Assembly (NCBI RefSeq): GCF_036345915.1
Contig: NZ_CP107785.1
Coordinates: forward strand, 5,394,001-5,458,000
Length of the DNA stretch: 64,000 nt
Reading direction: 5' to 3'
Origin: Nocardia sp. NBC_00565
GTDB lineage: Bacteria; Actinomycetota; Actinomycetes; Mycobacteriales; Mycobacteriaceae
Shown here piece by piece: positions 1-64,000 of this stretch. Made by a program: the position numbers and the translations under genes. Under the pieces are notes generated by a model, which was not told the DNA's origin, did not search any database, and saw only the letters and a list, made by a program, of their open reading frames with translations. Numbering within the stretch: the first letter of the stretch is position 1; every line of letters starts with the position of its first letter.

Positions 1-1556
1 TGTGCCACAGCACGTTTGATATCGAGTATGACGGCGGTCTCGCCGCCGACCTTGGACTCGGGATCGGCCGCGTGCACGGCGGCGCGCACCCGGTCGATGG
101 TGGCGTCGGCGGCGCGGCTGTCCGGCGGATCCGAGAGGGTGCCCTCCAGATAGACCAGATCGTCGGTGATGATCGGTCGCGACGGCGCGGTAATGCCGGG
201 TGTCGATCCCAACGCCGTGGCGACGGCGTCGGCGCGCGCGGCGGAGGCGACGACCATTACCGGGTTACCGGTGCCCGCCTCGAAATGTCGTTGCAGCACT
301 TCGGTTCCGGTGACCGCAGCCGAGGAGCCGACGAACGCGTCCTTGTTCGCGATCCCGTTCGCCTCCAGCCCGGTGACGCCGAGTGCCAGCGCACCGAGTG
401 CCAGCGTGGTACCGATCCAGACCGTGCGCGGCCGCCGGGCGATCGCGGATCCGATGCGCGCCCAGATACCGGACTCGGTCTCGTTGACGGTGCCGGAGTT
501 CGGATGGCGCGGCCAGAAGATCCACCGGCCGACGATCACCAGCAGCGCGGGCAGCAGCGTCAACATCGCCAGCAGTGCCACCGCGATGCCGATTGCGCAC
601 ACCGGGCCGATGCCCTTGGTCGAATTCATCTCCGCCACCAGCAGAGCCAGCATCGAGACCATCACGGTGCAACCACTGGCCAGCACGGCGGGCCCGGCCC
701 GGTGCAGTGCGACCGCCATCGCCTCGTGTTTATCGGGATGGCGGCGCAGTTCCTCGCGATAGCGGGCCACCAGCAGCAGCGCATAGTCGGTGCCCGCGCC
801 GAAGACCAGCACCGTCAGGACGGCCTGACTCTGCGCGTTGACCGTCAATCCCAACTTGGTCGCGCCGAATACCGCGGCCTGCGAAATCGTCAGCGCGAAG
901 CCGACGGTGATCAGCGGCAGCGCCCACAGCATCGGACCGTAGGTGGCCAGCAGGATGACGATGACGACCGCGGCGGCCGAGTACAGCAGCAAACCGTCGA
1001 TGCCCTCGAACACCTCACCGAATTCGGCCGCGTACCCGGCCGGTCCGGTGGCGTAATAGGACAACCCGTCGGGTCGCTCGCCCGCCGCGTCGTTGATGGC
1101 GCCAACCACCGCGGTCAGGCGGCTCCAGCCTTCGGATCCCATCGAGATCGGCACCAGAATTTCCAGTGCCTGACCATCCTGCGACGACATCGGGCCGAGC
1201 AACTTGTCCGCCACCACATGTTCGATCTGCCGGAACCGCTTGGCTGCCGCGCCCACTGCGAGCCGGTCGGCCTCGGTGATCCCGCTGCTGCGCTCGTAGA
1301 CCAGCACCACCGGAACCTGGTCACTGTTGCCGAATTTCTCGGCCAGCTTGAATGCCTGGGTGGATTCGGCGCTGTCGGGCAGCCAGGTGACATTGTCGTT
1401 CTTCTGTGCGCCGGTGAGCTTTCCAGCGAAGGCGCCCAGTGCCAGCAGGGCGATGATCCAGACGCCGAGCACCACCCATTTGCTCCGGCGACCACTCGGT
1501 ACACGCGAGAGTCGGCCGAGCAGATCGGTCATATCCGGATCGGTGGGTGCAGACAT
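1..1556 (-). CDS. MMPL/RND-family membrane transporter (3' end outside window)
   Basis: The leftward reading frame opens at an ATG (1554-1556) preceded by a GAGGGGG ribosome site and runs off the window after about 518 codons, so only the N-terminal part is visible. After a short cytoplasmic start it has a first membrane helix, a large extracytoplasmic loop, then a block of helices containing the GTDYALLL motif typical of MMPL proteins, and a second hydrophobic block near the truncation. MMPL proteins use proton motive force to export lipids or small molecules across the inner membrane of mycolate-containing actinobacteria. No lipid-synthesis gene is adjacent, so the substrate cannot be named. 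The family call is firm; the role is inferred. Confidence 0.9.
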   Translation of the reverse strand, partial: MSAPTDPDMTDLLGRLSRVPSGRRSKWVVLGVWIIALLALGAFAGKLTGAQKNDNVTWLPDSAESTQAFKLAEKFGNSDQVPVVLVYERSSGITEADRLAVGAAAKRFRQIEHVVADKLLGPMSSQDGQALEILVPISMGSEGWSRLTAVVGAINDAAGERPDGLSYYATGPAGYAAEFGEVFEGIDGLLLYSAAAVVIVILLATYGPMLWALPLITVGFALTISQAAVFGATKLGLTVNAQSQAVLTVLVFGAGTDYALLLVARYREELRRHPDKHEAMAVALHRAGPAVLASGCTVMVSMLALLVAEMNSTKGIGPVCAIGIAVALLAMLTLLPALLVIVGRWIFWPRHPNSGTVNETESGIWARIGSAIARRPRTVWIGTTLALGALALGVTGLEANGIANKDAFVGSSAAVTGTEVLQRHFEAGTGNPVMVVASAARADAVATALGSTPGITAPSRPIITDDLVYLEGTLSDPPDSRAADATIDRVRAAVHAADPESKVGGETAVILDIKRAVA

Positions 1557-2958
<1,402 letters not shown>

Positions 2959-2975
2959 CGCAAGCTTCTACTACG

Positions 2976-3011
2976 AAGTCCGGCTCGACCTGCTGGCCGA
3001 GCCGGACTTTT
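2976..3011 (+). terminator. Rho-independent terminator of nrdF
   Basis: A perfect 12-bp stem (AAGTCCGGCTCG at 2976-2987 with its complement at 2998-3009) closes a 10-nt loop and ends in a short T run, 18 bp after the nrdF stop codon. Confidence 0.85.
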
Positions 3012-3022
3012 CATGTCTCGAT

Positions 3023-3424
3023 TTACCTGTTCCCGTTGGGATTCCGCAAAATCTGCAGAATTTGAGCGACGTCCGACTTCAGAGTGCCGACATCGGACTC
3101 CAACGACCCCAGGCGGCCACCCATCGAATCCAGGCGACCATCCATCGAATCCAGGCGGCCACCCATCGAATCCAGGCGACCATCCATGACGTCTTGACGA
3201 GACGCCATGTTGTTGATGTCGACACTCATCGAGATCAGCCGCGACGCAACCGATCGACCATCCAAATCGCCGATGCTGACACGGACGTCGTCCACGCTGG
3301 TATGCAGCGCGGCCAGTTGCTCGTGGATTTGCGTCACCGTCACAGTATCGCGGGTGATCTGGTGATCGCGCCAGAGTTCCAGCTCGTGGACACGCTGCTC
3401 GAGTGACTTACCACTGCTGCTCAT
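3023..3424 (-). CDS. Small coiled-coil protein with internal repeats
   Basis: This 133-residue protein has no signal peptide or membrane segment. From about residue 85 it holds near-identical seven-residue units of the form RLDSMGG/RLDSMDG, repeated four times and followed by ESDVGTLKSDV, which predicts a long coiled coil. The repeats are also visible in the DNA as a tandem array at about 3105-3190. A GAAGGGG ribosome site precedes the ATG. The repeat number could vary between strains by slippage. Proteins of this kind are often annotated as hypothetical in Nocardia. The function is unknown; an oligomerising or scaffold role is a guess from the coiled coil alone. Confidence 0.75.
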   Translation of the reverse strand: MSSSGKSLEQRVHELELWRDHQITRDTVTVTQIHEQLAALHTSVDDVRVSIGDLDGRSVASRLISMSVDINNMASRQDVMDGRLDSMGGRLDSMDGRLDSMGGRLGSLESDVGTLKSDVAQILQILRNPNGNR

Positions 3425-3556
3425 GAATCGAACCCACCCCTTCGTTAGCTACAACATCGAAAGCATGTTCGACCATAGCGGTTAGCTCTGGCGAAGTCTG
3501 CACCTTTGTATTCGCAATGGCGGACACGCCGGAAGGCGCGCGGAAGAGGGTCTGCG

Positions 3557-4921
3557 TCAGATACCGAGAACCAGCTTCGCGGTGGTGAAGTAGATGATGA
3601 GGCCGGTGGCGTCCACCAGAGTGGTCACCATGGGTGCCGAGACGACCGCGGGGTCGATGCGGAAACGCTTGGCCAACAACGGCATCATGCCGCCGATGGT
3701 CGCCGCCCAACCGCAGATCAGCACCAGGGTGATACCGACAACCAGGGCGGTGCCGGGATCGACGAACAACGCGCCGATGATGACACCCGCGGTGGCGAGC
3801 ATGGTGCCGAGCACCAGCCCGACGCGGCATTCGCGCCAGATCACCTTGAACAGGTCGGAGCCGCGAACCTCGCCGACGGCCAGCGCGCGCACACAAGCCG
3901 TGGCCGCTTGGGCGCCCGCATTGCCGCCCGCGCCGATGAGCAGCGGGATGAACAGCGCCAGATGTGCCGCCTGCTGCAGGGTGCCCTCGAAGAAATCGGT
4001 CACGCTCACGGTCAGGGTCGCCGCGAAGAGCAACAGCAGCAACCACAGTGCGCGATAGCGGGCCAGCTGCAACACCTTTGCGGCCATGTAGTGGCCCTCC
4101 CACGGCGCGGAGCCCGCCTGCTTGGCGACATCCTCGCTGTCGGCGGCCTCGATGACCTCGACGGCGTCATCGATGGTGAGCAGCCCGACCAGCCGGTCCT
4201 CGCTGTCGACGACCGGCAGGTTGATGTCGTTGGTCTCGCGCATCAGCCGGGCGGCCTTCTCGGCCGAGTCGGTGGCGCGCGCGAACGTCGGTTCGGTGAC
4301 GACGAGTTCGGAGACCATGGTGTCCGGGCTGCTCAGCACCAGTTCGCGCAGTTCGACGATGCCGGTGAGGCGGCGACCGGCATCGACCACCGGCAGCGTG
4401 TACACGGTTTCGGCGTTGGTGCCCTTGGCCCGCACCGTCTGCAGGGCATCGGCGACGGTCAGATTCCGTGGCAGCGCAACGACTTCCGGGGTCATGTACA
4501 GCCCGACCGAGCCCTCCGGGTAGCCGAGCAGCGCTGCGGTCATCCGCCGTTCGCGTGGGCTCAGTCCGGCCAGCACCTTCTTGGCGACCTTGGCGGGCGC
4601 CTCACGCAGCATCCTGGCCCGGTCGTCGGGCGCCATGCCTTCGACCAGGTCACGGAAGCTCTGGTCGCGCAGACCCTGCAGGATCTGCTGCTGATCCACC
4701 GGTTCGAGCTCTTCGAAGACGGCCAGCGCCAGGTCCTTGTCGAGCAACCGGAAGGCCAGACCGGCCTGCACGGCGTCCATCCGGCCGAGTTCGTCGGCGA
4801 TGACGTGCGGCGGGTGATTGTCGAGCCAGTCCAGCGCGGCATCGACACGATGGGTTTCCGCGATGTCCTGCAGGGATGCGGACAGCGTCGGGCGTACTTC
4901 GATGAGATCGGTCTGCGACAT
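3557..4921 (-). CDS. mgtE: Magnesium transporter MgtE
   Basis: The 454-residue protein has the full MgtE layout. An acidic N-terminal superhelical domain spans about residues 10-130, a CBS pair about 140-260, a connecting helix follows, and five membrane helices occupy about 290-454. The family signature GAGGNAGAQ is in the second membrane segment, and the acidic pore residue is in the last helices (TTLVDATG). In this family the cytosolic domains sense Mg2+ and close the pore when it is abundant. It is the only gene in its transcript. I could not identify an M-box riboswitch in the leader. Confidence 0.95.
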   Translation of the reverse strand: MSQTDLIEVRPTLSASLQDIAETHRVDAALDWLDNHPPHVIADELGRMDAVQAGLAFRLLDKDLALAVFEELEPVDQQQILQGLRDQSFRDLVEGMAPDDRARMLREAPAKVAKKVLAGLSPRERRMTAALLGYPEGSVGLYMTPEVVALPRNLTVADALQTVRAKGTNAETVYTLPVVDAGRRLTGIVELRELVLSSPDTMVSELVVTEPTFARATDSAEKAARLMRETNDINLPVVDSEDRLVGLLTIDDAVEVIEAADSEDVAKQAGSAPWEGHYMAAKVLQLARYRALWLLLLLFAATLTVSVTDFFEGTLQQAAHLALFIPLLIGAGGNAGAQAATACVRALAVGEVRGSDLFKVIWRECRVGLVLGTMLATAGVIIGALFVDPGTALVVGITLVLICGWAATIGGMMPLLAKRFRIDPAVVSAPMVTTLVDATGLIIYFTTAKLVLGI

Positions 4922-5572
4922 GGGAGGTCCTCAGCACATAACGGCGAGTAAGCGAGTGAATCGAAGGACACGAAGTCACACCGCGGGCACCGACCCCCAT
5001 GACCGAACTACTGCCGGAAGCTACTGTTCCGCGTCGGTATTACGAAGGGCGGCGCCGCGCGGCCTTCGACTGGGAGGTTCGCTGCGCATGGCAACCCCAC
5101 CTCCTCATCGCCGCTGCCTGGCTGTCGCCATCGCAGATGTCCCAGATGCGCCACCAGACGCAAAGCTTCCGGTTGAAGGATACATGTGCCCGGGTGAACG
5201 TTCACCGTCGAATCGCGTAAATCCCGGGACCAACCCGCCGAACCTGAGCAGGGCCACACTGGCGCAGGTCAGGAAGCGAATGTCGCCGCGACGGCGCGTT
5301 CCACCTCGGGCCAGTTCGGCGTCCGAAATCCACCCCGAGCCGAGGCTGTCCATAACTATTCATCACTATCGGCTCCAGCTTGACCCGAATCGTCCTCCGA
5401 CGCCACCGAATAAACGCCGACTGGCGGACATACGGCAGCTCGAGCACACTGGATGACGCGCTGGCTTCGATAGTTGTGCGCACGCGGCGCGGAACTGTTG
5501 CCCGCGTGGTGTGCGGCCGGAACAGTGGAGCAGTTGCCGCTAGGTTCGAGGAAACACACGAAGGAGATATCT
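4922..5572. other. 651-bp intergenic region, no gene recognised
   Basis: Short frames exist here on both strands, but none has family resemblance, a plausible ribosome site or consistent codon use. The region separates the divergent mgtE and F420-oxidoreductase genes and should hold their promoters. The strong AAGGAG at about 5560-5566 belongs to the oxidoreductase gene. Confidence 0.55.
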
Positions 5573-6565
5573 GTGCGGTTCGGCATCTTCATTCCGCAAG
5601 GTTGGCGGCTAGATCTGGTCGGTATCGAACCGGCGGCGCAGTGGGGGGTCATGCGCGATCTCGCCCAGCGGATCGACAGTGGCGATCTCTGGGAGTCGAT
5701 CTGGGTCTACGACCACTTCCACACGGTGCCGGTGCCGACCGAGGAGGCGACGCACGAGGCGTGGACATTGATGGCGGCGTTCGCGGCCAGCACCTCGCGG
5801 GTGCGGTTGGGGCAGATGTGTACCGCGATGAGCTACCGCAATCCGGCCTACCTGGCAAAGGTCGCGGCGACCACGGATCTGATCTCCGGCGGCCGGGTCG
5901 AGATGGGCATCGGCGGCGGCTGGTACGAACACGAGTGGCGCGCTTACGGCTACGGCTTCCCATCGGCCGGTGAGCGACTGGGCCGCCTGGACGAGGGCGT
6001 GCAGATCTTCAAGCAGGCCTGGACCGACGGCAAGGCCACCCTGGACGGCAAGTACTACCAGGTCGACGGCGCCATCGTGCGCCCGCTTCCGTTGCAGGAC
6101 GGCGGAATTCCGCTGTGGATCGCGGGCGGCGGCGAGAAGAAGACGCTGCGGATCGCGGCGAAGTACGCGAATTACACCAACTTCAGCGGTGATCCGGAGG
6201 AGTTCACGCGCAAGTCCGAGATCCTGCGCGCGCACTGCGCCGATCTCGGTACCGATTTCGACGCCATCGTGCGCTCCTCGAACTTCAACGTGGTCATCGC
6301 GGCCACGGAAGCCGAAGTGCAAGAACGCCTTTCGGCATTGCAGGCGCAGCTGGCGGCCGTCATCGGCGAGGACAAGGCCAAGTCCTTCGTCGACGGCATG
6401 TTGCGCACCTCCGCCGCGGTCGGCACCCCCGAGCAGGTCATCGAAAACCTCACCAAGGTCCGCGATCTCGGCCTCGGCTACGCCATCTTCAACTTCCCCG
6501 AGGCCGCCTACGACACCTCCGGCATCGAACTCTTCGAGCGCGAAGTGGCACCTGCTCTGCGCTGA
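5573..6565 (+). CDS. LLM-class F420-dependent oxidoreductase
   Basis: The start is the GTG at 5573, seven bases after AAGGAG, and gives 330 residues beginning VRFGIFIPQGW. The protein is a luciferase-like TIM barrel that uses F420 as hydride carrier. The N-terminal beta strand, the segment RLGQMCTAMSYRNPAYLAKVAATTD, the loop SGGRVEMGIGGGWYEHEW and the C-terminal GTPEQVIENL are all typical of this actinobacterial subgroup. The substrate cannot be read from the sequence. A relic of another gene (DUF397) begins at its stop codon. Confidence 0.92.
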   Translation: MRFGIFIPQGWRLDLVGIEPAAQWGVMRDLAQRIDSGDLWESIWVYDHFHTVPVPTEEATHEAWTLMAAFAASTSRVRLGQMCTAMSYRNPAYLAKVAATTDLISGGRVEMGIGGGWYEHEWRAYGYGFPSAGERLGRLDEGVQIFKQAWTDGKATLDGKYYQVDGAIVRPLPLQDGGIPLWIAGGGEKKTLRIAAKYANYTNFSGDPEEFTRKSEILRAHCADLGTDFDAIVRSSNFNVVIAATEAEVQERLSALQAQLAAVIGEDKAKSFVDGMLRTSAAVGTPEQVIENLTKVRDLGLGYAIFNFPEAAYDTSGIELFEREVAPALR

Positions 6566-6640
6566 TCTTCACCCGCGGCGAATGGGACGCCTTGCTCGCC
6601 GGGGCGATCGACGGCGAGTTCGACCGTTGCCGATCGCGAT
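6565..6640 (+). pseudogene. DUF397 C-terminal relic
   Basis: Directly overlapping the stop of the oxidoreductase gene, the frame starting at 6565 reads IFTRGEWDALLAGAIDGEFD. This closely resembles the C-terminal signature of DUF397 proteins (FTxxEWxAFLAGxxDGEFD). There is no start codon or upstream half of the domain in this frame. DUF397 proteins normally accompany XRE-type regulators in actinobacteria, and no such partner is adjacent. This looks like the remnant of a lost gene. Confidence 0.6.
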
Positions 6641-6962
6641 CACACCGAGAGCGACCAGCGCCACCGGAATCCCCAGGCGGGGCCGGTGGCGTTGTCCCCC
6701 GGGCGGACTGCCCCCGATCCTGCAATACGGATCCGCCCGCCCGCCCGGCGAGTACTCGCCCCAGTCGACCGCGAGCACTGTCCGCGGACTGTCGGTGCCG
6801 ATCATCGTCTACTCCAGTTCCCGCGGTACCGCGGGCAGCACGCGCGACCGAGCGTTGCTGGCCGGCGCGACGTTGGTCACGGGATCCACCACCGATCTCA
6901 CCGCGGAACTGGCCATCCTCGGCCTGCTCCCCCAGTGACAGCCGAAAACACACGGCGACATA

Positions 6963-7005
6963 CGAAAAGGGTGACCTTCCGATCAACGGAGGCCACCCCT
7001 TTTCG
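6963..7005 (-). terminator. Hairpin terminator downstream of nrdE
   Basis: An imperfect inverted repeat (CGAAAAGGGTGACC... pairing with ...GGCCACCCCTTTTCG) lies 10 bp after the nrdE stop codon. It has A/T-rich ends and could act on both strands. Confidence 0.6.
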
Positions 7006-7014
7006 CGTAAACGT

Positions 7015-10000
7015 CTACAGCATGCAGGACACGCAACCCTCGACTTCGGTGCCCTCGAGCGCCATCTGGCGCAACCGGATGTAGTAGAGCGTCTTGATGC
7101 CCTTGCGCCACGCGTAGATCTGCGCGCGGTTCAGGTCGCGGGTGGTGGCCGTGTCCTTGAAGAACAGCGTCAGCGACAGGCCCTGGTCCACGTGCTGGGT
7201 GGCCGCGGCGTAGGTGTCGATGATCTTCTCGTAGCCGATTTCGTAGGCGTCGTCGTAGTACTCGAGGTTGTCGTTGTCGAGGTAGGGCGCCGGGTAGTAG
7301 ACGCGGCCGATCTTGCCTTCCTTGCGGATCTCGATCTTCGAGGCCACCGGGTGGATGGAGCTGGTGGAGTGGTTGATGTAGGAGATCGAACCGGTCGGCG
7401 GCACGGCCTGCAGATTCTGGTTGTAGATGCCGTGCTCCATGACCGAGGCCTTCAGCTCGAGCCAATCGGCCTGGGTCGGAATGTGCACGCCCGCATCGGC
7501 GAACAGCTGCGCGGCCCGCTCGGTCTTGGGCTCCCACACCTGCTCGGTGTACTTGTCGAAGTACTCACCGGAGGCGTACTTGGATTCGGGGAAACCGCCG
7601 AAGTAGCTGCCGCGCTCCTTCGCGATCAGGTTCGAGGCCCGAATCGCGTGGTACACCACGGTATAGAAGTAGATATTGGTGAAATCGATGCCCTCATCGG
7701 ACCCGTAGTGCACCCGCTCGCGCGCCAGATACCCGTGCAGGTTCATCTGGCCGAGCCCGATCGCGTGGGATTCGTTGTTGCCCTGCTCGATCGAGGGCAC
7801 CGAGTAGATGTGCGTCTGATCCGAGACCGCGGTCAGCGCGCGGATCGCCACCTCGATGGTGCGCGCGAAGTCGGGTGAATCCATCGTCTTGGCGATGTTC
7901 AGCGAGCCGAGGTTGCACGAAATGTCCTTGCCCACCTTGCTGTAGGACAGATCGTCGTTGAACAGCGACGGCGTCGAGACCTGCAGGATCTCCGAGCACA
8001 GATTCGAGTGGGTGATCTTGCCCGCGATCGGGTTGGCCCGGTTCACCGTGTCCTCGAACATGATGTAGGGGTAGCCGGATTCGAACTGCAGCTCGGCGAT
8101 GGTCTGGAAGAACTCGCGCGCCTTGATCTTCGACTTGCGGATCCGCTTGTCGTCGACCATCTCGTAGTACTTCTCGGTCACATCGATATCGGCGAAGGGC
8201 TTGCCGTAGATGCGCTCCACGTCGTACGGCGAGAAGAGGTACATGTCCTCGTTCTTCTTCGCCAGCTCGAAGGTGATATCCGGGATCACCACACCCAGCG
8301 AGAGCGTTTTGATGCGGATCTTCTCGTCCGCGTTCTCCCGCTTGGTATCCAGGAACCGGTAGATATCCGGGTGGTGCGCGTGCAGGTATACCGCACCCGC
8401 ACCTTGACGGGCACCGAGCTGGTTAGCGTAGGAGAACGAATCCTCGAGCAGCTTCATGATCGGAATGACGCCCGAGCTCTGGTTCTCGATCTTCTTGATC
8501 GGCGCGCCGTGCTCGCGAATGTTGCTGAGCAGCAACGCGACACCGCCGCCGCGCTTGGACAGCTGCAGCGCGGAGTTGATGGAGCGCCCGATGGACTCCA
8601 TATTATCCTCGATGCGCAAAAGGAAGCAGTTGTGCACCACCGTGCCGCGAATCGTATAGGTGTGCGTTCCCTCGACGTGCAGGTTGTAGACCTGCTCGGG
8701 AGTCTCCTCGGTCCGCGTGATCTCCCGGACTCCGTACACATGGCGGCCATGCACCACTTGATAGGTGGTGCGTGTGGTGCCCTTACGACCCACGTAGTTG
8801 TGGAGGTTCTTGCCGACGTCGAAGATGAACTCTTCGTTCGTACCCGGGAGCCCCGGAACAAAGAGTTGACCGGTGATGTTGCCCGCCTGGTTGACATACC
8901 GGCGAACCGTGGCAATGACCCCGAGCCGCCGAAGAATCAACTGCACCTGATCGACCAGGTCAGGATTGACCAGGTCGAGGACGAGACCGCCGGTGGTGCA
9001 GCAGCCATCCCCACGGAACAACCCGGCCAGCAAGCCACGCTGGAATCCCTCGTTGGCGGTGAGAACATCATGGGACAACCACTTAGTGCTGTATCCGGTT
9101 CCGGCCATCGCGAGCATCAGCGAGGCCACGAGCTTGCTATTGCACACCATACGGACAGAGTTGTCCGAGTTGTTCGTGTGGACAGCTAGATCCGCTGCGA
9201 ACACCTGTTTGAAGGCAGCCGTCAGTTCTTCCTGGTGGGCAGTTTCATGCGCGCCCAGCGTGAAGTGGATGCCATTCGGCTGCACTCCCCCGGTGCTGGA
9301 ACGCTTGGAAACATGTCCCTCCGCGAGGTACCACCCGAGGATGAGGCCAAGATCATAGGACTCCGCCGCGTACCGATTCACCGAAACGAAGCGCTGGTGA
9401 TGCCGCTGCTTGTTCCGATGCTTCGCGTCCGTGTTCACCTTGCGGATCAGACCGTCGACTTCTTCGTAGGTCCCGTCACCGGCGTGTTTCATCAGGTCGT
9501 ACACGCGGCGGTCGCGACCAACTACTGGAGCTGCGGTCACGATGAAGTCCGACGGGTGCACATCCTGGGCCGCCAGCCACACGAAACCGTTGAACGGGTC
9601 AGCGCCATCACCCTCGATCAATGTGTCGACATCACGCGTGGTCCACACGAGAATTGGGTGTTCCGGCGTGCACCGGATCGGCTCCTTGTGCCCGAAGTGC
9701 GAAATCGACACCAGAGCTTGGTCGTTCGGGTTCTCCACCACCGCCTCCACAGCGCGGTAGGAGCCGTCGTGGGAGAGCACCCGGTCACCGGACTGCAACG
9801 TCTCGATTGCCCGCGGGCCGTCGATCGTGTCGACCGGTGTCCCCGCCGGAAAGCACGACACCGGCTCGCCGCGCTGCTTCTTGCCCGAGTTGAGGAAGGT
9901 CGGGGTGGCGGGCTGGAAACGGCCGTCGATGATCTCGTCGACCAGTTTGCCCGCGAGCACCTCGTCACCGGCGGCCAGCGTCAGCGCGACCATCACCACG

Positions 10001-10431
10001 CGGTCCTCGAACCGCTCCAGATAGCGCTTACCGTCAAAGGTCTTCAGGGTGTACGAGGTGTAGTACTTGAACGCGCCGAGGAAGGTCGGGAACCGGAACT
10101 TCTTGGCGTAGGCCTGCTGGAACAGCGACTTGATGAACGCGCGGCTGTACTGCTCGAGAACCTCTGCCTCGTAATAGTTCTCGTCGACCAGGTAGTCCAG
10201 CTTCTCGTCCAGATTGTGGAAGAAGACGGTGTTCTGGTTGACGTGCTGCAGGAAGTACTGGTGCGCGGCTTCGCGGTCCTTGTCGAACTGGATCTTGCCG
10301 TCGGCGCCGTACAGGTTCAGCATCGCGTTGAGGGCGTGGTAGTCCATCACCTCGCCCGCCTCGGCGTTCCGGACCGGGGGCTGCTCTAAGCGAGCCGTCT
10401 TGCCGGTCGGTGCTGTCGTTGCTGTTGCCAA
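7015..10431 (-). CDS. nrdE: Class Ib ribonucleoside-diphosphate reductase, alpha subunit, with in-frame intein
   Basis: The 1138-residue precursor contains a 409-residue intein. Removing it leaves a 729-residue NrdE of normal length. The N-terminal extein (residues 1-192) ends GEPVS and the C-terminal extein resumes CFLLRIEDN, so the intein sits directly before the conserved N-terminal redox cysteine of the active site. The C-extein has the usual NrdE motifs: NLCSEI, the active-site region [10 protein letters not shown], and a C-terminus ending GCVSCML, whose cysteine pair receives electrons from NrdH. Activity therefore depends on protein splicing. The gene overlaps nrdI by 46 bp and forms an nrdH-nrdI-nrdE operon. 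Its partner nrdF is encoded separately at 2-3 kb. Confidence 0.96.
8629..9855 (-). mobile_element. Intein with LAGLIDADG homing endonuclease inside NrdE
   Basis: The element spans precursor residues 193-601. It opens with CFPAGTPV, has the splicing block CTPEHPI (residues 254-260), two dodecapeptide motifs ([12 protein letters not shown] near 361-372 and [12 protein letters not shown] near 465-476), and ends in the block [12 protein letters not shown] followed by VVHN, with Cys as the +1 residue. Block A Cys, block B Thr-x-x-His, terminal His-Asn and +1 Cys are all present, so splicing competence is expected. The acidic residues of both endonuclease motifs are also present, so it may still home. 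Its insertion site is the catalytic cysteine codon, which selects against imprecise loss. Confidence 0.95.
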
Positions 10432-10880
10432 AACAATCCCAATCCCTCTCGGACGCGCTCGACGTCCTCAGCGGTTCCCATGAGTTCGAAGCGATACAGG
10501 TAAGGCACCCCGCATTTGCGCGAGATCACCTCGCCCGCATAGCAGTAGGTATCGCCGAAGTTCGTATTTCCCGCCGCGACGACCCCGCGCAGCAGGGCGC
10601 GGTTGTGCGGATCGTTGAGGAACTTGGCGACCTGCCGCGGCACGAAATCCTTATCGGATCTGTTTCCCCCCAGTACGTGCCGACCGCCCCCGTAGGTGGG
10701 GACGATCAGCACGTAGGGTTCGTCTACGCGCAGCGAATCAGCGGTGTGCAGTGGTATACGAGTCGCCGGGAGTCCCAGCTTCTCGACGAAGCGATGCGTG
10801 TTCTCCGAGGCGCTGGAGAAGTAGACCAGCCCAGGAGCGGTGTCTGCGGGGTGACCCGCGGACGCTTTCCCTGTGGACAT
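10386..10880 (-). CDS. nrdI: NrdI flavodoxin, class Ib RNR activator
   Basis: This 164-residue protein is the small flavodoxin-like factor that supplies oxidant for assembling the Mn/Fe tyrosyl-radical cofactor of NrdF. Seen: the FMN-binding loop [12 protein letters not shown] at residues 21-32, the segment IVPTYGGG, and the stretch [18 protein letters not shown] characteristic of NrdI. The last 15 codons overlap the start of nrdE, indicating translational coupling. The C-terminal tail ([14 protein letters not shown]) is basic and probably disordered. It lies between nrdH and nrdE in the expected order. Confidence 0.95.
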
Positions 10881-10926
10881 GGCTCTCTCCTGTTTTCATC
10901 GGATGAACCGGAAGCGAGAAAGGCGG

Positions 10927-11160
10927 TCAGGCCGCCACGGTCGCGAGCGACCTGATGCGATCGGGCCGGAAGCCGGACCAGTGATCCTCACCGGCGATGA
11001 TGACCGGCGCCTGCAGGTAACCGAGCGCCATGACGTAGTCACGCGCCTCGTCGTTCTCGGAGATGTCGATGACTTCGTAGTCCACCCCGGCCTTGTCGAG
11101 CGCCTTGTAGGTGGCATTGCACTGGACGCAAGCGGGCTTGGTGTACACGGTGATGGTCAT
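10927..11160 (-). CDS. nrdH: NrdH glutaredoxin-like redoxin
   Basis: The 77-residue protein has the thioredoxin-fold redox motif CVQC at residues 11-14, the cis-proline segment QAPVIIAGEDHWSGFRPDRI and the usual NrdH length. It passes electrons from thioredoxin reductase to the C-terminal cysteines of NrdE. It is the first gene of the nrdHIE operon; a GGAGAGAGGG ribosome site precedes the ATG. The leader contains a conserved small hairpin (11220-11240) and, further out, an NrdR-box-like site. Confidence 0.96.
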   Translation of the reverse strand: MTITVYTKPACVQCNATYKALDKAGVDYEVIDISENDEARDYVMALGYLQAPVIIAGEDHWSGFRPDRIRSLATVAA

Positions 11161-11219
11161 TGATGTCCCTCTCTCCTATGCCTGATCCACAGCCTGTGAT
11201 CCGTATGCCGATCGTTTCC

Positions 11220-11240
11220 AGCGACCTGCAAGAGTCGCTA
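11220..11240 (-). repeat. Small conserved hairpin element, copy 1 (nrdH leader)
   Basis: An AGCGAC / GTCGCT inverted repeat closes a CTGCAAGA loop and is followed by TA. An almost identical element (one inserted base) lies at 21264-21285. Both lie 60-72 bp upstream of a leftward start codon, nrdH here and the CobW-type GTPase there, and the flank toward the gene reads GAAA in both. Such placement suggests a shared operator or a 5'-UTR structure; it matches nothing I recognise. Confidence 0.5.
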
Positions 11241-11348
11241 CGGTGTGCTGATCCGACGTACCTGCGCAAACTCCTGGGCCGGTACCTGAAATCCCTGCTC
11301 AGCCGCTCGCGGCAGGAGCTGATCTCATCCCGTCTTCCAGTACGGAAG

Positions 11349-11364
11349 ACACTACACCTAGTGG
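11349..11364 (-). promoter_or_regulatory. NrdR-box-like operator upstream of nrdHIE
   Basis: ACACTACACCTAGTGG matches about 12 of 16 positions of the NrdR box consensus. A second imperfect palindrome (CAACA-CGACA-TGTTG, 11379-11393) follows but is a poor match. The location, about 190 bp before the nrdH ATG, suits NrdR repression and parallels the boxes before nrdF. Confidence 0.5.
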
Positions 11365-11522
11365 CCGACAGATTCATACAACACGACATGTTGCGAGTCA
11401 CAAAGATGTGATTCCCGATCGGTAAGTACCTGGACGCTCGATTCGCAACCCGACACAACAGTGGCGCAGATCACAATTTCATACCGCAGCGGACTTCCAG
11501 CAAACCTCTTCGGCAGACAAAA

Positions 11523-11560
11523 AGGGCCGCCCCGCTCCGCGAACGGAGTGGGGCGGCCCT
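11523..11560 (-). terminator. Strong hairpin terminator of the FMN reductase gene
   Basis: A 17-bp stem (11523-11539 with 11544-11560, one G-U pair) and a CGAA tetraloop lie 18 bp beyond the stop codon at 11579. On the leftward strand the stem is followed by a run of five T, so it ends the leftward transcript before it reaches the nrd region. Confidence 0.88.
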
Positions 11561-11578
11561 GCATCCAGGAACGCGGCG

Positions 11579-12148
11579 CTAGGCGGACACCAGTTCGCCG
11601 CTGGTCGCCCGAACGAGTTCGTGCACGGTCGCGCCGAGCTGGGTCAGCGCCTCGGCATCATCACGGGGATGCGCCTCGGTGAACCGCGCGCCGAATCCAC
11701 CGAAGTGCAGGTGCGCGTCCTCCACGACGTTCGCGCCGGCCACACCGAGCGCCTTGACCACATCGCCGTGCGCCCACTTGGCCGCGTTCTGGCTGATCGA
11801 ACCGCTCACCACCGCGACCGGACGATCCTTGAGCGCACCGGCGCCGTAGGGGCGCGAGGCCCAGTCGATGGCGTTCTTCAGTACGGCCGGAATGGTGCCG
11901 TTGTACTCGGGGGTGACCAGCAGCAGCCCATTGGATTCGGCGACCGCGGCGCGCAGCGCCTGCGCGGCGGCGGGCACGGAGCCGGGCACGTCGAGGTCTT
12001 CGTTGTAGAACGGGATATCGGCGAGGCCCTCGTAGATGGTGATCTCGACGCCCTCCGGCGCGGTCTGCACCGCGGCCTCGGCGAGCCGACGGTTGATCGA
12101 TGCGGCACGGAGGCTGCCGATAAGAGCGAGGATGCGGGTCTGGGGCAT
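11579..12148 (-). CDS. NAD(P)H-dependent FMN reductase family protein
   Basis: The ATG at 12148 follows AGGAG and gives 189 residues; a longer frame upstream lacks a ribosome site. The protein has the flavodoxin-like fold of the NADPH-dependent FMN reductase family: the phosphate loop GSLRAASINRRLAEA (residues about 9-23), then TPEYNGTIPAVLKNAIDWASRP, the classic flavin-site signature, and a dimer-interface helix. It probably reduces FMN, quinones or nitro/azo compounds. It is divergent from a TetR gene whose operator lies between them, so it is the likely target of that repressor. The physiological substrate is unknown. Confidence 0.92.
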   Translation of the reverse strand: MPQTRILALIGSLRAASINRRLAEAAVQTAPEGVEITIYEGLADIPFYNEDLDVPGSVPAAAQALRAAVAESNGLLLVTPEYNGTIPAVLKNAIDWASRPYGAGALKDRPVAVVSGSISQNAAKWAHGDVVKALGVAGANVVEDAHLHFGGFGARFTEAHPRDDAEALTQLGATVHELVRATSGELVSA

Positions 12149-12199
12149 GACGACTCCTGGTGTACTGAATGTGGTGTCCGAACTTCTGCCTACACTAAC

Positions 12200-12213
12200 C
12201 GGACCATGGTCCG
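12200..12213. promoter_or_regulatory. Perfect palindromic operator between FMN reductase and TetR genes
   Basis: CGGACCATGGTCCG is a perfect 14-bp palindrome immediately after a -10-like TACACT (12191-12196) for the rightward gene. The position between divergent genes, one of which encodes a TetR protein, makes it the probable binding site for autoregulation. An ATG lies inside the palindrome and is therefore unlikely to be the regulator's start. Confidence 0.65.
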
Positions 12214-12244
12214 ATTCCATTCCCGGGAGAACCGCGAGAGGCCT

Positions 12245-12904
12245 GTGAGCTACAGCACATCCACGCCGGACGGAATGATGCCGGAGCGCCCTTTACTCGG
12301 CGTCGGTGCACCCCTGCCCGGAAACCACGAACGCGCGGACGCCGCGCGCAACCGCCAGTTACTTCTGGACGCAGCGCAACAGCTGGTACGCGAGCAAGGC
12401 GTAGACAGCCTAACGATGGATGCGCTCGCCAAACGGGCCGGCGTCGGCAAGGGCACCGTCTTCCGCCGCTTCGGCAGCAGGTCAGGGCTGCTGCGGGCAC
12501 TTTTGGATCATGCCGAGCGGAAATATCAGGAAGCGTTCATGTTCGGGCCGCCGCCGCTGGGGCCGGGGGCGGCACCGGTGGATCGGCTCATCGCCTTCGG
12601 GCGGGCCCGGCTGCTCGATATCGAGGTCGAAGGCGAACTGCACCGTGCCGCGGAGATCGGCGAGGCGAGCGACCGCTATACCGGCGCGCCGTACGAACTG
12701 CTCCGGTCGCATGTGTCGATGCTGTTGCGCCAGGCGAATATCGACGGCGATGCCACGCTGATCGCCGACGGGCTACTCGGCCTGCTCACGGCCGCGTTGG
12801 TGATGCATCAAATGCATGTCCTCGGCTACAGCCGGTGCCAGATCGGGGATAACTGGGAAGCCTTCGTTCGGCGCGTCGTCACCACGTTGCGCCCAGTAGA
12901 GTGA
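12245..12904 (+). CDS. TetR/AcrR-family transcriptional regulator
   Basis: I chose the GTG at 12245 (GAGAGG upstream) over an ATG inside the operator; the protein is then 219 residues. The N-terminal DNA-binding domain is clear at about residues 35-80 (NRQLLLDAAQQLVREQG...MDALAKRAGVGKGTVFRRFGSRSGLL), followed by an all-helical ligand-binding domain that does not reveal the ligand. It is divergent from the FMN reductase and lies 6 bp upstream of nadE, so it may be cotranscribed with nadE. Likely a local repressor of the reductase that responds to a redox-active or aromatic compound; this last point is inference. Confidence 0.9.
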   Translation: MSYSTSTPDGMMPERPLLGVGAPLPGNHERADAARNRQLLLDAAQQLVREQGVDSLTMDALAKRAGVGKGTVFRRFGSRSGLLRALLDHAERKYQEAFMFGPPPLGPGAAPVDRLIAFGRARLLDIEVEGELHRAAEIGEASDRYTGAPYELLRSHVSMLLRQANIDGDATLIADGLLGLLTAALVMHQMHVLGYSRCQIGDNWEAFVRRVVTTLRPVE

Positions 12905-12910
12905 CACGTC

Positions 12911-13777
12911 ATGGGGAACCTGCGTGCACAGATCATCGCCGAGTTGGGCGTCCAGTCGAGTATCGAACCGAAGGTCGAAGTACGGCGCCGGATCGATTTC
13001 CTCAAGGACTATCTGAGCGCAAGTCCCGCACGGGGTTTCGTCCTCGGCATCAGCGGCGGCCAGGACAGCGCGCTGACCGGGCGACTGTGCCAGCTCGCCG
13101 CCGAGGAGCTGCGCGCCGACGGCGTCGATGCCGCATTCCTCGCGGTGCGGCTGCCCTATGGTGTGCAGGCCGATGAGGCCGATGCCCGGATCGCACTGCG
13201 GTTCATCCAGCCCGACCGCTCGGTGGTGGTCAATATCCGCCCCGGCGCCAATGCCGTTGCCGCCGAGGTCGCCTCGTCACTGAGTTCACCCACCCCGTCG
13301 GCTCCGCCGACTGCCAACCCCCGGCACGTGGACAAACTGCGTGATTTCGTGCGCGGCAATGTCAAGGCCCGCGAACGCATGGTGATCCAGTACGCCATCG
13401 CCGGACAGGAGAACATGCTCGTCGTCGGCACCGATCACGCCGCCGAGGCGGTCACCGGCTTCTTCACCAAATTCGGCGACGGCGGCGTGGACATCACCCC
13501 GCTCACCGGACTCACCAAGCGTCAGGGCGCGGCCCTGCTGCAGGAACTCGGCGCACCGTCGAGCATCTGGTCCAAGGTCCCCACCGCCGACCTCGAGGAC
13601 GACCGCCCCGCGCTGCCCGACGAGGAGGCATTGGGTCTGCGCTACAGCGAGATCGATGACTATCTGGAGGGCAAGGACGTCACCCCCGAGGTCGCCGAGA
13701 AGCTGGAGACGATGTTCCGGAACACCCGCCACAAGCGCACCGTGCCGGTCACACCGCTCGACACTTGGTGGCGCTGA
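12911..13777 (+). CDS. nadE: Ammonia-dependent NAD+ synthetase
   Basis: The 288-residue protein catalyses the last step of NAD biosynthesis, amidation of nicotinic acid adenine dinucleotide with ATP. The PP-loop [10 protein letters not shown] is at about residues 46-55, and [20 protein letters not shown] and [20 protein letters not shown] match the acceptor-binding segments of the short, ammonia-only NadE group. It lacks the glutaminase domain of the long mycobacterial NadE, so this enzyme would use free ammonia. It follows the TetR gene by 6 bp and has no strong ribosome site of its own, which suggests translational coupling. Confidence 0.95.
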
Positions 13778-13792
13778 GTACTTCCGGTCGGG

Positions 13793-14194
13793 CTACTTCC
13801 GGTCCGCTTCCTCGATCAGCCTGCGGTGCAGTTCCGTGGTCATCGCATGAATGGACTTCGTCAGCTCGAGATCGGACTTGAGCTGTAACTCCTGCTCGGT
13901 GAAGTCGTGGTCGGCCTTCAACTGCTGGAACTGCGCCTGCCGGTTCTGGCCGATCATCACGAAAGTCGACAGGAAGATCGCCTCCAGCGAGACGACCAGT
14001 GTCAGGGTCGGCCACGGACTCTTCTCGAACCACAGCATCCAGACCGCGAACAACACCGCGTGGATATAGACGAACTGCATCGACCCGGCGAACTTGGTGA
14101 TCTGGTCGGCGAGCCGGAGCTGGAGGCTGGCCGCCCGCATCTCCTGCTGCTTCAGGACGGTGGGATGCAGCGGCGACTTCGGCGGCTTCAGCAT
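13793..14194 (-). CDS. DUF1003-family membrane protein
   Basis: The ATG at 14194 (AGGAGG about 11 bases upstream) gives 133 residues. Two hydrophobic helices (around residues 40-60 and 67-90, with FAGSMQFVYIHAVLFAVWMLW and LTLVVSLEAIFLSTFVMI) carry the sequence pattern of DUF1003 proteins, followed by a charged helical C-terminus (QFQQLKADHDFTEQELQLKSDLEL). The family occurs widely in actinobacteria with no established function. It converges with nadE with only 15 bp between stops. Confidence 0.85.
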   Translation of the reverse strand: MLKPPKSPLHPTVLKQQEMRAASLQLRLADQITKFAGSMQFVYIHAVLFAVWMLWFEKSPWPTLTLVVSLEAIFLSTFVMIGQNRQAQFQQLKADHDFTEQELQLKSDLELTKSIHAMTTELHRRLIEEADRK

Positions 14195-14404
14195 GGGACG
14201 GTCGGCCTCCTCGAAGTGGAGCAACGAAATGCGTTGGCGCCGATGCTAACGCGGTCCCTTCCCCCGCACAGGGTCGCGGACACTCCCAGCGCGAGTTCCA
14301 CCGGCGCCATCGCACTGTTCGCCGCTGCGCCGACACGATCAGCAGCGGCCATGGCGTGTCCCGACCAACCACCTGACAGTCGGCGGGCGGACGAGACAGG
14401 AGGG

Positions 14405-14647
14405 TCAGCCGCCTGCGAAGGGAGGGAGGACGTCGACCCGGGGGGTGAGGAGGGCGGAGGGGTCGCGGGTTAGTTCGTCGCCGACGAGGTAGGCGCAGAC
14501 GGCGAGCATTTTGTCGAGGTCGGGGCCGTAGGAGTCGGCGAGGATGGTGCGCAGATCGGCGACCGTGGCGTCGGCCGGGAAATCCAGGGTTTCCCGATCC
14601 TTGCCGACGGCGTCGGCGATCGCGGCGAAGTAGCGGATCTCAACCAC
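14405..14647 (-). CDS. moaD: MoaD, small subunit of molybdopterin synthase
   Basis: A GTG start at 14647, overlapping the end of moaA by 8 bp, gives an 80-residue ubiquitin-fold protein ([15 protein letters not shown]...) ending in LPPFAGG. The C-terminal Gly-Gly is the site that is adenylated and then thiocarboxylated so that sulfur can be delivered to cyclic pyranopterin. Size and motif are exactly those of MoaD. The overlap with moaA indicates translational coupling. Its partner MoaE is encoded on the other strand at 18.2 kb. Confidence 0.93.
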
Positions 14648-15698
14648 CGATGGCTCCCATCGTGCGTTCCGGGGGGATGAAGTCCTCGGCATCGATACCG
14701 TGGCCGGCCCACTTGTTCCACATGGCGCCGCGCCAGATGGTGGCGATCTCATCGTCGTCGGCGCCCATGCGCAGCGCATTGCGGACATCGAATTCCTGAT
14801 CGCTGAACAGGCACGACCGCAGCATGCCGTCGGCGGTGAGCCGGGTCCGGTCGCAGGTGTCGCAGAACTTGCGGGTCACCGTCGCGATGATGCCGACGGT
14901 GGCCGGGCCGCCGTCGACGAGCCACTGCTCCGCGGGGGCCGACGGATCCGAACGGCCCGCCTCGGTGAGGGTGAACCGAGTGCCGAGCACATCGAGCAAT
15001 TCGGCCGCGGTCACCATATTGGCGCGGGCCCATTCGTGATCGGCGTCCAGCGGCATCTCCTCGATGAACCGCAGTTGGCAGCACTCGTCCAGACACCACC
15101 GCAGCAGATCCGGCGCACCGGCGAGAGTGTCGCGCATCAGCACGGCGTTGATCTTCATCGGCGCGAGACCGACGTCCCTGGCGGCGCGGATGCCCGCGAA
15201 GACCGACTCGAGTCGGTCGCGTCGGGTCAGCCGGGCGAAGCCGAGCCGATCCACCGTATCCAGCGAGACATTCACCCGGCTCAGCCCGGCGGCCGCGAGT
15301 CCGCGGGCCCGATGGGCCAGACCGACACCATTGGTCGTCATGGAAAGCGGGGTCCCGGGCACCAGCGCGTGGCAGCCCGCGATGATCCGCTCGAGATCGC
15401 GGCGCAGCAGCGGCTCGCCGCCGGTGAACCTGACCTCGCGCACCCCCAACTCCCGCACCGCGAGCGCGACCAGGCGCCCGATCTCCTCGACGGTCAGTAG
15501 TTCGTCCTGCGGAATCGCGGGCAGGCCCTCCTCGGGCATGCAATAGGTGCAGCGCAGCGAGCACTTCTCGGTGATCGATACGCGCAGATCGCGTGCCGTC
15601 CGCCCGAATCGATCCACCAGGTACGGCGTGTCCGGGCGTCCGTCGAGGGAGGGCAGCCTGGACCGCACGGCGGGAATCCCCATCTCGACCAGCGTCAC
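14640..15698 (-). CDS. moaA: GTP 3',8-cyclase MoaA (radical SAM)
   Basis: MoaA starts molybdenum-cofactor synthesis by rearranging GTP. The radical-SAM cluster motif CSLRCTYC lies near residue 50, followed by the [16 protein letters not shown] segment for SAM binding. The C-terminal second 4Fe-4S cluster motif is present as [20 protein letters not shown]. The C-terminus ends GAIGG, the Gly-Gly tail typical of MoaA. I chose the GTG at 15698 (352 residues). A CATAAT hexamer only 6-7 bases before it suggests a leaderless transcript. It is cotranscribed with moaD. Confidence 0.95.
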
Positions 15699-15838
15699 AA
15701 GTCCATTATGACCGGTCCGCGTGCTGTGCTCACGGGCAGACCGCACCATTCTGGCCTCACAAAGACCGAGATCAGCAGGTGAGTGTTCGTGCGAAACGAC
15801 AAGAGAACCCGCTACCGATCGGCGATTAGGCTGGCCGC

Positions 15839-17107
15839 ATGACCTCGCGCTCCGCCACCTCCGGTGGCCACCGGCAACCCCGCCCCGCCGCGGCCCGGTC
15901 CGTCGACGCGTACCGCGACACCATCGAGCAGTTGTTGCGCCCGCTGGCCGCGCGGGCGGTCGAATCCGTCGCCGTGCCCGCGGCGCTGGGCCGACAGCTG
16001 GCCGAGGATCTGCACGCTCCGGTGGACCTGCCGGTATTCCGCAATTCCGCGATGGACGGTTACGCGGTGCGCGCCGAATCGGTGGTGGTCACGCCGGTGA
16101 CGCTGCCGCTGGCCGGTGTGGTCGCCGCGGGCGCCGCCGGACAGACGCCGTTACCGCCCGGCGCGGCCATGAAGGTGATGACGGGTGCGCCGATTCCGCC
16201 GGGCGCCGATTGTGTGGTGCCAGTGGAGGACGTGCGCAGCGACGGCGCGATGGTGACCGTCGAACGGGGCCGCACCGCGGGCGAGTTCGTGCGCGAACCG
16301 GGTACCGACGTGCGCACCGGCGACCTGCTGGCGCGAGCGGGAACCATCTTGGCGCCCCGCCACATTGCCGCGCTGGCGGCGGTCGGGCTACCGACGGTGC
16401 CGGTCTTCCAGCCGATTCGCGCGGCGGTCATCACCACCGGCGACGAACTCGTCTGTGCCGGAACACCATTGCGCCCCGGCCAGATCTACAACTCCAACGG
16501 CATCGCCCTCGCCGCCGCGCTCACCGCCAACAGTGTCGAGGTCGTTTCGGTCGAGCACAGCACCGACGATCCGGCGAAATTCCGCGCATTGCTCACCGCC
16601 GCAACGGCATCCGCCGATGTCGTGTTCACCTCCGGTGGGGTCTCCAAGGGTGATTTCGAGGTGGTCAAGGATGTCCTGCGGCCGCTGGGCGGCGAATTCG
16701 GCTCGGTCGCGGTGCAACCCGGTGGGCCACAGGGTCTCACCGTCGTCGACGGCGTGCCGGTACTGAGCTTTCCCGGAAATCCGGTGAGCACCATGGTGTC
16801 CTTCGAGGTATTCGCCCGGCCCATGCTGCGCCGGCTCGCGGGCCTGCCCGAGGTGCAGATCTATCAGGTCCCGCTGCGCAATCCGGTGCGCTCGCCCGAG
16901 GGGCGTCGCCAATTCCTGCGCGGACAACTCGTGCGCGAGGACGGCGCGGCACCCGGCTTGTATCGCGGACCCGCGGCCGTCGAAGTCGTGTCCGGGCCCG
17001 GTTCCCATCTCATCGCGGGCATGGCCTGGGCGGATGTGCTGATCGATGTGCCGGCGGAGGTCACCTCGCTGGCCGTCGGCGCGACTGTGCGAGTGTGGTT
17101 GCTATGA
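15839..17107 (+). CDS. moeA: Molybdopterin molybdenumtransferase MoeA
   Basis: The 422-residue enzyme inserts molybdate into adenylated molybdopterin. Seen: the N-terminal segment [14 protein letters not shown], the [13 protein letters not shown] region, the MoCF/MPT-binding motifs TTGDELV and [21 protein letters not shown], and [20 protein letters not shown] in the C-terminal half. A TAGGCT hexamer ends six bases before the ATG, so the mRNA may be leaderless. The last codons overlap the moaC-moaB gene by the ATGA arrangement. It is the first gene of a moeA-moaCB-moaE operon divergent from moaA-moaD. Confidence 0.95.
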
Positions 17108-18165
17108 GTGAGTTGTCCCATGTCGACCGGGAAGGGCGCGCCCGCATGGTCGATGTGAGCGCGAAATCCGACAGCACCCGGATCGCGGTCGCGGCCGGTG
17201 AGTTGCGGACCACCGCCGAGGTGATCGCACTGGTGCGGGCCGACGACATGCCGAAGGCCGATGTGCTGTCCACCGCGCGGATCGCCGGAATCGCGGGTGC
17301 GAAGAAGACCTCGGAACTCATTCCGCTGTGCCATCAGCTGGCACTGTCCTCGGTCAAGGTCGAGTTCGGCTTCACCGACACCACCATCACGATCGAGGCG
17401 AGCGCGAAGACCAAGGGCCCCACCGGTGTCGAGATGGAGGCACTCACCGCGGTCGCGGTGGCTGGTTTGACGCTGCACGACATGGTGAAGGCGGTCGATC
17501 CGGCGGCGACACTGAACGGCGTGCGGCTGCTCACCAAAGAGGGTGGCAAACACGGACATTGGGAGCGACCCGAGGAGCAGGCGCCGGACACCACGATCCG
17601 GTTGCTGGAGAACGAGGCACCCGCAACCGAATCCGCCATCGAAACCGCGGATGACGAACAGCCGGAAGACTTCTCCGATACCGAATCGCGAACGGCGGTG
17701 GTGCTGGTCGCCTCGACCGGCGCCGCGATCGGCACTCGCGTGGACACCACCGGCCCGGTGCTCGCGGAATGGCTTGGCGAACTCGGCTTTTCGGTGCGCG
17801 GCCCGCTGATATACGCGGACGCCGAGATCGAGATCGGCCTCGTCGACGCGCTGCGCTTCGCGCCGTCGCTGGTGGTCAGCACCGGCGGCACCGGCGCCTC
17901 CCCCACCGATGCGACACCCGAGGCGACGCTGGCCGTGCTCGATCGCGAATTGCCGGGTGTCGCCGAGGCGATTCGCCAGCGCGGCACCGCGAAGTTCCCG
18001 CTGGCCGCGCTCAGCCGCGGGGTGGCCGGACTGGCGGGCCGATCGGTCATCGTGAATCTGCCCGGCTCCCCCGGTGGGGTCAAAGACGGTATGGCGGTGC
18101 TCGAACCGCTGCTGGATCATCTGCTAGCGCAAGTAGCCGGAGGCGGCAACCATGACAACAAGTGA
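17104..18165 (+). CDS. moaCB: Bifunctional MoaC-MoaB fusion
   Basis: From the ATG at 17104 the protein has 353 residues. Residues about 1-160 are MoaC, cyclic pyranopterin monophosphate synthase (signatures KADVLSTARIAGIAGAKKT, IPLCHQL, TGVEMEALTAVAVAGLTLHDMVKA). A variable acidic linker of about 35 residues follows. Residues about 195-350 form a MoaB/MogA domain that adenylates molybdopterin (STGGTGASPTDATPEAT, LAALSRGVAGLAGRSVIVNLPGSPGGVKDGM). MoaC-MoaB fusions are known in actinobacteria. Fusion puts an early and a late step of the pathway in one chain, between MoeA and MoaE. Confidence 0.94.
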   Translation: MSELSHVDREGRARMVDVSAKSDSTRIAVAAGELRTTAEVIALVRADDMPKADVLSTARIAGIAGAKKTSELIPLCHQLALSSVKVEFGFTDTTITIEASAKTKGPTGVEMEALTAVAVAGLTLHDMVKAVDPAATLNGVRLLTKEGGKHGHWERPEEQAPDTTIRLLENEAPATESAIETADDEQPEDFSDTESRTAVVLVASTGAAIGTRVDTTGPVLAEWLGELGFSVRGPLIYADAEIEIGLVDALRFAPSLVVSTGGTGASPTDATPEATLAVLDRELPGVAEAIRQRGTAKFPLAALSRGVAGLAGRSVIVNLPGSPGGVKDGMAVLEPLLDHLLAQVAGGGNHDNK

Positions 18166-18589
18166 ATTCGCGGCCGTGCGCCTGGCCGGCATCAGCGATC
18201 AGCCGTTGGATCCGGCCGCGGTCGAGGCCGCGGTCACCGGACCGGAGCACGGCGCGGTGGTGGTCTTCACCGGCAAGGTGCGCGATCACGATGGCGGACA
18301 GGCGGTTTCCGCGCTGGAGTACTCCGCGCATCCGGAAGCCGAACGGTTTCTGCGCAATTGCTGTGCCGAACTCGCCGCACGCTCCGGGCTACCGGTCGCG
18401 GCCGTCCACCGGATCGGGCCGCTGACCGTCGGCGATCTCGCGATCGTTGTCGCGGCCGCCGCCCCGCACCGCGCCGAGGCCTTTGCCACCTGTGCGGAAT
18501 TGGTGGATCGGATCAAGCACGAGGTGCCGATCTGGAAGCGCCAGTTGTTCGCCGACGGACTCTCGGAATGGGTAAACGCCTGCGGGTAA
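18152..18589 (+). CDS. moaE: MoaE, large subunit of molybdopterin synthase
   Basis: The 145-residue protein is the catalytic subunit that accepts sulfur from MoaD thiocarboxylate. Seen: GAVVVFTGKVRDHDGG near residues 35-50, LEYSAHPEAE, RIGPLTVGDLAIVVAAAAPHRAEAF, and the catalytic-lysine segment IKHEVPIWKRQLFADG. It overlaps the preceding gene by 14 bp, so translation is coupled. It closes the moeA-moaCB-moaE operon. Confidence 0.95.
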   Translation: MTTSEFAAVRLAGISDQPLDPAAVEAAVTGPEHGAVVVFTGKVRDHDGGQAVSALEYSAHPEAERFLRNCCAELAARSGLPVAAVHRIGPLTVGDLAIVVAAAAPHRAEAFATCAELVDRIKHEVPIWKRQLFADGLSEWVNACG

Positions 18590-18735
18590 AGGGCCATTGC
18601 CGATGATTAACCGCACGGTCAGCGACCGTCGAGTTGGCCGAAACAACACTGTGACGCGATTCCAATGACGATTCAATACCCCGGAGTTAGGTTCTCCCCC
18701 AGAAGATTCGTCGATCCGCGTCAGAAGGGGACGTA

Positions 18736-19746
18736 GTGGGAACCGATCAGGTATTGCTGCACAGATTCGTCATCGCGCAGCTCACCGCGGCGGGCCTGGA
18801 CCGAGATCGATTGATCCGCGAGACCGGACTACCCGAATGGACCATGGCGGGCGAGGACGTGCACCTACCGAGCCACACCTTCTCCCGACTCTGGGAACTC
18901 GGCGAACACGGGCTCGGCGATCCGAATGTCGCACTGAATGTGGCCAGTCGCTACCAGCTCAACAGCCTCGGCCTCTACGACTATCTGTTCTCCACCGCGC
19001 CGACGCTCGGTGCGGGCTTGGCGACCTGCGGCCCCTACGTCGCCGCGGTGACCACCAATCACCGCTTCAACCTGGTCACCGAGAACGAGCACGAGGTCAC
19101 CCTCTACCTCGACATGATCGACGGCGAGGGCCGCGGCCGCGACCTCACCCAACTGTGGGGGTTGGCGGCGGTCCTCAGCCGGGCGCGGCGGGTGGTCCGC
19201 GAACCGATCGTTGCGCTGCGAGTGGCACTGCGGCAGCGCGCACCGGCCAAATCCGATACTTTCATCGAGGTATTCGGCACCGCCGCGATCGAATTCGACG
19301 CGCCGGTCGATGCGATGACCTTCCGCGCCGCCGATATGGAACTGCCGCTGACCACCAGCGATCCGGTGCTGGCCACCGTACTGCAGCCGCTCGCCGACGC
19401 ACTCCCGCCACCGCCGCCGTTGGCGACCGCGTGGTCGGATCGGGTCGCGGCCGCAGTGGCCGACGCGCTGGAGCAGGGTGAGGTCTCGCTGGAGCAGGTG
19501 GCCCGCCGACTCGCTACCAGCCCGCGCACACTGCAGCGCAGATTGATGGAGTCGGGCACCACGTGGCGACTGGAACTGGACCGAGCGCGCAATGCGCGCC
19601 TCGCACAGGCGTCCGCGGGTGGGCTGCCATTGAGCAGAACACGCCAAGCCGAACTACTCGGATACTCCGATGTCGGCTCGATGCGGCGGGCGGCCCGGCG
19701 TCGATCCATGACCCAGCTCATGTACCGATCGGACCTACCCGCCTGA
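18736..19746 (+). CDS. AraC-family transcriptional regulator
   Basis: The GTG start gives 336 residues. The first 200 residues match the arabinose-binding-type N-terminal domain found in mycobacterial AraC proteins that act near lipid or redox genes (LGLYDYLFSTAPTLGAGLATCGPYVAAVTTNHRFN). The C-terminal helix-turn-helix region includes VSLEQVARRLATSPRTLQRRLMESGTTWR. The second helix-turn-helix (AELLGYSDVGSMRRAARRRSMTQLM) departs from the usual consensus, so DNA binding may rely mainly on the first. Its target is unknown; flanking genes are convergent or unrelated. Confidence 0.88.
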   Translation: MGTDQVLLHRFVIAQLTAAGLDRDRLIRETGLPEWTMAGEDVHLPSHTFSRLWELGEHGLGDPNVALNVASRYQLNSLGLYDYLFSTAPTLGAGLATCGPYVAAVTTNHRFNLVTENEHEVTLYLDMIDGEGRGRDLTQLWGLAAVLSRARRVVREPIVALRVALRQRAPAKSDTFIEVFGTAAIEFDAPVDAMTFRAADMELPLTTSDPVLATVLQPLADALPPPPPLATAWSDRVAAAVADALEQGEVSLEQVARRLATSPRTLQRRLMESGTTWRLELDRARNARLAQASAGGLPLSRTRQAELLGYSDVGSMRRAARRRSMTQLMYRSDLPA

Positions 19747-19755
19747 TCCGCCCCA

Positions 19756-19947
19756 TCACACCTTCAGGAAGGTGGCGGCGATCCGCCAGAACGTGGAGTC
19801 CTCGATGGCGCGGAAATCCCAGCTGTCGGCGATATCTCGGGTCGCGGCGACAATGGCGGCCACATCGAAATCATCGCGAGTAGCGGTGCCCTTGGCCTCC
19901 AGTGCGGCGACCACATACGCGGTGGCGCTCTCCCAGGTCTCTGACAC
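19756..19947 (-). CDS. Small conserved-looking hypothetical protein (63 aa)
   Basis: The GTG at 19947 is preceded by GGAGAG. The protein begins VSETWESATAYVVAALEAKGTATRDDFDVAAIVAATRDI and ends FWRIAATFLKV. It is helical, soluble and shaped like many short Nocardia hypotheticals of unknown role. A longer reading frame upstream is Arg-rich and lacks a start signal. No function can be assigned. Confidence 0.6.
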   Translation of the reverse strand: MSETWESATAYVVAALEAKGTATRDDFDVAAIVAATRDIADSWDFRAIEDSTFWRIAATFLKV

Positions 19948-20142
19948 GGAACTCTCCAATCGGTCGTAGAGACAAATACGGTCGATCGCGGTTCGGCGAC
20001 GAGCCAGCACCGCGCACGGCAAGTTCGCTCCGTTGCGCACGTGCCGCGCGCGGCGGGGCACATGTGTCAGTTTCGTGTCCGCGCGGTGGCGCGCCAAGTA
20101 CCGAACGCGCCAGCTTCGAGCAGAACCCGCCAACTTGCGGTG

Positions 20143-21192
20143 TCAGTGCGGGGTGTAGCGCCAGATGCCGAGCATCGCTTGGGGATCCAGCGGTTCGGCG
20201 GCGGTGTGCACCGTGTCGTGTAAACGTGCGAGCGCCGCGTCGGCGGGCAGGCCCGCGCCGATCAAGACCAACTGAGTGGTGCGCGATTCGCCGCGTGACC
20301 AGGAGTCCGGCTCGAAAACGATATGGCGACCGACCATGTGCAGCACGAACTTCCGGCGTTCGGCCGCGACACCGAAGGCGGCGAAACCCTTGGCGCGGAA
20401 CAGGCCGGGCGGCGGGTCCTCGAGGAATTCGATCAGGCGGCGCGGATCCAATTCCCGTTCGCTGGTGAAGGACACGCTGGTGTAGTCGTCGTGCAGATGC
20501 CGGTGCGCGGCGTGGTCATGGTCGTGGTGGTGCTCGTGGTCGTGCTCGGCGAGCAGTTCGTCGAAGCTCAATTGTTCGGCGACCCGCGGTATTTCACGCA
20601 GCGGCTCGTCGAACAGCAGACCCGGGTCGATGCGCCCGTGTGTGGTCGCGTAGACCGGCACCTGCCCGATCAACTCGATGATCTCCTGCCGCAACCGATC
20701 CAGCCGATCGCGCGGCACCCGATCGGCCTTGTTCAGCACCACCAGATCCGCGAGTCGCAGATGGGTGGCGAGTTCGGGATGACGCTCGCGACTGTCCGGG
20801 AACTGTTCGGCGTCGACCACTTCGACCAGACCGCCGTAGCGGATGCGCGGGTTCTCGGTGCCCACCACCATCCGAATCAGATTGCGCGGTTCGGCCAGGC
20901 CGCTGGCCTCCACCACGATCACATCGATCTTGGCGCGCGGTTGCGCCAGCCTGGTGAACAGCTCATCCAGTTCACCGACGTCCACCGCACAGCAGACGCA
21001 GCCGTTGCCGAGCGACACCATCGCATCGACCTGTCCGGCCACCAGCATCGAATCGATATTGATGGCCCCGAAATCGTTGACCACCACCCCGATCCGCGTG
21101 CCCCGGTTGTTGCGCAGCAGATGGTTGAGCAGCGTTGTCTTCCCGGATCCGAGAAACCCGGCGACGATCAGAACAGGTATCCGCTCGGCCAC
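20143..21192 (-). CDS. CobW/G3E-family GTPase, probable metallochaperone
   Basis: The 349-residue protein has the G3E GTPase set: Walker A GFLGSGKTTLLNHLL (residues 12-26), the switch-region metal motif GCVCC (CxCC type), VVEASGLAEP, and the guanine-specificity motif NKAD. A histidine-rich stretch (EHDHEHHHDHDHAAHRHLHDD) near residue 220 points to zinc, cobalt or nickel binding, and the C-terminal CobW domain is present. Family members insert or deliver metals at the cost of GTP. I see no obvious Zur box, but the leader carries the same small hairpin as the nrdH leader. Confidence 0.92.
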   Translation of the reverse strand: MAERIPVLIVAGFLGSGKTTLLNHLLRNNRGTRIGVVVNDFGAINIDSMLVAGQVDAMVSLGNGCVCCAVDVGELDELFTRLAQPRAKIDVIVVEASGLAEPRNLIRMVVGTENPRIRYGGLVEVVDAEQFPDSRERHPELATHLRLADLVVLNKADRVPRDRLDRLRQEIIELIGQVPVYATTHGRIDPGLLFDEPLREIPRVAEQLSFDELLAEHDHEHHHDHDHAAHRHLHDDYTSVSFTSERELDPRRLIEFLEDPPPGLFRAKGFAAFGVAAERRKFVLHMVGRHIVFEPDSWSRGESRTTQLVLIGAGLPADAALARLHDTVHTAAEPLDPQAMLGIWRYTPH

Positions 21193-21263
21193 CCGGCAGA
21201 GTCTATTGGCAGCACCTGCGGCGCTGTACGTTCGCGGGCCCCGATATCACGCTGACCCTTTCG

Positions 21264-21285
21264 AGCGACCTGCAAGCAGTCGCTA
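21264..21285 (-). repeat. Small conserved hairpin element, copy 2 (CobW leader)
   Basis: AGCGAC and GTCGCT arms enclose CTGCAAGCA. This differs by one inserted base from the copy at 11220-11240. It lies 72 bp before the GTPase start codon and is followed, toward the gene, by CGAAA. Confidence 0.5.
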
Positions 21286-21290
21286 GCGTC

Positions 21291-21337
21291 CGAGCCGTCG
21301 AGACATACGACTTCGTCGCATGCGCTTCGACGGCTCG
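21291..21337. repeat. 11-bp inverted repeat with 25-bp spacer
   Basis: CGAGCCGTCGA (21291-21301) is repeated as its exact complement at 21327-21337. It lies between the divergent ends of the amidase 3' region and the GTPase promoter, just outside the hairpin element. It could be an operator or part of a terminator for the amidase gene's neighbour; the role is unclear. Confidence 0.45.
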
Positions 21338-21411
21338 GCTGTGTTCGATAGCCACGAACGGTCGCTCGTAAAGACTCGCTCGGTCGTGGCCGCGATATGC
21401 GGTTGTCGCGC

Positions 21412-22872
21412 TTACTTCACCGGGCCCAGCAGGGTGCTGGCCAGGGTGTATGCCAGGTTGATCAGCTCCGAGGTGAGCACGGTGTTGTCCATGCCGAGCG
21501 ACTGCGCCAGCGGCATCAACATCTGCATGATGGTGCCGACGAGGACGGGCAGGGAACTGGTCGTGCTCGGTGTGCTCTGGCCGGGCGACAGCTGAGAACC
21601 GGGCGTTTGTGCGGTGCCAGGTGACTGCGGGGTGTTCGGTGACAGTGCGTAACCCGGTGACTGCTGCCAATCCGCTTGCGGCGCGGTCGGCGACTGCTGC
21701 GACCCGGGTGCCGTGTTCGGCGACTGCGAACCCGGCAGCTGCGCGTAGCCCGGGGCCTGCGCATAACCCGGCGGCGGATCCAGTGCGGCGGGCGAGTGCG
21801 GCACGGTCCCGGCTGGTGCCGTGGACTGTGGCACCGTCGCGGGCTCGGAGACAGCCGCTTGCTGCGGTGCGGCCGCGGGTAGGGCCGGGACATGCGGTGC
21901 GGCCGGAGCTCCAGGCGCGGCTTGCGCCTGCGGAACGGCTTGTGCCTGCGGTGCACTCGAGGCCGGAGCCGAGGCGGGCTGATCCGCCGCCGAACCCGCC
22001 TGCGCCGAACCTGCCGACGCCGGAGCAGTGCCCGCCGCTTCGGGCGTCGTGGCCTGCTGCGGGTTGCCGAGCAGGAAGCCGATCAGGCCGGTCGCGATGG
22101 CCAGCGCGTGTTTGACCTGTCCCTCTTGACTTTCCAGCAGCGCGGCGTCCTCGTTGTTCGCGCCATTGCCCATCTCGACGAACACATCGGGCACGGTGGT
22201 CAGCGCCGGACCCGCCACATCCGAGCGAGTCTGCAGACCGTCCTGCGCGCCCGCATAGTTGGCGGCCGGGAATCCGGCCTGCAGATAGGCGTCGCGCACT
22301 GCCTTCGTCGCCGCGAGGCCGGACCCGGACTGGACCTGATCGGCCTTCGTATCCAGAATCGGCAGCTGCGGCACGATCAGATGGAACCCGCGGTACTGCG
22401 CGGGCGCGCTGTCGGCGTGGATGCTCACCGCGACGTCGGCGCCGGAATTGTTGGCGGCCTGCGCCCGTTCATCGACGCAGCCGCCCCAGCCGGAGTCGTC
22501 CGGACGGCTGAGCACCACCTTCGCGCCGAGATCCTCCACGGTGGCCCGGACCAGCTCGGCCACCTTCCAGTTGATGGTGTGTTCCTGCACGCCGTTCACC
22601 GTGATCATGCCGGTGGTCTGGCAGTCCTTGGTGCCGCCGCGACCGTCGCTCACCTGCTTCGCCAGGTTCTCGGCGTGTTCGGGCCCCTGATGACCGGGGT
22701 CGAGAAATATCGTCTTGCCTGCGAGTTTCGTGGACATATCCGGCGATGCCGGATCAGCGATCGCGGCCGGGGCCAGCCCGGACAGCGTCACCACTACGGC
22801 GGCCGTGACGGCGCCGCAGAGACCGGTCCTGATGATGCTTGGCTTCACGCAAAATGCCTGGTAGATAGACAA
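21412..22872 (-). CDS. Secreted N-acetylmuramoyl-L-alanine amidase with Pro/Ala/Gln-rich tail
   Basis: The 486-residue protein starts with a signal peptide (hydrophobic stretch at about residues 15-38, cleavage near AIADPA). An Amidase_3 catalytic domain follows at about 45-270, with zinc ligands in FLDPGHQG, EHTINWKV and SIHADS and the catalytic glutamate in VFVEMGNGANNEDA. It resembles the mycobacterial peptidoglycan amidase Ami1 (Rv3717), which trims stem peptides at division. Unlike that protein it carries about 190 extra residues of low-complexity Ala/Pro/Gln/Ser sequence containing near-repeats such as PGYAQAPGYAQLPGSQSPN, then a final helical segment. The tail may attach to or span the cell wall. 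Confidence 0.92.
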   Translation of the reverse strand: MSIYQAFCVKPSIIRTGLCGAVTAAVVVTLSGLAPAAIADPASPDMSTKLAGKTIFLDPGHQGPEHAENLAKQVSDGRGGTKDCQTTGMITVNGVQEHTINWKVAELVRATVEDLGAKVVLSRPDDSGWGGCVDERAQAANNSGADVAVSIHADSAPAQYRGFHLIVPQLPILDTKADQVQSGSGLAATKAVRDAYLQAGFPAANYAGAQDGLQTRSDVAGPALTTVPDVFVEMGNGANNEDAALLESQEGQVKHALAIATGLIGFLLGNPQQATTPEAAGTAPASAGSAQAGSAADQPASAPASSAPQAQAVPQAQAAPGAPAAPHVPALPAAAPQQAAVSEPATVPQSTAPAGTVPHSPAALDPPPGYAQAPGYAQLPGSQSPNTAPGSQQSPTAPQADWQQSPGYALSPNTPQSPGTAQTPGSQLSPGQSTPSTTSSLPVLVGTIMQMLMPLAQSLGMDNTVLTSELINLAYTLASTLLGPVK

Positions 22873-22923
22873 AGCAGCTCCCTAGTCCCGTGATGGTCCC
22901 GTGAGCGGTTCCAGCCAATCGAC

Positions 22924-23160
22924 CTAGGCGGCAGCGCTCCCGGTGTTACTGCTGGTGCTGTTGTTACGGGAGAGCATAGCGTCTACCGCCCCGCGCGTTC
23001 TAGATCGGCCCTCGAAGAGATGCACGTACACCTCCCACGTGATAGAGGCGGTGGCGTGGCGTTTCTGCGCAGCCGAGTCTCGTTCGCCAAGGCTTTGCAC
23101 TCGTCGAGCGCTGATCCCGGCCATGGCCGTGCCACCAGGGAAAACCGTGTTCACCAGCAC
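22924..23160 (-). pseudogene. Tyrosine-integrase C-terminal relic
   Basis: The frame contains AGISARRVQ, then an out-of-family stretch of about a dozen residues, then HATASITWEVYVHLFEGRS followed by TRGAVDAMLS. The second half is the usual end of phage-type integrases, where the pattern ...GHSSxxxTxxxYxHLxPG... carries the catalytic histidine and tyrosine. No upstream catalytic region is present, so this is the stump of an integrase gene. It lies immediately upstream of the kinase gene and suggests past integration of foreign DNA here. Confidence 0.6.
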
Positions 23161-23166
23161 ACGGGC

Positions 23167-25464
23167 ATGACAGACTCACTGGCAGCTGCCTGCCGGGATT
23201 TGATCGGAGCGGAATTGGAACCGACGATGAACGAGTCGGACGCTGTGCACCGGACTCGCTTGATGCTGGCATCGATCGTCACGGACTTCGCCGACACCTG
23301 GGACAAGACCGGTGAACCCCCGAATCTCGCGGAGTATCTTCCGGGCACGCCGGGTTTGCGTCGGATGTGTCTGATCGAGCTGATCAAGGTCGATCTGGAG
23401 TACCGGTGGCTGCGCTACAACCATCCGAAACGGCTCACTCAGTACCGCGCCGAATACGCCGAGTTGCGTACCGGCCCGACGCCGCCGGATCTGGCCTACG
23501 AAGAGTTCCATGTGCGGCGCCGGTCCGGGCGAGACCAGGATCAAGACGACCAGCCGACCGAGATGGACGCGACCGCCACCGTATGGTCGGAGATCGACTA
23601 CCGCAGCACACTGATCGCACCGCCACGGGCCCAGCAGGCGCTCGACGGGGTCCGCGTCGGTACGAGTGTCGACGATTTCGATCTGCTCGTCGGATTGGGC
23701 AGCGGCGCCTTCGCACGGGTATTCCTGGCGCGGCAAAGGTCGATGCAGCGGCTGGTCGCGGTGAAGATCTCATACAACCGTGGCGCCGAGCCGGAGACAC
23801 TTGCGCAGCTGGATCACGAGTACATCGTGCGGGTCTTCGATCATCGGCTGATCCGCGACGGCGAACTCAAATTGATGTACATGCAGTACCTGCCGGGCGG
23901 CACGCTGCTCGGGGTGCTGAATCTGGTGCGCTCCCGATCATCGGACAGCCGCACCGGCGCCCTACTGATCGACGCGGTCGATCAGGCGATCGAAGACACC
24001 GGCGGAATCATCCCGAACGAGTCCGATACCCGCAGCGACATCATCGGCTACAGCTGGCCGGAAACGGTCGCATGGCTCGGCAGCCGGCTCGCCGAAGCAC
24101 TCGACTACGCCGCACGCACCGGAGTGCTGCACCGCGATATCAAACCGGCCAATGTGCTGCTCACCGCGGAGGGCGTCCCGAAACTCGCCGACTTCAATGT
24201 CAGCTTCAGCCACCACGTCGCCGGGACGAATCCGATGGCCTACTTCGGCGGGTCGCTGGCATACATGTCCCCCGAACAACTCGCGGCCTGTCACCCGGAG
24301 TTGCCGACCACCGCCGGAGATCTGGATGTTCGCAGCGATATCTACGCGCTCGGTGTCATGCTGTGGGAGCTGCTGACCGGACGCAGACCCTTCGACGACG
24401 AACCACAGGCAGGGGAATCGGAAACCTCGCTGGGGCGGATGCTCGAATTGCGCAAGAACGATATCGAACCGCGTTATCTGTCCGAGCTCCCCCCGGACTG
24501 CCCGCCGACCCTGCGCCGCGTGCTGTTGAAATGTCTTGCGCCACAGCGGGACAACCGTTGGTCGACCGGTACCGAATTGGCCCAGCAATTCGAGCTGTGC
24601 TTGGACCGGCGGGCCCGCGATCTCGTCGACCCGCAGCGCGGCAGTTTGCGTTCGAAGGTCGGGCCATGGTCGCTGGCGGCCATCGTCACCTTGGCGAGCG
24701 CGACCGGCGGCATGCTCGGCGTGCTCTACGGCAATGTGCACAACAGAGCGCTGATCGACGCATGGATACCGGACGACCAGCGGGAGTCGTTGCAAGGTAT
24801 CAACCCGGTGCTGGAACTGATCATCCCCCTACTGGTTCTCGTCGTGACGAACTACCTGTGCCGCCGCGTCTTTCTGGTGGTGTGGCGCGGACTGCGAAAG
24901 GGCCGGACGTTCACCCCGGAAATGCTGGCACTGGCCCGCAGAGACAGCCTGACGGTGGGTGACCGGGTCGCCTGGGTCGCCTTCGCCGGATGGGCCACCG
25001 GTGCGATGGTGACCGCCTTCGCGCTACGTAACGGCACCGATCTCTCACCTGCGCGGGTGGTGCACCTGTCCACCTCGCTGCTCGTCTGTGGCGCGATCGC
25101 GGTCGCGTACCCGTTTTTCCTCGTCACACTGTTCGTTGTCCGCACCATCTACCCGCGCCTGCTCCTGCACGGGACCACCGCCGCCGACTACGACAACCTC
25201 CGCGCCCTGAGCCGCCGCAGCACCCGTTACCTCGCGGTGGCCGCCTCGATTCCGCTCATCGGCGTCGTGCACGGCCTCATGTTCCTGGAACCGGAGGAAG
25301 TCACCCTGGTCACCGAATCGATCCGCTGGCTGGCCATCGCGGGCGTCTTCGGATTCATCGGCAATTACTGGTTGCACCGGAAACTGGAGGACGATCTGCG
25401 GGCATTCCAACGCACCGTCTCCGGTCGGTCGCGGGGGCAAACGAAACGAGCCCGAAATAACTGA
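23167..25464 (+). CDS. Large membrane-anchored Ser/Thr protein kinase, planctomycete-like N-terminus
   Basis: From the ATG at 23167 the protein has 765 residues. Residues about 1-120 hold a segment (PPNLAEYLPGTPGLRRMCLIELIKVDLEYRW) resembling the N-terminal extension of planctomycete-type kinases. The kinase domain (about 160-480) has VAVKIS, HRDIKPANVLL and the APE-equivalent AYMSPEQL. The metal-binding DFG is replaced by DFN (KLADFNVSF), and a roughly 40-residue insertion occurs before the catalytic loop. The C-terminal 280 residues contain about six hydrophobic helices and no PASTA repeats. It is therefore unlike the mycobacterial Pkn set. The neighbouring integrase relic suggests horizontal acquisition. 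Confidence 0.88.
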   Translation: MTDSLAAACRDLIGAELEPTMNESDAVHRTRLMLASIVTDFADTWDKTGEPPNLAEYLPGTPGLRRMCLIELIKVDLEYRWLRYNHPKRLTQYRAEYAELRTGPTPPDLAYEEFHVRRRSGRDQDQDDQPTEMDATATVWSEIDYRSTLIAPPRAQQALDGVRVGTSVDDFDLLVGLGSGAFARVFLARQRSMQRLVAVKISYNRGAEPETLAQLDHEYIVRVFDHRLIRDGELKLMYMQYLPGGTLLGVLNLVRSRSSDSRTGALLIDAVDQAIEDTGGIIPNESDTRSDIIGYSWPETVAWLGSRLAEALDYAARTGVLHRDIKPANVLLTAEGVPKLADFNVSFSHHVAGTNPMAYFGGSLAYMSPEQLAACHPELPTTAGDLDVRSDIYALGVMLWELLTGRRPFDDEPQAGESETSLGRMLELRKNDIEPRYLSELPPDCPPTLRRVLLKCLAPQRDNRWSTGTELAQQFELCLDRRARDLVDPQRGSLRSKVGPWSLAAIVTLASATGGMLGVLYGNVHNRALIDAWIPDDQRESLQGINPVLELIIPLLVLVVTNYLCRRVFLVVWRGLRKGRTFTPEMLALARRDSLTVGDRVAWVAFAGWATGAMVTAFALRNGTDLSPARVVHLSTSLLVCGAIAVAYPFFLVTLFVVRTIYPRLLLHGTTAADYDNLRALSRRSTRYLAVAASIPLIGVVHGLMFLEPEEVTLVTESIRWLAIAGVFGFIGNYWLHRKLEDDLRAFQRTVSGRSRGQTKRARNN

Positions 25465-25815
25465 TCAACCGTGCCTGCCGGGAACGTCCACTCACCGGCG
25501 CCGGAGATCCGGGCGATATTGCTGAGCGTCTACACCGATGACGACGGTCCCACACAGGTGGCCGAACGGCTTGGCAGTGCATTGCTCCCGGTTCAGCGTC
25601 GACCAAAGGATGCTGCGCGATCAAAACGGCACCGGAGTTCATCCCTGGCGGCGTGGGCGGCTGTTACTCGGGTCATCAATCAGCCACTGCCGCGGCCGCA
25701 TGCCCGTAGTGCGAGCCTCCTGATGTCGAAACGGCGAGCCACCCAAGGACTTTAGGCGCAGTATCTGCCCACTGCGCGGAGTCTTGCGGAGTCTAGTAAC
25801 CGCCCCTGCCCAGGC
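25465..25815. other. 351-bp intergenic region, no convincing gene
   Basis: Short frames on both strands here lack family resemblance and ribosome sites. The region lies between the 3' ends of the convergent kinase and sigma-factor genes. No strong hairpin was seen. Confidence 0.5.
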
Positions 25816-26391
25816 TCAGGCCCCGAGCGGCAATCGGCGCAACGAGCGCAGCGCGTAGTGCACTCGCGTCTTCACGGTGCCGACCGGAACGCCGAAGTCA
25901 TCGGCCACCTCTTGATAGGCCCGATCCCGCAGGATCACCTCCACTACCGCGGCACGCTGGGACTCGGGCAGCCGGGCGAGCAAGTCTGCCACGAGCAGAC
26001 CATCGACGAGCCGGTCGGCGAAGTCCGGATTCGCGTACCGCGCGTCGCTGAGTTCCTCGACCTCGTCCCAGCCGGTATCGGCGGGCCGGGCGGCGCGGGC
26101 ACGGGCGATATCGATCATGACGTTGCGTTGGATAGCCAACAGCCAGGTGCGAACCGTGCCCTTGCGCTCGTCGAACATCGCGCACGCGCGCCAGGCCCGT
26201 AGCAGCGTCTCCTGGACCGCGTGTTCGGCCAGTCCCGAATCACCGAGCCCGCGCATCGCGCGCCAGTGCAGCAGCGCACGGTCGGCGGCCAGCACCTTCG
26301 CGAGCCCATCGTCGTTACACAGCCCCGCACATGCCGTCGCACAGGTCGACCGCTTGCCCGCGACATCGACCACCGAACAAATACCGCTCAT
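25816..26391 (-). CDS. ECF-type RNA polymerase sigma factor
   Basis: Using the ATG at 26391 the protein has 191 residues. Region 2 is clear (DSGLAEHAVQETLLRAWRAC...TWLLAIQRNVMIDIARAR), as is region 4 (LPESQRAAVVEVILRDRAYQEVADDFGVPVGTVKTRVHYALRSLRRL). The first 25 residues are unusual: cysteines recur in CSVVDVAGKRSTCATACAGLC, which may bind a metal or may indicate a later true start. No anti-sigma factor gene is adjacent. It is divergent from a small secreted protein gene. Confidence 0.85.
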   Translation of the reverse strand: MSGICSVVDVAGKRSTCATACAGLCNDDGLAKVLAADRALLHWRAMRGLGDSGLAEHAVQETLLRAWRACAMFDERKGTVRTWLLAIQRNVMIDIARARAARPADTGWDEVEELSDARYANPDFADRLVDGLLVADLLARLPESQRAAVVEVILRDRAYQEVADDFGVPVGTVKTRVHYALRSLRRLPLGA

Positions 26392-26605
26392 ACAACAGAT
26401 ATCGCGAGAACCGTCGCGAGTGGAATCACGGCCGCCACCGTGAATCCGGACAGATGTGCTGCCCATACCGCTGTCCGGGCGACCGAAATCTCGGAATCGG
26501 CCGAAATCGGCCGCCGAGTCTGGTAGACCTTGGCCCCGGAGACGTGGGGGTCTCCGCAGGTCAGCCGCCACTGGCGGCCAGAGCACGATTCGAGGAGAAA
26601 TCGCT

Positions 26606-26971
26606 ATGCGTGCAAGCACGCTCGTGATCGCGGGGGCAATGGCGTCCACCGTGACGCTGCTGGGCACCGGAACCGCGGCCGCCCAGCCCGCGAACACCAT
26701 CACCGAGGACGGCGTCTACCTGGTGGGCGTCGACATCTTCCCCGGCGTCTGGGTGGCCCCCGGGACCCCCGATCCGGCCGTCGGCTGCGACTGGCGGCGG
26801 CTGCGCAAGGTCGAGGGCGACAACACCGACCAGCACTACATCATCAATAACGACTTCACCAGGAACAGCCCGGTCCGCGCCGAGATCGCGCCGACCGATG
26901 TCGCGTTCAAGACCACGAACTGCGGCGCCTGGCGCATGCTGCCACCGAGCACCGGTTCGTTCGGCGGCTGA
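26606..26971 (+). CDS. Small secreted protein, possible disulfide-linked beta domain
   Basis: The ATG at 26606 follows CGAGGAG. The 121-residue protein has a clear signal peptide (hydrophobic core VIAGAMASTVTLLGTG, cleavage after TAAA near residue 26). The mature part contains GVYLVGVDIFPGVWVAPG and two cysteines (GCDW and TNCGAW) that could form a disulfide. This pattern occurs in actinobacterial secreted proteins and lipoprotein C-termini of unknown function. It is divergent from the ECF sigma gene and could belong to its regulon, but that is untested. Confidence 0.8.
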   Translation: MRASTLVIAGAMASTVTLLGTGTAAAQPANTITEDGVYLVGVDIFPGVWVAPGTPDPAVGCDWRRLRKVEGDNTDQHYIINNDFTRNSPVRAEIAPTDVAFKTTNCGAWRMLPPSTGSFGG

Positions 26972-27035
26972 GCCACGTCCGAATCGGGCGCGCGGCGGAT
27001 ATCGACTGGTGTCGGTAACCGCTATGTTCGCAACC

Positions 27036-27785
27036 ATGACGCGGAGCAAGATCCTGATCACCGGCGCGAGCGCCGGACTGGGTGCGGCGATGGCGCGGGA
27101 TTTCGCCGAGAAGGGCCGCGACCTTGCACTGTGCGCCCGCCGCTTGGACGCGCTCGAATCCCTGCGCGACGAACTGCACGCCGCGCATCCGAACATCAAG
27201 GTCGCGGTCCACGCGCTCGACGTCGACGACCACGCCGCCATCCCGTCGGTATTCGCGCAATTGCGCGAGGAACTGGACGGGTTGGATCGCGTGATCGTCA
27301 ATGCCGGTATCGGCAAGGGCGCGCGGATCGGCACCGGGCGCGCGGACGCCAATATCGCCACGGCCACCACCAATTTCGTCAGCGCCCTGGCCCAGACCGA
27401 GGCGGCACTGGAGATCTTCCGCGCCAAGGGGGCGGGCCATCTGGTACTGGTGTCCTCGATGAGCGCGGTGCGCGGACTGCCCGGCACGAAGGCCGCCTAC
27501 TCCGCGAGCAAGGCCGGATTGGCCGCGCTCGGCGAGGCGCTCACGGTCGAATTCGCGCAGTCGCCGATCGCCGTCACCACGTTGCTTCCCGGTTTCATCG
27601 CCACGGATATGGCGGCGAAAGCCGGTGACGCGCGCATGGTCGCACCGCTGGACAAGGGGGTGGCGGCGATGGTGCGAGCGATCGAACGGGAACGGATTCG
27701 CGCCTGCGTGCCCGGGTGGCCGTGGCGACTCATCGATCTGGTGCTGCCACATCTGCCCCGCGCGGTCGTGGCCCGGATGAGCTGA
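27036..27785 (+). CDS. Short-chain dehydrogenase/reductase
   Basis: The 249-residue protein (from the ATG at 27036; an in-frame ATG at 27024 is possible) is a classical SDR. It has the cofactor loop TGASAGLGAAMA at residues 9-20, NAG at about 88-90, catalytic Ser in VSSMSAV, and the YxxxK pair in AYSASKAGLAALGEAL. The C-terminal region (PGWPWRLIDLVLPHLPRAVVARMS) resembles mycobacterial SDRs that act on lipids. The TATGTT eight bases before the ATG may be a -10 element, giving a leaderless mRNA. The substrate is unknown. Confidence 0.9.
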   Translation: MTRSKILITGASAGLGAAMARDFAEKGRDLALCARRLDALESLRDELHAAHPNIKVAVHALDVDDHAAIPSVFAQLREELDGLDRVIVNAGIGKGARIGTGRADANIATATTNFVSALAQTEAALEIFRAKGAGHLVLVSSMSAVRGLPGTKAAYSASKAGLAALGEALTVEFAQSPIAVTTLLPGFIATDMAAKAGDARMVAPLDKGVAAMVRAIERERIRACVPGWPWRLIDLVLPHLPRAVVARMS

Positions 27786-27893
27786 GCCGGTCGCACTCGA
27801 CAATGCGCGGGTGATGCGCGCCCGGCCTGCTCGTGCTGTTCATTACCTCGGGAGTAATCGACGCGCGCCGGGTCCATCGGGCAGGCTGATTTC

Positions 27894-28295
27894 ATGATCG
27901 ATGACGTGGGCACCAAACTCTTTCACCAGTCCATGCCGTTCACCGAGCGCCTCGGGGTCGAGGTACTCGAGCACGGGTCCGCACTGGTGCGCAGCCGGAT
28001 CGCCTGGGACGAGTCGCTGTGTACGTTGGGCGGCGTGCTGCACGGCGGTGTGCTGATGTCACTCGCGGACGCGACCGCCGCGGTGTGCGCATTCCTGAAT
28101 CTGCCCGAGGGCAAGCAGGGCACGACGACGGTCGAATCCAAGACGAATTTCCTGCGGGCGGTGCGGTCCGGTCATGCCATCGCCTCGGCACGGCCATTGC
28201 ACGCGGGGCGGTCGTTCATTGTGGTGGAGACCGAAATCCGGGATGACGCGGACAAACTCGTCGCCAAGGTGACCCAGACCCAAGCCGTCCTGTGA
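27894..28295 (+). CDS. PaaI-type hotdog-fold thioesterase
   Basis: The 133-residue protein is a single hotdog domain. The characteristic segment GGVLHGGVLMSLADATAAVCAF contains the acidic/His environment of the PaaI group active site, and VESKTNFLRAVRSGHAIASARPLHAGRS forms the sheet facing the acyl-CoA. It would hydrolyse small aromatic or medium-chain acyl-CoA esters. It stands alone between an SDR and the mycolate methyltransferase. Confidence 0.9.
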   Translation: MIDDVGTKLFHQSMPFTERLGVEVLEHGSALVRSRIAWDESLCTLGGVLHGGVLMSLADATAAVCAFLNLPEGKQGTTTVESKTNFLRAVRSGHAIASARPLHAGRSFIVVETEIRDDADKLVAKVTQTQAVL

Positions 28296-28325
28296 CCCGT
28301 CGCCCGGTACGGTGCGCCGGGCACT

Positions 28326-29183
28326 TCACTTCACCAGGGTGAACTGCATGACATCGAGGTGCCCGCTGCGGAAGTGATCGGCACATCCGTTGAGGTACTT
28401 CAGGTACCTGGCGTAGACCTCCTCCGATGCGATTCGCACGGCCTCGTCGTGCTGGTCCACCAACGCCTCGGCCCAGTGATCCAGCGTGCGCGCGTAGTGC
28501 AGGCGCAGCGGCTGGATCCGCTCGGTGCCGAATCCGGCCTGCCCGGCGAGCCGGGTCACCTCGGCGGGCTGCGGCAGCTGGCCGCCCGGGAAGATATGCC
28601 GCTTCATGAAAATATGGAACAGCGCGTTCGCCCGGGTCACCGGAATATTCATGCGCCGCAGGTCGTTGAGCGTATGGCCGATGATCGTATGCAGCAGCAT
28701 CCGCCCGTCGGGCGGCAGCATCCGATGGCAGCGGTCGAAGAACGCCCGGTAGCGCTCGCGGCGGAAATGCTCGAATGCGCCGATGCTGACGATGCGGTCC
28801 GCGCCGCCGCCGAATTCCTCCCAGCCCTGCAGCCGGATCTCGGCACCGGAGACGTGGCGTCGGTCGATCTCCGAGCGGACACGCTCGTACTGGTTGCGGC
28901 TCAGCGTGAGGCCGACGACCTTCACGCCGTAGCGCTCGACCGCGCGGAACATGGTTGCGCCCCAACCACATCCGATATCGAGCAGGGTCATGCCCGGCTG
29001 TAGATCCAGTTTGCCGAGCGCCAGGTCGATCTTGGCGAGCTGGGCCTGCTCCAGGGTCATATCATCGCGTTCGAAATAGGCGCAGCTGTAGGTCATCGAG
29101 GGATCGAGGAACAGCCGGTAGAAGTCGTCGGACACGTCGTAGTGCGACTGGACTTGCTGGTAGAACGGTGCGAGGTCGGCCAT
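28326..29183 (-). CDS. Mycolic acid cyclopropane synthase-family methyltransferase
   Basis: The ATG at 29183 (GGAGATACGCG before it) gives 285 residues, the usual length of CmaA/MmaA/PcaA proteins. Seen: the N-terminal QSHYDVSDDFYRLFLDPSMTYSCAYFERDDMTLEQAQ, the SAM loop LLDIGCGWGATM (residues about 68-79), GLTLSRNQY, and the conserved IVSIGAFEHF. The family uses SAM to cyclopropanate or methylate unsaturated mycolates or fatty acids in the envelope. It supports assignment of the organism to the mycolate-containing actinobacteria. The exact modification cannot be read. Confidence 0.94.
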   Translation of the reverse strand: MADLAPFYQQVQSHYDVSDDFYRLFLDPSMTYSCAYFERDDMTLEQAQLAKIDLALGKLDLQPGMTLLDIGCGWGATMFRAVERYGVKVVGLTLSRNQYERVRSEIDRRHVSGAEIRLQGWEEFGGGADRIVSIGAFEHFRRERYRAFFDRCHRMLPPDGRMLLHTIIGHTLNDLRRMNIPVTRANALFHIFMKRHIFPGGQLPQPAEVTRLAGQAGFGTERIQPLRLHYARTLDHWAEALVDQHDEAVRIASEEVYARYLKYLNGCADHFRSGHLDVMQFTLVK

Positions 29184-29553
29184 CGCGTATCTCCTGCCGT
29201 CGCCGGTCTTGGCCGGATATGAACTGATACGTGACACGCCGACGAGTCGTTTACCCCGATCGACGACCGATATGAAAACGTGACCGACGCCGGCCGCTGT
29301 GGCCGAGCTGTGACTGGAACCATTGCACACAACAGTTCGAAGCTGTACTCTCGGCTTTGTCCTAGTGGATGTAGGCCCAGCCGATCGGATCAGCCGATCA
29401 GCGCGGGAGTTCCCACAGGATCTCTGAGATCCCCTTTCGCACAGCGGTTCTCGCCCTTCGTGAATCCGCACAGGGACATTCACCGCAGCGCGCGTATCGC
29501 CGCTGCCGCTCACGGCCGTTCGCCGTACCCCACCACACTTCAAAGGAAACACC
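29184..29553. other. 370-bp intergenic region upstream of short rho
   Basis: The gap separates two divergent genes and shows no credible coding frame. It should contain the promoter of the Rho paralogue and possibly a long leader, but no specific element was identified. Confidence 0.5.
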
Positions 29554-30717
29554 ATGAAAGACAATACTTTTCCCACACCAACACCCGACGGGGTCGCGGC
29601 GGCCGACACCGTTCGCTCCGTCAGCGGCATCCTCGATATCGTGGACAGCCGCGCCGCCGCCGTCCGTGTCGACGGCTACCTTCCCGGTCCGCATGACGTG
29701 CACGTGGCGCCCCGGCTGATTCGCGAATACGGTTTGCGCCGTGGCGATTTCATCACCGGCACGGCCGAACCCGCACGCGGCGACAAGCTCGACCCACTGG
29801 TCCGCATCGAATCGGTCAACGGCCAGGCTCCCGAAAAGGCCAGGGCCCGACCGAATTTCGCCGACCTCGTCCCCATCTATCCCAACCAGCGGTTGCGACT
29901 GGAGACCGAACCGCATGCGATGACCACCCGGATCACCGACCTGGTGATGCCGATCGGCAAGGGGCAGCGCGCCCTCGTCGTCGCACCGCCCAAGGCGGGC
30001 AAAACCTCTGTGCTGCAAGCGATCGCGCACGGCATCGCGAAGAACCACCCGGAGTGCGAACTGATGCTGGTACTGGTCGGCGAACGACCCGAGGAGGTCA
30101 CCGATCTGGCCAGATCGGTCCCCGCCGATGTCGCGGCCGCCACCTTCGACCGCCCGCCCCGCGACCACATCGCCCTGGCCGAACTGGCCATCGAAAGGGC
30201 CAAGCGCCTGGTCGAGATGGGCCGCGATGTGGTGGTGCTGCTCGACTCGCTGACCCGCCTCGCCCGCGCCTACAACAATGCCGCACCGTCCTCCGGGCGG
30301 GTGCTCTCCGGCGGTGTCGACGCCGCCGCACTTGCGCCGCCGAAGAGGTTCCTCGGCGCGGCACGCAATATGGAACACGGCGGCTCGCTCACCATCATCG
30401 CCACCGCCCTGGTCGAGACCGGATCGCTGGCCGACACCGTGATCTTCGAGGAATACAAGGGCACCGGCAACGCCGAACTCAAACTGGATCGCGCGACCGC
30501 GAACCGCCGCGTCTTCCCGGCCATCGACATTGCCCAGTCGAGCACCCGCAAGGACGAATTGCTGCTCGCCCCGGACGAATTGGCGGCCAACCACCTATTG
30601 CGCCGCACCCTCGCCGCGGTGGATGGTCAGCAGGCGATCGACCTGCTGCTGGAGGGACTGCGCAAGTCGCCGACCAACGCCGAATTCCTGGCCCAGCTGG
30701 GCGCCAAACGGGCCTGA
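29554..30717 (+). CDS. rho: Short Rho-type transcription termination factor paralogue
   Basis: The 387-residue protein has the Rho hexameric ATPase core: Walker A PPKAGKTSVLQ (around residue 147), GERPEEVTD, VVVLLDSLTRLARAYN, the Q-loop region SGRVLSGGVDAAALAPPKRFLGAARN, the arginine finger region, and the R-loop segment EEYKGTGNAELKL. The cold-shock-like domain keeps GYLPGPHDV and RRGDF but has AAAV where canonical Rho has aromatic residues for RNA contact. It lacks the long N-terminal Arg/Asp-rich insertion of the housekeeping actinobacterial Rho, so it is a paralogue. Its ATP-driven termination role is inferred from the family. Confidence 0.88.
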   Translation: MKDNTFPTPTPDGVAAADTVRSVSGILDIVDSRAAAVRVDGYLPGPHDVHVAPRLIREYGLRRGDFITGTAEPARGDKLDPLVRIESVNGQAPEKARARPNFADLVPIYPNQRLRLETEPHAMTTRITDLVMPIGKGQRALVVAPPKAGKTSVLQAIAHGIAKNHPECELMLVLVGERPEEVTDLARSVPADVAAATFDRPPRDHIALAELAIERAKRLVEMGRDVVVLLDSLTRLARAYNNAAPSSGRVLSGGVDAAALAPPKRFLGAARNMEHGGSLTIIATALVETGSLADTVIFEEYKGTGNAELKLDRATANRRVFPAIDIAQSSTRKDELLLAPDELAANHLLRRTLAAVDGQQAIDLLLEGLRKSPTNAEFLAQLGAKRA

Positions 30718-30788
30718 TCTTGTTGACACCTCTCCATTAAGGAGCCTTTAAGCCCCTGTGAAGCCCCCCGAGGCATTATTTTCTCAGC

Positions 30789-30834
30789 GCCCGATCGGGC
30801 CTGTTCTCGGAGGGGGGAACAGGGCCGATCGGGC
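30789..30834. terminator. Strong hairpin terminator between rho and the lipid-like operon
   Basis: An 18-bp stem with one mismatch (30789-30806 with 30817-30834, built from GCCCGATCGGGC and CTGTTC) ends in CTTATT. It sits between two converging transcripts and probably ends both. Confidence 0.85.
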
Positions 30835-30844
30835 CTTATTCGAC

Positions 30845-31603
30845 TCAACCCAGTTCGGCGGCGAACAGCGCGCTCACCCGCTGCCACGAATCCTGCGCCG
30901 CGGCTTCGTCATACGGCTCGCGGCCCGGGAAGAAGAACGCATGCTTCGCACCCGGATAGACCACCAACTCGTGCCGCACCCCGGCCGCGGTGAGCCCCGC
31001 GCCGATCTGCGCGCGCTGTTCGGCGTCGATGACATGGTCGAGCTCCGCGAAGAACATCAGCAGCCGGACGTCGCCCTTGGCAATGCCGTCGGTCCCGGCC
31101 AGCAGCGGTTCCAGCCTACTGAGCGCGGTCCCCGGGGTCGTCAACCAGCCCGGATAGAAGATGGCCGCCGCCGCGAGATCGAGTCGGGTGGCCGCGAAAT
31201 AGGCCAGGTGCCCGCCGAGACTGAAACCCAGCACACCGGTCTGCTCGGCGGCTCCGCCCTGCTCGCGCGCATAGTCGATCGCGGCCCGGCAGTCGGCCTC
31301 GACACCGTCGCGGGTCAACTCCCCCAGTAGCTCGAAGGCGTGCTCGCGATTCTCCGCACTCTCGGCAAGTCCCTCGGCGGTCTCCGGGCCGGACCGGTGG
31401 TAGACATCCACCACGACGGCCACATACCCGAGCGCCGCGACCCGGTCGACGATCCGACGAACATCCTCGGTCAAACCCCACAGCTCAGCTCCGACGAGCA
31501 CCGCCGGCAACGGCTCCGTTCCCTCCGGCCGGGCCAGATAGCCGGTCATCGGCGAGCCGTCTACCTGGAGGTCGAACTGTCGGGAAATGATCTGGTACGT
31601 CAT
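30845..31603 (-). CDS. Dienelactone hydrolase-family alpha/beta hydrolase
   Basis: The ATG at 31603 gives 252 residues. The nucleophile elbow reads GFSLGGH, so serine replaces the cysteine usual in true dienelactone hydrolases. The acid and histidine are plausibly in FAELDHVID and GAKHAFFFPG. The family hydrolyses cyclic or small esters. It is the last gene of the leftward operon, 16 bp after the membrane-protein gene and just before the shared terminator, so it may process a product of that pathway or be a read-through neighbour. Confidence 0.85.
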   Translation of the reverse strand: MTYQIISRQFDLQVDGSPMTGYLARPEGTEPLPAVLVGAELWGLTEDVRRIVDRVAALGYVAVVVDVYHRSGPETAEGLAESAENREHAFELLGELTRDGVEADCRAAIDYAREQGGAAEQTGVLGFSLGGHLAYFAATRLDLAAAAIFYPGWLTTPGTALSRLEPLLAGTDGIAKGDVRLLMFFAELDHVIDAEQRAQIGAGLTAAGVRHELVVYPGAKHAFFFPGREPYDEAAAQDSWQRVSALFAAELG

Positions 31604-31619
31604 GGAATACACCCTATTG

Positions 31620-32741
31620 TCACGGGCGATCCGTGGCGCGCGGTGCGCGATCGACTGCGGCTTTGGCCAGCGGCCAGACATTCGCCAGGTCGACCAAGTG
31701 CGCGAGCTCGGCGTCGAAATCGTGCGCGGTCACCGGCAGCGACGGTGCGGACCCGGTGACGGCGGGCAGCAGGCCCGCCTGTCTGGCCTGCGCCGCCCGC
31801 ACCAGGCGATGAGCGTAACCGGTGGTCTCCCAGTTGGTTTCGGCCTCGGTAGGTCCAACGGCGTCGGCCGGGAGGTAGGAGCCCAGATGCAGCATCGCGT
31901 CGCGGATCTCCACGGTCATGCGAAACAGTCGGGCGGCCGGATCGGCGCGAGAGTCGGTGGGCAGCACGATCTCCGGTACCGCCGCGGTGAGATCGCGCCA
32001 CAACGGCCGTAATCGGCGACAGGTTCGGCCGTCTCGGTCTAGTCCGGCCACGGTGATCAGCGCCGAGACCAGTGGGATGGCCAGCAATGTCGCGTTGACA
32101 GTCAGGCAGACGACGAAGTCGAACTCCGCATGCGGCAATTGTGGACCCCAAGCGGGCCATCCGGTGATCAACTGTGCGGCGGAGAGTGTCTGATTGACGA
32201 GGACGAAGACAGTGCTGGTAATCAAGAGATAACCGACGACCTGCGCGTCGAAGCGCAGGTCGTCGGATCGGATCTCGCGGATGCCCAACAGGACGAACAG
32301 GACGATATTGACTGCCACCGGCACGGCGAAGGCCAACAGCACGACCAGCCCGGCACCGTGCAGACTCAGGTCGACCGAAGGTGCCAGGTCCCTGGCCGAC
32401 ATCCCCGCGATGACGATGACGGCGGTGACGGCCGCGGTCACCAGAGCGCATCTGCGTTCGCGGCGCCAGTCGATGACCGAGTCGTCCATGAATCGAGCGA
32501 TGCAGTAGAGGTTCATCGTCACCATGACGACGCACCCCAGCGCGAGCTGATTCGGCAGGCTGGTGATGCTCATCACCGGCGTGCACCGAAACAACAGCAG
32601 AGCGGCGATGCTCCACAGCAGCCCCCGATTGAGACTCCGATCGATGAACGTGTCCCGGACCAGGATCAGCCGGCCCGCCACGATGACGCCGAGGTAGCCG
32701 ATCAACGACCAGCCGAGGACTGCGGGAATCAGCGACGACAC
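31620..32741 (-). CDS. DUF6545 / MAB_1171c-like membrane protein
   Basis: From a GTG at 32741 the protein has 373 residues. The first two thirds contain about seven hydrophobic helices (SSLIPAVLGWSLIGYLGVIVAG, LLWSIAALLLF and others). The last third is soluble and helical, with the segment LRPLWRDLTAAVPEIVLP typical of the DUF6545 domain attached to MAB_1171c-type putative transporters in actinobacteria. It follows idi by 11 bp and precedes the dienelactone hydrolase by 16 bp in the same direction. Transport of the operon's lipid product is possible but not shown. Confidence 0.75.
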   Translation of the reverse strand: MSSLIPAVLGWSLIGYLGVIVAGRLILVRDTFIDRSLNRGLLWSIAALLLFRCTPVMSITSLPNQLALGCVVMVTMNLYCIARFMDDSVIDWRRERRCALVTAAVTAVIVIAGMSARDLAPSVDLSLHGAGLVVLLAFAVPVAVNIVLFVLLGIREIRSDDLRFDAQVVGYLLITSTVFVLVNQTLSAAQLITGWPAWGPQLPHAEFDFVVCLTVNATLLAIPLVSALITVAGLDRDGRTCRRLRPLWRDLTAAVPEIVLPTDSRADPAARLFRMTVEIRDAMLHLGSYLPADAVGPTEAETNWETTGYAHRLVRAAQARQAGLLPAVTGSAPSLPVTAHDFDAELAHLVDLANVWPLAKAAVDRAPRATDRP

Positions 32742-32752
32742 CCCGCATATTC

Positions 32753-33298
32753 TTACCGACGAGCGGCCACTTCCAGAACTCCACGGAGCCAAGGGGTATA
32801 GGAGTCGGGCTCCGCCGAGAGGCGATCGAGCAGTTCGGCGGTGTCGATCCAGGCGTACTCGGAGACCTCGGCTGGATCTGGCCGCGGCGCGCTATCGGGC
32901 ATGGCCCCGACCAGCACGTGGTCCCATTCGTGCTCCACCTGGTTGCCGCGCGGGTCGGCGGCCCGATACCGGTAGATGCCCGCCTCGGTCAGCTGGGTGA
33001 CGGCCAGGCCGAGTTCCTCCTTCAGCCGGATCGTCGCCGCGTCGGCCGGGTCCTGTCCGGGCGCGGGATGACCACAGCAGGTATTCGACCATCGTTGCGG
33101 GAAGCGGGTTTTGACGGCGGCTCGCCGCTGCAGCAGGACACGTCCGGATGGGTCGTACAGCAGCACCGAGAAGGCGCGGTGCAGCTGCCCCGGCTGCCGA
33201 TGTGCCTGCGCCACGGAACATGCTCCGATCGCGAGGCCCTGCTCGTCCACTAGTTCGACGAGCAGGGCCTCGCGATCGGAGCGAATCTCGGTGGTCAT
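32753..33298 (-). CDS. idi: Isopentenyl-diphosphate delta-isomerase, type 1
   Basis: The ATG at 33298 gives 181 residues with the Nudix-like fold of type 1 IPP isomerase. The catalytic cysteine is in NTCCGHPAPGQ, and metal ligands and the catalytic glutamate lie in IRLKEELG and EHEWDHVLVG. It interconverts IPP and DMAPP, so the operon supplies its own allylic primer for prenylation. Its neighbours are a UbiA prenyltransferase (29 bp upstream) and a DUF6545 protein. The first third of the coding region is a 26-bp perfect inverted repeat, described separately. Confidence 0.94.
   Translation of the reverse strand: MTTEIRSDREALLVELVDEQGLAIGACSVAQAHRQPGQLHRAFSVLLYDPSGRVLLQRRAAVKTRFPQRWSNTCCGHPAPGQDPADAATIRLKEELGLAVTQLTEAGIYRYRAADPRGNQVEHEWDHVLVGAMPDSAPRPDPAEVSEYAWIDTAELLDRLSAEPDSYTPWLRGVLEVAARR
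33222..33282 (-). repeat. 26-bp perfect inverted repeat inside idi
   Basis: The arms at 33222-33247 and 33257-33282 are exact reverse complements separated by 9 bp (CACTAGTTC). They encode residues roughly 6-25 of Idi (SDREALLVELVDEQGLAIGA). In mRNA this would form a very stable hairpin near the start of the coding sequence. Confidence 0.9.
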
Positions 33299-33327
33299 GA
33301 TCGGGGCTCCCTGGTCTCGGATTTCAC

Positions 33328-34341
33328 TCACTGTAGGCAGAACACGGCGGCGGCGGGCACGACAGCTGCCCAGGCGACGAGCGCGACCATGAATACGAAC
33401 AGTTTCGCCTGCGACCGGACCAGCGGCATGGCTTCGTCCAGGGGTTTGCCCCAGGTGCCGACCAGGCTGCGGCCCAGATAGCCGAGGACGATCAGGACAC
33501 CGACCGCGTACACGATCAGCGTCGGCGTGCACCCCACCATCGCGACGACGGAACCGGCCACGAGTGCGGCGCCGACGCTCACCCGCGTCATCGACTCGAG
33601 AAATGAGACGCGCAGGCCCAGCGCCCGGACCGATGTCATTATTCCGTGCTCGGCGTCTTCGGGAAGGTCCTCGGCGGTGTTCGCGCTGAAAACCCCGGTG
33701 GTCGTGAGCCCGAGGCCGAGAATGGCGATGAGCGCGGGTATTTCGATCGGCCGGTCGTAGAGTCGGAGCACGACTACACCGGGAAAGACCATCGTCATGA
33801 GGTAGGTCCAGGGGATCTGCCAGAATCCCGCGGCCTTGAAATGCCATGGCGGCAGCGAATATTCGAGTAGCAGCAGAGTTCCGATGGGGATGATCAGCAG
33901 CAGGTCGAAATGCCCGGTCGCCACCGCGAGATAGATCGTCGCGACGCCGATTCCGCCGGTGGTCAGATAGATCTGCCAGGCCACGAACCGCACGCCGAGA
34001 TCGCGGACCATCCGGGAGAACTTGGATTTGTATTCGGCGTCCACCCACCGATCGGCCAGGCAGTTGGCAACGTGCAGCAGTTGAATGGCGGCGGCCAGCA
34101 TCACCGCGGCCACGATCATCGGCGCCGACCAGATCTCGGCTCCGGAATGCGCGCTGAACAGGACATCGGCCACCATGACCGCGGCGGACATCGGTGCGAT
34201 CTCCGGCCGGGTCAGCCACAGGGCGTAGTTGATTTTGGTGCGTAGCCGCAGCGGAACGCCCTGTTCGCCGGGGCCCGCGGTGAAGATCCGGTGTAATCGT
34301 GCACCGAGTGCGGCGTCCTCGCCGCCGAGTGTGGTGGACAT
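33328..34341 (-). CDS. UbiA-family membrane prenyltransferase
   Basis: The ATG at 34341 follows the preceding stop by one base; the protein has 337 residues and about nine membrane helices. Both aspartate-rich motifs of the family are present: NCLADRWVDAEYK near residue 93 (N-x3-D-x3-D) and ANTAEDLPEDAEHG near residue 220, which bind the Mg2+-diphosphate of the prenyl donor. UbiA enzymes attach prenyl chains to aromatic or lipid acceptors. In this operon the acceptor might be the polyketide/amino-ketone product, but neither substrate nor chain length is shown by the sequence. Confidence 0.9.
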   Translation of the reverse strand: MSTTLGGEDAALGARLHRIFTAGPGEQGVPLRLRTKINYALWLTRPEIAPMSAAVMVADVLFSAHSGAEIWSAPMIVAAVMLAAAIQLLHVANCLADRWVDAEYKSKFSRMVRDLGVRFVAWQIYLTTGGIGVATIYLAVATGHFDLLLIIPIGTLLLLEYSLPPWHFKAAGFWQIPWTYLMTMVFPGVVVLRLYDRPIEIPALIAILGLGLTTTGVFSANTAEDLPEDAEHGIMTSVRALGLRVSFLESMTRVSVGAALVAGSVVAMVGCTPTLIVYAVGVLIVLGYLGRSLVGTWGKPLDEAMPLVRSQAKLFVFMVALVAWAAVVPAAAVFCLQ

Positions 34342-34342
34342 G

Positions 34343-35149
34343 TCAGGTCTGCTCCTGGTGCGCGCGCTGACGTGCCCGGGAAATACTGCGGCGGAAGAAC
34401 GGCCGCGACAGATCCTCCGGGAGATTCGCCCACCGCAGGAAGAATGTGGTGAGCGGATCCATCGTGATGTGATGGCGGCCGCGTTCCAGACCACGTACCG
34501 CGGCTTCGCCGACCTTGGCGGCGGGCAGCGGTTTGATCGACCCCGTGATGGCCTTGGTCTCAACGGGTTTGCGCAGGTTCTCCCTGGCGAGTCCGGGCGT
34601 ATCCGTATCGGCCGGATACAGCACCGAGACGGTCACCCCGGCGGGCTCGACCTCGTACCGCAGGCACAGACCCAGCTGACGCACGCCGGCCTTGGTGGGG
34701 CCGTAGCTCGAGTATCCGGGGATGCCGAGGAAGGCCGATGTCGAACTGAGCAGCAGCACATGTCCGCTGCCACGTTCGACCATGCCGGGCAGCACACACC
34801 GAATGGCATGCACCGAACCGAGGTAGTTCGCATCGCTCTGGATGCCGAACTCGTCGCTGTCGATATCGAGGAACAGACCCGGCAGTGTGAGGCCCGCACA
34901 GCAGGCGATCACCGCGCAGGCCCCGTTGCGTTCTTCCAATTCCTTGATGGCGGTTGCCAATCCCTGCCGGTCGGTGACATCGGCGACGCACCGATCGGCC
35001 CCGATCCGCTCGGCGGTCGCGCGCAGCGGCTCCTCCCGGCGGGCGATGATCGACACTCGCGCGCCACGCAGGGCGAAGGCGGTGGCGACCGCTGCCCCGA
35101 TGCCCTCCGAGCCGCCGGTGACGATCACGTGCTTATCCGTCCAGTTCAC
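34343..35149 (-). CDS. 3-ketodihydrosphingosine reductase-like SDR
   Basis: The 268-residue SDR has TGGSEGIGAAVA at residues 11-22 and catalytic LSSTSAF and YSSYGPTKAG. The stretch around YPADTDTPGLARENLRKP then VETKAITGSIKP is distinctive. It matches the pattern YPPDTDTPGFxxENxxKPxETxxIS of 3-ketodihydrosphingosine reductases, which reduce the ketone made by serine palmitoyltransferase. Its operon contains an alpha-oxoamine synthase, which strengthens the assignment. The C-terminal segment (TTFFLRWANLPEDLSRPFFRRSI) may be a membrane-associated anchor. Substrate is inferred, not proven. Confidence 0.8.
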   Translation of the reverse strand: MNWTDKHVIVTGGSEGIGAAVATAFALRGARVSIIARREEPLRATAERIGADRCVADVTDRQGLATAIKELEERNGACAVIACCAGLTLPGLFLDIDSDEFGIQSDANYLGSVHAIRCVLPGMVERGSGHVLLLSSTSAFLGIPGYSSYGPTKAGVRQLGLCLRYEVEPAGVTVSVLYPADTDTPGLARENLRKPVETKAITGSIKPLPAAKVGEAAVRGLERGRHHITMDPLTTFFLRWANLPEDLSRPFFRRSISRARQRAHQEQT

Positions 35150-35152
35150 AAT

Positions 35153-36118
35153 TCAGCTCCCGCCGACGGCGGCGAGTTCACCGAGGCGGTCCCGCCAGGC
35201 GTGGTAGCCGGCGGCCGTGCCGTCCTCCGGTATTCCGACGAACGCCTTGTCGATCAGGGCGGCGGCCTCGTCGATCGAGCGGCCGGTATAGGTCCGCACG
35301 GCGACTTCGGTGTGCGCGGTGGCACTGTCGGCCTGCTGCCGGATCTTCGCGACCATGGTCGATCCCGCCGCCAACTGCTGGCGGAACTGCGGCACCAGGG
35401 CCAGGATCGCTTCCAGGTCACTGACTTCCACGCCGCCGGCGAAGGTGGTCGCGATGCCGATACCGTTCCACAGATCGGCATGCCTGCTCGGGTCGAATTC
35501 GGCGATCCGGGTGGCGACACCATCGACCGAGCCGCCGCTGATGAACCAGAGTGCGCGCCCGATCCCCTGATCCGACGCGCGCCGCAGCGGTGCGGTATCC
35601 CCCATCCAGGACGGGTACCGCGTGTCGACGTGCTTGCGGGCGATGTATTTCTCGGTACGGAAGAAGGCGTTGTAGAAGCCGTATCCGTCGATCGCGAGCC
35701 AGCGGTAGACCGGGTGCTTCGGAAAGACCTTCCGCCAAATCGGTTTCGGGATCTTGCCCATCGCAAGGCCGACCCCGACATACATGGTCAGGTCGTGTTT
35801 GGCCGCTGGGCCGGTGAACAGATCCGCGGCACGGTGGCTGAACGGGGTGATCGAGTCGACGGCGGCCAGCCCCGTCGCGGCGCCTTCGAACGCGAAGCCC
35901 TGGTACTGCTCGGGCAGCTGCTGGATGTGCTCGATCAACTCGTCGTTGTTCTTGGTGCACACGGCGAAGTGAATGCTGCTGGACAGGTGGGTGGCGACCC
36001 GCTGGAGTTCGGCGGCGGTCGCGGGGCTCGGCGCCGCGAAGCCGGGGCGGTCCAGCGGGTTCTCCTCGATGCGGGTACCGAGCAGAGTGGAGCGTAAGGG
36101 TCCGATCAATGACGGCAT
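35153..36118 (-). CDS. DUF1702-family protein, homologue of enediyne-cassette UNBL
   Basis: The 321-residue protein begins MPSLIGPLRSTLLG and contains QGFAFEGAATGLAAVD, YVGVGLAMGKIPKP, DGYGFYNAFFRTEKYI, WFISGGSVDGVATRIAEF and DLWNGIGIATTFAGG. This is the pattern of the DUF1702 family, known as UNBL in enediyne clusters, where its function is unassigned. It follows UNBU and UNBV homologues, the other two members of the conserved enediyne cassette, but no enediyne PKS is present. It probably handles an acyl or polyene intermediate; that is inference from context only. Confidence 0.82.
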   Translation of the reverse strand: MPSLIGPLRSTLLGTRIEENPLDRPGFAAPSPATAAELQRVATHLSSSIHFAVCTKNNDELIEHIQQLPEQYQGFAFEGAATGLAAVDSITPFSHRAADLFTGPAAKHDLTMYVGVGLAMGKIPKPIWRKVFPKHPVYRWLAIDGYGFYNAFFRTEKYIARKHVDTRYPSWMGDTAPLRRASDQGIGRALWFISGGSVDGVATRIAEFDPSRHADLWNGIGIATTFAGGVEVSDLEAILALVPQFRQQLAAGSTMVAKIRQQADSATAHTEVAVRTYTGRSIDEAAALIDKAFVGIPEDGTAAGYHAWRDRLGELAAVGGS

Positions 36119-36157
36119 ATTTCCTCGATTCTGTTGCGGTGCTCCAGATTCCGGTGA

Positions 36158-37273
36158 TCAGGACCGCGCGACTTCCTTCTCCGGCTCGGGCACGGCCGGT
36201 TCCTCCGCCACGGGCGGCGGCACCTCGTCATCCCGCGCCGTGGTGGCCGCGCGATTGTCCAGCCATTCGCGAATGTTGCGGTACCACCAGAACATTCCGC
36301 GACTCGCGCACACGAGCACCAAGGCGAAGAACAAGCCGAACGACACGTGCAGGGCCATCAGCACGCCGTACAGCACACCCACCGAGGCGCCGAAGACGAT
36401 CTGATCCCGCTTCTTGAACGGAGTCGTCGCCGGGTCGGTGATCATGTAGTTGGTGTAGAGCACGAACGCGATGCCGGTCGCGGGCAGCAGCGCCGCGATG
36501 ATCGAGATGTTGTCGTCCAGCAGCCCGCGCACCACCGCCTGCAGCACGTACGCACCCAACCAGGCGAGGATGAGCGGTGTCTTCTTGGTCAGCTTGGCGT
36601 TCAACATGGTTCCCGCGGACAGCAGGCCCAGCACGATCAGCGCATCGGCCGCGCCCGAGATGTTCTCCACGAAGTGATACGGACCGACGATGGCGATCGC
36701 CGGGAAGACCAGCAGCGCGACCACGATGCCGAAGTTCGACGGGTTCATGAAGTGCTTCACTTTCCCGTTGATCTTGGCGCGCAGCACCCATTTGGTGCCG
36801 ACCGCGACCGTGATGCCGAACATGATCGGCATGAACTGATCCGCCGCGTACAAGAGGAAGTTGAAGGCCAGACCGGTAATGTGCGCGGGCAGCAGGAACA
36901 CCATCAGGCCGCGAAGTCCGTTACCGCGGTATGCGGCCGGGCGGCGATAGGCCCACGCCGCCAGCGTTTCCAGAACGAGCTCCACCGTGTACGCGGTGGC
37001 CGCGCTCAGGAACGGCCACAGCCATGGCTGTTCGAATCCGAGCCACAGAAATCCCAGAATGTTGAACAACGTCAGCGAGGCCGCGAAGTTGCGCAGGGCG
37101 AGATACCTCGGATCGCGTCCTTCTTTGTTGACGCCCAGCCACTTTCGCCGAAAGGCCTGCGCCGGTGTCGGCGGTGCGGCCTGCTGCTCGGCGGGCGCGG
37201 ATCCGTTGCCGTTCGTGCTCGTGCTGACATCGGCTGTTCCGTTGGCGCTGTGGCCGTTTCCTTGAACACTCAC
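36158..37273 (-). CDS. UNBU-like membrane protein (RnfD/NqrB-like fold)
   Basis: The 371-residue protein has a Gly/Asn/Ser-rich N-terminal 45 residues, about ten membrane helices, and an acidic Pro-rich C-terminus. The segments GKVKHFMNPSNFGIV and NYMITDPATTPFKKRDQI are recognisable from the RnfD/NqrB-type family to which enediyne UNBU proteins belong; the latter carries the Asp-Pro-x-Thr pattern of flavin attachment in that family. The start codon overlaps the UNBV stop by ATGA. A redox or transport role is plausible; it is not known for UNBU. Confidence 0.8.
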   Translation of the reverse strand: MSVQGNGHSANGTADVSTSTNGNGSAPAEQQAAPPTPAQAFRRKWLGVNKEGRDPRYLALRNFAASLTLFNILGFLWLGFEQPWLWPFLSAATAYTVELVLETLAAWAYRRPAAYRGNGLRGLMVFLLPAHITGLAFNFLLYAADQFMPIMFGITVAVGTKWVLRAKINGKVKHFMNPSNFGIVVALLVFPAIAIVGPYHFVENISGAADALIVLGLLSAGTMLNAKLTKKTPLILAWLGAYVLQAVVRGLLDDNISIIAALLPATGIAFVLYTNYMITDPATTPFKKRDQIVFGASVGVLYGVLMALHVSFGLFFALVLVCASRGMFWWYRNIREWLDNRAATTARDDEVPPPVAEEPAVPEPEKEVARS

Positions 37274-39279
37274 TGGTGCACCTCCCGGGCATCGGAGTCG
37301 AGAACGAACGTGTGCTGCCCGGCTTGCAGCTGTACCTGCTGGGTGTGCACGGCGCCGTGGTTGTCACGCCACGCGATCTGTACCGCGAGCGGGATCGTGG
37401 GATCGATATCGCCGAGCCCGATATGGATGTCGGTGGACCGCTTTCCCGCGTGCCCGCTGCCGCCGTCGACCTGCGCGATATGCGGTTTGCCGTCCGGCGT
37501 CGGCACCGTGACTTCAGCGCCGAGCGCAGGGGAACCGAGTACCGGCCGGCCCGCCACCGTGGTGTCGCCGGGACCCGCGGTGGTCGGCGCAGTGAACAGC
37601 CGCAGGCCGAGATACTGCCCGCGATGCGGTGCGTCGTTGCGGTAGTAGACCGGCGCTTCCCACTGCCGGGCCACCGCGAAGCTCAGCGCGCCGGTACCGG
37701 TCGGGTCGCCGACCGCGATGCCACGGGTGGGTGTCGGCGCGAAGATGTCGAGGGCCGGGGAGATATTGGTGAACTTGCCGCTGTCGTCCTGGGCCAGGAA
37801 ACCGATGCGGTTGTTACCCGCCAGGTCGGATTCCTCGGTGAACTTCGGCCAGGCCCACGGGTATTTGGTGAAGTCGTCGTTCATCGTGGCCAATTCCTGC
37901 ACCTGCGGCCAGCGGGTGTTCTTGCCCTTGAACATGCCGTTGGTCTGCACGATCTGCGGCCGGCCGCTGTTGTCGAAGTCGGCGATCTTCGTATCCCAGC
38001 CCCAGCCGTCCCAGGCGACGCCCTGCGCCACCGCCCGGTTCTTGAAGGGTGCGACACCCGAATTGAGCTCGTCCGCCGCTTGTTTCGGATCGGCGGCGGT
38101 GTTGTAGAACGCGAGGTTGGATTCGAGGATGCCCCAGCGCTGCGCGATATTGCTGACAAAGAGGTCGGGCATGCCGTCGCCGTCGAGGTCGCCGAAATCG
38201 GCGCCCATACCCTTGAACGAATCATGGCCGAGCACAGACGATTTCGGATCGGTCGGGCCGCGTTCGCCTTCGGCGAGGTCGAACTTGATATGCCCCGCTG
38301 TCGACTTGTTGACGAACAGGCGGTCCTTGCCCATATCGTTGGCGACGTACAACTCGGGCAGCTGATCGCCGGTGAGGTCCTGGGTGGCCGTCGCCAGCGT
38401 CCAGCCGTTGTATTTCCCTTCCGGGAGCGCGTCGACGACCTCGCGGTACACGGCATTCGGTTCGGCGCCGCCCGAGCTCTGCTGGAAGGTGAGCAGACGA
38501 CTGGTTCCGGCATTGGTCGCGGTGGAGAACGATTCGTTCAGCGTCAGGCTGTGCGCACCGTCGGGACCGATGAAATCGCTGTCGGGGAAGTAGTTTCCGA
38601 GGTAGACATCCGGGTTGCCGTCACCGTCGAAATCGGCGACGGAGGCGGCCAGGGTGAACCACCGCGCGCCCTGGTAGCTGCCGTCCTTGGTCGCCGGCGG
38701 TTCGACCATTTCGACCGGCTTGAACGCCTTGTTGTCCAGATGTCTGGCGCCGGCGCGGGGCAGGAACAGCACCGGGGTGCGGCCGCCGTAGTAGACCATC
38801 AGGCCGATGCGCCCGGAATGGTCGAAATCACCGGGGACGCAGCCGGTCGGCGCCATCCGGTCGTCGGTCGGCAGGGGTGCCGGGTCGAGGACGAACGGCG
38901 CGTAGCGGCTGGTGTCGCTGTCCGGGGTCGGGGTCACGATCACCGTATCGGATCGGGAATCGACCAGGCACAGATCATCGGCGCGGCCGTTGCCGTCGAT
39001 GTCGTTGATGGCCGTCGCGGCGTTGACCGAGGACAGCCAGGCGACGATGTGCTCGTATCGCGGCTCGATATGGCGAATCTTGTGCTCCGGCAATCCGGGT
39101 GGCAGTGCGATCGGCATCTCGGTGAAATGGAACCGACTCGCCAGCGAGCTGTTGGCGTCGGTCTCCACGGGAGCGATCATGGCCGAATGCGCCGGGACGA
39201 ACAGGACCGCCATGAGGGTTAGTGATGCCAAGGGCACCAACGCTTTTCGCAACAGCGAAGAACTGACCGGCAACTTCAC
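37270..39279 (-). CDS. UNBV-like secreted FG-GAP/ASPIC-repeat protein
   Basis: The GTG at 39279 overlaps the stop of the synthase gene as GTGA; the protein has 669 residues. A signal-type hydrophobic segment (LLRKALVPLASLTLMAVLFVPA) is followed by integrin-like FG-GAP/VCBS repeats with calcium-binding loops such as DFDGDGNPDVYLGN and DLDGDGMPDLFVSN, and a C-terminal ASPIC/UnbV domain (GAEVTVPTPDGK...GLGD...VQIAWRDNHG). This is the architecture of the enediyne-cassette protein UNBV. It is probably exported and folded as a beta-propeller outside the membrane. Its enzymatic role is unknown. Confidence 0.86.
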   Translation of the reverse strand: MKLPVSSSLLRKALVPLASLTLMAVLFVPAHSAMIAPVETDANSSLASRFHFTEMPIALPPGLPEHKIRHIEPRYEHIVAWLSSVNAATAINDIDGNGRADDLCLVDSRSDTVIVTPTPDSDTSRYAPFVLDPAPLPTDDRMAPTGCVPGDFDHSGRIGLMVYYGGRTPVLFLPRAGARHLDNKAFKPVEMVEPPATKDGSYQGARWFTLAASVADFDGDGNPDVYLGNYFPDSDFIGPDGAHSLTLNESFSTATNAGTSRLLTFQQSSGGAEPNAVYREVVDALPEGKYNGWTLATATQDLTGDQLPELYVANDMGKDRLFVNKSTAGHIKFDLAEGERGPTDPKSSVLGHDSFKGMGADFGDLDGDGMPDLFVSNIAQRWGILESNLAFYNTAADPKQAADELNSGVAPFKNRAVAQGVAWDGWGWDTKIADFDNSGRPQIVQTNGMFKGKNTRWPQVQELATMNDDFTKYPWAWPKFTEESDLAGNNRIGFLAQDDSGKFTNISPALDIFAPTPTRGIAVGDPTGTGALSFAVARQWEAPVYYRNDAPHRGQYLGLRLFTAPTTAGPGDTTVAGRPVLGSPALGAEVTVPTPDGKPHIAQVDGGSGHAGKRSTDIHIGLGDIDPTIPLAVQIAWRDNHGAVHTQQVQLQAGQHTFVLDSDAREVHQ

Positions 39280-40670
39280 GAGTGATGACCTTCTTCCGTG
39301 GTGAGACCGTCGAACACCTGACGCAGGGTGTCCAACGCATGATCGAGCTGTGCTTCGGTATGACGGCAATTGATGAAGAAGCGCAGTCGCGCCTGGTCTG
39401 CGGGAACCACGGGATGGCCGATGGCATTGGCCATGACATTGCGCTGCAACAGTTCCATCGATGCCCGCACGGCGGGTTCGTTCGCGCCGGTGATGATCGG
39501 GGTGATCGGTGTGCCCTGTCCGTTCCCGGTGTCGAAACCGAGTTCGCCCGCCCGCCGATAGAAGTACTGCGCGTTGTGCCGCAGTGCCGCAACACGTTCC
39601 GGTTCGTCGTGCAGAACGGCCAGCCCCTCGAGCGCGGCCGCGGCCGCCGACGGCGCTGGTGATGCGGTGTACATGCTCAGGCCCGACGCCGAGTACTTGA
39701 ACCCTTCGACGAGCTCCCGGTTGGCCGCCAGGTAGCCACCGACGCTGCCGAGCGCCTTGGACAGCGTGCCCATCCACACATCGACCGCATCGCCCGGCAG
39801 ATCGAACAGCTCACGCACGCCGAGCCCGCGTTCGCCGAGCACACCGAACGAGTGCGCTTCGTCGATCATGATCGAACAGTTGTATTTCCTTGCCACCTCG
39901 ATGATTTCGGGCAGCCGGACCACATCGCCGTCCATGCTGTACACGCCTTCGATCAGCACGAGGGCCCGGTCGAAGCTGCGCCGCGACATCGACAACATCG
40001 CTTCCAGCGACTCGGGATCGTTGTGCCGGAAGGTGACTCGCTTGCAGCCCGCCCATTCGGTGCCGGAGACGATGCTGTTGTGGATCAGCGAATCGCAGAT
40101 CGCGATATCGCGCTTGCCGAGCAAGAAGGCGACCGCCGCCGCGTTGGTGAGGAAGCCGCTGGCCGTCACGATGGCGGCCTCGGTGTCATAGATCCGGGCG
40201 ATCTCCCTTTCCAGCTCGCCGTAGAGCGGCAGTTCCCCGGCGACCATGCGGACCGCGGCCGCCGAGGTCCCGTAGCGGCCGATCGCGGCGATCGCGGCGG
40301 CATGCACACGCGGTTCGGCGGCGAGGTCGAGGTAGCCGAAACTGCTGAAGTTCAACATATCTCGGTCCGAGAACCGGGTCACCGGTCCACTGATGCCCTC
40401 GTGCGGCAGGTAGTACGGGTTGAGCACACCGGCCTCGCGGGTCCAGGTGTCGAAGGCGGCGAACTTCTCGTTGGCGTCGAGCACACCGGGGTGGTCCCGG
40501 AAGGTCGTCTGCAGCGTCGGACTGTCGGTGCCCCGCCCGTTCGACGCACCGCGGTCGGGTGTGGTCGGCGCGGTCGCGGTGCCGGTGGCCGCACTCGCAC
40601 CGTTGCCTTGACCGTGCTTGGCCATCAGGGCGCGGGCCAGTGCACGGGGATCGATGCTCTCAGTGGTCAT
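39276..40670 (-). CDS. Alpha-oxoamine synthase (serine palmitoyltransferase-like)
   Basis: The 464-residue PLP enzyme belongs to the AONS/SPT/KBL/ALAS family, which condenses an amino acid with an acyl thioester and releases CO2. The PLP lysine is in WMGTLSKALGSVGGY; the Asp/His pair is in MIDEAHSFGVLGERG; the histidine over the ring is in DSLIHNSIVSG. The first 60 residues are a low-complexity tail. It lies 11 bp after the PKS gene, so its acyl donor is probably the PKS-bound chain rather than a free CoA ester. With the KDSR-like SDR downstream it would make a sphingoid-type amino alcohol. The amino acid used is not shown. Confidence 0.9.
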   Translation of the reverse strand: MTTESIDPRALARALMAKHGQGNGASAATGTATAPTTPDRGASNGRGTDSPTLQTTFRDHPGVLDANEKFAAFDTWTREAGVLNPYYLPHEGISGPVTRFSDRDMLNFSSFGYLDLAAEPRVHAAAIAAIGRYGTSAAAVRMVAGELPLYGELEREIARIYDTEAAIVTASGFLTNAAAVAFLLGKRDIAICDSLIHNSIVSGTEWAGCKRVTFRHNDPESLEAMLSMSRRSFDRALVLIEGVYSMDGDVVRLPEIIEVARKYNCSIMIDEAHSFGVLGERGLGVRELFDLPGDAVDVWMGTLSKALGSVGGYLAANRELVEGFKYSASGLSMYTASPAPSAAAAALEGLAVLHDEPERVAALRHNAQYFYRRAGELGFDTGNGQGTPITPIITGANEPAVRASMELLQRNVMANAIGHPVVPADQARLRFFINCRHTEAQLDHALDTLRQVFDGLTTEEGHHS

Positions 40671-40680
40671 CCAAGATTCC

Positions 40681-43600
40681 TCACACTGCTGTCTGTTCGG
40701 TAGTTGCTTCTTCGTACGCGATCTGGGCGGCGATTTTGGCGCCGAGGCCGGCCAGCGAGAGTCCGGCCCCGATCGAGAGGACCGACATCTTGACGCCGAG
40801 GCTTTTCACCACGCGCGCGCCGAATTCCATGGCCATCAGCGAATCCAGCCCCAACTCCATGGTCGGAGTCGCCAGATCCACGGTGTCCGGGTCGACCGCG
40901 AGCACGACCGCGAGCTGTTCGGCGAGCAGGCAGGCGACCACCTCGCCGCGGTATTCGGGATCCAGCGCCAGGATCTCGGCGCGCAAGGCGCTGGTACCCG
41001 ATCCCCCGCCGCCCGCGGCGGCCACCAACTCGACGAACCTCGGCGCCCGCGCCGAGGAGCGGTGCGCGAGCGCCCATTGCGCCCAGTCGATATCGAGCAA
41101 CGCGACCTGCGGCACGTCGATGCGCAGACATTCGCGTAGCAGCAGAGTCGCGAAATCCATATCCAGCGAGCCGTATCCGGTCATCTCGGCATACCGCGAC
41201 ACCGCGCGGGAGTCGGCCATGCCGCCGTCGCCGCGCATGAATCCCCAGTCCACCGACAGTCCCGGCCTGCCCTGCGCCCGGCGCGCCCAGGCGAGTGCGT
41301 CGAGCGCGGAATTGGCTGCCGCATAACCCAATTGGGGCGCGAGCCCGGCGATGCCGCTGGCGGAGGAGTACAGCACGAACATATCGAGCTCGACACCGGC
41401 GGCGGTGGTGGCCCGATCGAGGTTGATCGCGCCGATCACCTTCGGCTCGAAGATCTCGCGCAACGATTCGGCGGTGATCTCGGGTATCTCGGTGTTGTTC
41501 ACCACCCCGGCGGCGTGAATGACACCGCGCAGCGGCGCCGGTCCGGCCTGGATGCGCGCGATGAGGTCCGCGACCGCGTCCTGATCGGCCACATCGAGGC
41601 GTTCCTCGCGTACCTCGACGCCCTCGCCGGCGAACTGCGCCAGCTGTTGCCTGGCCGCATCACTGGCGGCGCCACTGCGCCCGACGAGCACCAGGTGCCG
41701 GACCCCGGCACGCACCAGCTGGCGCGCGGTGGCCAGGCCGAACGCGCCGAATCCGCCGGTCACCAGATAGCTTGCGTGCGGATCGAATTCGACTTCCCGC
41801 GGTATGTGGCGCACGGCAGGGTGCTTTTCACGCAGATCGAGCACCACCCGGCCGATCTGCGCGGACCGCGCGACCGTTTCGAATGCCTCGGTCAGCTTGT
41901 CCAGGGGGAATACCGTATTCGGCAGTGCCGAGTACTCACCGCGGAACATCGCGTCCACCACCCGGCGGGCGGCCCGGCGCACCTGCTCCGGACGCCGTGC
42001 CAGGATGCGGTCGATATCGACAGCGAAGAACGCGAGGTTCCGGTCGAAGGGCCGCAGATCGATGGTGCCCGAACCGTAGATTTCTGCCTTGCCGATGTCC
42101 ACGATTCGACCGAATTCGCCTGCGACACGGAAGTTCTGCTGCAGGATCTCCCCCGGCGCCGAACTGTAGACGACATCTACGCCCGCCCCGCCGGTCAGGC
42201 GCATCACCTCGTCGACGAAGCCGATCGAGCGCGAAGGCAGTACCTCGTGTGCGCCGAGCGCCCGCACCTGGGCGCGGCGTTCCTCGGTGCCCGCGGTGGC
42301 GATCACGCGCGCCCCCGCGCGCAGTGCGACCTGGACGGCGGCCATCCCCATACCGCCCGCCGCACCGTGGATCAGCACCGTTTCGCCCGGCTGGAGCCTG
42401 GCCAGCTCGACCAACCCGATTTCGGCGGTGAACAGCGGCATTACCGAGGTGCAGTGCAGCGGATCGAAGGTGCCGGGCGGGAAGATATCCATCGGGGTGG
42501 TCGCGCCGGTATCCGGCCGGAGCGTCACATACCGCCGCACGATTCCCGGCGCGACGACCGAAATCTCGTCGCCGGGTGCGATATCGGCGATGTTGCTGCC
42601 GACCCGGGCCACCACGCCGTAGCCGTCCATGCCGATCTCGGTGCCGTAGAACGTGCCGTCGAGCTCCTTTTCGGTGAGCACACCGAGAACCTTCAGGGTG
42701 TCCTTGTAGTTCAGGCCGACCGCCTGCATCCGGATCTCGACCTCATCGGGGCCGGGTGCGATCCGATCGGTGGTGCGCAGCGCGAGTTCCGGCAGCAGCC
42801 GGGAGCGTGGAATGTCGAGCCGGAACGACTGTTCGGCATCGGTCAGCGGTCGCGCGACATCCCAGCGAGCAAGATGGGCGGGGAGGGTATGCCGCCAGCG
42901 GATCGTCCAGCACGCGCCCGCCCGCAATGCCACTTCGTCGATGGTGGTGTCGGTGTAGACCTGTTCGAGGATGTCGGCCGCGGCGGTATCGGGCTCGGTA
43001 TCCACCAACCGCCACTGACCGGTGGGCAGTTCGTTGAGCAGTTCGCGGCGCGCGCCGGTCAGCACCGAATGCTCGAACCAGGCGAATCGGTCGATCGGCA
43101 GGCACAGCGCATGCTCGGTAACCACGACAGCGTGGATCACTAGCGGCGGATCGGTGGCCGCGGGCGCGTCGGGCGCCTCCCGCGCCACGGCCTCGTCGGA
43201 CAGCAGTCCCTTGATCGCCTGGGCGACCTGGGCCAGGCCGTACACATTTCGCACACCATCGTGCTCGGTACCGGCGACGACCACGATCCGCAGCCGCTCG
43301 ACCTCGGGCCGGTCGTGTGCGCCGCGGAGTAGTTCGAGCAGTTGCGCACTGTCGAGCGCCGAGGCGTGCTCGCCCACCGTCACCAATTCGGCGTGGATGC
43401 GGGCGTTGGTGATCTCCTTGGCCCGCTGCGAGATCTCCGCACCGAGATTGATGACGAGCAGGAATTCCTCGACGCCGGGCAGGTCGGGCGGTGCCGATTC
43501 GCCGTTGGCCACGATCTCCCACACCGGTTCGTAGAACAGCCCGTCGAGCTGGTCGGATAGGGCAGGCCGTGGCGTGAGCGCGCGGAACCGCACGCCCGAC

Positions 43601-46600
43601 ATCGTCAGTGCGACAGCGCCGTTCGCCGCCGCGATCCGGATATCGGCGCGCAGCGGATCGTCCGGATCGCGGGTGACGACCACGACCGGGTCGGCCGGCA
43701 TCGGTCCGTTCCAGCGGATCCCGGCGATCGATGCAGGCACCACCACCTCGGCGTCTTGGCCGGAGTCCGGCTGTGTCGCAGCAGATCTCGCATAGAGAGC
43801 GGCGAAGCACTGCAGTGCCGAATCCACGACTGCCGGGTGCGCGAGATGCCGCCGGGTCAGCTGCTGCGATGAATCCAACTGCGCGACTACACTGTCCGAG
43901 CCGACCCGGACCTCGCGCAGCAATCGGAACTGGGGGCCGTAGTCGAGTCCATGCCCGGCCATACTGCGGTACAGCTCGTCAACCGCCACCTGGACCGAAT
44001 CCGCCTGCGGCGCAACGTCGACAGTGATGGCGTCGGTCTCCGCCTCGATGAGTCGTCCGTGCGCGTTGACGGTCCACGGCCCGCCGGTCGCGGGCCGGGA
44101 GCGGATGGTGAACCGGTGTGTGTTCTCCTCGACGCTGATCCGGACGACCGGGACGTCGTGCTCGTCGATGACGAGCGGGGCGACGAATTCGACCGATTCG
44201 AGCCCGAAGGTGTCCCGGCCCGTGCGCAGTGCGGCGGCACTGAGGGCGGCGTCGAGGTAGGCCGCCCCTGGCAGCACCACCGCACCGGCTACGACATGAT
44301 CGCGCAACCACGGCAGATTCGACACCGACAGTTGGACTTCCCATTCCGGGGATACCGACGCGGTGCGATCGCCCAGCATCGCGAATCCGCCGGGGGTGCC
44401 GATCCGATCCAGCTCGGTTTCGGGTTCCTGGGTCCAAGCGAACCGGCGCTGCCACGGATACCGGGGCAACTCGATGTGCTCGATACCCGGATCGATCGCA
44501 CGGGGCAGGCGGTCGCCGTCCAGTGCGCCGGCGCGATACAGCTCGCCGACCGCGGTCAGGATGTTCTCGCGATCGTCGCCACCACGCACCAGCGTGCTGA
44601 TCGCGGCACCGGAAATGCCCTGCTGCACCAGGATTTCCCGAATGCTGCCGCCCACGACGGGATGCGGGCCCAGTTCGAGGAAGACTCGGTGGCCGGCGTC
44701 GAGCAGAGCGCCGATCGAATCCGCGAACCGGACACGCTCCCGGACATTGCGGCACCAGTACTCCGCGCCCCAATCCTGTGGTGCGGCTTGAATGCCGGTC
44801 ACCGTCGAGTACGCGGGAACGGTGGCAGCACCCGGTGCGAGCGGCGCCAGTGCGGTACGGAGATCGTCGAGGACCGGGTCCATCAGATGACTGTGGTAAG
44901 GCACTTCGACCCGCAGCGCTCTGGCGAAAACGCCGTCGGCGGTGAGGCGCTCGGTGATCGCCGCGAGCACGGGCGCGTCGCCTGCCAGGGTCACCGCGGT
45001 GGGGCTGTTGACCGCGGCGATGCAGACGCCGTCGAGGTCGGCGATCAGTTCGCTCGCCTCGGCCTCGGCCAGACCCACCGCGAGCATGCCGCCGGTCCCG
45101 GCCGTGGTGGCCTGCAGGCGGGACCGATGGTAGCTGACCGACACCGCTTCCGACAGCGTCAACGATCCGGACACGTAGGCCGCGGTCACCTCACCGACAC
45201 TGTGCCCCACGACGACCGCGGGCCGGATGCCGAGGTCGGCGAATTCCGCGGTGAGCGCGGCTTGGAGCAGGAAATTCGCGGGTTGCGCGATTTCGGTACG
45301 GGAGATGCGGGAGTCCGACTCATCGCGGGCCATCTCGTCCAGGATCGACCAGCCCGCGAGTTTCGTGAATTCCCGATCGATTTCGCGTGCCAGCTCAGCC
45401 GCCGGGCCGTCCTCGGCCAGCAGGTCGCGGCCCATCGCCCACCACTGCGGCCCCATACCGCTGTAGACGAACACCGGATCGGTGTGCCCTTCCGCGATGG
45501 CACGGGCCGGGGCCGGGCCACCACCCGCCGCAAATTCCGCTAGCTGCGAACGTAATTCGGCAGGGTCGTGCGTGCGGAAGACGGTCCGCAATGGATGGTG
45601 CGCGCGCCGAACCCAGGCTGCGTCGATCAGCTTGTCGATCGGTTCGGTGTCGGTCGCCGCTATCAGCTGCGCGGCCATGGTGCGCAGCGCCTGATCGTTG
45701 CGCGCCGACAGCGGCAGCAGCGGTACGCGATTTGCCGCTGTGCTGGAACGGGTTTCGGACGGGGCGGGCGCCGGGCCGATGAGCACGTGCGCGTTGGTGC
45801 CGCCGTAGCCGAAGCTGTTGACCGCGACCACCGGCCGCACCAGCGGTTCGACCGCCATCGGCACGCGCAACCGCAGCTCGTCGAACGGGATCTCCGGATT
45901 CAGCCGGTCCAGCCAGGCCTGCGGTGCGATCGTCCGGTGGTGCACGGTCAGTGCGGCCTTGATGACGCCGGCCACGCCGGCCGCCGCCTCGGTGTGACCG
46001 ATGTTGTTCTTGACCGACCCGACCGGCAGTGGTTCGGTGCGGCCCTCGACCGCGCCGTATACCGTGCCGAGGGCCGTCATTTCGGCGGGATCGCCGACCG
46101 GTGTTCCGGTGCCGTGCGCCTCGACGTAGCCGATCTCCTGCGGTGCGATGCCCGACATGGTGTGTACGCGCCGGGCAAGTTCCTCCTGCGCAACGGGGTT
46201 GGGGACGGGCACGGCCAAGGTGCGGCCGTCCTGGTTCACGCCGCTGCCGCGGACCACGGCATAGATGCGGTCACCGTCGCGTACGGCGGCGTCGAGTGGC
46301 TTGAGTATCACCACGCCGGCGCCCTCGCCACGACCGTAGCCGTCGGCGGAGGCGTCGAACGACTTGCAGCGCCCGTCGACGGAGAGGAAGCGGCCCTTGC
46401 ACATGGAGATGAAGGTTTCCGGCTGGAGCATGGCATTGGCGCCGCCGACGATGGCGGAGCTGCATTCACCCAGCGCCAGGGATTGGACGGCCTGATGCAG
46501 TGCCACCAGCGAGGATGAGCAGGCGGTGTCGATGGTCATGGTCGGACCGTGCAGGTCGAGCAGGAACGCGATGCGCGCCGAGAGCAGCGTATGTGACGAG

Positions 46601-47037
46601 CTGGTCGGCGTATGACTGTTGATCGCGGACCGAATCACGTTGCGGCCCACCGCGTTATCGTTCATGAAGCCGCCGACGAAGACGCCGATGTCGCGGCCCG
46701 CGATCCGCCCGGCCATCCCGCTGTCGTCGAGCGCCTCCCACGCGACCTCCAGCAGCAGTCGTTGCTGCGGGTCCATGATCGACGCCTCCCGCTGGGAGAT
46801 GCCGAAGAAGTCGGCGTCGAACTCCCACAGCGACTGGGTCAGAAACCCGCCGCGGCGGGTGTACATCCGACCGGGCGCATCCGGATCCGGATCGTAGAAC
46901 TTCTCCAGGCTCCAGCGATCCGACGGCACTTCCACGATGCCGTCGCCCTTGTGGACCAGGAAATCCCAAAAGGTACCGGGGCCATCGATTCCACCCGGAA
47001 ATCGGCACCCGATACCGACGATTGCCGCATCGGCCAT
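40681..47037 (-). CDS. Iterative fully reducing type I polyketide synthase
   Basis: The 2118-residue protein has one module in the order [47 protein letters not shown] (residues about 1-420). [14 protein letters not shown] with YHSH in the specificity loop (about 520-840). [17 protein letters not shown] near 935. [17 protein letters not shown] near 1575. [17 protein letters not shown] near 1790. [14 protein letters not shown] near the end. There is no thioesterase, so release must be by the downstream oxoamine synthase or another protein. Length and domain order resemble mycocerosic-acid-type synthases, not enediyne PKSs (KS-AT-ACP-KR-DH). AGAGGACC precedes the ATG. Confidence 0.95.
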
Positions 47038-47054
47038 TGCTCGGTCCTCTGATT

Positions 47055-47115
47055 TCTACACTGAACGATGTAGATGTCTGCGCTGAACGATAGGCAGCAT
47101 ACTTTTAATACTCAA
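47055..47115 (-). promoter_or_regulatory. Promoter of the PKS operon with paired direct repeats
   Basis: On the leftward strand a -35-like TTGAGT (47110-47115) and -10-like TATCGT (47087-47092) are 17 bp apart. Two 15-bp direct repeats (47055-47069 and 47077-47091, 13 of 15 identical, core CTGAACGAT on the + strand) start 22 bp apart, the outer one overlapping the -10. This is the expected layout for a repressor that binds two adjacent turns of DNA. Confidence 0.55.
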
Positions 47116-47178
47116 CCCGACAGTTCGGATAAACGAAAGTTGTTGCGGTGCACCATGATCGAGCTGTGCACAGCGCAA

Positions 47179-47214
47179 TTACAGTGTTATAGAACCGGCT
47201 CTGACAGTGTTATT
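47179..47214. repeat. Operator-like direct repeats, distal pair
   Basis: TTACAGTGTTATA (47179-47191) and TGACAGTGTTATT (47202-47214) start 23 bp apart. The second differs by one base from the repeated motif nearer the SnoaL-like gene, so both belong to one operator family serving this divergent promoter region. Confidence 0.55.
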
Positions 47215-47274
47215 TCGGCGGTAACACCGTTATACGTCCAATGCCCGGATCGCCTCGTCCGCAGTCAGCTCGTC

Positions 47275-47330
47275 AATAACAATGTCATCGGTTCTCATGA
47301 CATTGTTATTCGAACAGGTGACATTGTTAT
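47275..47330. repeat. Operator-like repeats before the SnoaL-like gene
   Basis: AATAACAATGTCA (47275-47287) and its exact complement at 47298-47310 form a 13-bp inverted repeat with a 10-bp spacer, and a third copy, TGACATTGTTAT, lies at 47319-47330, exactly 21 bp after the second. The array ends 17 bp before the SnoaL ATG. The adjacent TetR protein is the most likely binder. Confidence 0.65.
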
Positions 47331-47347
47331 CCGGGTACGGTGACGCC

Positions 47348-47887
47348 ATGAACTCTGGTGAATTCGCCCTCGATCCGGCCGCGGAGCCGATCGCGGACGG
47401 CGACTGGCTGCGCGACTTCGTGGACCGCTACATCGCCGGCTGGAACACCGCGGACGCCGCCGCGGTGGCGGCGTGCGTCACTGAGGACACCCGCTGGCTC
47501 GACCCGTCCGAGGCCGAGCTGATCACCGGCCGTGCCGGAGTGGCGAAGTTCGTCGAGGACACCACGCGAGCATTCCCAGATGTCCACTACACCACTGTCT
47601 TCGAGCCCGTGATCACGCCCGACGCGCTGGCCGCGATCGTGCCGTGGCGGATGACCGGCACGCATCTCGGCTTGATCGACCCGCCCGGATTCGCGGGCAC
47701 CAACAAGAAGTTCGACCTGTTCGTGGTCGACATCTGGCAGTTCCGCTCCGGCCTGATCTGGCGCAGCAAGGCCACCTGGGATCTCAACGAGCTGCTGCTG
47801 CAACTCGAATTGCTGCCCAAGCGCAACGGTTTCGCCGAACGCGCGATGGCCCGCGCGCAGCGCCTCGCGGTCAAGCTTCGCCGGTGA
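47348..47887 (+). CDS. SnoaL/NTF2-like protein
   Basis: The 179-residue protein has the cone-shaped SnoaL/NTF2 fold signature: YIAGWNTADAAAVAACVTEDTRWLDPSEAE, then RAGVAKFVEDTTRAFPDVHY, and a C-terminal WRSKATWDLNELLLQL. Members include polyketide cyclases, isomerases and hydrolases with a buried pocket; no catalytic assignment is possible here. It is divergent from the PKS operon across a shared regulatory region and converges with a TetR gene with no gap between stops. Confidence 0.82.
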   Translation: MNSGEFALDPAAEPIADGDWLRDFVDRYIAGWNTADAAAVAACVTEDTRWLDPSEAELITGRAGVAKFVEDTTRAFPDVHYTTVFEPVITPDALAAIVPWRMTGTHLGLIDPPGFAGTNKKFDLFVVDIWQFRSGLIWRSKATWDLNELLLQLELLPKRNGFAERAMARAQRLAVKLRR

Positions 47888-48595
47888 TCACGCGCAGACG
47901 CTGGTCGGCGCGATCACCTCTTCGAGGGCGCGTGCCACCGAGCGCTCGACGGTCGCGCGTTCGGCGCCCATACCGATCAGGATGTTGACGATCGAGGGCA
48001 ACAGCACCTCGGCCATGCCTTGGTCGCCGTAGAGGCCGGCCATATCCAGTTGGATGAACCCGTACAGTCCGGTCCAGAACTGCGCGGCGGCCGCGCGGGC
48101 ATTCGTGCCGCGCACCAGATCCGCGTCCATTGCGCGCTGGGTCGCGTGCACCAGGTAGTCGAAGCTTTCCGCGAAGTACTCGAAATCGGAATCGCTCCCG
48201 CCGGACAGCACATTGCCCCGGCGCACCTTCACCTCCGCCTTCGGCGATTCGGTGGCGAACATCAGCCGGAACAGCTCGGGTTTTCGCACCGCCTCGTCCC
48301 GAAAGACGAAGCCGAGCACCAAGATTTCGGCGATCGGGTCGTCGGCGACCTTGCATTCGGCCAGCCGCGCGACCAGCTGGGCGAAACCTTCCGAGCCGAC
48401 GGCCTGGATCAGGCCGGGCATACCACTGAAATTGGAATAGATCGCCATGGTGGAAACCCCGCAGATCCGTGCGACGCGGCGCACCGTCAGCGAGGCCAGT
48501 CCTTCCGTCGAAATGAGTTGTACTGTCGCCTCTATCAGTCGATCACGCATCGAACCCGACAGTGCGGGACCGGCCGCTGCCGCACTGTTCGTCAT
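47888..48595 (-). CDS. TetR-family regulator
   Basis: The ATG at 48595 (GAGGTGA upstream) gives 235 residues. The N-terminal DNA-binding region is clear (MRDRLIEATVQLISTEGLASLTVRRVARICGVSTMAIYSNFSGMPGL), followed by a helical ligand domain. It lies 22 bp after the MFS gene in the same direction, so the two are probably one operon. The repeated operators in front of the SnoaL-like gene are candidate targets, and through them it may control the PKS operon. Confidence 0.9.
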   Translation of the reverse strand: MTNSAAAAGPALSGSMRDRLIEATVQLISTEGLASLTVRRVARICGVSTMAIYSNFSGMPGLIQAVGSEGFAQLVARLAECKVADDPIAEILVLGFVFRDEAVRKPELFRLMFATESPKAEVKVRRGNVLSGGSDSDFEYFAESFDYLVHATQRAMDADLVRGTNARAAAAQFWTGLYGFIQLDMAGLYGDQGMAEVLLPSIVNILIGMGAERATVERSVARALEEVIAPTSVCA

Positions 48596-48617
48596 GACTT
48601 CACCTCGCCGCGCGCAC

Positions 48618-50249
48618 TCATGCGACCTGCATCCGCAACTCATCGGCGGTGATCTGCTCCAGCGGCTTGCGCCGGGTCTCCATGATGAATCCGACAGCCA
48701 CCACCGCCGCGATCGCGATCGGCACCGCGCTGATCAATGCGGTCATGCTGATCGACGGTGTGGTCACGGCCAGCACGACCAGCGCGATGACCAGGACGCC
48801 GCCCGCCTTGGTCATGGCCGCGGCAACACCACTGCCGCGGGACCGGATCCGAGTCGGATAGACCTCCGAACCATAGGCGACGATGACCGCGACGACCGAG
48901 CTGGAACCCCAGATCGGCACCACGAGCAGGGCATAGAGCAGTGTGGTGTTGTCGGCGACGTGATCGCCGAGGATGACGAACCCACCGAGCGCGATGGCGA
49001 GCAGCGCACTCAGCGTGATCAACGTCCACTTGGTGGAACGGTGATAGCAGTAGGCGACCAGGAAGTTCAGCGGGAAGCCGATCAGCGCCGAGTCGCGCAG
49101 GATCTTATCCGCGGTGACGCCGGTGAAGCCGAGGCTGCGCAGGTTCGTCGGCAACCAGAGCTGAAAACCGTAGGTGACAAGTCCGACCCCGAGGCCCAAT
49201 AGGGCGAGCACGATGGTCATTCCGACGAACGGGCGGCGCAGCAGTTGAGCGAACCCGCCGTCCAGGCGGTCCTCGGCGGTGGGTTCGGGTTCCTCGACCG
49301 TGGTGATCTCGGCGTGGTAGACGCGCAGCACCTCTTCGGCTTCACGCTGGCGGCCGATCGCCATCAGGAATCGCGGCGACTCCGGGATCCACCGGACCAT
49401 CAGCACCACCAGCAGACCGGTGGGCAAGCCGATCAGCCACATGCTGCGCCAGCCGTAGCTCTCGCCGATCGTCGAGGACAGCCAGCTGGTGACGACATAG
49501 GCCCCCGCGATATCACCGCCGATCAGCACCAACAGCCAGCCGCGGTGCCGGGCCGGGATCGTCTCCGACAGCAGGGTGAAGGCGATCGGCAGCATGCCGC
49601 CCGCGCTCAGGCCCATGATGAAGCACATCGCGACGTTCAGTTCGAAACTCGGCATCGCGCCACAGATCGCGGTGCCCACGAAGAAGATTCCGGCCAGCAG
49701 GATCGCCGCCTTGCGACCGATGCGGTCGCCGAGCCAGCCCCACAGGAACGACCCGAGCACCGTGCCCGTGATACCGGACAGCGGTAGCAGCGCCACCGGA
49801 AGTGCGTCCAGATGCGGGCTCGCGGGCGTGCGCAGATGGTATTCGGCGCCGACACCCGGAACAACGAAGGCCAGCGTCGTCGGTTTCATGACGTCGATGG
49901 TGATCGCGGCAGCCATGATGAGCAGTAGCACCACATGCACCCGGCTGATCGGCGCGTCGTCGAGTGCCCGCACCCGCAGCCCGGACACCGCCTCGTGCAC
50001 CGAGCGCTGCGGAAACAGTCCATAGGTGGTGACGGCCAGACCGATCACGATCAGGATCATTCCGGTGATCATGTAGCCGTCCATCGGCATGCCCGCCATC
50101 CGATAGTCCATATCGCGGGCCATGAGATACATCGGAAGGTGCAGGACGGTGCCGAGTACCGTCGATCCGAGGCCGAACCAGAAGGCTCCGGTGCGCCGAC
50201 GGTTGACCGGCCCTTCCGATCGCTGGGCAATATCGACGGCGCTCAAATG
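48618..50249 (-). CDS. MFS transporter (sugar porter/SV2-like group)
   Basis: From the ATG at 50249 the protein has 543 residues. A 12-helix MFS core is preceded by an N-terminal pair of helices, so the topology is 14-helix-like or has an extra hairpin. Motif A appears as GWLGDRIGRKAAIL, and the central loop carries PESPRFLMAIGRQREAEEVLRVYH, a pattern of sugar-porter-type MFS proteins such as those for aromatic acids. The ligand is unknown. It is first in an operon with a TetR gene, so it may be self-regulated. Confidence 0.88.
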   Translation of the reverse strand, partial: HLSAVDIAQRSEGPVNRRRTGAFWFGLGSTVLGTVLHLPMYLMARDMDYRMAGMPMDGYMITGMILIVIGLAVTTYGLFPQRSVHEAVSGLRVRALDDAPISRVHVVLLLIMAAAITIDVMKPTTLAFVVPGVGAEYHLRTPASPHLDALPVALLPLSGITGTVLGSFLWGWLGDRIGRKAAILLAGIFFVGTAICGAMPSFELNVAMCFIMGLSAGGMLPIAFTLLSETIPARHRGWLLVLIGGDIAGAYVVTSWLSSTIGESYGWRSMWLIGLPTGLLVVLMVRWIPESPRFLMAIGRQREAEEVLRVYHAEITTVEEPEPTAEDRLDGGFAQLLRRPFVGMTIVLALLGLGVGLVTYGFQLWLPTNLRSLGFTGVTADKILRDSALIGFPLNFLVAYCYHRSTKWTLITLSALLAIALGGFVILGDHVADNTTLLYALLVVPIWGSSSVVAVIVAYGSEVYPTRIRSRGSGVAAAMTKAGGVLVIALVVLAVTTPSISMTALISAVPIAIAAVVAVGFIMETRRKPLEQITADELRMQVA

Positions 50250-50437
50250 CATCACCAGACCCTCATCCGCCCGCAAACTGCAACGCGTTACCGGTCGGTA
50301 TTACACACGAGTTCGGTTCCGGTGTCGACGTTCTCGCCAGTGGGAATCAGCGAATTCGGCGCAGACGCCAATTCGCCGATTGCGACGATTACGTTCCCAG
50401 CCATTTGGGTATTCCCGTGCCCCGACATCGCCGCAAA

Positions 50438-50476
50438 GGCCCGCCCGCGCACCGAATCCGAGTGCGCGGGCGGGCC
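50438..50476 (-). terminator. Hairpin terminator of the DoxX gene
   Basis: A 15-bp perfect stem (50438-50452 with 50462-50476) with a 9-nt loop and a short T run on the leftward strand lies 12 bp beyond the doxX stop codon. Confidence 0.8.
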
Positions 50477-50488
50477 CGCTTCGAGTGA

Positions 50489-50926
50489 TCAGCCGAGCAG
50501 GACGAGCCCTGCCGCACCGATGAAAATAACCTGCACGACGGTGCGCAGCGGCAGCGGCATGGTCTTGATGCCGAGATCGGCGCGCGCCGCACGGATATTC
50601 GCGGGGAACATCACGATCAGCAGCAGGATCAGGCCCACCGCGGCCAATTTGGCTACGGGCGGGATCAACAGGCCGATCGCACCGCCGATCTCGAGCAGGC
50701 CGGTGAAGCTGACCCAGCCGGCCGGGTTGGGCAGCCGCGGCGGCACCATCGCGACCAGTGCGCCGCGCTTCGGCTCGACGAAATGCGCGCTCGCGGTGAG
50801 CGCGAACATCGCGGCCAGTCCGAGTGCGGCGGCATGCGGCCAGGAGTCGAGCCAGCCGAGGTCGGCGAGCCAGCCGATGAACCGGGCGAGTCCGGCGATG
50901 ACGATCAGTACAACCAGCGGTGCCAT
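50489..50926 (-). CDS. DoxX-family membrane protein
   Basis: The 145-residue protein has four hydrophobic segments (VVLIVIAGLARFIGWLA, ALGLAAMFALTASAHF, WVSFTGLLEIGGAIGLLI, AAVGLILLLIVMFPANIRAAR) with the polar/charged spacing of DoxX proteins, which are linked to oxidative or thiol stress in actinobacteria. It is divergent from a TetR gene across a promoter containing tandem repeats, so it is probably repressed by that regulator. Confidence 0.87.
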   Translation of the reverse strand: MAPLVVLIVIAGLARFIGWLADLGWLDSWPHAAALGLAAMFALTASAHFVEPKRGALVAMVPPRLPNPAGWVSFTGLLEIGGAIGLLIPPVAKLAAVGLILLLIVMFPANIRAARADLGIKTMPLPLRTVVQVIFIGAAGLVLLG

Positions 50927-50955
50927 CAGAGTCTCCTGGGGTCGAGCACCAATTC

Positions 50956-51008
50956 TTGACAGCGACTAGATTAAATCCGCGACACGAAACTTGTCAATGA
51001 CTAGATTA
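50956..51008. promoter_or_regulatory. Tandem 18-bp operator repeats and promoter between DoxX and TetR genes
   Basis: TTGACAGCGACTAGATTA (50956-50973) and TTGTCAATGACTAGATTA (50991-51008) agree at 15 of 18 positions and are 35 bp apart. On the leftward strand TTGACA and TAATCT with an 18-bp spacer form a good promoter for doxX within this segment. Binding at both repeats would cover that promoter. Confidence 0.65.
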
Positions 51009-51025
51009 TGGGCGACCATCGATAC

Positions 51026-51595
51026 ATGGCGAAGAGCGGCTACCACCACGGCGATCTGCGGGCCACCATCCTGGCCGCGGCCGCCGAACAGATCGCGACC
51101 GACGGCGTCGACGCGGTATCCCTGCGCGGTCTGGCCCGCCGGGCCGATGTCTCGCACGCGGCCCCCGCCCATCACTTCGGTGACCGCGCGGGCTTGCTCA
51201 CCGAATTGGCCATCGAGGGCTTCGGCATACTCGCCGATCAGCTGGCCGCGGCCGGTTCGGACTTCCGCGAGGTCGCCGTCGCCTATACCCGCTTCGCCCG
51301 CGAGCACCCCGGCCACTTCGACGTCATGTTCCGACGCGAACTCCTGCATGCCGACGACGCGCGCCTGGGCGCGGCCCGCACCGCGGCGGGCACGGCACTG
51401 CGCTCGGGAGTCGCGGTCCTGCAACCCGACAACACCGTCGAGCAGCAACAAGCCACCCGCCTCGCGGCCTGGTCGCTCGCGCACGGCTTCGCCGCGCTCT
51501 GGCGCGAAGGGGCACTACAGGATTCGGCGCTCGGCGACAGTGCGGATCCGGAAACCCTGGCCCGTCGCATGGTCGCCACTGTCCACTTCGAATGA
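51026..51595 (+). CDS. TetR-family regulator with WHG-type C-terminal domain
   Basis: I chose the ATG at 51026, which starts MAKSGYHHGDLR, the conserved opening of this group, over an ATG at 51008 that overlaps an operator repeat. The protein then has 189 residues. The helix-turn-helix (VSLRGLARRADVSHAAPAHHFGDRAGL) is intact. The C-terminal domain includes the LAAWSLAHGFAALW pattern of the WHG group. It probably represses the divergent doxX gene and itself. Confidence 0.9.
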   Translation: MAKSGYHHGDLRATILAAAAEQIATDGVDAVSLRGLARRADVSHAAPAHHFGDRAGLLTELAIEGFGILADQLAAAGSDFREVAVAYTRFAREHPGHFDVMFRRELLHADDARLGAARTAAGTALRSGVAVLQPDNTVEQQQATRLAAWSLAHGFAALWREGALQDSALGDSADPETLARRMVATVHFE

Positions 51596-51632
51596 GTACG
51601 GCCCACTGGCCTTTGGCCGTAAGTTCTTAGGC

Positions 51633-52001
51633 ATGGACATCCATGCCTACCCCACCGAGGCCACCATCCCGGTGAATCTCACCGAGGCACAACGCATCGC
51701 CGACCACTATCTGTCCACCGATGGTGACACCATCATCAACCTGCTCACCGAGTTCGACGCGGGCTTCACCGTCGTCGCCATCTTCCCCCCACCCCCCGGC
51801 GTCGACCCGCACGTACGCCCGCTCCCGCCCCCCATCGGCGGCTCGGTCTGCGTCATCGACAAACCCACCGGCGCCATCTCCTACTGGCCCACCTACCCCA
51901 CCGACATGGTCGCCGCCCAATACACCCAAATCCTGCAATCCGGCCGCCTGATCATCGAGGACAGCTGGCCGGAAGACGAGGACTCCACCGAAGGCGAGTG
52001 A
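51633..52001 (+). CDS. Hypothetical 122-residue protein
   Basis: The ATG at 51633 is 37 bp after the TetR stop. The protein is acidic and Pro-rich in the middle (IFPPPPGVDPHVRPLPPP), with a conserved-looking second half (GGSVCVIDKPTGAISYWPTYPTDMVAAQYTQIL) that resembles small immunity-type or YrhB-like proteins of actinobacteria. There is no signal peptide. A toxin partner is not evident next to it. No firm function can be given. Confidence 0.65.
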   Translation: MDIHAYPTEATIPVNLTEAQRIADHYLSTDGDTIINLLTEFDAGFTVVAIFPPPPGVDPHVRPLPPPIGGSVCVIDKPTGAISYWPTYPTDMVAAQYTQILQSGRLIIEDSWPEDEDSTEGE

Positions 52002-52010
52002 GGTGTAGGA

Positions 52011-52838
52011 CTACTCGAGGTGGGACGTGATGTTGTCGCGATCGAGTTCGGTGGACGGAAGTTGTAGTACCAGAAGAAGATCCGGGTTCTCGACCAGGCG
52101 TAGTTGGAAGAGTTCGAGGTTCAGGGCGCCCGCTTCGGGGTGATCGATGCCGATGGTGGCGGCGCGGAAGTCTTGGACCGGGTATTCGGACCACCAGATG
52201 CGGAATTCAGGGCTGGCCTCGGAGAGGTCGGCGACGAGGGTGGTCAGGCGCGGGTCGTCGGGGCGGCGGCCGACGAGGGCGCGGAACTGGCTGAGCACGG
52301 CTCGGGCGGCCGGTTCCCAGTTGCGCATGGCAGCGCGATTCTCCTTGTGCGTGAACATCATCCACAGCATGTTGCGGTGGTCCGGATCGAGTTCGTTGGG
52401 GTCGAGGCGGATACGCGTGTAGGCCTCGTTCCAAACCACGAAATCGAAATGCCCGTCATGGATTACGGCGGGACTCGGCATCATCGAATCGACCAAACGC
52501 TGCAGTCGTGACATGGCCGCACCGGGCTGAGCGGCGGCGACCGGATCGGCGAGACCGGCAAGTCGGCGCAGGTGGCGGTGTTGTCCGTCGTCGAGCCGCA
52601 ACGCGCGGGCCAGCGCATCGACCACCTGCGGGCTGGCCGCGATCTTGCGCCCCTGCTCGAGCCAGGTGTACCAGGTGAGGCTGACCCCGGTGAGTTCGGC
52701 GACCTCCTCGCGACGCAGGCCGGGTGTCCGTCGGCGGCCCGGTTCCAAATCCGGTAGCAGCCCGACATCGGTCGGGCGCAACTTGGAGCGTTGCGCGCGC
52801 AGGAATGCCGCCAGTTCGGCGCGGTGGTTATCGCTCAT
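52011..52838 (-). CDS. MmyB-type XRE-family transcriptional regulator
   Basis: From the ATG at 52838 (AGGGCAGG upstream) the protein has 275 residues. A helix-turn-helix (residues about 38-70, RREEVAELTGVSLTWYTWLEQGR) precedes the MmyB ligand-binding domain (PAVIHDGHFDFVVWNEAYTRI...), a PAS-like pocket reported to bind fatty acids in this family. The next gene on the other strand is a galE relic, so its usual divergent partner may be lost. A diverged 5' copy of this gene with an identical 33-bp leader lies at 63673-63889. Confidence 0.9.
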   Translation of the reverse strand: MSDNHRAELAAFLRAQRSKLRPTDVGLLPDLEPGRRRTPGLRREEVAELTGVSLTWYTWLEQGRKIAASPQVVDALARALRLDDGQHRHLRRLAGLADPVAAAQPGAAMSRLQRLVDSMMPSPAVIHDGHFDFVVWNEAYTRIRLDPNELDPDHRNMLWMMFTHKENRAAMRNWEPAARAVLSQFRALVGRRPDDPRLTTLVADLSEASPEFRIWWSEYPVQDFRAATIGIDHPEAGALNLELFQLRLVENPDLLLVLQLPSTELDRDNITSHLE

Positions 52839-52842
52839 TACC

Positions 52843-52875
52843 TGCCCTCTGTGGGTAGCAGTATCGGTAACAGGA
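52843..52875 (-). promoter_or_regulatory. Conserved promoter/operator of the MmyB regulator (copy 1)
   Basis: This 33-bp segment directly upstream of the start is identical to 63857-63889, upstream of the truncated second copy, although the coding parts have diverged by roughly 15 percent. On the gene strand it holds the spaced elements GTTACC and GCTACC, which could be half-sites for the regulator. Perfect conservation of the leader suggests it is a functional autoregulatory site. Confidence 0.6.
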
Positions 52876-52929
52876 CCGCGCCGCCGGCCGTCTCTAGCGT
52901 CGAGTGCAACAGGAGATCGAGAAACCCCC

Positions 52930-53168
52930 GGCACCGACCGAATCTACAACCTGGGCAACGGCATCGGCTCCTGCAACCGTCCAAGTCCTCGACGCTGTCA
53001 GCTTCGTCACCGGCCACCCCGTCCCCGTCGAAGTAGCCCCACCGCCCGGCGACCCGGCCTCCCTCTACGCCGCCTCGCCCCTCGCCAAAGCCGAACTCGG
53101 CTGGGAGCCCCGACATCCGCGACATCGTCGCCGACGCCTGGACCTTCCACCAGTCCACGTCATCCTGA
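52930..53168 (+). pseudogene. UDP-glucose 4-epimerase (galE) C-terminal relic
   Basis: Three consecutive pieces in three frames read like the last quarter of GalE: IYNLGNGIG; then VQVLDAVSFVTGHPVPVEVAPPPGDPASLYAASPLAKAELGWEP; then DIRDIVADAWTFHQSTSS and a stop at 53166-53168. In intact epimerases these segments follow one another. At least two frameshifts and the loss of the N-terminal NAD-binding domain make it a dead fragment. Confidence 0.75.
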
Positions 53169-53221
53169 ACGAAGCACAGGACGGCGCGGTTGCTGGCGAG
53201 GCATCCCGCTACGCTTCATTG

Positions 53222-53623
53222 GTGACTTTCACGACGAATGAGCAGCAGTTCCTGGCCGAGGCCGGGATCGGTCGGCTGGCGACGGTATCGCCCGACGGCG
53301 TTGTGCAGAACAACCCGACCAGCTATCGGGTCAATGCCGACGGCACCATCGACATCGGCGGAATGCGCATGCACACCAGCCGCAAGTACCGCAACGTCGA
53401 GGCCGGCAGCCGAGTGTCGTTCGTCGTCGACCAGCAGGTCTCGCTGGACCCGTACGTTATTCGCGGCATCGAGGTACGCGGCACAGCCGAAGCGCTCGAC
53501 GACCAGGAACCGCCGTTCCCTCCCCAGGAACGCTCGATCATCCGGATCCATCCCGAACGAATCATCTCCTGGGGCATCGACAGCGGCTCCTTCGACTTCA
53601 CCAGTCGCACACCCCACAGCTAA
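53222..53623 (+). CDS. PPOX-class F420-dependent oxidoreductase
   Basis: The GTG at 53222 gives 133 residues of the split-barrel flavin-binding fold: FLAEAGIGRLATVSPDGVVQNNPTSYRVNADGTIDIGG, MHTSRKYRNVEAGSRVSFVVDQ, RGIEVRGTAEAL. This small F420-binding subgroup acts in redox or biliverdin-type reactions in mycobacteria. TACGCT a few bases before the start suggests leaderless transcription. It is followed by a terminator-bounded gap and then trmO on the other strand. Confidence 0.88.
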   Translation: MTFTTNEQQFLAEAGIGRLATVSPDGVVQNNPTSYRVNADGTIDIGGMRMHTSRKYRNVEAGSRVSFVVDQQVSLDPYVIRGIEVRGTAEALDDQEPPFPPQERSIIRIHPERIISWGIDSGSFDFTSRTPHS

Positions 53624-53782
53624 GTAGTCGCCGCCCGTAAGTCCAAGGGCGCGACCACTTAGCACCCCAGCCCGAAACGGCATCCACATCTCTCCGCTGT
53701 CGGCAGCGCTTATCGATCCGCGCGGCCCCCTCGGCACTTCACCACGCCAAGACTGGGGACCCAGCCTCGTTGGACATGCAAA

Positions 53783-53817
53783 AAGCGGCCCCCCAACATC
53801 GAGGTTGGGAGCCGCTT
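53783..53817 (-). terminator. Hairpin terminator of trmO
   Basis: A stem of about 14 bp with one mismatch (53783-53797 with 53804-53817) is followed on the leftward strand by five T. It sits 22 bp beyond the trmO stop codon. Confidence 0.8.
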
Positions 53818-53839
53818 CGGCTTCGGGGCGATGGCCGCC

Positions 53840-54310
53840 TCAGAAGTAATCTTTCAGCATCTCGGTCGACCACGGAGCCTGGTGGATCTCACCACGCGGC
53901 CCGAACTCCGCAAACCACGGCTTGATGTCCAGCACAGGAGTGCCGTCCACCGCGTCCAGCTCGGCTACGTGCAGGTCTAAGCCGTCTACGCGAAGCAGTC
54001 GAGCACGGGAAACCCCAAGCCAGTTGACGCGCCGCATATTCCGATGTCCAAAGATGCCGACCTTTGGCCATGCGGGGTTGTCGCGGGCACTGCGCGCACC
54101 GAGGTGCAGGTCCGTTGGATCGGTCAAGTGAAACCGGAAGATGATTTCGAGGTGGCTGAACGCGTCCAAGCCCTGCACGGACTCTTCGGTGAACCGAGCA
54201 TTATCTACGCGGATGATTGTCTCGGTACCTCCCCAGTGATCGTCTGTCGGTTCGCTTCGACCACCGATCACATGCGCGACCGGGACAACTTCGAACACTT
54301 CGTCTGTCAT
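53840..54310 (-). CDS. trmO: TrmO-family tRNA methyltransferase (UPF0066/VirR type)
   Basis: The 156-residue protein carries VVPVAHVIGGRSEPTDDHWGG at the N-terminus, FSHLEIIFRFHLTD, RPKVGIF-equivalent WPKVGIFGHRNMRRVNWLGVSRARLL, and VLDIKPWFAEFGPRG near the C-terminus, all typical of TrmO. TrmO uses SAM to N6-methylate the threonylcarbamoyl group of t6A37 in tRNA-Thr. Its presence inside the island, 12 bp from an XRE gene in the same direction, is unusual for a housekeeping enzyme, so it may be an accessory copy. Confidence 0.88.
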   Translation of the reverse strand: MTDEVFEVVPVAHVIGGRSEPTDDHWGGTETIIRVDNARFTEESVQGLDAFSHLEIIFRFHLTDPTDLHLGARSARDNPAWPKVGIFGHRNMRRVNWLGVSRARLLRVDGLDLHVAELDAVDGTPVLDIKPWFAEFGPRGEIHQAPWSTEMLKDYF

Positions 54311-54322
54311 ATGACCCCTGTC

Positions 54323-55594
54323 CTACGTTCCACTGGTGGCTAGATATTCCTTTGCCCGCTCATCGATCTCGCTCACACCCGCAATATGCCGGCACGGTGC
54401 CACGGTTGTGCGTATATCGCGGGCGACATTCCTGGTGCGCCCCGACCGCACACCGTCCATTGCGTCGAGCGCGGATGTCCATGTGGCGCATGCCTGTTCG
54501 AGTTCGCCGCTGCGGGCCTCCACGGTACCGAGGTAGCCGAGGGTTACCGCATGGGTCCGGGTAAACGTCGTGGCTTTGCGTTTGCGGACGCTGAGCTGGA
54601 ATTGTTCGGCGGCACCGGCCATGTCACCCGAATCGCGTAGCGCGCACGCGGTTTCGTGGGCGAGGCTCGCTTCGGAGAAGAAGAACACCCGAGCGGGCTC
54701 ATGATCGGAGTCGGAAACGGCGGCAAGATCACGTTCGGCCTCGAGCAGGGCTTTCGCCGACTCGGCTTTCTGACCCGCTGCGCTCAACGCCTTGGCGTGC
54801 ACAACCTTTAAGAGCGCACGTTCACGCGGGCAGGCGGCTTGATATCGTGTGCCGCTTACTGATGCTTCGGCCAGCTGTAGTCCTTGTTGAGGTTGACCCA
54901 GGTCGATTGCTTGATGTGCCATGGCGCGCAGTACGTGACCGGTAAGCGGGGCGTCATTCGCTTCAGCGGACAGCTTGGTCGATGCAGCGAAGTAGCGCTG
55001 CGCGGCTGCATGCTCGTCGTTGTCGAACGCCATCCACCCCGCCAAGTATGCCAATTCGCCTGCCGCTGCGAACATTTCATGACGCACCGCCTCGCTGGCA
55101 AAGGACCCTTTCAGGTAGCTGGTCACCTCATTGGTCAAGTACTGGACAACAGCTGTCCGTCCATGCCCGCCGCCAAGTCGCTGGTCGATCTGGGAGAACA
55201 GGACCATCACGTCTCGCACCGCGGCTACATCAGCTTGGCCAACGTGCCGAATACCGGTCTCCTTGTCCGGCGCGACGGATGCCGCCCGGTCGAGCCACCC
55301 AGGGAGCAATACGGATGCGCTGATGGCTGTGGAGTATCCGACACGTAGGAAAGAGCGCCGTTCCACATCAGCCCTTCCGAGGTTGAGCAAGGTTGCTACA
55401 GGGTCTTGGATGCCACCAAAACGCCTTTCGTACCACGCTATGACATCGGGTGTCTGCGTGCGCTGGCCGGTCTCGTAGTAGAAGAGCGCGGACTTGCTGT
55501 ACGGGATCTGAGCAGCCAGCGCGGCCAGGGAAACCCCAGCCGCTTCGCGGACCGCTCGGAGCTGTGCGCCGACGATAGCGGCGGGACCGTCCAT
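54323..55594 (-). CDS. XRE-type regulator with TPR domain
   Basis: The 423-residue protein begins with a helix-turn-helix (LRAVREAAGVSLAALAAQIPYSKSALFYYETGQRTQTPDVIAWYERRFG), followed by about 300 residues of tetratricopeptide-like helical repeats. This is the architecture of the mobile-element and small-peptide-linked regulators of Streptomyces and relatives. Its start faces two 18-bp direct repeats and a train of small rightward genes, which it probably controls. The trmO gene follows 12 bp downstream. Confidence 0.85.
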   Translation of the reverse strand: MDGPAAIVGAQLRAVREAAGVSLAALAAQIPYSKSALFYYETGQRTQTPDVIAWYERRFGGIQDPVATLLNLGRADVERRSFLRVGYSTAISASVLLPGWLDRAASVAPDKETGIRHVGQADVAAVRDVMVLFSQIDQRLGGGHGRTAVVQYLTNEVTSYLKGSFASEAVRHEMFAAAGELAYLAGWMAFDNDEHAAAQRYFAASTKLSAEANDAPLTGHVLRAMAHQAIDLGQPQQGLQLAEASVSGTRYQAACPRERALLKVVHAKALSAAGQKAESAKALLEAERDLAAVSDSDHEPARVFFFSEASLAHETACALRDSGDMAGAAEQFQLSVRKRKATTFTRTHAVTLGYLGTVEARSGELEQACATWTSALDAMDGVRSGRTRNVARDIRTTVAPCRHIAGVSEIDERAKEYLATSGT

Positions 55595-55606
55595 GCCATC
55601 GAATCT

Positions 55607-55645
55607 AGCCGTTTCGTGAACGCGTCCAGCCGTTTTGTGAACGCG
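55607..55645. promoter_or_regulatory. Tandem operator repeats for the HTH-TPR regulator
   Basis: AGCCGTTTCGTGAACGCG (55607-55624) and AGCCGTTTTGTGAACGCG (55628-55645) differ at one base and are 21 bp apart, two helical turns, directly upstream of the regulator's start codon. The arrangement suggests autoregulation and control of the divergent small-gene cluster. Confidence 0.7.
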
Positions 55646-55682
55646 CTGTGGACGTCAACTCGTACTTTTCCGAACACCTCCC

Positions 55683-55988
55683 ATGGTCAGCTGGATATGC
55701 GCCCGGAGAGACGACCCTCTCCCACTCATTGAGAGTTCGTTTCAGGGGCCGGGCGCACCTAAGCCGCAGTCGACGCACCGGAGGTCGGCAGATGCCGAAC
55801 AACGAGCTTCAAGATCGCGACCCGTTCGTAGGCCACCCCGCAAGTACGCAGGAGCACCGGCCGAAAAGGTCGAGCTCTTCGCGGAAGCGGTCCGGCAGTG
55901 GGGAACGAAGCCTGCGTCGACCCAATCGTTCCGGTGCCGGGGTGTGGAGTCCCCCGGCACCGGTGACATCAACGAGGGAGCGCGATGA
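55683..55988 (+). CDS. Possible small protein (101 aa), start uncertain
   Basis: The frame ends at 55988, overlapping the next start codon as ATGA, which supports translation. The C-terminal part (KVELFAEAVRQWGTKPASTQSF) looks protein-like; the N-terminal 50 residues are basic and rich in Arg/Ser. The ATG at 55683 has no good ribosome site, so the true start may be further in. No family was recognised. Confidence 0.4.
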   Translation: MVSWICARRDDPLPLIESSFQGPGAPKPQSTHRRSADAEQRASRSRPVRRPPRKYAGAPAEKVELFAEAVRQWGTKPASTQSFRCRGVESPGTGDINEGAR

Positions 55989-56299
55989 GCCGAGATCGTT
56001 TGCGTACCACCGAATCACCGGACGGCCGGACAGTCGCGACCTGGCGGCTGGTACGCCGCGACTGCCAAGTACTCAACATCCAGAACCGGGAGGATTCCTC
56101 ACCGGCCTACCGGTGGCCCAGTGGAGCAGCACTGCCCTCCGCGAAGCCGGGCCTGGTGATACTCGACGGACCGCCGAATCTGTGGGAAGCGCGCGACGCA
56201 TTCCCCAGAAATGCCGATCTCTGGGACGCGGTGCGCTCGGACCACTGGGATGTCTTGCTGTCCCGGGCCGAGCTTCCGGTACCGATCACGAGGGCGTAG
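55985..56299 (+). CDS. Small hypothetical protein of the island cluster (104 aa)
   Basis: The ATG overlaps the preceding stop. The protein has no membrane segment or signal peptide. It contains LVILDGPPNLWEARDAFPRNADLWDAVRSDHWDVLLSRAELPV, a soluble acidic stretch. Its position in a run of short, tightly overlapping genes behind a regulator-controlled promoter suggests one operon. Function unknown. Confidence 0.65.
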   Translation: MSRDRLRTTESPDGRTVATWRLVRRDCQVLNIQNREDSSPAYRWPSGAALPSAKPGLVILDGPPNLWEARDAFPRNADLWDAVRSDHWDVLLSRAELPVPITRA

Positions 56300-56303
56300 C
56301 CGA

Positions 56304-56606
56304 GTGTCCGAGATCCAGCGCCAGCGGCGCGAAATCGCCGTGTCTGTACGGAAGTTGCTCGCGCAGTTCCACGAAGAGACCCAAGCAAAACTGGCAATCG
56401 CCCCGGTCGACAGCGTCACACTCCATCACTCCGCCAGCGGGATAACGGAAGTGGATGAAGACGGTTGGTGCGCCGACTACGACGACATGACCAAAGAGGA
56501 CACGATCACAGTCCAGCCGGTCAGCGTCGTCGACACCGTTCGGACAACCCACCGCTACGTCGAGCACACGAATCAAAGGAAGGACACAACTGATGGGCCT
56601 CAGTGA
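56304..56606 (+). CDS. Small hypothetical protein (100 aa)
   Basis: The GTG at 56304 follows GAGGG by about nine bases. The protein (VSEIQRQRREIAVSVRKLL...) is helical at the N-terminus, with an acidic middle (EVDEDGWCADYDDMTKEDTI). It overlaps the next gene by 14 bp. Nothing in it indicates a family. Confidence 0.6.
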   Translation: MSEIQRQRREIAVSVRKLLAQFHEETQAKLAIAPVDSVTLHHSASGITEVDEDGWCADYDDMTKEDTITVQPVSVVDTVRTTHRYVEHTNQRKDTTDGPQ

Positions 56607-56976
56607 TGAGGAAGGCTGGGACGACGAGGTGACCTCTCAGCAGATCTACTACGGCCAAGTCGCATTCGCCCGCAAGTACGACAACACGGTAATGCTGGAC
56701 AAACTTCTCGCGGGTGGTCCACCGCCACCAAATGCCGCTGACGGGGTGATGAGAAAGATCCTGTGGCATGAGCATCACGCTGCGACCGTGGAGGAGCTGA
56801 CCGTGATCCTCGAGCAGATGCGTCAGCGAGGCTTGGTCACCGACACCGGGCCACGCGCCTACACCGGCCCCATATCGCCCGCCAATATCCCAGACCTCAA
56901 AGCCCATATGGTCGACTACTCGCGCCGTGCTATGGACGCCGAGCAGCCCGCCGAAAACCGCGATTCGAACCGGTGA
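56593..56976 (+). CDS. Small hypothetical protein, winged-helix-like (127 aa)
   Basis: A good ribosome site (AAAGGAAGGA) precedes the ATG. Residues about 48-90 (DGVMRKILWHEHHAATVEELTVILEQMRQRGLVTDTG) have the spacing of a winged helix, but no partner or family could be fixed. It is part of the same overlapping gene train. Confidence 0.7.
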   Translation: MGLSDEEGWDDEVTSQQIYYGQVAFARKYDNTVMLDKLLAGGPPPPNAADGVMRKILWHEHHAATVEELTVILEQMRQRGLVTDTGPRAYTGPISPANIPDLKAHMVDYSRRAMDAEQPAENRDSNR

Positions 56977-56982
56977 ATAGTC

Positions 56983-57306
56983 ATGTACGGCAAGGCAATC
57001 GGGGTTCTCTCGCTCGACGTGAGCGGTCCGCATGTATTACGGGATGAGCGAGTCATTACCGAGTTGGCGCAGCGACGCGGTTACACCCTGACTGGGTTGG
57101 TCACCATCGGTGACGACACGTTCATGCCGACAGCACTCATCGTCGGGACGGCACGCGGCAAGGGAGCGGCGGCGGTGATCGCGCCGAGCATGGCCCACTT
57201 CAGCAGCCGCGTACGGGCTATCGCTCTGGCGTGTGACCTGATCACGCCGACCAAGTTCGTGGCCTGCACCAGCACCGACCGATTACGGAGCCCAAGTCAT
57301 GAGTAA
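56983..57306 (+). CDS. Small protein with resolvase-N-terminal-like fold (107 aa)
   Basis: The protein starts MYGKAIGVLSLDVSG, then contains DERVITELAQRRGYTLTGLV and KGAAAVIAPSMAHFSSRVRAIALACDLIT. The pattern resembles short actinobacterial proteins related to the N-terminal domain of serine recombinases, but the catalytic serine motif is not clear. It is unlikely to be an active recombinase. It overlaps the next ATG by 8 bp. Confidence 0.6.
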   Translation: MYGKAIGVLSLDVSGPHVLRDERVITELAQRRGYTLTGLVTIGDDTFMPTALIVGTARGKGAAAVIAPSMAHFSSRVRAIALACDLITPTKFVACTSTDRLRSPSHE

Positions 57307-57517
57307 ACGGGCTTCCCCGCTACCGGACGATCCAGATGTCCACTTGAGCGTGTTCCTCCATGGTGCACGGTTCGACTTCGCCGCGTGCCTAACTGCGGCG
57401 CTGGTCTTTACGCAGGAGCACCAACGCGAGCACTACCACGATGCTGTGTCGATCGATCTCGGAGATGCATCGGGGTGGCCCCGCTTGCCGTGTGAACGGC
57501 TGTACCTAGAACCCTGA
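57299..57517 (+). CDS. Small hypothetical protein (72 aa)
   Basis: The ATG overlaps the previous stop. The protein contains LSVFLHGARFDFAACLTAALVFTQEHQREHYHDAVSIDLG and ends CERLYLEP. No signal peptide or membrane helix is convincing. It is the last tightly packed gene of the cluster. Confidence 0.6.
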   Translation: MSKRASPLPDDPDVHLSVFLHGARFDFAACLTAALVFTQEHQREHYHDAVSIDLGDASGWPRLPCERLYLEP

Positions 57518-57572
57518 CATGAGAGACTGGCCCGTTGATTGCGAAACGCAAGAGCGAACGAGAGGCATCGGC

Positions 57573-58142
57573 GTGGGGAATGACGAACAACTGGGTCTCG
57601 ATTTCGAAATCGAACAGACCGAATGGGGTAAATGGGTCGACTCGCAACGCAGGGCGACCCAGGTTAGGAAACTCCTCAATCGTGCCGAATTGCCTGCATT
57701 GCCGTCGGAACCATGGGATTTCGAATCAGACGAGGCAGTTCAGATCAGCGACGTGATCGCGGAGCTGTTTCCGGATATCAAAGATGCGGCCCTGTCAGAA
57801 AGTGCCGATCTCTTAGATCAACTCGTGTGCTTCACCGGGGAATGGTTCGTCCGGTATCTAGATGCACAGTGGTGCAACCTTACCGACATGCCTTCCGGAT
57901 ACAACGACTGCAAAGACATGTCCATTTACGACGGCATTAAACCAGGCATAGCCTTCAAATTCGAGAATTGGACGACTTGTACAGCCGAACTTCTTGCAAA
58001 ATATGTTATCGAGCATGAATTCCTCGACATAGTCGAACTGGTGTCCGTGGCGTTCTGGAGGTTGCGCAAGGACGGCAGTCCATTGTTTTCTGAATTGAGC
58101 ACGAATTTTCCTGATCACCCTCCTTTTCGCATGAATATGTAA
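57573..58142 (+). CDS. Hypothetical protein, candidate immunity protein
   Basis: The GTG at 57573 follows GAGAGG; an upstream in-frame ATG (57519) has no ribosome site. The 189-residue product is acidic and soluble (FESDEAVQISDVIAELFPDIKDAAL, YDGIKPGIAFKFENWTTCTAELLAKYVIEHEFLDIVELVSVAFWRL). Its A+T content is higher than the rest of the window. It precedes the putative nuclease/coiled-coil toxin gene by 38 bp, in the order antitoxin- or immunity-first. The immunity role is inferred from position, size, acidity and base composition. Confidence 0.6.
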   Translation: MGNDEQLGLDFEIEQTEWGKWVDSQRRATQVRKLLNRAELPALPSEPWDFESDEAVQISDVIAELFPDIKDAALSESADLLDQLVCFTGEWFVRYLDAQWCNLTDMPSGYNDCKDMSIYDGIKPGIAFKFENWTTCTAELLAKYVIEHEFLDIVELVSVAFWRLRKDGSPLFSELSTNFPDHPPFRMNM

Positions 58143-58180
58143 TGATGTTCGGTTCGTAAGTTTGGGGGCGAGATATCGCC

Positions 58181-59359
58181 ATGCCTGGTGACGGCTATGA
58201 CAATGATCGAAAACCGTTCGACAACAATGAGCGTGGAAGAATCTTCGAAAACGGTTCCGATCGATTCTTCCGCGATCGCGAAAACGGATACGTCCACCAC
58301 TCTCGAATATACGAACACGGAAAAGATAGGATCCAATTTGACAAGGTCAAAGAGGATCGAGGTCAGACCTACAGCATTGAAGACAAATCGGGCAGAATTG
58401 GCGGAGAGAAGGACGTAAAGCAACTAGAGGTAGTGCGGGCTCTCATCGAAAAAGGTGAGGTTCATCATCATTTGTTACGATCCGTCGACGGCGAAACGAT
58501 ATCGAAACCAGCCAAGGAACTTATCGATGGTCTGGTCCGGGACTACCCGGACAATTTCACGCACCAGATCATCTCGCGAGAGGATGCACGCGAGATTTGG
58601 TCGCGGGGTCTGGAAAGGGAACCGGCTCCGCAACTCGAATTGCCCGGCGTTGGCGAGCAAGCACGACAACAGAAGGAACGACAGCGCGAGGCCCGACAAC
58701 TCGAGAAAGAGCGACAAGAGCGGACAAGAGTCCCGGAGAAAGAACAGCGGGCACGCGACAAGGAATTAGCGCGTAGTGTCGACTCACGAGAATTGAACGC
58801 GAAACGCGAACAGCTCCGCGTAGATGTGGCCGAGCAGGCGCGAAAGATGGCCGAAGCTCGCCAAAAGGGTCAAGCGGTGGAGCTTGAGAAGATACGGGAA
58901 TCCCACACCCGACTAACCAAAGACCTAGCCGATATACGCGAAATAGAACGCGCGAAGGCTCGGGAGATGATTCGGGGCGCCGGACTCGGCCGCGAGCCAG
59001 CCCAAGAGATGGAAAGGCATCTCGAGCAGAACCGCGAAGAGCAACGCAAAGACGTAACACGCGAGCTGGGGGAGATTGGCTCTACCATCGCGCGGGAAGA
59101 CGATCGGCGACACGAGCGCGAAACGGTCGAGAAGCAACGCGAGCAGGTGCGCGAAGTCCGTGAGCGTGCCGTACGGGAAGGTGTTCCGCGGGAAGTCATG
59201 CAAGTGCTGGAAGTCGGCCGACTACAGCCCGGAGAACAACCCCGAGTGCGTGAAGAACACCGCGAACACGATGACCACCGAGCGCGAGAAGCTGCCAGGG
59301 AGCGCGAGCGAGTGGCCGAGCGCGAACGGGAGCGCGCCCGGGGCCGCGAACAGTACTAG
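58181..59359 (+). CDS. Putative nuclease-like toxin domain with charged coiled-coil tail
   Basis: The 392-residue protein has an N-terminal domain of about 150 residues (RDRENGYVHHSRIYEHGKDRIQFDKVKEDRGQTYSIEDKSGRIGG...LVRDYPDNFTHQIISREDAREIW) with an ED-K triad reminiscent of PD-(D/E)xK nucleases. From residue 155 it is almost wholly charged helix rich in Glu, Arg, Lys and Gln. There is no signal peptide. The N-terminal pattern resembles the tip domains of actinobacterial polymorphic toxins. Toxin activity is inference. Confidence 0.6.
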   Translation: MPGDGYDNDRKPFDNNERGRIFENGSDRFFRDRENGYVHHSRIYEHGKDRIQFDKVKEDRGQTYSIEDKSGRIGGEKDVKQLEVVRALIEKGEVHHHLLRSVDGETISKPAKELIDGLVRDYPDNFTHQIISREDAREIWSRGLEREPAPQLELPGVGEQARQQKERQREARQLEKERQERTRVPEKEQRARDKELARSVDSRELNAKREQLRVDVAEQARKMAEARQKGQAVELEKIRESHTRLTKDLADIREIERAKAREMIRGAGLGREPAQEMERHLEQNREEQRKDVTRELGEIGSTIAREDDRRHERETVEKQREQVREVRERAVREGVPREVMQVLEVGRLQPGEQPRVREEHREHDDHRAREAARERERVAERERERARGREQY

Positions 59360-59486
59360 ATGCGGTGTCTACGTCGCTGTGGCAAGAAAGGCCCCAGATC
59401 GCTGGGGGTGTTTCTTTATCCGCAGAACCAGAGGGACGGTCTTCGCCTCTGGTCTCTGAGCGGGTCCCGTCGTGCCGGATTCGGTA

Positions 59487-59550
59487 GGCCCCCACTCCTG
59501 GAGCCTTGCGCCCCAGATGCCTGCCGGGTCGCGTCGCGTGATGTGCGGGG
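59487..59550. repeat. Diverged 60-bp repeat, copy 1
   Basis: Positions 59491-59550 align without gaps to 63941-64000 at about 49 of 60 bases. The second copy runs to the window edge, so the full repeat is longer than seen. One of its frames reads RQASGAQGSRSG here and RQAFAAQGFRSG there, which might be a fragment of the same lost protein. Confidence 0.5.
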
Positions 59551-59733
59551 AATCCGAACAATCCCGCAAAATCTGTTGTGCCGCAAGCTCGATGGATTCA
59601 TGTAGAAGTGTGAGAAGAATTGGGAGCCCCCGGAAGAGAAAGAAAAGGAAAAAAGAAGCCGGAAACCCAAGTAAGAGAACTTGCCGAAATTCCCTCTAAG
59701 AAGAATCAAGAGCGCCGCGCATGCGCGCGCCGC

Positions 59734-59776
59734 CCATGGTGCCCGCCCTCCGCTCCGCTTCGGGCGGGCACCATGG
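59734..59776. repeat. 15-bp inverted repeat
   Basis: CCATGGTGCCCGCCC (59734-59748) is exactly complementary to 59762-59776 with a 13-nt loop. There is no T run on either side, so it may be a structural or binding site rather than a terminator. Confidence 0.55.
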
Positions 59777-60002
59777 CACGGAACCACAGGGGGCAGGGAC
59801 TCCGAACCACCCACACCACCACCACCCACAGGACAGCATCACACCGCTACTTCCCCCAGCCCCACCATTGACATACGAGCTGCCGCACCCCTCCGGGGCT
59901 TGCCACCATCAACAATGGTCGCGGGTGCGGCTTGTTCCGAGCTGGCCATTAACTTGAGGATCGTGGACTCGCGCCAATTAGCGATGTCACGCCGGTAAGC
60001 AA

Positions 60003-60365
60003 CTACTTATCGTCACTCAGACCGGGCATCATATCTTTGATTTCGGGCAGGATAGAACTCAATTTTGTGCGATCGTACAATTTTAAGAACTGGCCGTCTG
60101 GATGCTTGTGGCGAAATCTTATGATGGCCTGAAGTTGTTCGATAAACTTTTCGCTCAGTTCAACGTCTTCGACCAAAGGGCAGCCTGTGCTTGCTGTTAG
60201 ATTCAATCCTACGGCGCAAGGCTCGGAGTGGCTTTGTATAATCAGAACTGGTTCATCCGAGGATTTACCCACGCCAAATCGACGCCAATAACGTTCTCCC
60301 GTCAGTGGCGGCGGAAAGGCGTACGGATCAACCGACACGCGCACGCAATCGGAAAGCGCATACAC
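60003..60365 (-). CDS. Possible frameshifted C-terminal part of the Mrr-like protein
   Basis: The frame begins GTG-TAT-GCG at 60365, inside the end of the upstream gene, and continues for 120 residues (VSVDPYAFPPPLTGERYWRRFGVGK...LSDDK). A one-base shift near 60360 would join ASV to YALSDCVRVSVDPY without interruption. The most economical reading is one protein of about 470 residues split by a frameshift or read by programmed frameshifting. Independent expression is also possible. Confidence 0.55.
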   Translation of the reverse strand: MYALSDCVRVSVDPYAFPPPLTGERYWRRFGVGKSSDEPVLIIQSHSEPCAVGLNLTASTGCPLVEDVELSEKFIEQLQAIIRFRHKHPDGQFLKLYDRTKLSSILPEIKDMMPGLSDDK

Positions 60366-61410
60366 TCGCTAGTTCGTCTTTTATGCGTTCAAGCATCGGG
60401 AGTATAACGATATCTCTCCATCCTGCCGCACGCTCATCGTCAAGATCCGCCAATGGATGCGGCCTCTTGAGATACTGTCCGGGGTTTGTAAGTATCTTGT
60501 ACGCTAGCTCCGCCGGAATGTGGATGATTACTTGTAAAATCATATAGGCGGCTATTTCGACGACTCTGCTATTGATCAATGGGCGTGGCTTCTCCCGAAA
60601 GATCAACCTGGGAAGTTCGGCTAGAACTAAAATCAGGGTAGTCCTAGCCGAGTCCATGCCGTTTGGGATTAATGACCCCCAAGGTCTTTCCGTGAGTCCG
60701 TGATCAGTTTCTGAATAAGCAATCATAGCAATAGCGTAAAAGTGAGTTTCCGCGTTTACCACAACGGACTGGTGTTCCCAAAAATACTCAAGATCAAGCT
60801 CATTCGGAGTCTCACCGAGTTCAGTGAAACGATCGACCAGGAGTTGGAGTCGCTGGGAATCCTCAAGTGCTTCCGGAAGAACTCGTGCTGTTACGATCGG
60901 ATGCTCTCGGACTAGGCGTATAAGGCGGTCGCGATCCCATAAGCGGATCTTTGGTCGGGGATGATTTTTCTGCCATTCGGAGACCCAATCGCGAGTCGGG
61001 TTGGAAAATCTGCTGTTCGTGCAAAATACAAGGACATCCAAGTCGGGTGTGCCAGCCGCGTTCATAACGGACGCGACAACATCCGCTTTCGCTACGGTTG
61101 AATCTCGGCCTTTGGATTCGATCCACCATCGTGACCGCTCTAGCTCGCCATCAGGAGTGGGATGAACGAAGGTCGCTTCCAGGTCGCGACCTCCATCAGG
61201 AGCAGAAACCCCATTGGTTGTGCCAGCTCTCCAAACCAGCTCAGTAGCGCCCATGGCCTCTAAAAGGCCGAATAAAAGCTCTTCTAGCTGCGAGCCGACT
61301 ACTGAGTCCCAAAGCACAGTCGTTGTCACGGGAGCAGGAGAACTGGGTTTGTTCACTGCCCAAGTGTGCCATTGAGGTTGCTTGCTCGATGCGGGTTCAG
61401 TTGATGACAT
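60328..61410 (-). CDS. Mrr-like type IV restriction endonuclease-family protein
   Basis: The ATG at 61410 gives 360 residues; a longer frame starts with TTG. The N-terminal domain has the PD-(D/E)xK layout of Mrr-type nucleases: LLEAMGATELVWRAG, DGGRDLEATF and RSRWWIESKGRDSTVAKADVV. The remainder is helical with one hydrophobic segment (YMILQVIIHIPAELAYKIL). A+T content is clearly above the flanking actinobacterial genes. The C-terminus ends abruptly with RLRARVG where it runs into the downstream frame. Confidence 0.7.
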   Translation of the reverse strand: MSSTEPASSKQPQWHTWAVNKPSSPAPVTTTVLWDSVVGSQLEELLFGLLEAMGATELVWRAGTTNGVSAPDGGRDLEATFVHPTPDGELERSRWWIESKGRDSTVAKADVVASVMNAAGTPDLDVLVFCTNSRFSNPTRDWVSEWQKNHPRPKIRLWDRDRLIRLVREHPIVTARVLPEALEDSQRLQLLVDRFTELGETPNELDLEYFWEHQSVVVNAETHFYAIAMIAYSETDHGLTERPWGSLIPNGMDSARTTLILVLAELPRLIFREKPRPLINSRVVEIAAYMILQVIIHIPAELAYKILTNPGQYLKRPHPLADLDDERAAGWRDIVILPMLERIKDELASVCAFRLRARVG

Positions 61411-61431
61411 ATGTCGATGGCCAGGCTGCAA

Positions 61432-61841
61432 CGCGAGATGGGTTGGCTACAGCGTCGTGGTGACGTCTTAAGCAACCCATGCGGTAGAGGTGCAGGTGAG
61501 CCCTCTACCGCAGGCTAGACGGCTACGTCGGAGCCGTATCCCCGTTACACAGATTTGACCCCGTGGTCAAGTGTCCTGCCAGGTGTTGCGTTGGCAGGTG
61601 GGCAGACGCTCGCCCGCTAGGGATGTTTAACCGAGATGTGACCCCGACGAATGGCACCACCTCGGCACTCCGTACGCCCGGAGCAGCCCGCACGATCAGC
61701 CGCAGTAGCGGATGTTGCTTCCGGCTCAATCCGCGTCGAGGTCATTGCCGATGGGTGCGCCCCTGCTAATGCCGCCATCATGCGTCAGCTGGCAGCCGTG
61801 GTCCGGTCGCAACATCGTAACGTCAACGCGGGCGAGCGACG
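61432..61841. other. 410-bp segment without a recognisable gene
   Basis: No convincing coding frame was seen. A 10-bp stem (61481-61490 with 61502-61511) with an 11-nt loop lies near its left end. The region separates two leftward genes and should hold the promoter of the nuclease gene. Confidence 0.5.
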
Positions 61842-63395
61842 TCAGGAAGTCCAATCCTGTTCACTCGGAAGGCCTATGAGCAGACGCACATCTCTGGGCT
61901 CGTACGGGGCGCCGTCCGGCATCACTCCAATGATGTTCTCGTACAGGACATCTTCCCTGTCGACAATTGATTCTCGAGCAACGATCATACACACCCGATC
62001 AATGAACTCTAAGGTTGTTCGCACCGCAGCGTCCATCAGTGTGCCGAGGTCTGCGAGCACAACCGACCCGAACTGTCGTGCTCCCCAGTGCTCCAATCCG
62101 CCGCCCTCTGTCGTCTCAAGGGCGTCCACTGCGTCCTGCGGCACAACAATGTCCAGTCTGCCGACGTTGATGCGGACGAATGTTCGCGGATCGGCGGTGA
62201 CCGAACCGATAGCTTGGAGCGCCACACTGTGGATCGTATTGCGCAGTCGGAACATTCCAGCCAGGTAGCCTTGCACGCGGTCAAGGTCTTCGATGCCCTC
62301 GACGCCCGCGTAGGCGACCCGGAACTTGTTTCGATACCAGTCCTCGGCGTGAAATTTCGCGTTGCGCTCTGTCCCTGGCAATCGAAGCGCCTTGTGGAAA
62401 GACCGCGCGATGACGTCCACTGCACCGCAGAGTGATATGAGCACGCGATCAAGCGCGTCGGCTCCGTCATCTGCGACATCGGCGGTTTGAATGGCGCCGA
62501 TCGAAGCGATCAGATCGTCGCGGGCCTTCAACGCACGCAGGAGGCGGCCGCTAAGCGCCTCGGCCTCATCCAGGTATACAGCAGAGACATGTGGGTCCCG
62601 CAGAGCGGCGCGCTGCACCTTGCCCAGCCAGTGCCGAACACCGGGCGCCACGACATTCACTGCTTCCTGATAGAAGTCCTTACGACTCATCACCACTCGC
62701 CCCTGCGGGTTAATGATGTATTGGTGCTGACGTCTCAGGTAGTGCGCAATGATAGGGATTGCCGTCAGCCGGCTGACGACGTTGGCGCGATCGTTCGGCG
62801 GCAGATCAACACGACCTGTGGTGATCGTTTCCGAGATCACCAGATCGAATTCGATCGAGCGGGCGATCTCCGACAGCATCACCGCCCGCTCCACATCCTC
62901 CTTAGTCATACCTGCTTTCGCCTTGTCGCCCAAGCCGGCAAACGCCTCGAGGGCGTCGGCCATCGCCCGGTCGGGACGGACTGAGCCGTGAAACCCCATC
63001 GTGGAGCTGCCATCGAAATGTCGCCGGTCACCCTCGATCGTCACAGAAAATTCGCGGCCGGGGTATGCGGCCCAGCCCTTCTGGCTGGTCGTTTCCCACA
63101 CCTCTACGAAGCCTTCCCGCGCCGGGCGGCGACGTCCGCCCGATTCAGGCTTGCACGCCTCGCTCATCTCGACCCTGAGCACGTCGAGGTTGTCGTACTT
63201 CAACAGCCCCGTCAGCAGCACATCTATGTCCCCGTCAGCTTCCGTGCCGATCGTTTCGACGTCAACGAGCACACGCAGCTTCCGCGGACTCGGTCGCAAC
63301 CCGAACAGATCTCCCGCGTCCTTGGCGGCAGATGCGTTGTCCCGCTGAGATCGACGAAACGGTTCGTCGTGGGTCAGCTCACGAAACAGTTCCAC
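61842..63395 (-). CDS. Large hypothetical protein with HEPN-like motif (517 aa)
   Basis: The product has no signal peptide. The N-terminal part (RKLRVLVDVETIGTEADGDIDVLLTGLLKYDNLDVLRVEM) is alpha/beta. The C-terminal third contains FRLRNTIHSVALQAI, an R-x5-H arrangement like that of HEPN ribonucleases, although other HEPN features are not clear. No family is recognised with confidence. It lies next to the Mrr-like gene, which is suggestive of a defence context. Confidence 0.6.
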   Translation of the reverse strand: MELFRELTHDEPFRRSQRDNASAAKDAGDLFGLRPSPRKLRVLVDVETIGTEADGDIDVLLTGLLKYDNLDVLRVEMSEACKPESGGRRRPAREGFVEVWETTSQKGWAAYPGREFSVTIEGDRRHFDGSSTMGFHGSVRPDRAMADALEAFAGLGDKAKAGMTKEDVERAVMLSEIARSIEFDLVISETITTGRVDLPPNDRANVVSRLTAIPIIAHYLRRQHQYIINPQGRVVMSRKDFYQEAVNVVAPGVRHWLGKVQRAALRDPHVSAVYLDEAEALSGRLLRALKARDDLIASIGAIQTADVADDGADALDRVLISLCGAVDVIARSFHKALRLPGTERNAKFHAEDWYRNKFRVAYAGVEGIEDLDRVQGYLAGMFRLRNTIHSVALQAIGSVTADPRTFVRINVGRLDIVVPQDAVDALETTEGGGLEHWGARQFGSVVLADLGTLMDAAVRTTLEFIDRVCMIVARESIVDREDVLYENIIGVMPDGAPYEPRDVRLLIGLPSEQDWTS

Positions 63396-63672
63396 TACAC
63401 TTCTCCTTCAGCTGAGCAACAGGAGAGAATACGACTGTTCGCCGACAAATCCCGAAATGCGTCGCGTCGCGTCGCAACCACCGATCTCGAACTAGAGGCA
63501 TCGACATTCGTACGGTCGCGGCGAAGTCGAGCAGTTCTGCGACCAGCTCGCGCACATCGTCGCCGCACCGCACACGTCGACGGTCTCGGAGCGGTTCAGC
63601 CGATGGGTCGTCGAACAATCCCTTGCCCTGCCTACTGTGCAGCGGCATCGAACCGACTCCTCGATAACAGCA

Positions 63673-63852
63673 TCAAGGAGTGTGTAACCTACATCTCACT
63701 CCCGCGCGTTCGGCGACTTCTTCACGACGCAGACCGGGCGTGCGCCGTCGGCCCGGTTCCAGATCCGGCAGCAACCCGACATCGGTCGGCCGCAGCCGGG
63801 AACGTTGTGCACGCAGGAAAGTGGCAAGTTCGGCGCGGTGGCTATCTGTCAT
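63673..63852 (-). pseudogene. Truncated second copy of the MmyB-type regulator
   Basis: From the ATG at 63852 the frame matches the complete regulator at 52011-52838 for about 48 residues (HRAELATFLRAQRSRLRP... through REEVAE), then leaves the homology after AGVR and stops 10 codons later (59 residues). The homology also covers 33 bp upstream, where it is exact. The helix-turn-helix is cut, so no regulator is made. Confidence 0.85.
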
Positions 63853-63856
63853 CACA

Positions 63857-63889
63857 TGCCCTCTGTGGGTAGCAGTATCGGTAACAGGA
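63857..63889 (-). promoter_or_regulatory. Conserved leader of the truncated MmyB regulator (copy 2)
   Basis: This segment is identical to 52843-52875. Both lie directly before a leftward start codon and contain the same spaced GTTACC/GCTACC half-sites. Confidence 0.6.
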
Positions 63890-63936
63890 AAGAAGATCGT
63901 CTGAACCCAGAACGATTCAGGCGGTGCGCTGGCCGC

Positions 63937-64000
63937 GAGCCCCGCTCCTGAAGCCTTGCGCCGCAAATGCCTGCCGAGCCGCCTCGCTGGATATGTGGGG
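63937..64000. repeat. Diverged 60-bp repeat, copy 2 (runs off the window)
   Basis: This is the partner of the repeat at 59487-59550; about 49 of 60 bases agree in ungapped alignment. It continues past the window edge, so its full extent and nature cannot be judged. Confidence 0.5.

Follow-up and report, generated by a model that had tools for sequence, protein, structure and literature searches.

Sphinganine analogues are assembled from polyketide chains in the fungal fumonisin and sphingofungin pathways, which combine a polyketide synthase (PKS), an oxoamine synthase and a short-chain dehydrogenase/reductase (SDR) resembling 3-ketodihydrosphingosine (KDS) reductase. To our knowledge, these fungal pathways do not include the enediyne proteins E3, E4 and E5. 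FUM13 and SphF are named as fungal KDS-reductase-like SDRs in the accessible text of a 2025 study, which describes PKS-derived sphinganines made by SgaA, SgaB and SgaC in Pseudomonas fluorescens MYb115 (PMC12134224). According to the same text, the SgaAB logic was shown experimentally, SgaC was proposed to act as the 3-KDS reductase, and purified PfSgaB took acyl-CoA surrogates (PMC12134224).

The second system of relevance is the enediyne PKS cassette. Enediynes are reactive and cytotoxic, which makes it difficult to work out what E3 (UNBL), E4 (UNBV) and E5 (UNBU) each do in their formation; a 2024 study is said to provide the basis for the role of this trio. The accessible part of a further article lists E3, E4, E5, E and E10 as genes that all enediynes share (PMC5181780). 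Here we compare both systems with a locus from Nocardia sp. NBC_00565, analyzed in a 64-kb stretch of DNA (the window), in which homologues of E3, E4 and E5 occur with neither an enediyne PKS nor E10.

Gene content of the Nocardia operon

Ten tightly packed genes occupy positions 30845-47037 of the minus strand, spaced 1-40 bp apart or overlapping, as an earlier note on this DNA had described; gene starts within the operon were re-read. The PKS (40681..47037, 2118 aa) is a monomodular, reducing type I enzyme with the Pfam domain order KS-AT-DH-ER-KR-ACP. Its motifs are intact, including DTACSS and GHSVG/YHSH, the latter pointing to a malonyl-type AT, and a Pfam domain search detected no thioesterase domain, in line with the earlier description of a fully reducing PKS that lacks one. 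It adjoins an alpha-oxoamine synthase (AOS; 39276..40670, 464 aa) across a gap of 10 bp and is probably used iteratively. The AOS carries an Aminotran_1_2 domain, and the nearest models are BioF, KBL and serine palmitoyltransferase (SPT). Its best solved match is 7poa (BioF/KBL, E 1.2e-69), with SPT 3a2b at E 3.5e-68; a near full-length match and a conserved PLP-lysine region in the 3a2b alignment (residues 80-455) place it in the fold-type I PLP family. Among its matches is also 9pep (E 4.5e-27), a solved 'aminoacyl transferase sphA' that we take to be the fungal enzyme. The Nocardia operon holds the same PKS, oxoamine synthase and SDR set as the fungal pathways, a likeness that apart from 9pep is one of description.

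The trio follows. UNBV (37270..39279, 669 aa) consists of FG-GAP repeats and a UnbV_ASPIC domain, starts at a GTG codon in a 4-bp overlap with the AOS stop, and has a hydrophobic N-terminus, either an anchor or a signal. UNBU (36158..37273) is a predicted membrane protein with an NQR2_RnfD_RnfE domain and the membrane fold of RnfD/NqrB, from which it differs in sequence (12-17% identity, over the aligned part only). RnfD and NqrB are membrane flavoprotein subunits in which the threonine carrying the covalent FMN lies in an S/T-G-A-T motif. No such motif was seen after E203 in 12 UNBU rows, a position judged by eye, which counts against the reading we favor below, and the Rnf/Nqr partner genes are absent from the operon. 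UNBL (35153..36118) is a DUF1702 protein (Pfam E 1e-95) whose predicted structure is all-helical (pLDDT 91.8), the model giving no convincing structural match. The UNBV N-terminus and the UNBU membrane model together suggest that the trio sits at the cell envelope.

The next gene encodes an SDR (34343..35149; Pfam). Among its many SDR matches of solved structure, the KDS reductase TSC10 (8jat) ranks fourth by E-value (5.9e-21); general SDRs match as well as or better than KDS reductase does, which weighs against the favored pathway. The Nocardia and Pseudomonas clusters alike pair a monomodular iterative PKS with an adjacent SPT-like AOS and also include an SDR; they differ in E3/E4/E5, UbiA and Idi, which are not named for Pseudomonas in the accessible text, the two being likened by description (PMC12134224). 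The PKS-AOS-SDR logic put forward in the earlier note has an experimental precedent in Pseudomonas, and its view that the set was uncharacterized does not hold for this part, which was published in 2025 and is not new (PMC12134224). What is new is the presence of E3, E4 and E5 without the enediyne PKS or E10. In the titles and abstract openings searched, a scope reaching little of the subscription literature, neither the gene set nor E3/E4/E5 outside enediyne clusters is described.

Conserved core and lineage-specific additions

The AOS clade is present in 35 of 150 Nocardia genomes. In 34 of these the AOS has a DUF1702 gene no more than 5.3 kb away, and in the 35th a contig of 5.6 kb carries DUF1702 at its edge. 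Linkage of the genes, on which the earlier note had asked for a check, holds throughout Nocardia. The N. vinacea type strain, a soil strain, is among the carriers of the cluster (L018). Conversely, 22 of 80 DUF1702 loci, all from Nocardia, combine UNBV, UNBU, UNBL, AOS and SDR; the PKS accompanies them in 20, the other two ending at contig ends, and the AOS occurs in 0 of the remaining 58. The conserved unit comprises PKS-AOS-UNBV-UNBU-UNBL-SDR together with a divergent SnoaL-like gene and a TetR-family gene, both present in 28/28 upstream stretches. While the ten genes themselves stand, the proposed extent of the operon shifts: the unit reaches right to 48643 and in most relatives ends on the left at the SDR, which is found in 31/31 downstream stretches.

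The four leftmost genes behave differently. The UbiA-family prenyltransferase-like gene (33328..34341) scores below the Pfam cut-off (31.3 versus 34.2 bits) and carries the motifs N-x3-D-x3-D and D-x3-D, read by eye. It recurs in 10/31 downstream stretches at ≥63% identity and >400 bits, a count that leaves out a match in L143 (35%, opposite strand) and short matches in the SDR overlap. The isopentenyl-diphosphate isomerase gene (Idi, 32753..33298; NCBIfam) recurs in 5/31; both counts are lower bounds, as at least one stretch (L141) spans only 1.7 kb. Because of these frequencies, a prenylated lipid as the general core product, which the earlier note had envisaged, is rejected, and UbiA and Idi are lineage-specific extras. 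Two further genes that it had counted as members are not conserved: a DUF6545/MAB_1171c-family membrane protein gene (31620..32756; Pfam, NCBIfam; 0/31) and a dienelactone-hydrolase-family gene (30845..31603; Pfam) with a single weak match in 31 stretches (45 bits, at a locus edge). The latter is probably a flanking gene outside the pathway. In N. anaemiae (L019) the hydrolase gene lies next to Rho, about 6 kb past Idi.

Relationship to enediyne gene clusters

In a KS tree, the trio-bearing PKSs form one branch (97) that is separate from 15 enediyne PKS (PKSE) rows (100), placing the operon PKS outside the enediyne branch; the tree was built by a quick search, and a long-branch warning names row L194. 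The neighbors of the trio-bearing PKSs are trio-less PKSs of Nocardia and sister-genus PKS-AOS pairs. Such pairs occur at 14 clade B loci in Nocardia and, in two sister genera, at three loci; clade B genomes such as those of L118, L120 and L121 are free of DUF1702 altogether. As the PKS sits among such pairs, the trio probably joined an older pathway. Modular PKS rows from L112 and L114 bear the clade B label by labelling, not kinship, and two condensation-domain-linked PKSs also group with clade B.

An enediyne PKS is present in 42 of the 43 other full-trio loci versus 0 of 27 Nocardia PKS-AOS loci. Within the window, an enediyne PKS query gave only a weak tblastn match, to the operon PKS (27%, 176 bits), and one PKSE query revealed no orthologue in the genome (best match 35% over residues 48-902 of 1993). 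Three E10 queries, assigned by their position after the enediyne PKS, gave no tblastn match at 1e-6 in the window or in the stretches of the 27 Nocardia PKS-AOS loci; E10 was found in 21 of the 43 other trio loci, many of which end at the flank. These results bear out the earlier statement that the enediyne PKS and TEBC are missing. The lack of an E10 match counts against our favored reading. A gene for a 4HBT-family thioesterase (27894-28295) is situated 2.5 kb to the left of the operon; it was unmatched by the E10 queries and is found in 0/31 downstream stretches of relatives.

E3, E4 and E5 homologues are adjacent in the Nocardia operon, and 15-20% of columns are near-invariant across the Nocardia and enediyne-type groups (133/669 in UNBV, 74/371 in UNBU, 47/321 in UNBL). 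The operon differs from the enediyne cassette in having an ER-containing PKS, an AOS and an SDR instead of E and E10, and in its gene order, AOS-V-U-L-SDR as against L-V-U-E in many enediyne-type loci. The trio rows form one branch each in the UNBV, UNBL and UNBU trees, indicating a single origin of the set. With midpoint placement, the Nocardia UNBV clade adjoins an enediyne-type group of 10 rows, and the neighbor of the UNBU clade is a group of 32 rows. Acquisition from an enediyne cassette is likely on these trees, which lack an outgroup and leave that descent unrooted.

A proposed sphingoid lipid pathway and its regulation

We propose, with a probability of roughly 0.6, that the locus encodes a TetR-controlled Nocardia lipid pathway, in which a sphingoid base is made and its chain is oxidized by the trio at the membrane. 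By analogy with SgaABC, the PKS, in an SgaA-like role, would use malonyl units iteratively to make a long acyl chain that is for the most part reduced. The AOS is proposed to free this chain from the PKS: a PLP-bound amino acid would serve it to attack the chain on the carrier protein, yielding a free 3-keto amino lipid. Serine is the most likely amino acid, with glycine or alanine possible; the active-site residues do not decide among them. The SDR, in an SgaC-like role, might then reduce this intermediate to a sphingoid-type amino alcohol. An ancestor of one Nocardia clade would have gained E3/E4/E5, probably from an enediyne-type cassette, and E5 (in the membrane), E4 (anchored, probably outside) and E3 could form a membrane redox module that modifies the lipid chain. 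Conservation of the trio and the enediyne literature suggest the chemistry that the trio contributes to enediynes; added unsaturation, as far as an alkyne, and/or halogenation would be most likely. UbiA, with Idi, may add further decoration in some lineages. The full complement of reducing domains in the PKS speaks against this pathway, since it perhaps leaves no polyene for the trio.

A bolder version, tentative and in our judgment somewhat doubtful, is that E3/E4/E5 are a portable, PKSE-independent chain-oxidizing module installing alkynes and/or iodine, and that the products of the operon are sphingoid lipids bearing a triple bond or a halogen. If so, the contrast with trio-less Nocardia PKS-AOS pairs would single out what three enediyne proteins do chemically. 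More generally, with the trio on a lipid pathway of which other Nocardia have a trio-less version, the difference in lipids should show its function, and these clusters may be a simpler setting for working out E3/E4/E5. The favored pathway, if true, would also mean that sphingoid lipids are made by PKSs in Nocardia, a large genus of actinobacteria with opportunistic pathogens among its members.

Alternatively, the operon could make a sphingoid base of the usual kind, saturated or with one double bond, with the trio exporting or anchoring a reactive or toxic amphiphile, or protecting against it, and leaving the chain untouched. The UNBV anchor or signal, the predicted membrane location of UNBU and the existence of clade B PKS-AOS pairs without the trio would fit this. 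We consider it unlikely, since enediyne clusters retain the trio in their PKS cassette, according to the accessible text of PMC5181780, and many residues are conserved in both trios, which points to shared chemistry; moreover, an MFS gene that adjoins the cluster in 12/28 relatives may already serve as exporter. Less probable still is that the AOS uses acyl-CoA while the PKS product goes elsewhere. Its family normally does so, and PfSgaB accepts acyl-CoA surrogates in the accessible account (PMC12134224); against this, the PKS and AOS genes nearly abut and are paired in clade A, clade B and sister-genus lineages, the PKS lacks a thioesterase domain, and at the sister PKS locus L202 an AvrD-like gene replaces the AOS in the adjacent slot. 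An enediyne-like or polyyne polyketide merely trimmed by the AOS and SDR, suggested by the tie of E3/E4/E5 to enediyne PKSs elsewhere (the 42 of 43 loci above), is very improbable given an ER-containing PKS outside the PKSE branch and the E10 and PKSE search results.

Regulation of the favored pathway would lie with the TetR-family gene (47888..48643, minus strand). The earlier note had given the trio no role and left out this gene and its conserved SnoaL-like neighbor (47348..47887, plus strand), which is divergent from the PKS and whose start we re-read as probably 47348 (47282 in the longest ORF). The SnoaL-like gene is without a role in our pathway, which counts against it. The 13-bp palindrome RTRACNNNGTYAY, a putative TetR operator, is absent from the same region of 13 of the 28 relatives and present in 15. 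In a motif scan of the 64-kb window, four of its five copies fall within 47221..47330, starting at 47221, 47276, 47297 and 47318.

Gene content and conservation in Nocardia

The window (5,394,001-5,458,000) belongs to a genome of one 9.7-Mb contig, and domain annotation (Pfam/NCBIfam) recovered all ten leftward genes described in the earlier note. After their starts were re-read, these minus-strand genes are a PKS (47037-40681), an alpha-oxoamine synthase (AOS, 40670-39276), the enediyne accessory trio UNBV (39279-37270), UNBU (37273-36158) and UNBL (DUF1702, 36118-35153), an SDR (35149-34343), UbiA (34341-33328), Idi (33298-32753), a DUF6545 protein (32756-31620) and a dienelactone-hydrolase-family protein (DLH, 31603-30845). 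The PKS domains are KS, AT, DH, ER, KR and ACP, their motifs are intact, and Pfam shows no thioesterase domain; the AT motifs GHSVG and YHSH suggest a malonyl type.

A DUF1702 alignment was scanned against one genome per species, giving 80 loci, the best 80 of 562 matches; by this gene the window's nearest named relatives belong to Nocardia, with 91% identity to N. vinacea and 90% to N. anaemiae. UNBV, UNBU, UNBL, AOS and SDR occur together in 22 of these 80, every one of them a Nocardia locus with at least 50% identity; the PKS was found in 20, the other two being cut by contig ends. The remaining 58 loci, all at 39% or less, gave no AOS match. Among 150 Nocardia genomes, 92 hold an AOS match at E 1e-90, and these matches split into three sets: clade A (at least 70% identity, 35 genomes), clade B (about 46-54%) and a third set (39-42%), mostly within open frames of about 1,460-1,760 aa (one 1,100). 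The linkage extends across genomes: 34 of the 35 in clade A have DUF1702 no more than 5.3 kb from the AOS, and in the last, G009, it is on a separate small contig. DUF1702 is present in 51 of the 150; 34 of its 67 hits adjoin a clade A AOS and 33, including that of G009, lie elsewhere, some in enediyne-like cassettes (L101, L103, L197). The gene combination is real and conserved, and unexplained. Its sphingoid half looks like a further example of the known PKS-AOS sphinganine systems, and what is new is that E3/E4/E5 are attached to it.

Related genes also occur in other settings. The window's own genome encodes, at 3.16 Mb (L126, 6708-11225), a single-chain protein some 1,500 aa long in which a ketosynthase region is joined to an AOS-like domain, and similar matches are present in other Nocardia. 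At 6.269 Mb (L098, 11164-12180) it has a second DUF1702 gene with a ketosynthase, an ABC transporter, an AMP-ligase and an LppX-like lipoprotein, and no UNBU or UNBV match in the 20 kb fetched. In G011 (L099, 8466-12365) four tandem DUF1702 genes precede genes for an MFS transporter and a tryptophan-halogenase-family protein; in G075 (L199, 9411-12370) a UNBL homologue adjoins a UNBV homologue, and the 16 kb retrieved there contains neither a UNBU nor a PKS match.

The trio and the enediyne PKS

From gene order, we take E3, E4 and E5 to be UNBL, UNBV and UNBU. PMC5181780 lists E3, E4, E5, E (the enediyne PKS, PKSE) and E10 as common to all enediynes characterised at that time. Within the fetched stretches, PKSE was matched in 42 of 43 other full-trio loci (the exception being L052) and E10 in 21. 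At 27 Nocardia PKS-AOS loci, some of which may be the same species twice, PKSE matches were only partial (at most 181 bits; none in three) and E10 matches were absent; most of these stretches start inside the PKS, so the comparison covers its downstream side. One query found no PKSE orthologue in the window's genome (best match 35%). A 4HBT-family thioesterase gene 2.5 kb left of the operon was not matched by E10 queries and is kept in none of 31 relatives' downstream stretches.

The KS tree (59 rows) places the PKS outside the enediyne clade: the 15 enediyne PKS rows group on a branch of their own (support 100), and the eight trio-bearing PKSs form one branch (SH-aLRT 97), next to which stand PKSs of another type (A'), then PKS-AOS rows of a sister genus (Rhodococcus proteins match the window's AOS at 55-57%), then clade B Nocardia pairs. 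No trio was found at 14 clade B PKS-AOS loci or at three from two sister genera (L191-L193). Together with the tree, this indicates that the PKS-AOS platform is older than the trio's arrival and that the trio was probably added once. Nocardia rows form one fully supported branch in each of the UNBV, UNBL and UNBU trees.

A sister PKS, 60% identical to the window's, occurs at L202, L203 and L206 (in G089, G130 and G064) with no AOS beside it. At L202, which is of the A' type, the slot expected for the AOS is taken by an AvrD-family gene directly after the PKS, and Pfam, run on this locus only, shows a luciferase-like monooxygenase and an MMPL transporter close by. A related PKS at L204 (G089, C62, 5716-14254) precedes a condensation-domain protein, possibly another release enzyme.

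Proposed chemistry

Sphinganine synthesis by a PKS and an AOS is established for Pseudomonas fluorescens MYb115 (PMC12134224): mutants without sgaA or sgaB no longer make the C24, C26 and C28 sphinganines, SgaB favours L-serine, and a reductase role is proposed for SgaC. By analogy, the Nocardia PKS and AOS would follow this SgaABC sphinganine logic. The enediyne cassette is reported in a 2024 paper to yield iodinated and polyyne products, whereas a heptaene is known from PKSE and E10 alone; if so, E3/E4/E5 supply oxidation and iodination. A bold reading is that they would oxidise or iodinate the sphingoid chain at the membrane, as in enediynes. Against such modification stand the full set of reducing domains in the PKS, the absence of E10 matches at the 27 Nocardia loci, and the FMN-threonine motif, which was not seen in UNBU.

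Boundaries and upstream region

The unit was delimited with 31 downstream and 28 upstream stretches from the 34 other clade A genomes, a set that overlaps the 22 DUF1702 loci and is not independent of them; it leaves out stretches cut by contig ends as well as G009 downstream, G040 upstream, G049 and G058. Downstream, the SDR is present in all 31, UbiA in 10 (at least 63% identity, >400 bits), Idi in five, DUF6545 in none and DLH in one, as a weak match at the locus edge. DLH looks like chromosomal flank, since N. anaemiae still has it next to Rho, some 6 kb further out than Idi. The window's short Rho-termination-factor-like protein (29554-30717, plus strand, 387 aa) is kept at 92% in N. anaemiae; the longest ORFs of its gene and of a CMAS-family methyltransferase gene overlap.

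All 28 upstream stretches contain SnoaL-like and TetR genes, and 12 contain an MFS gene. The region between the PKS and SnoaL-like genes holds four copies of the 13-bp palindrome RTRACNNNGTYAY (47221-47330), with one more in the remainder of the 64-kb window. Within the corresponding 600-bp region it was not found in 13 of 28 relatives and recurs in 15, and we regard it as a putative TetR operator of this subclade.
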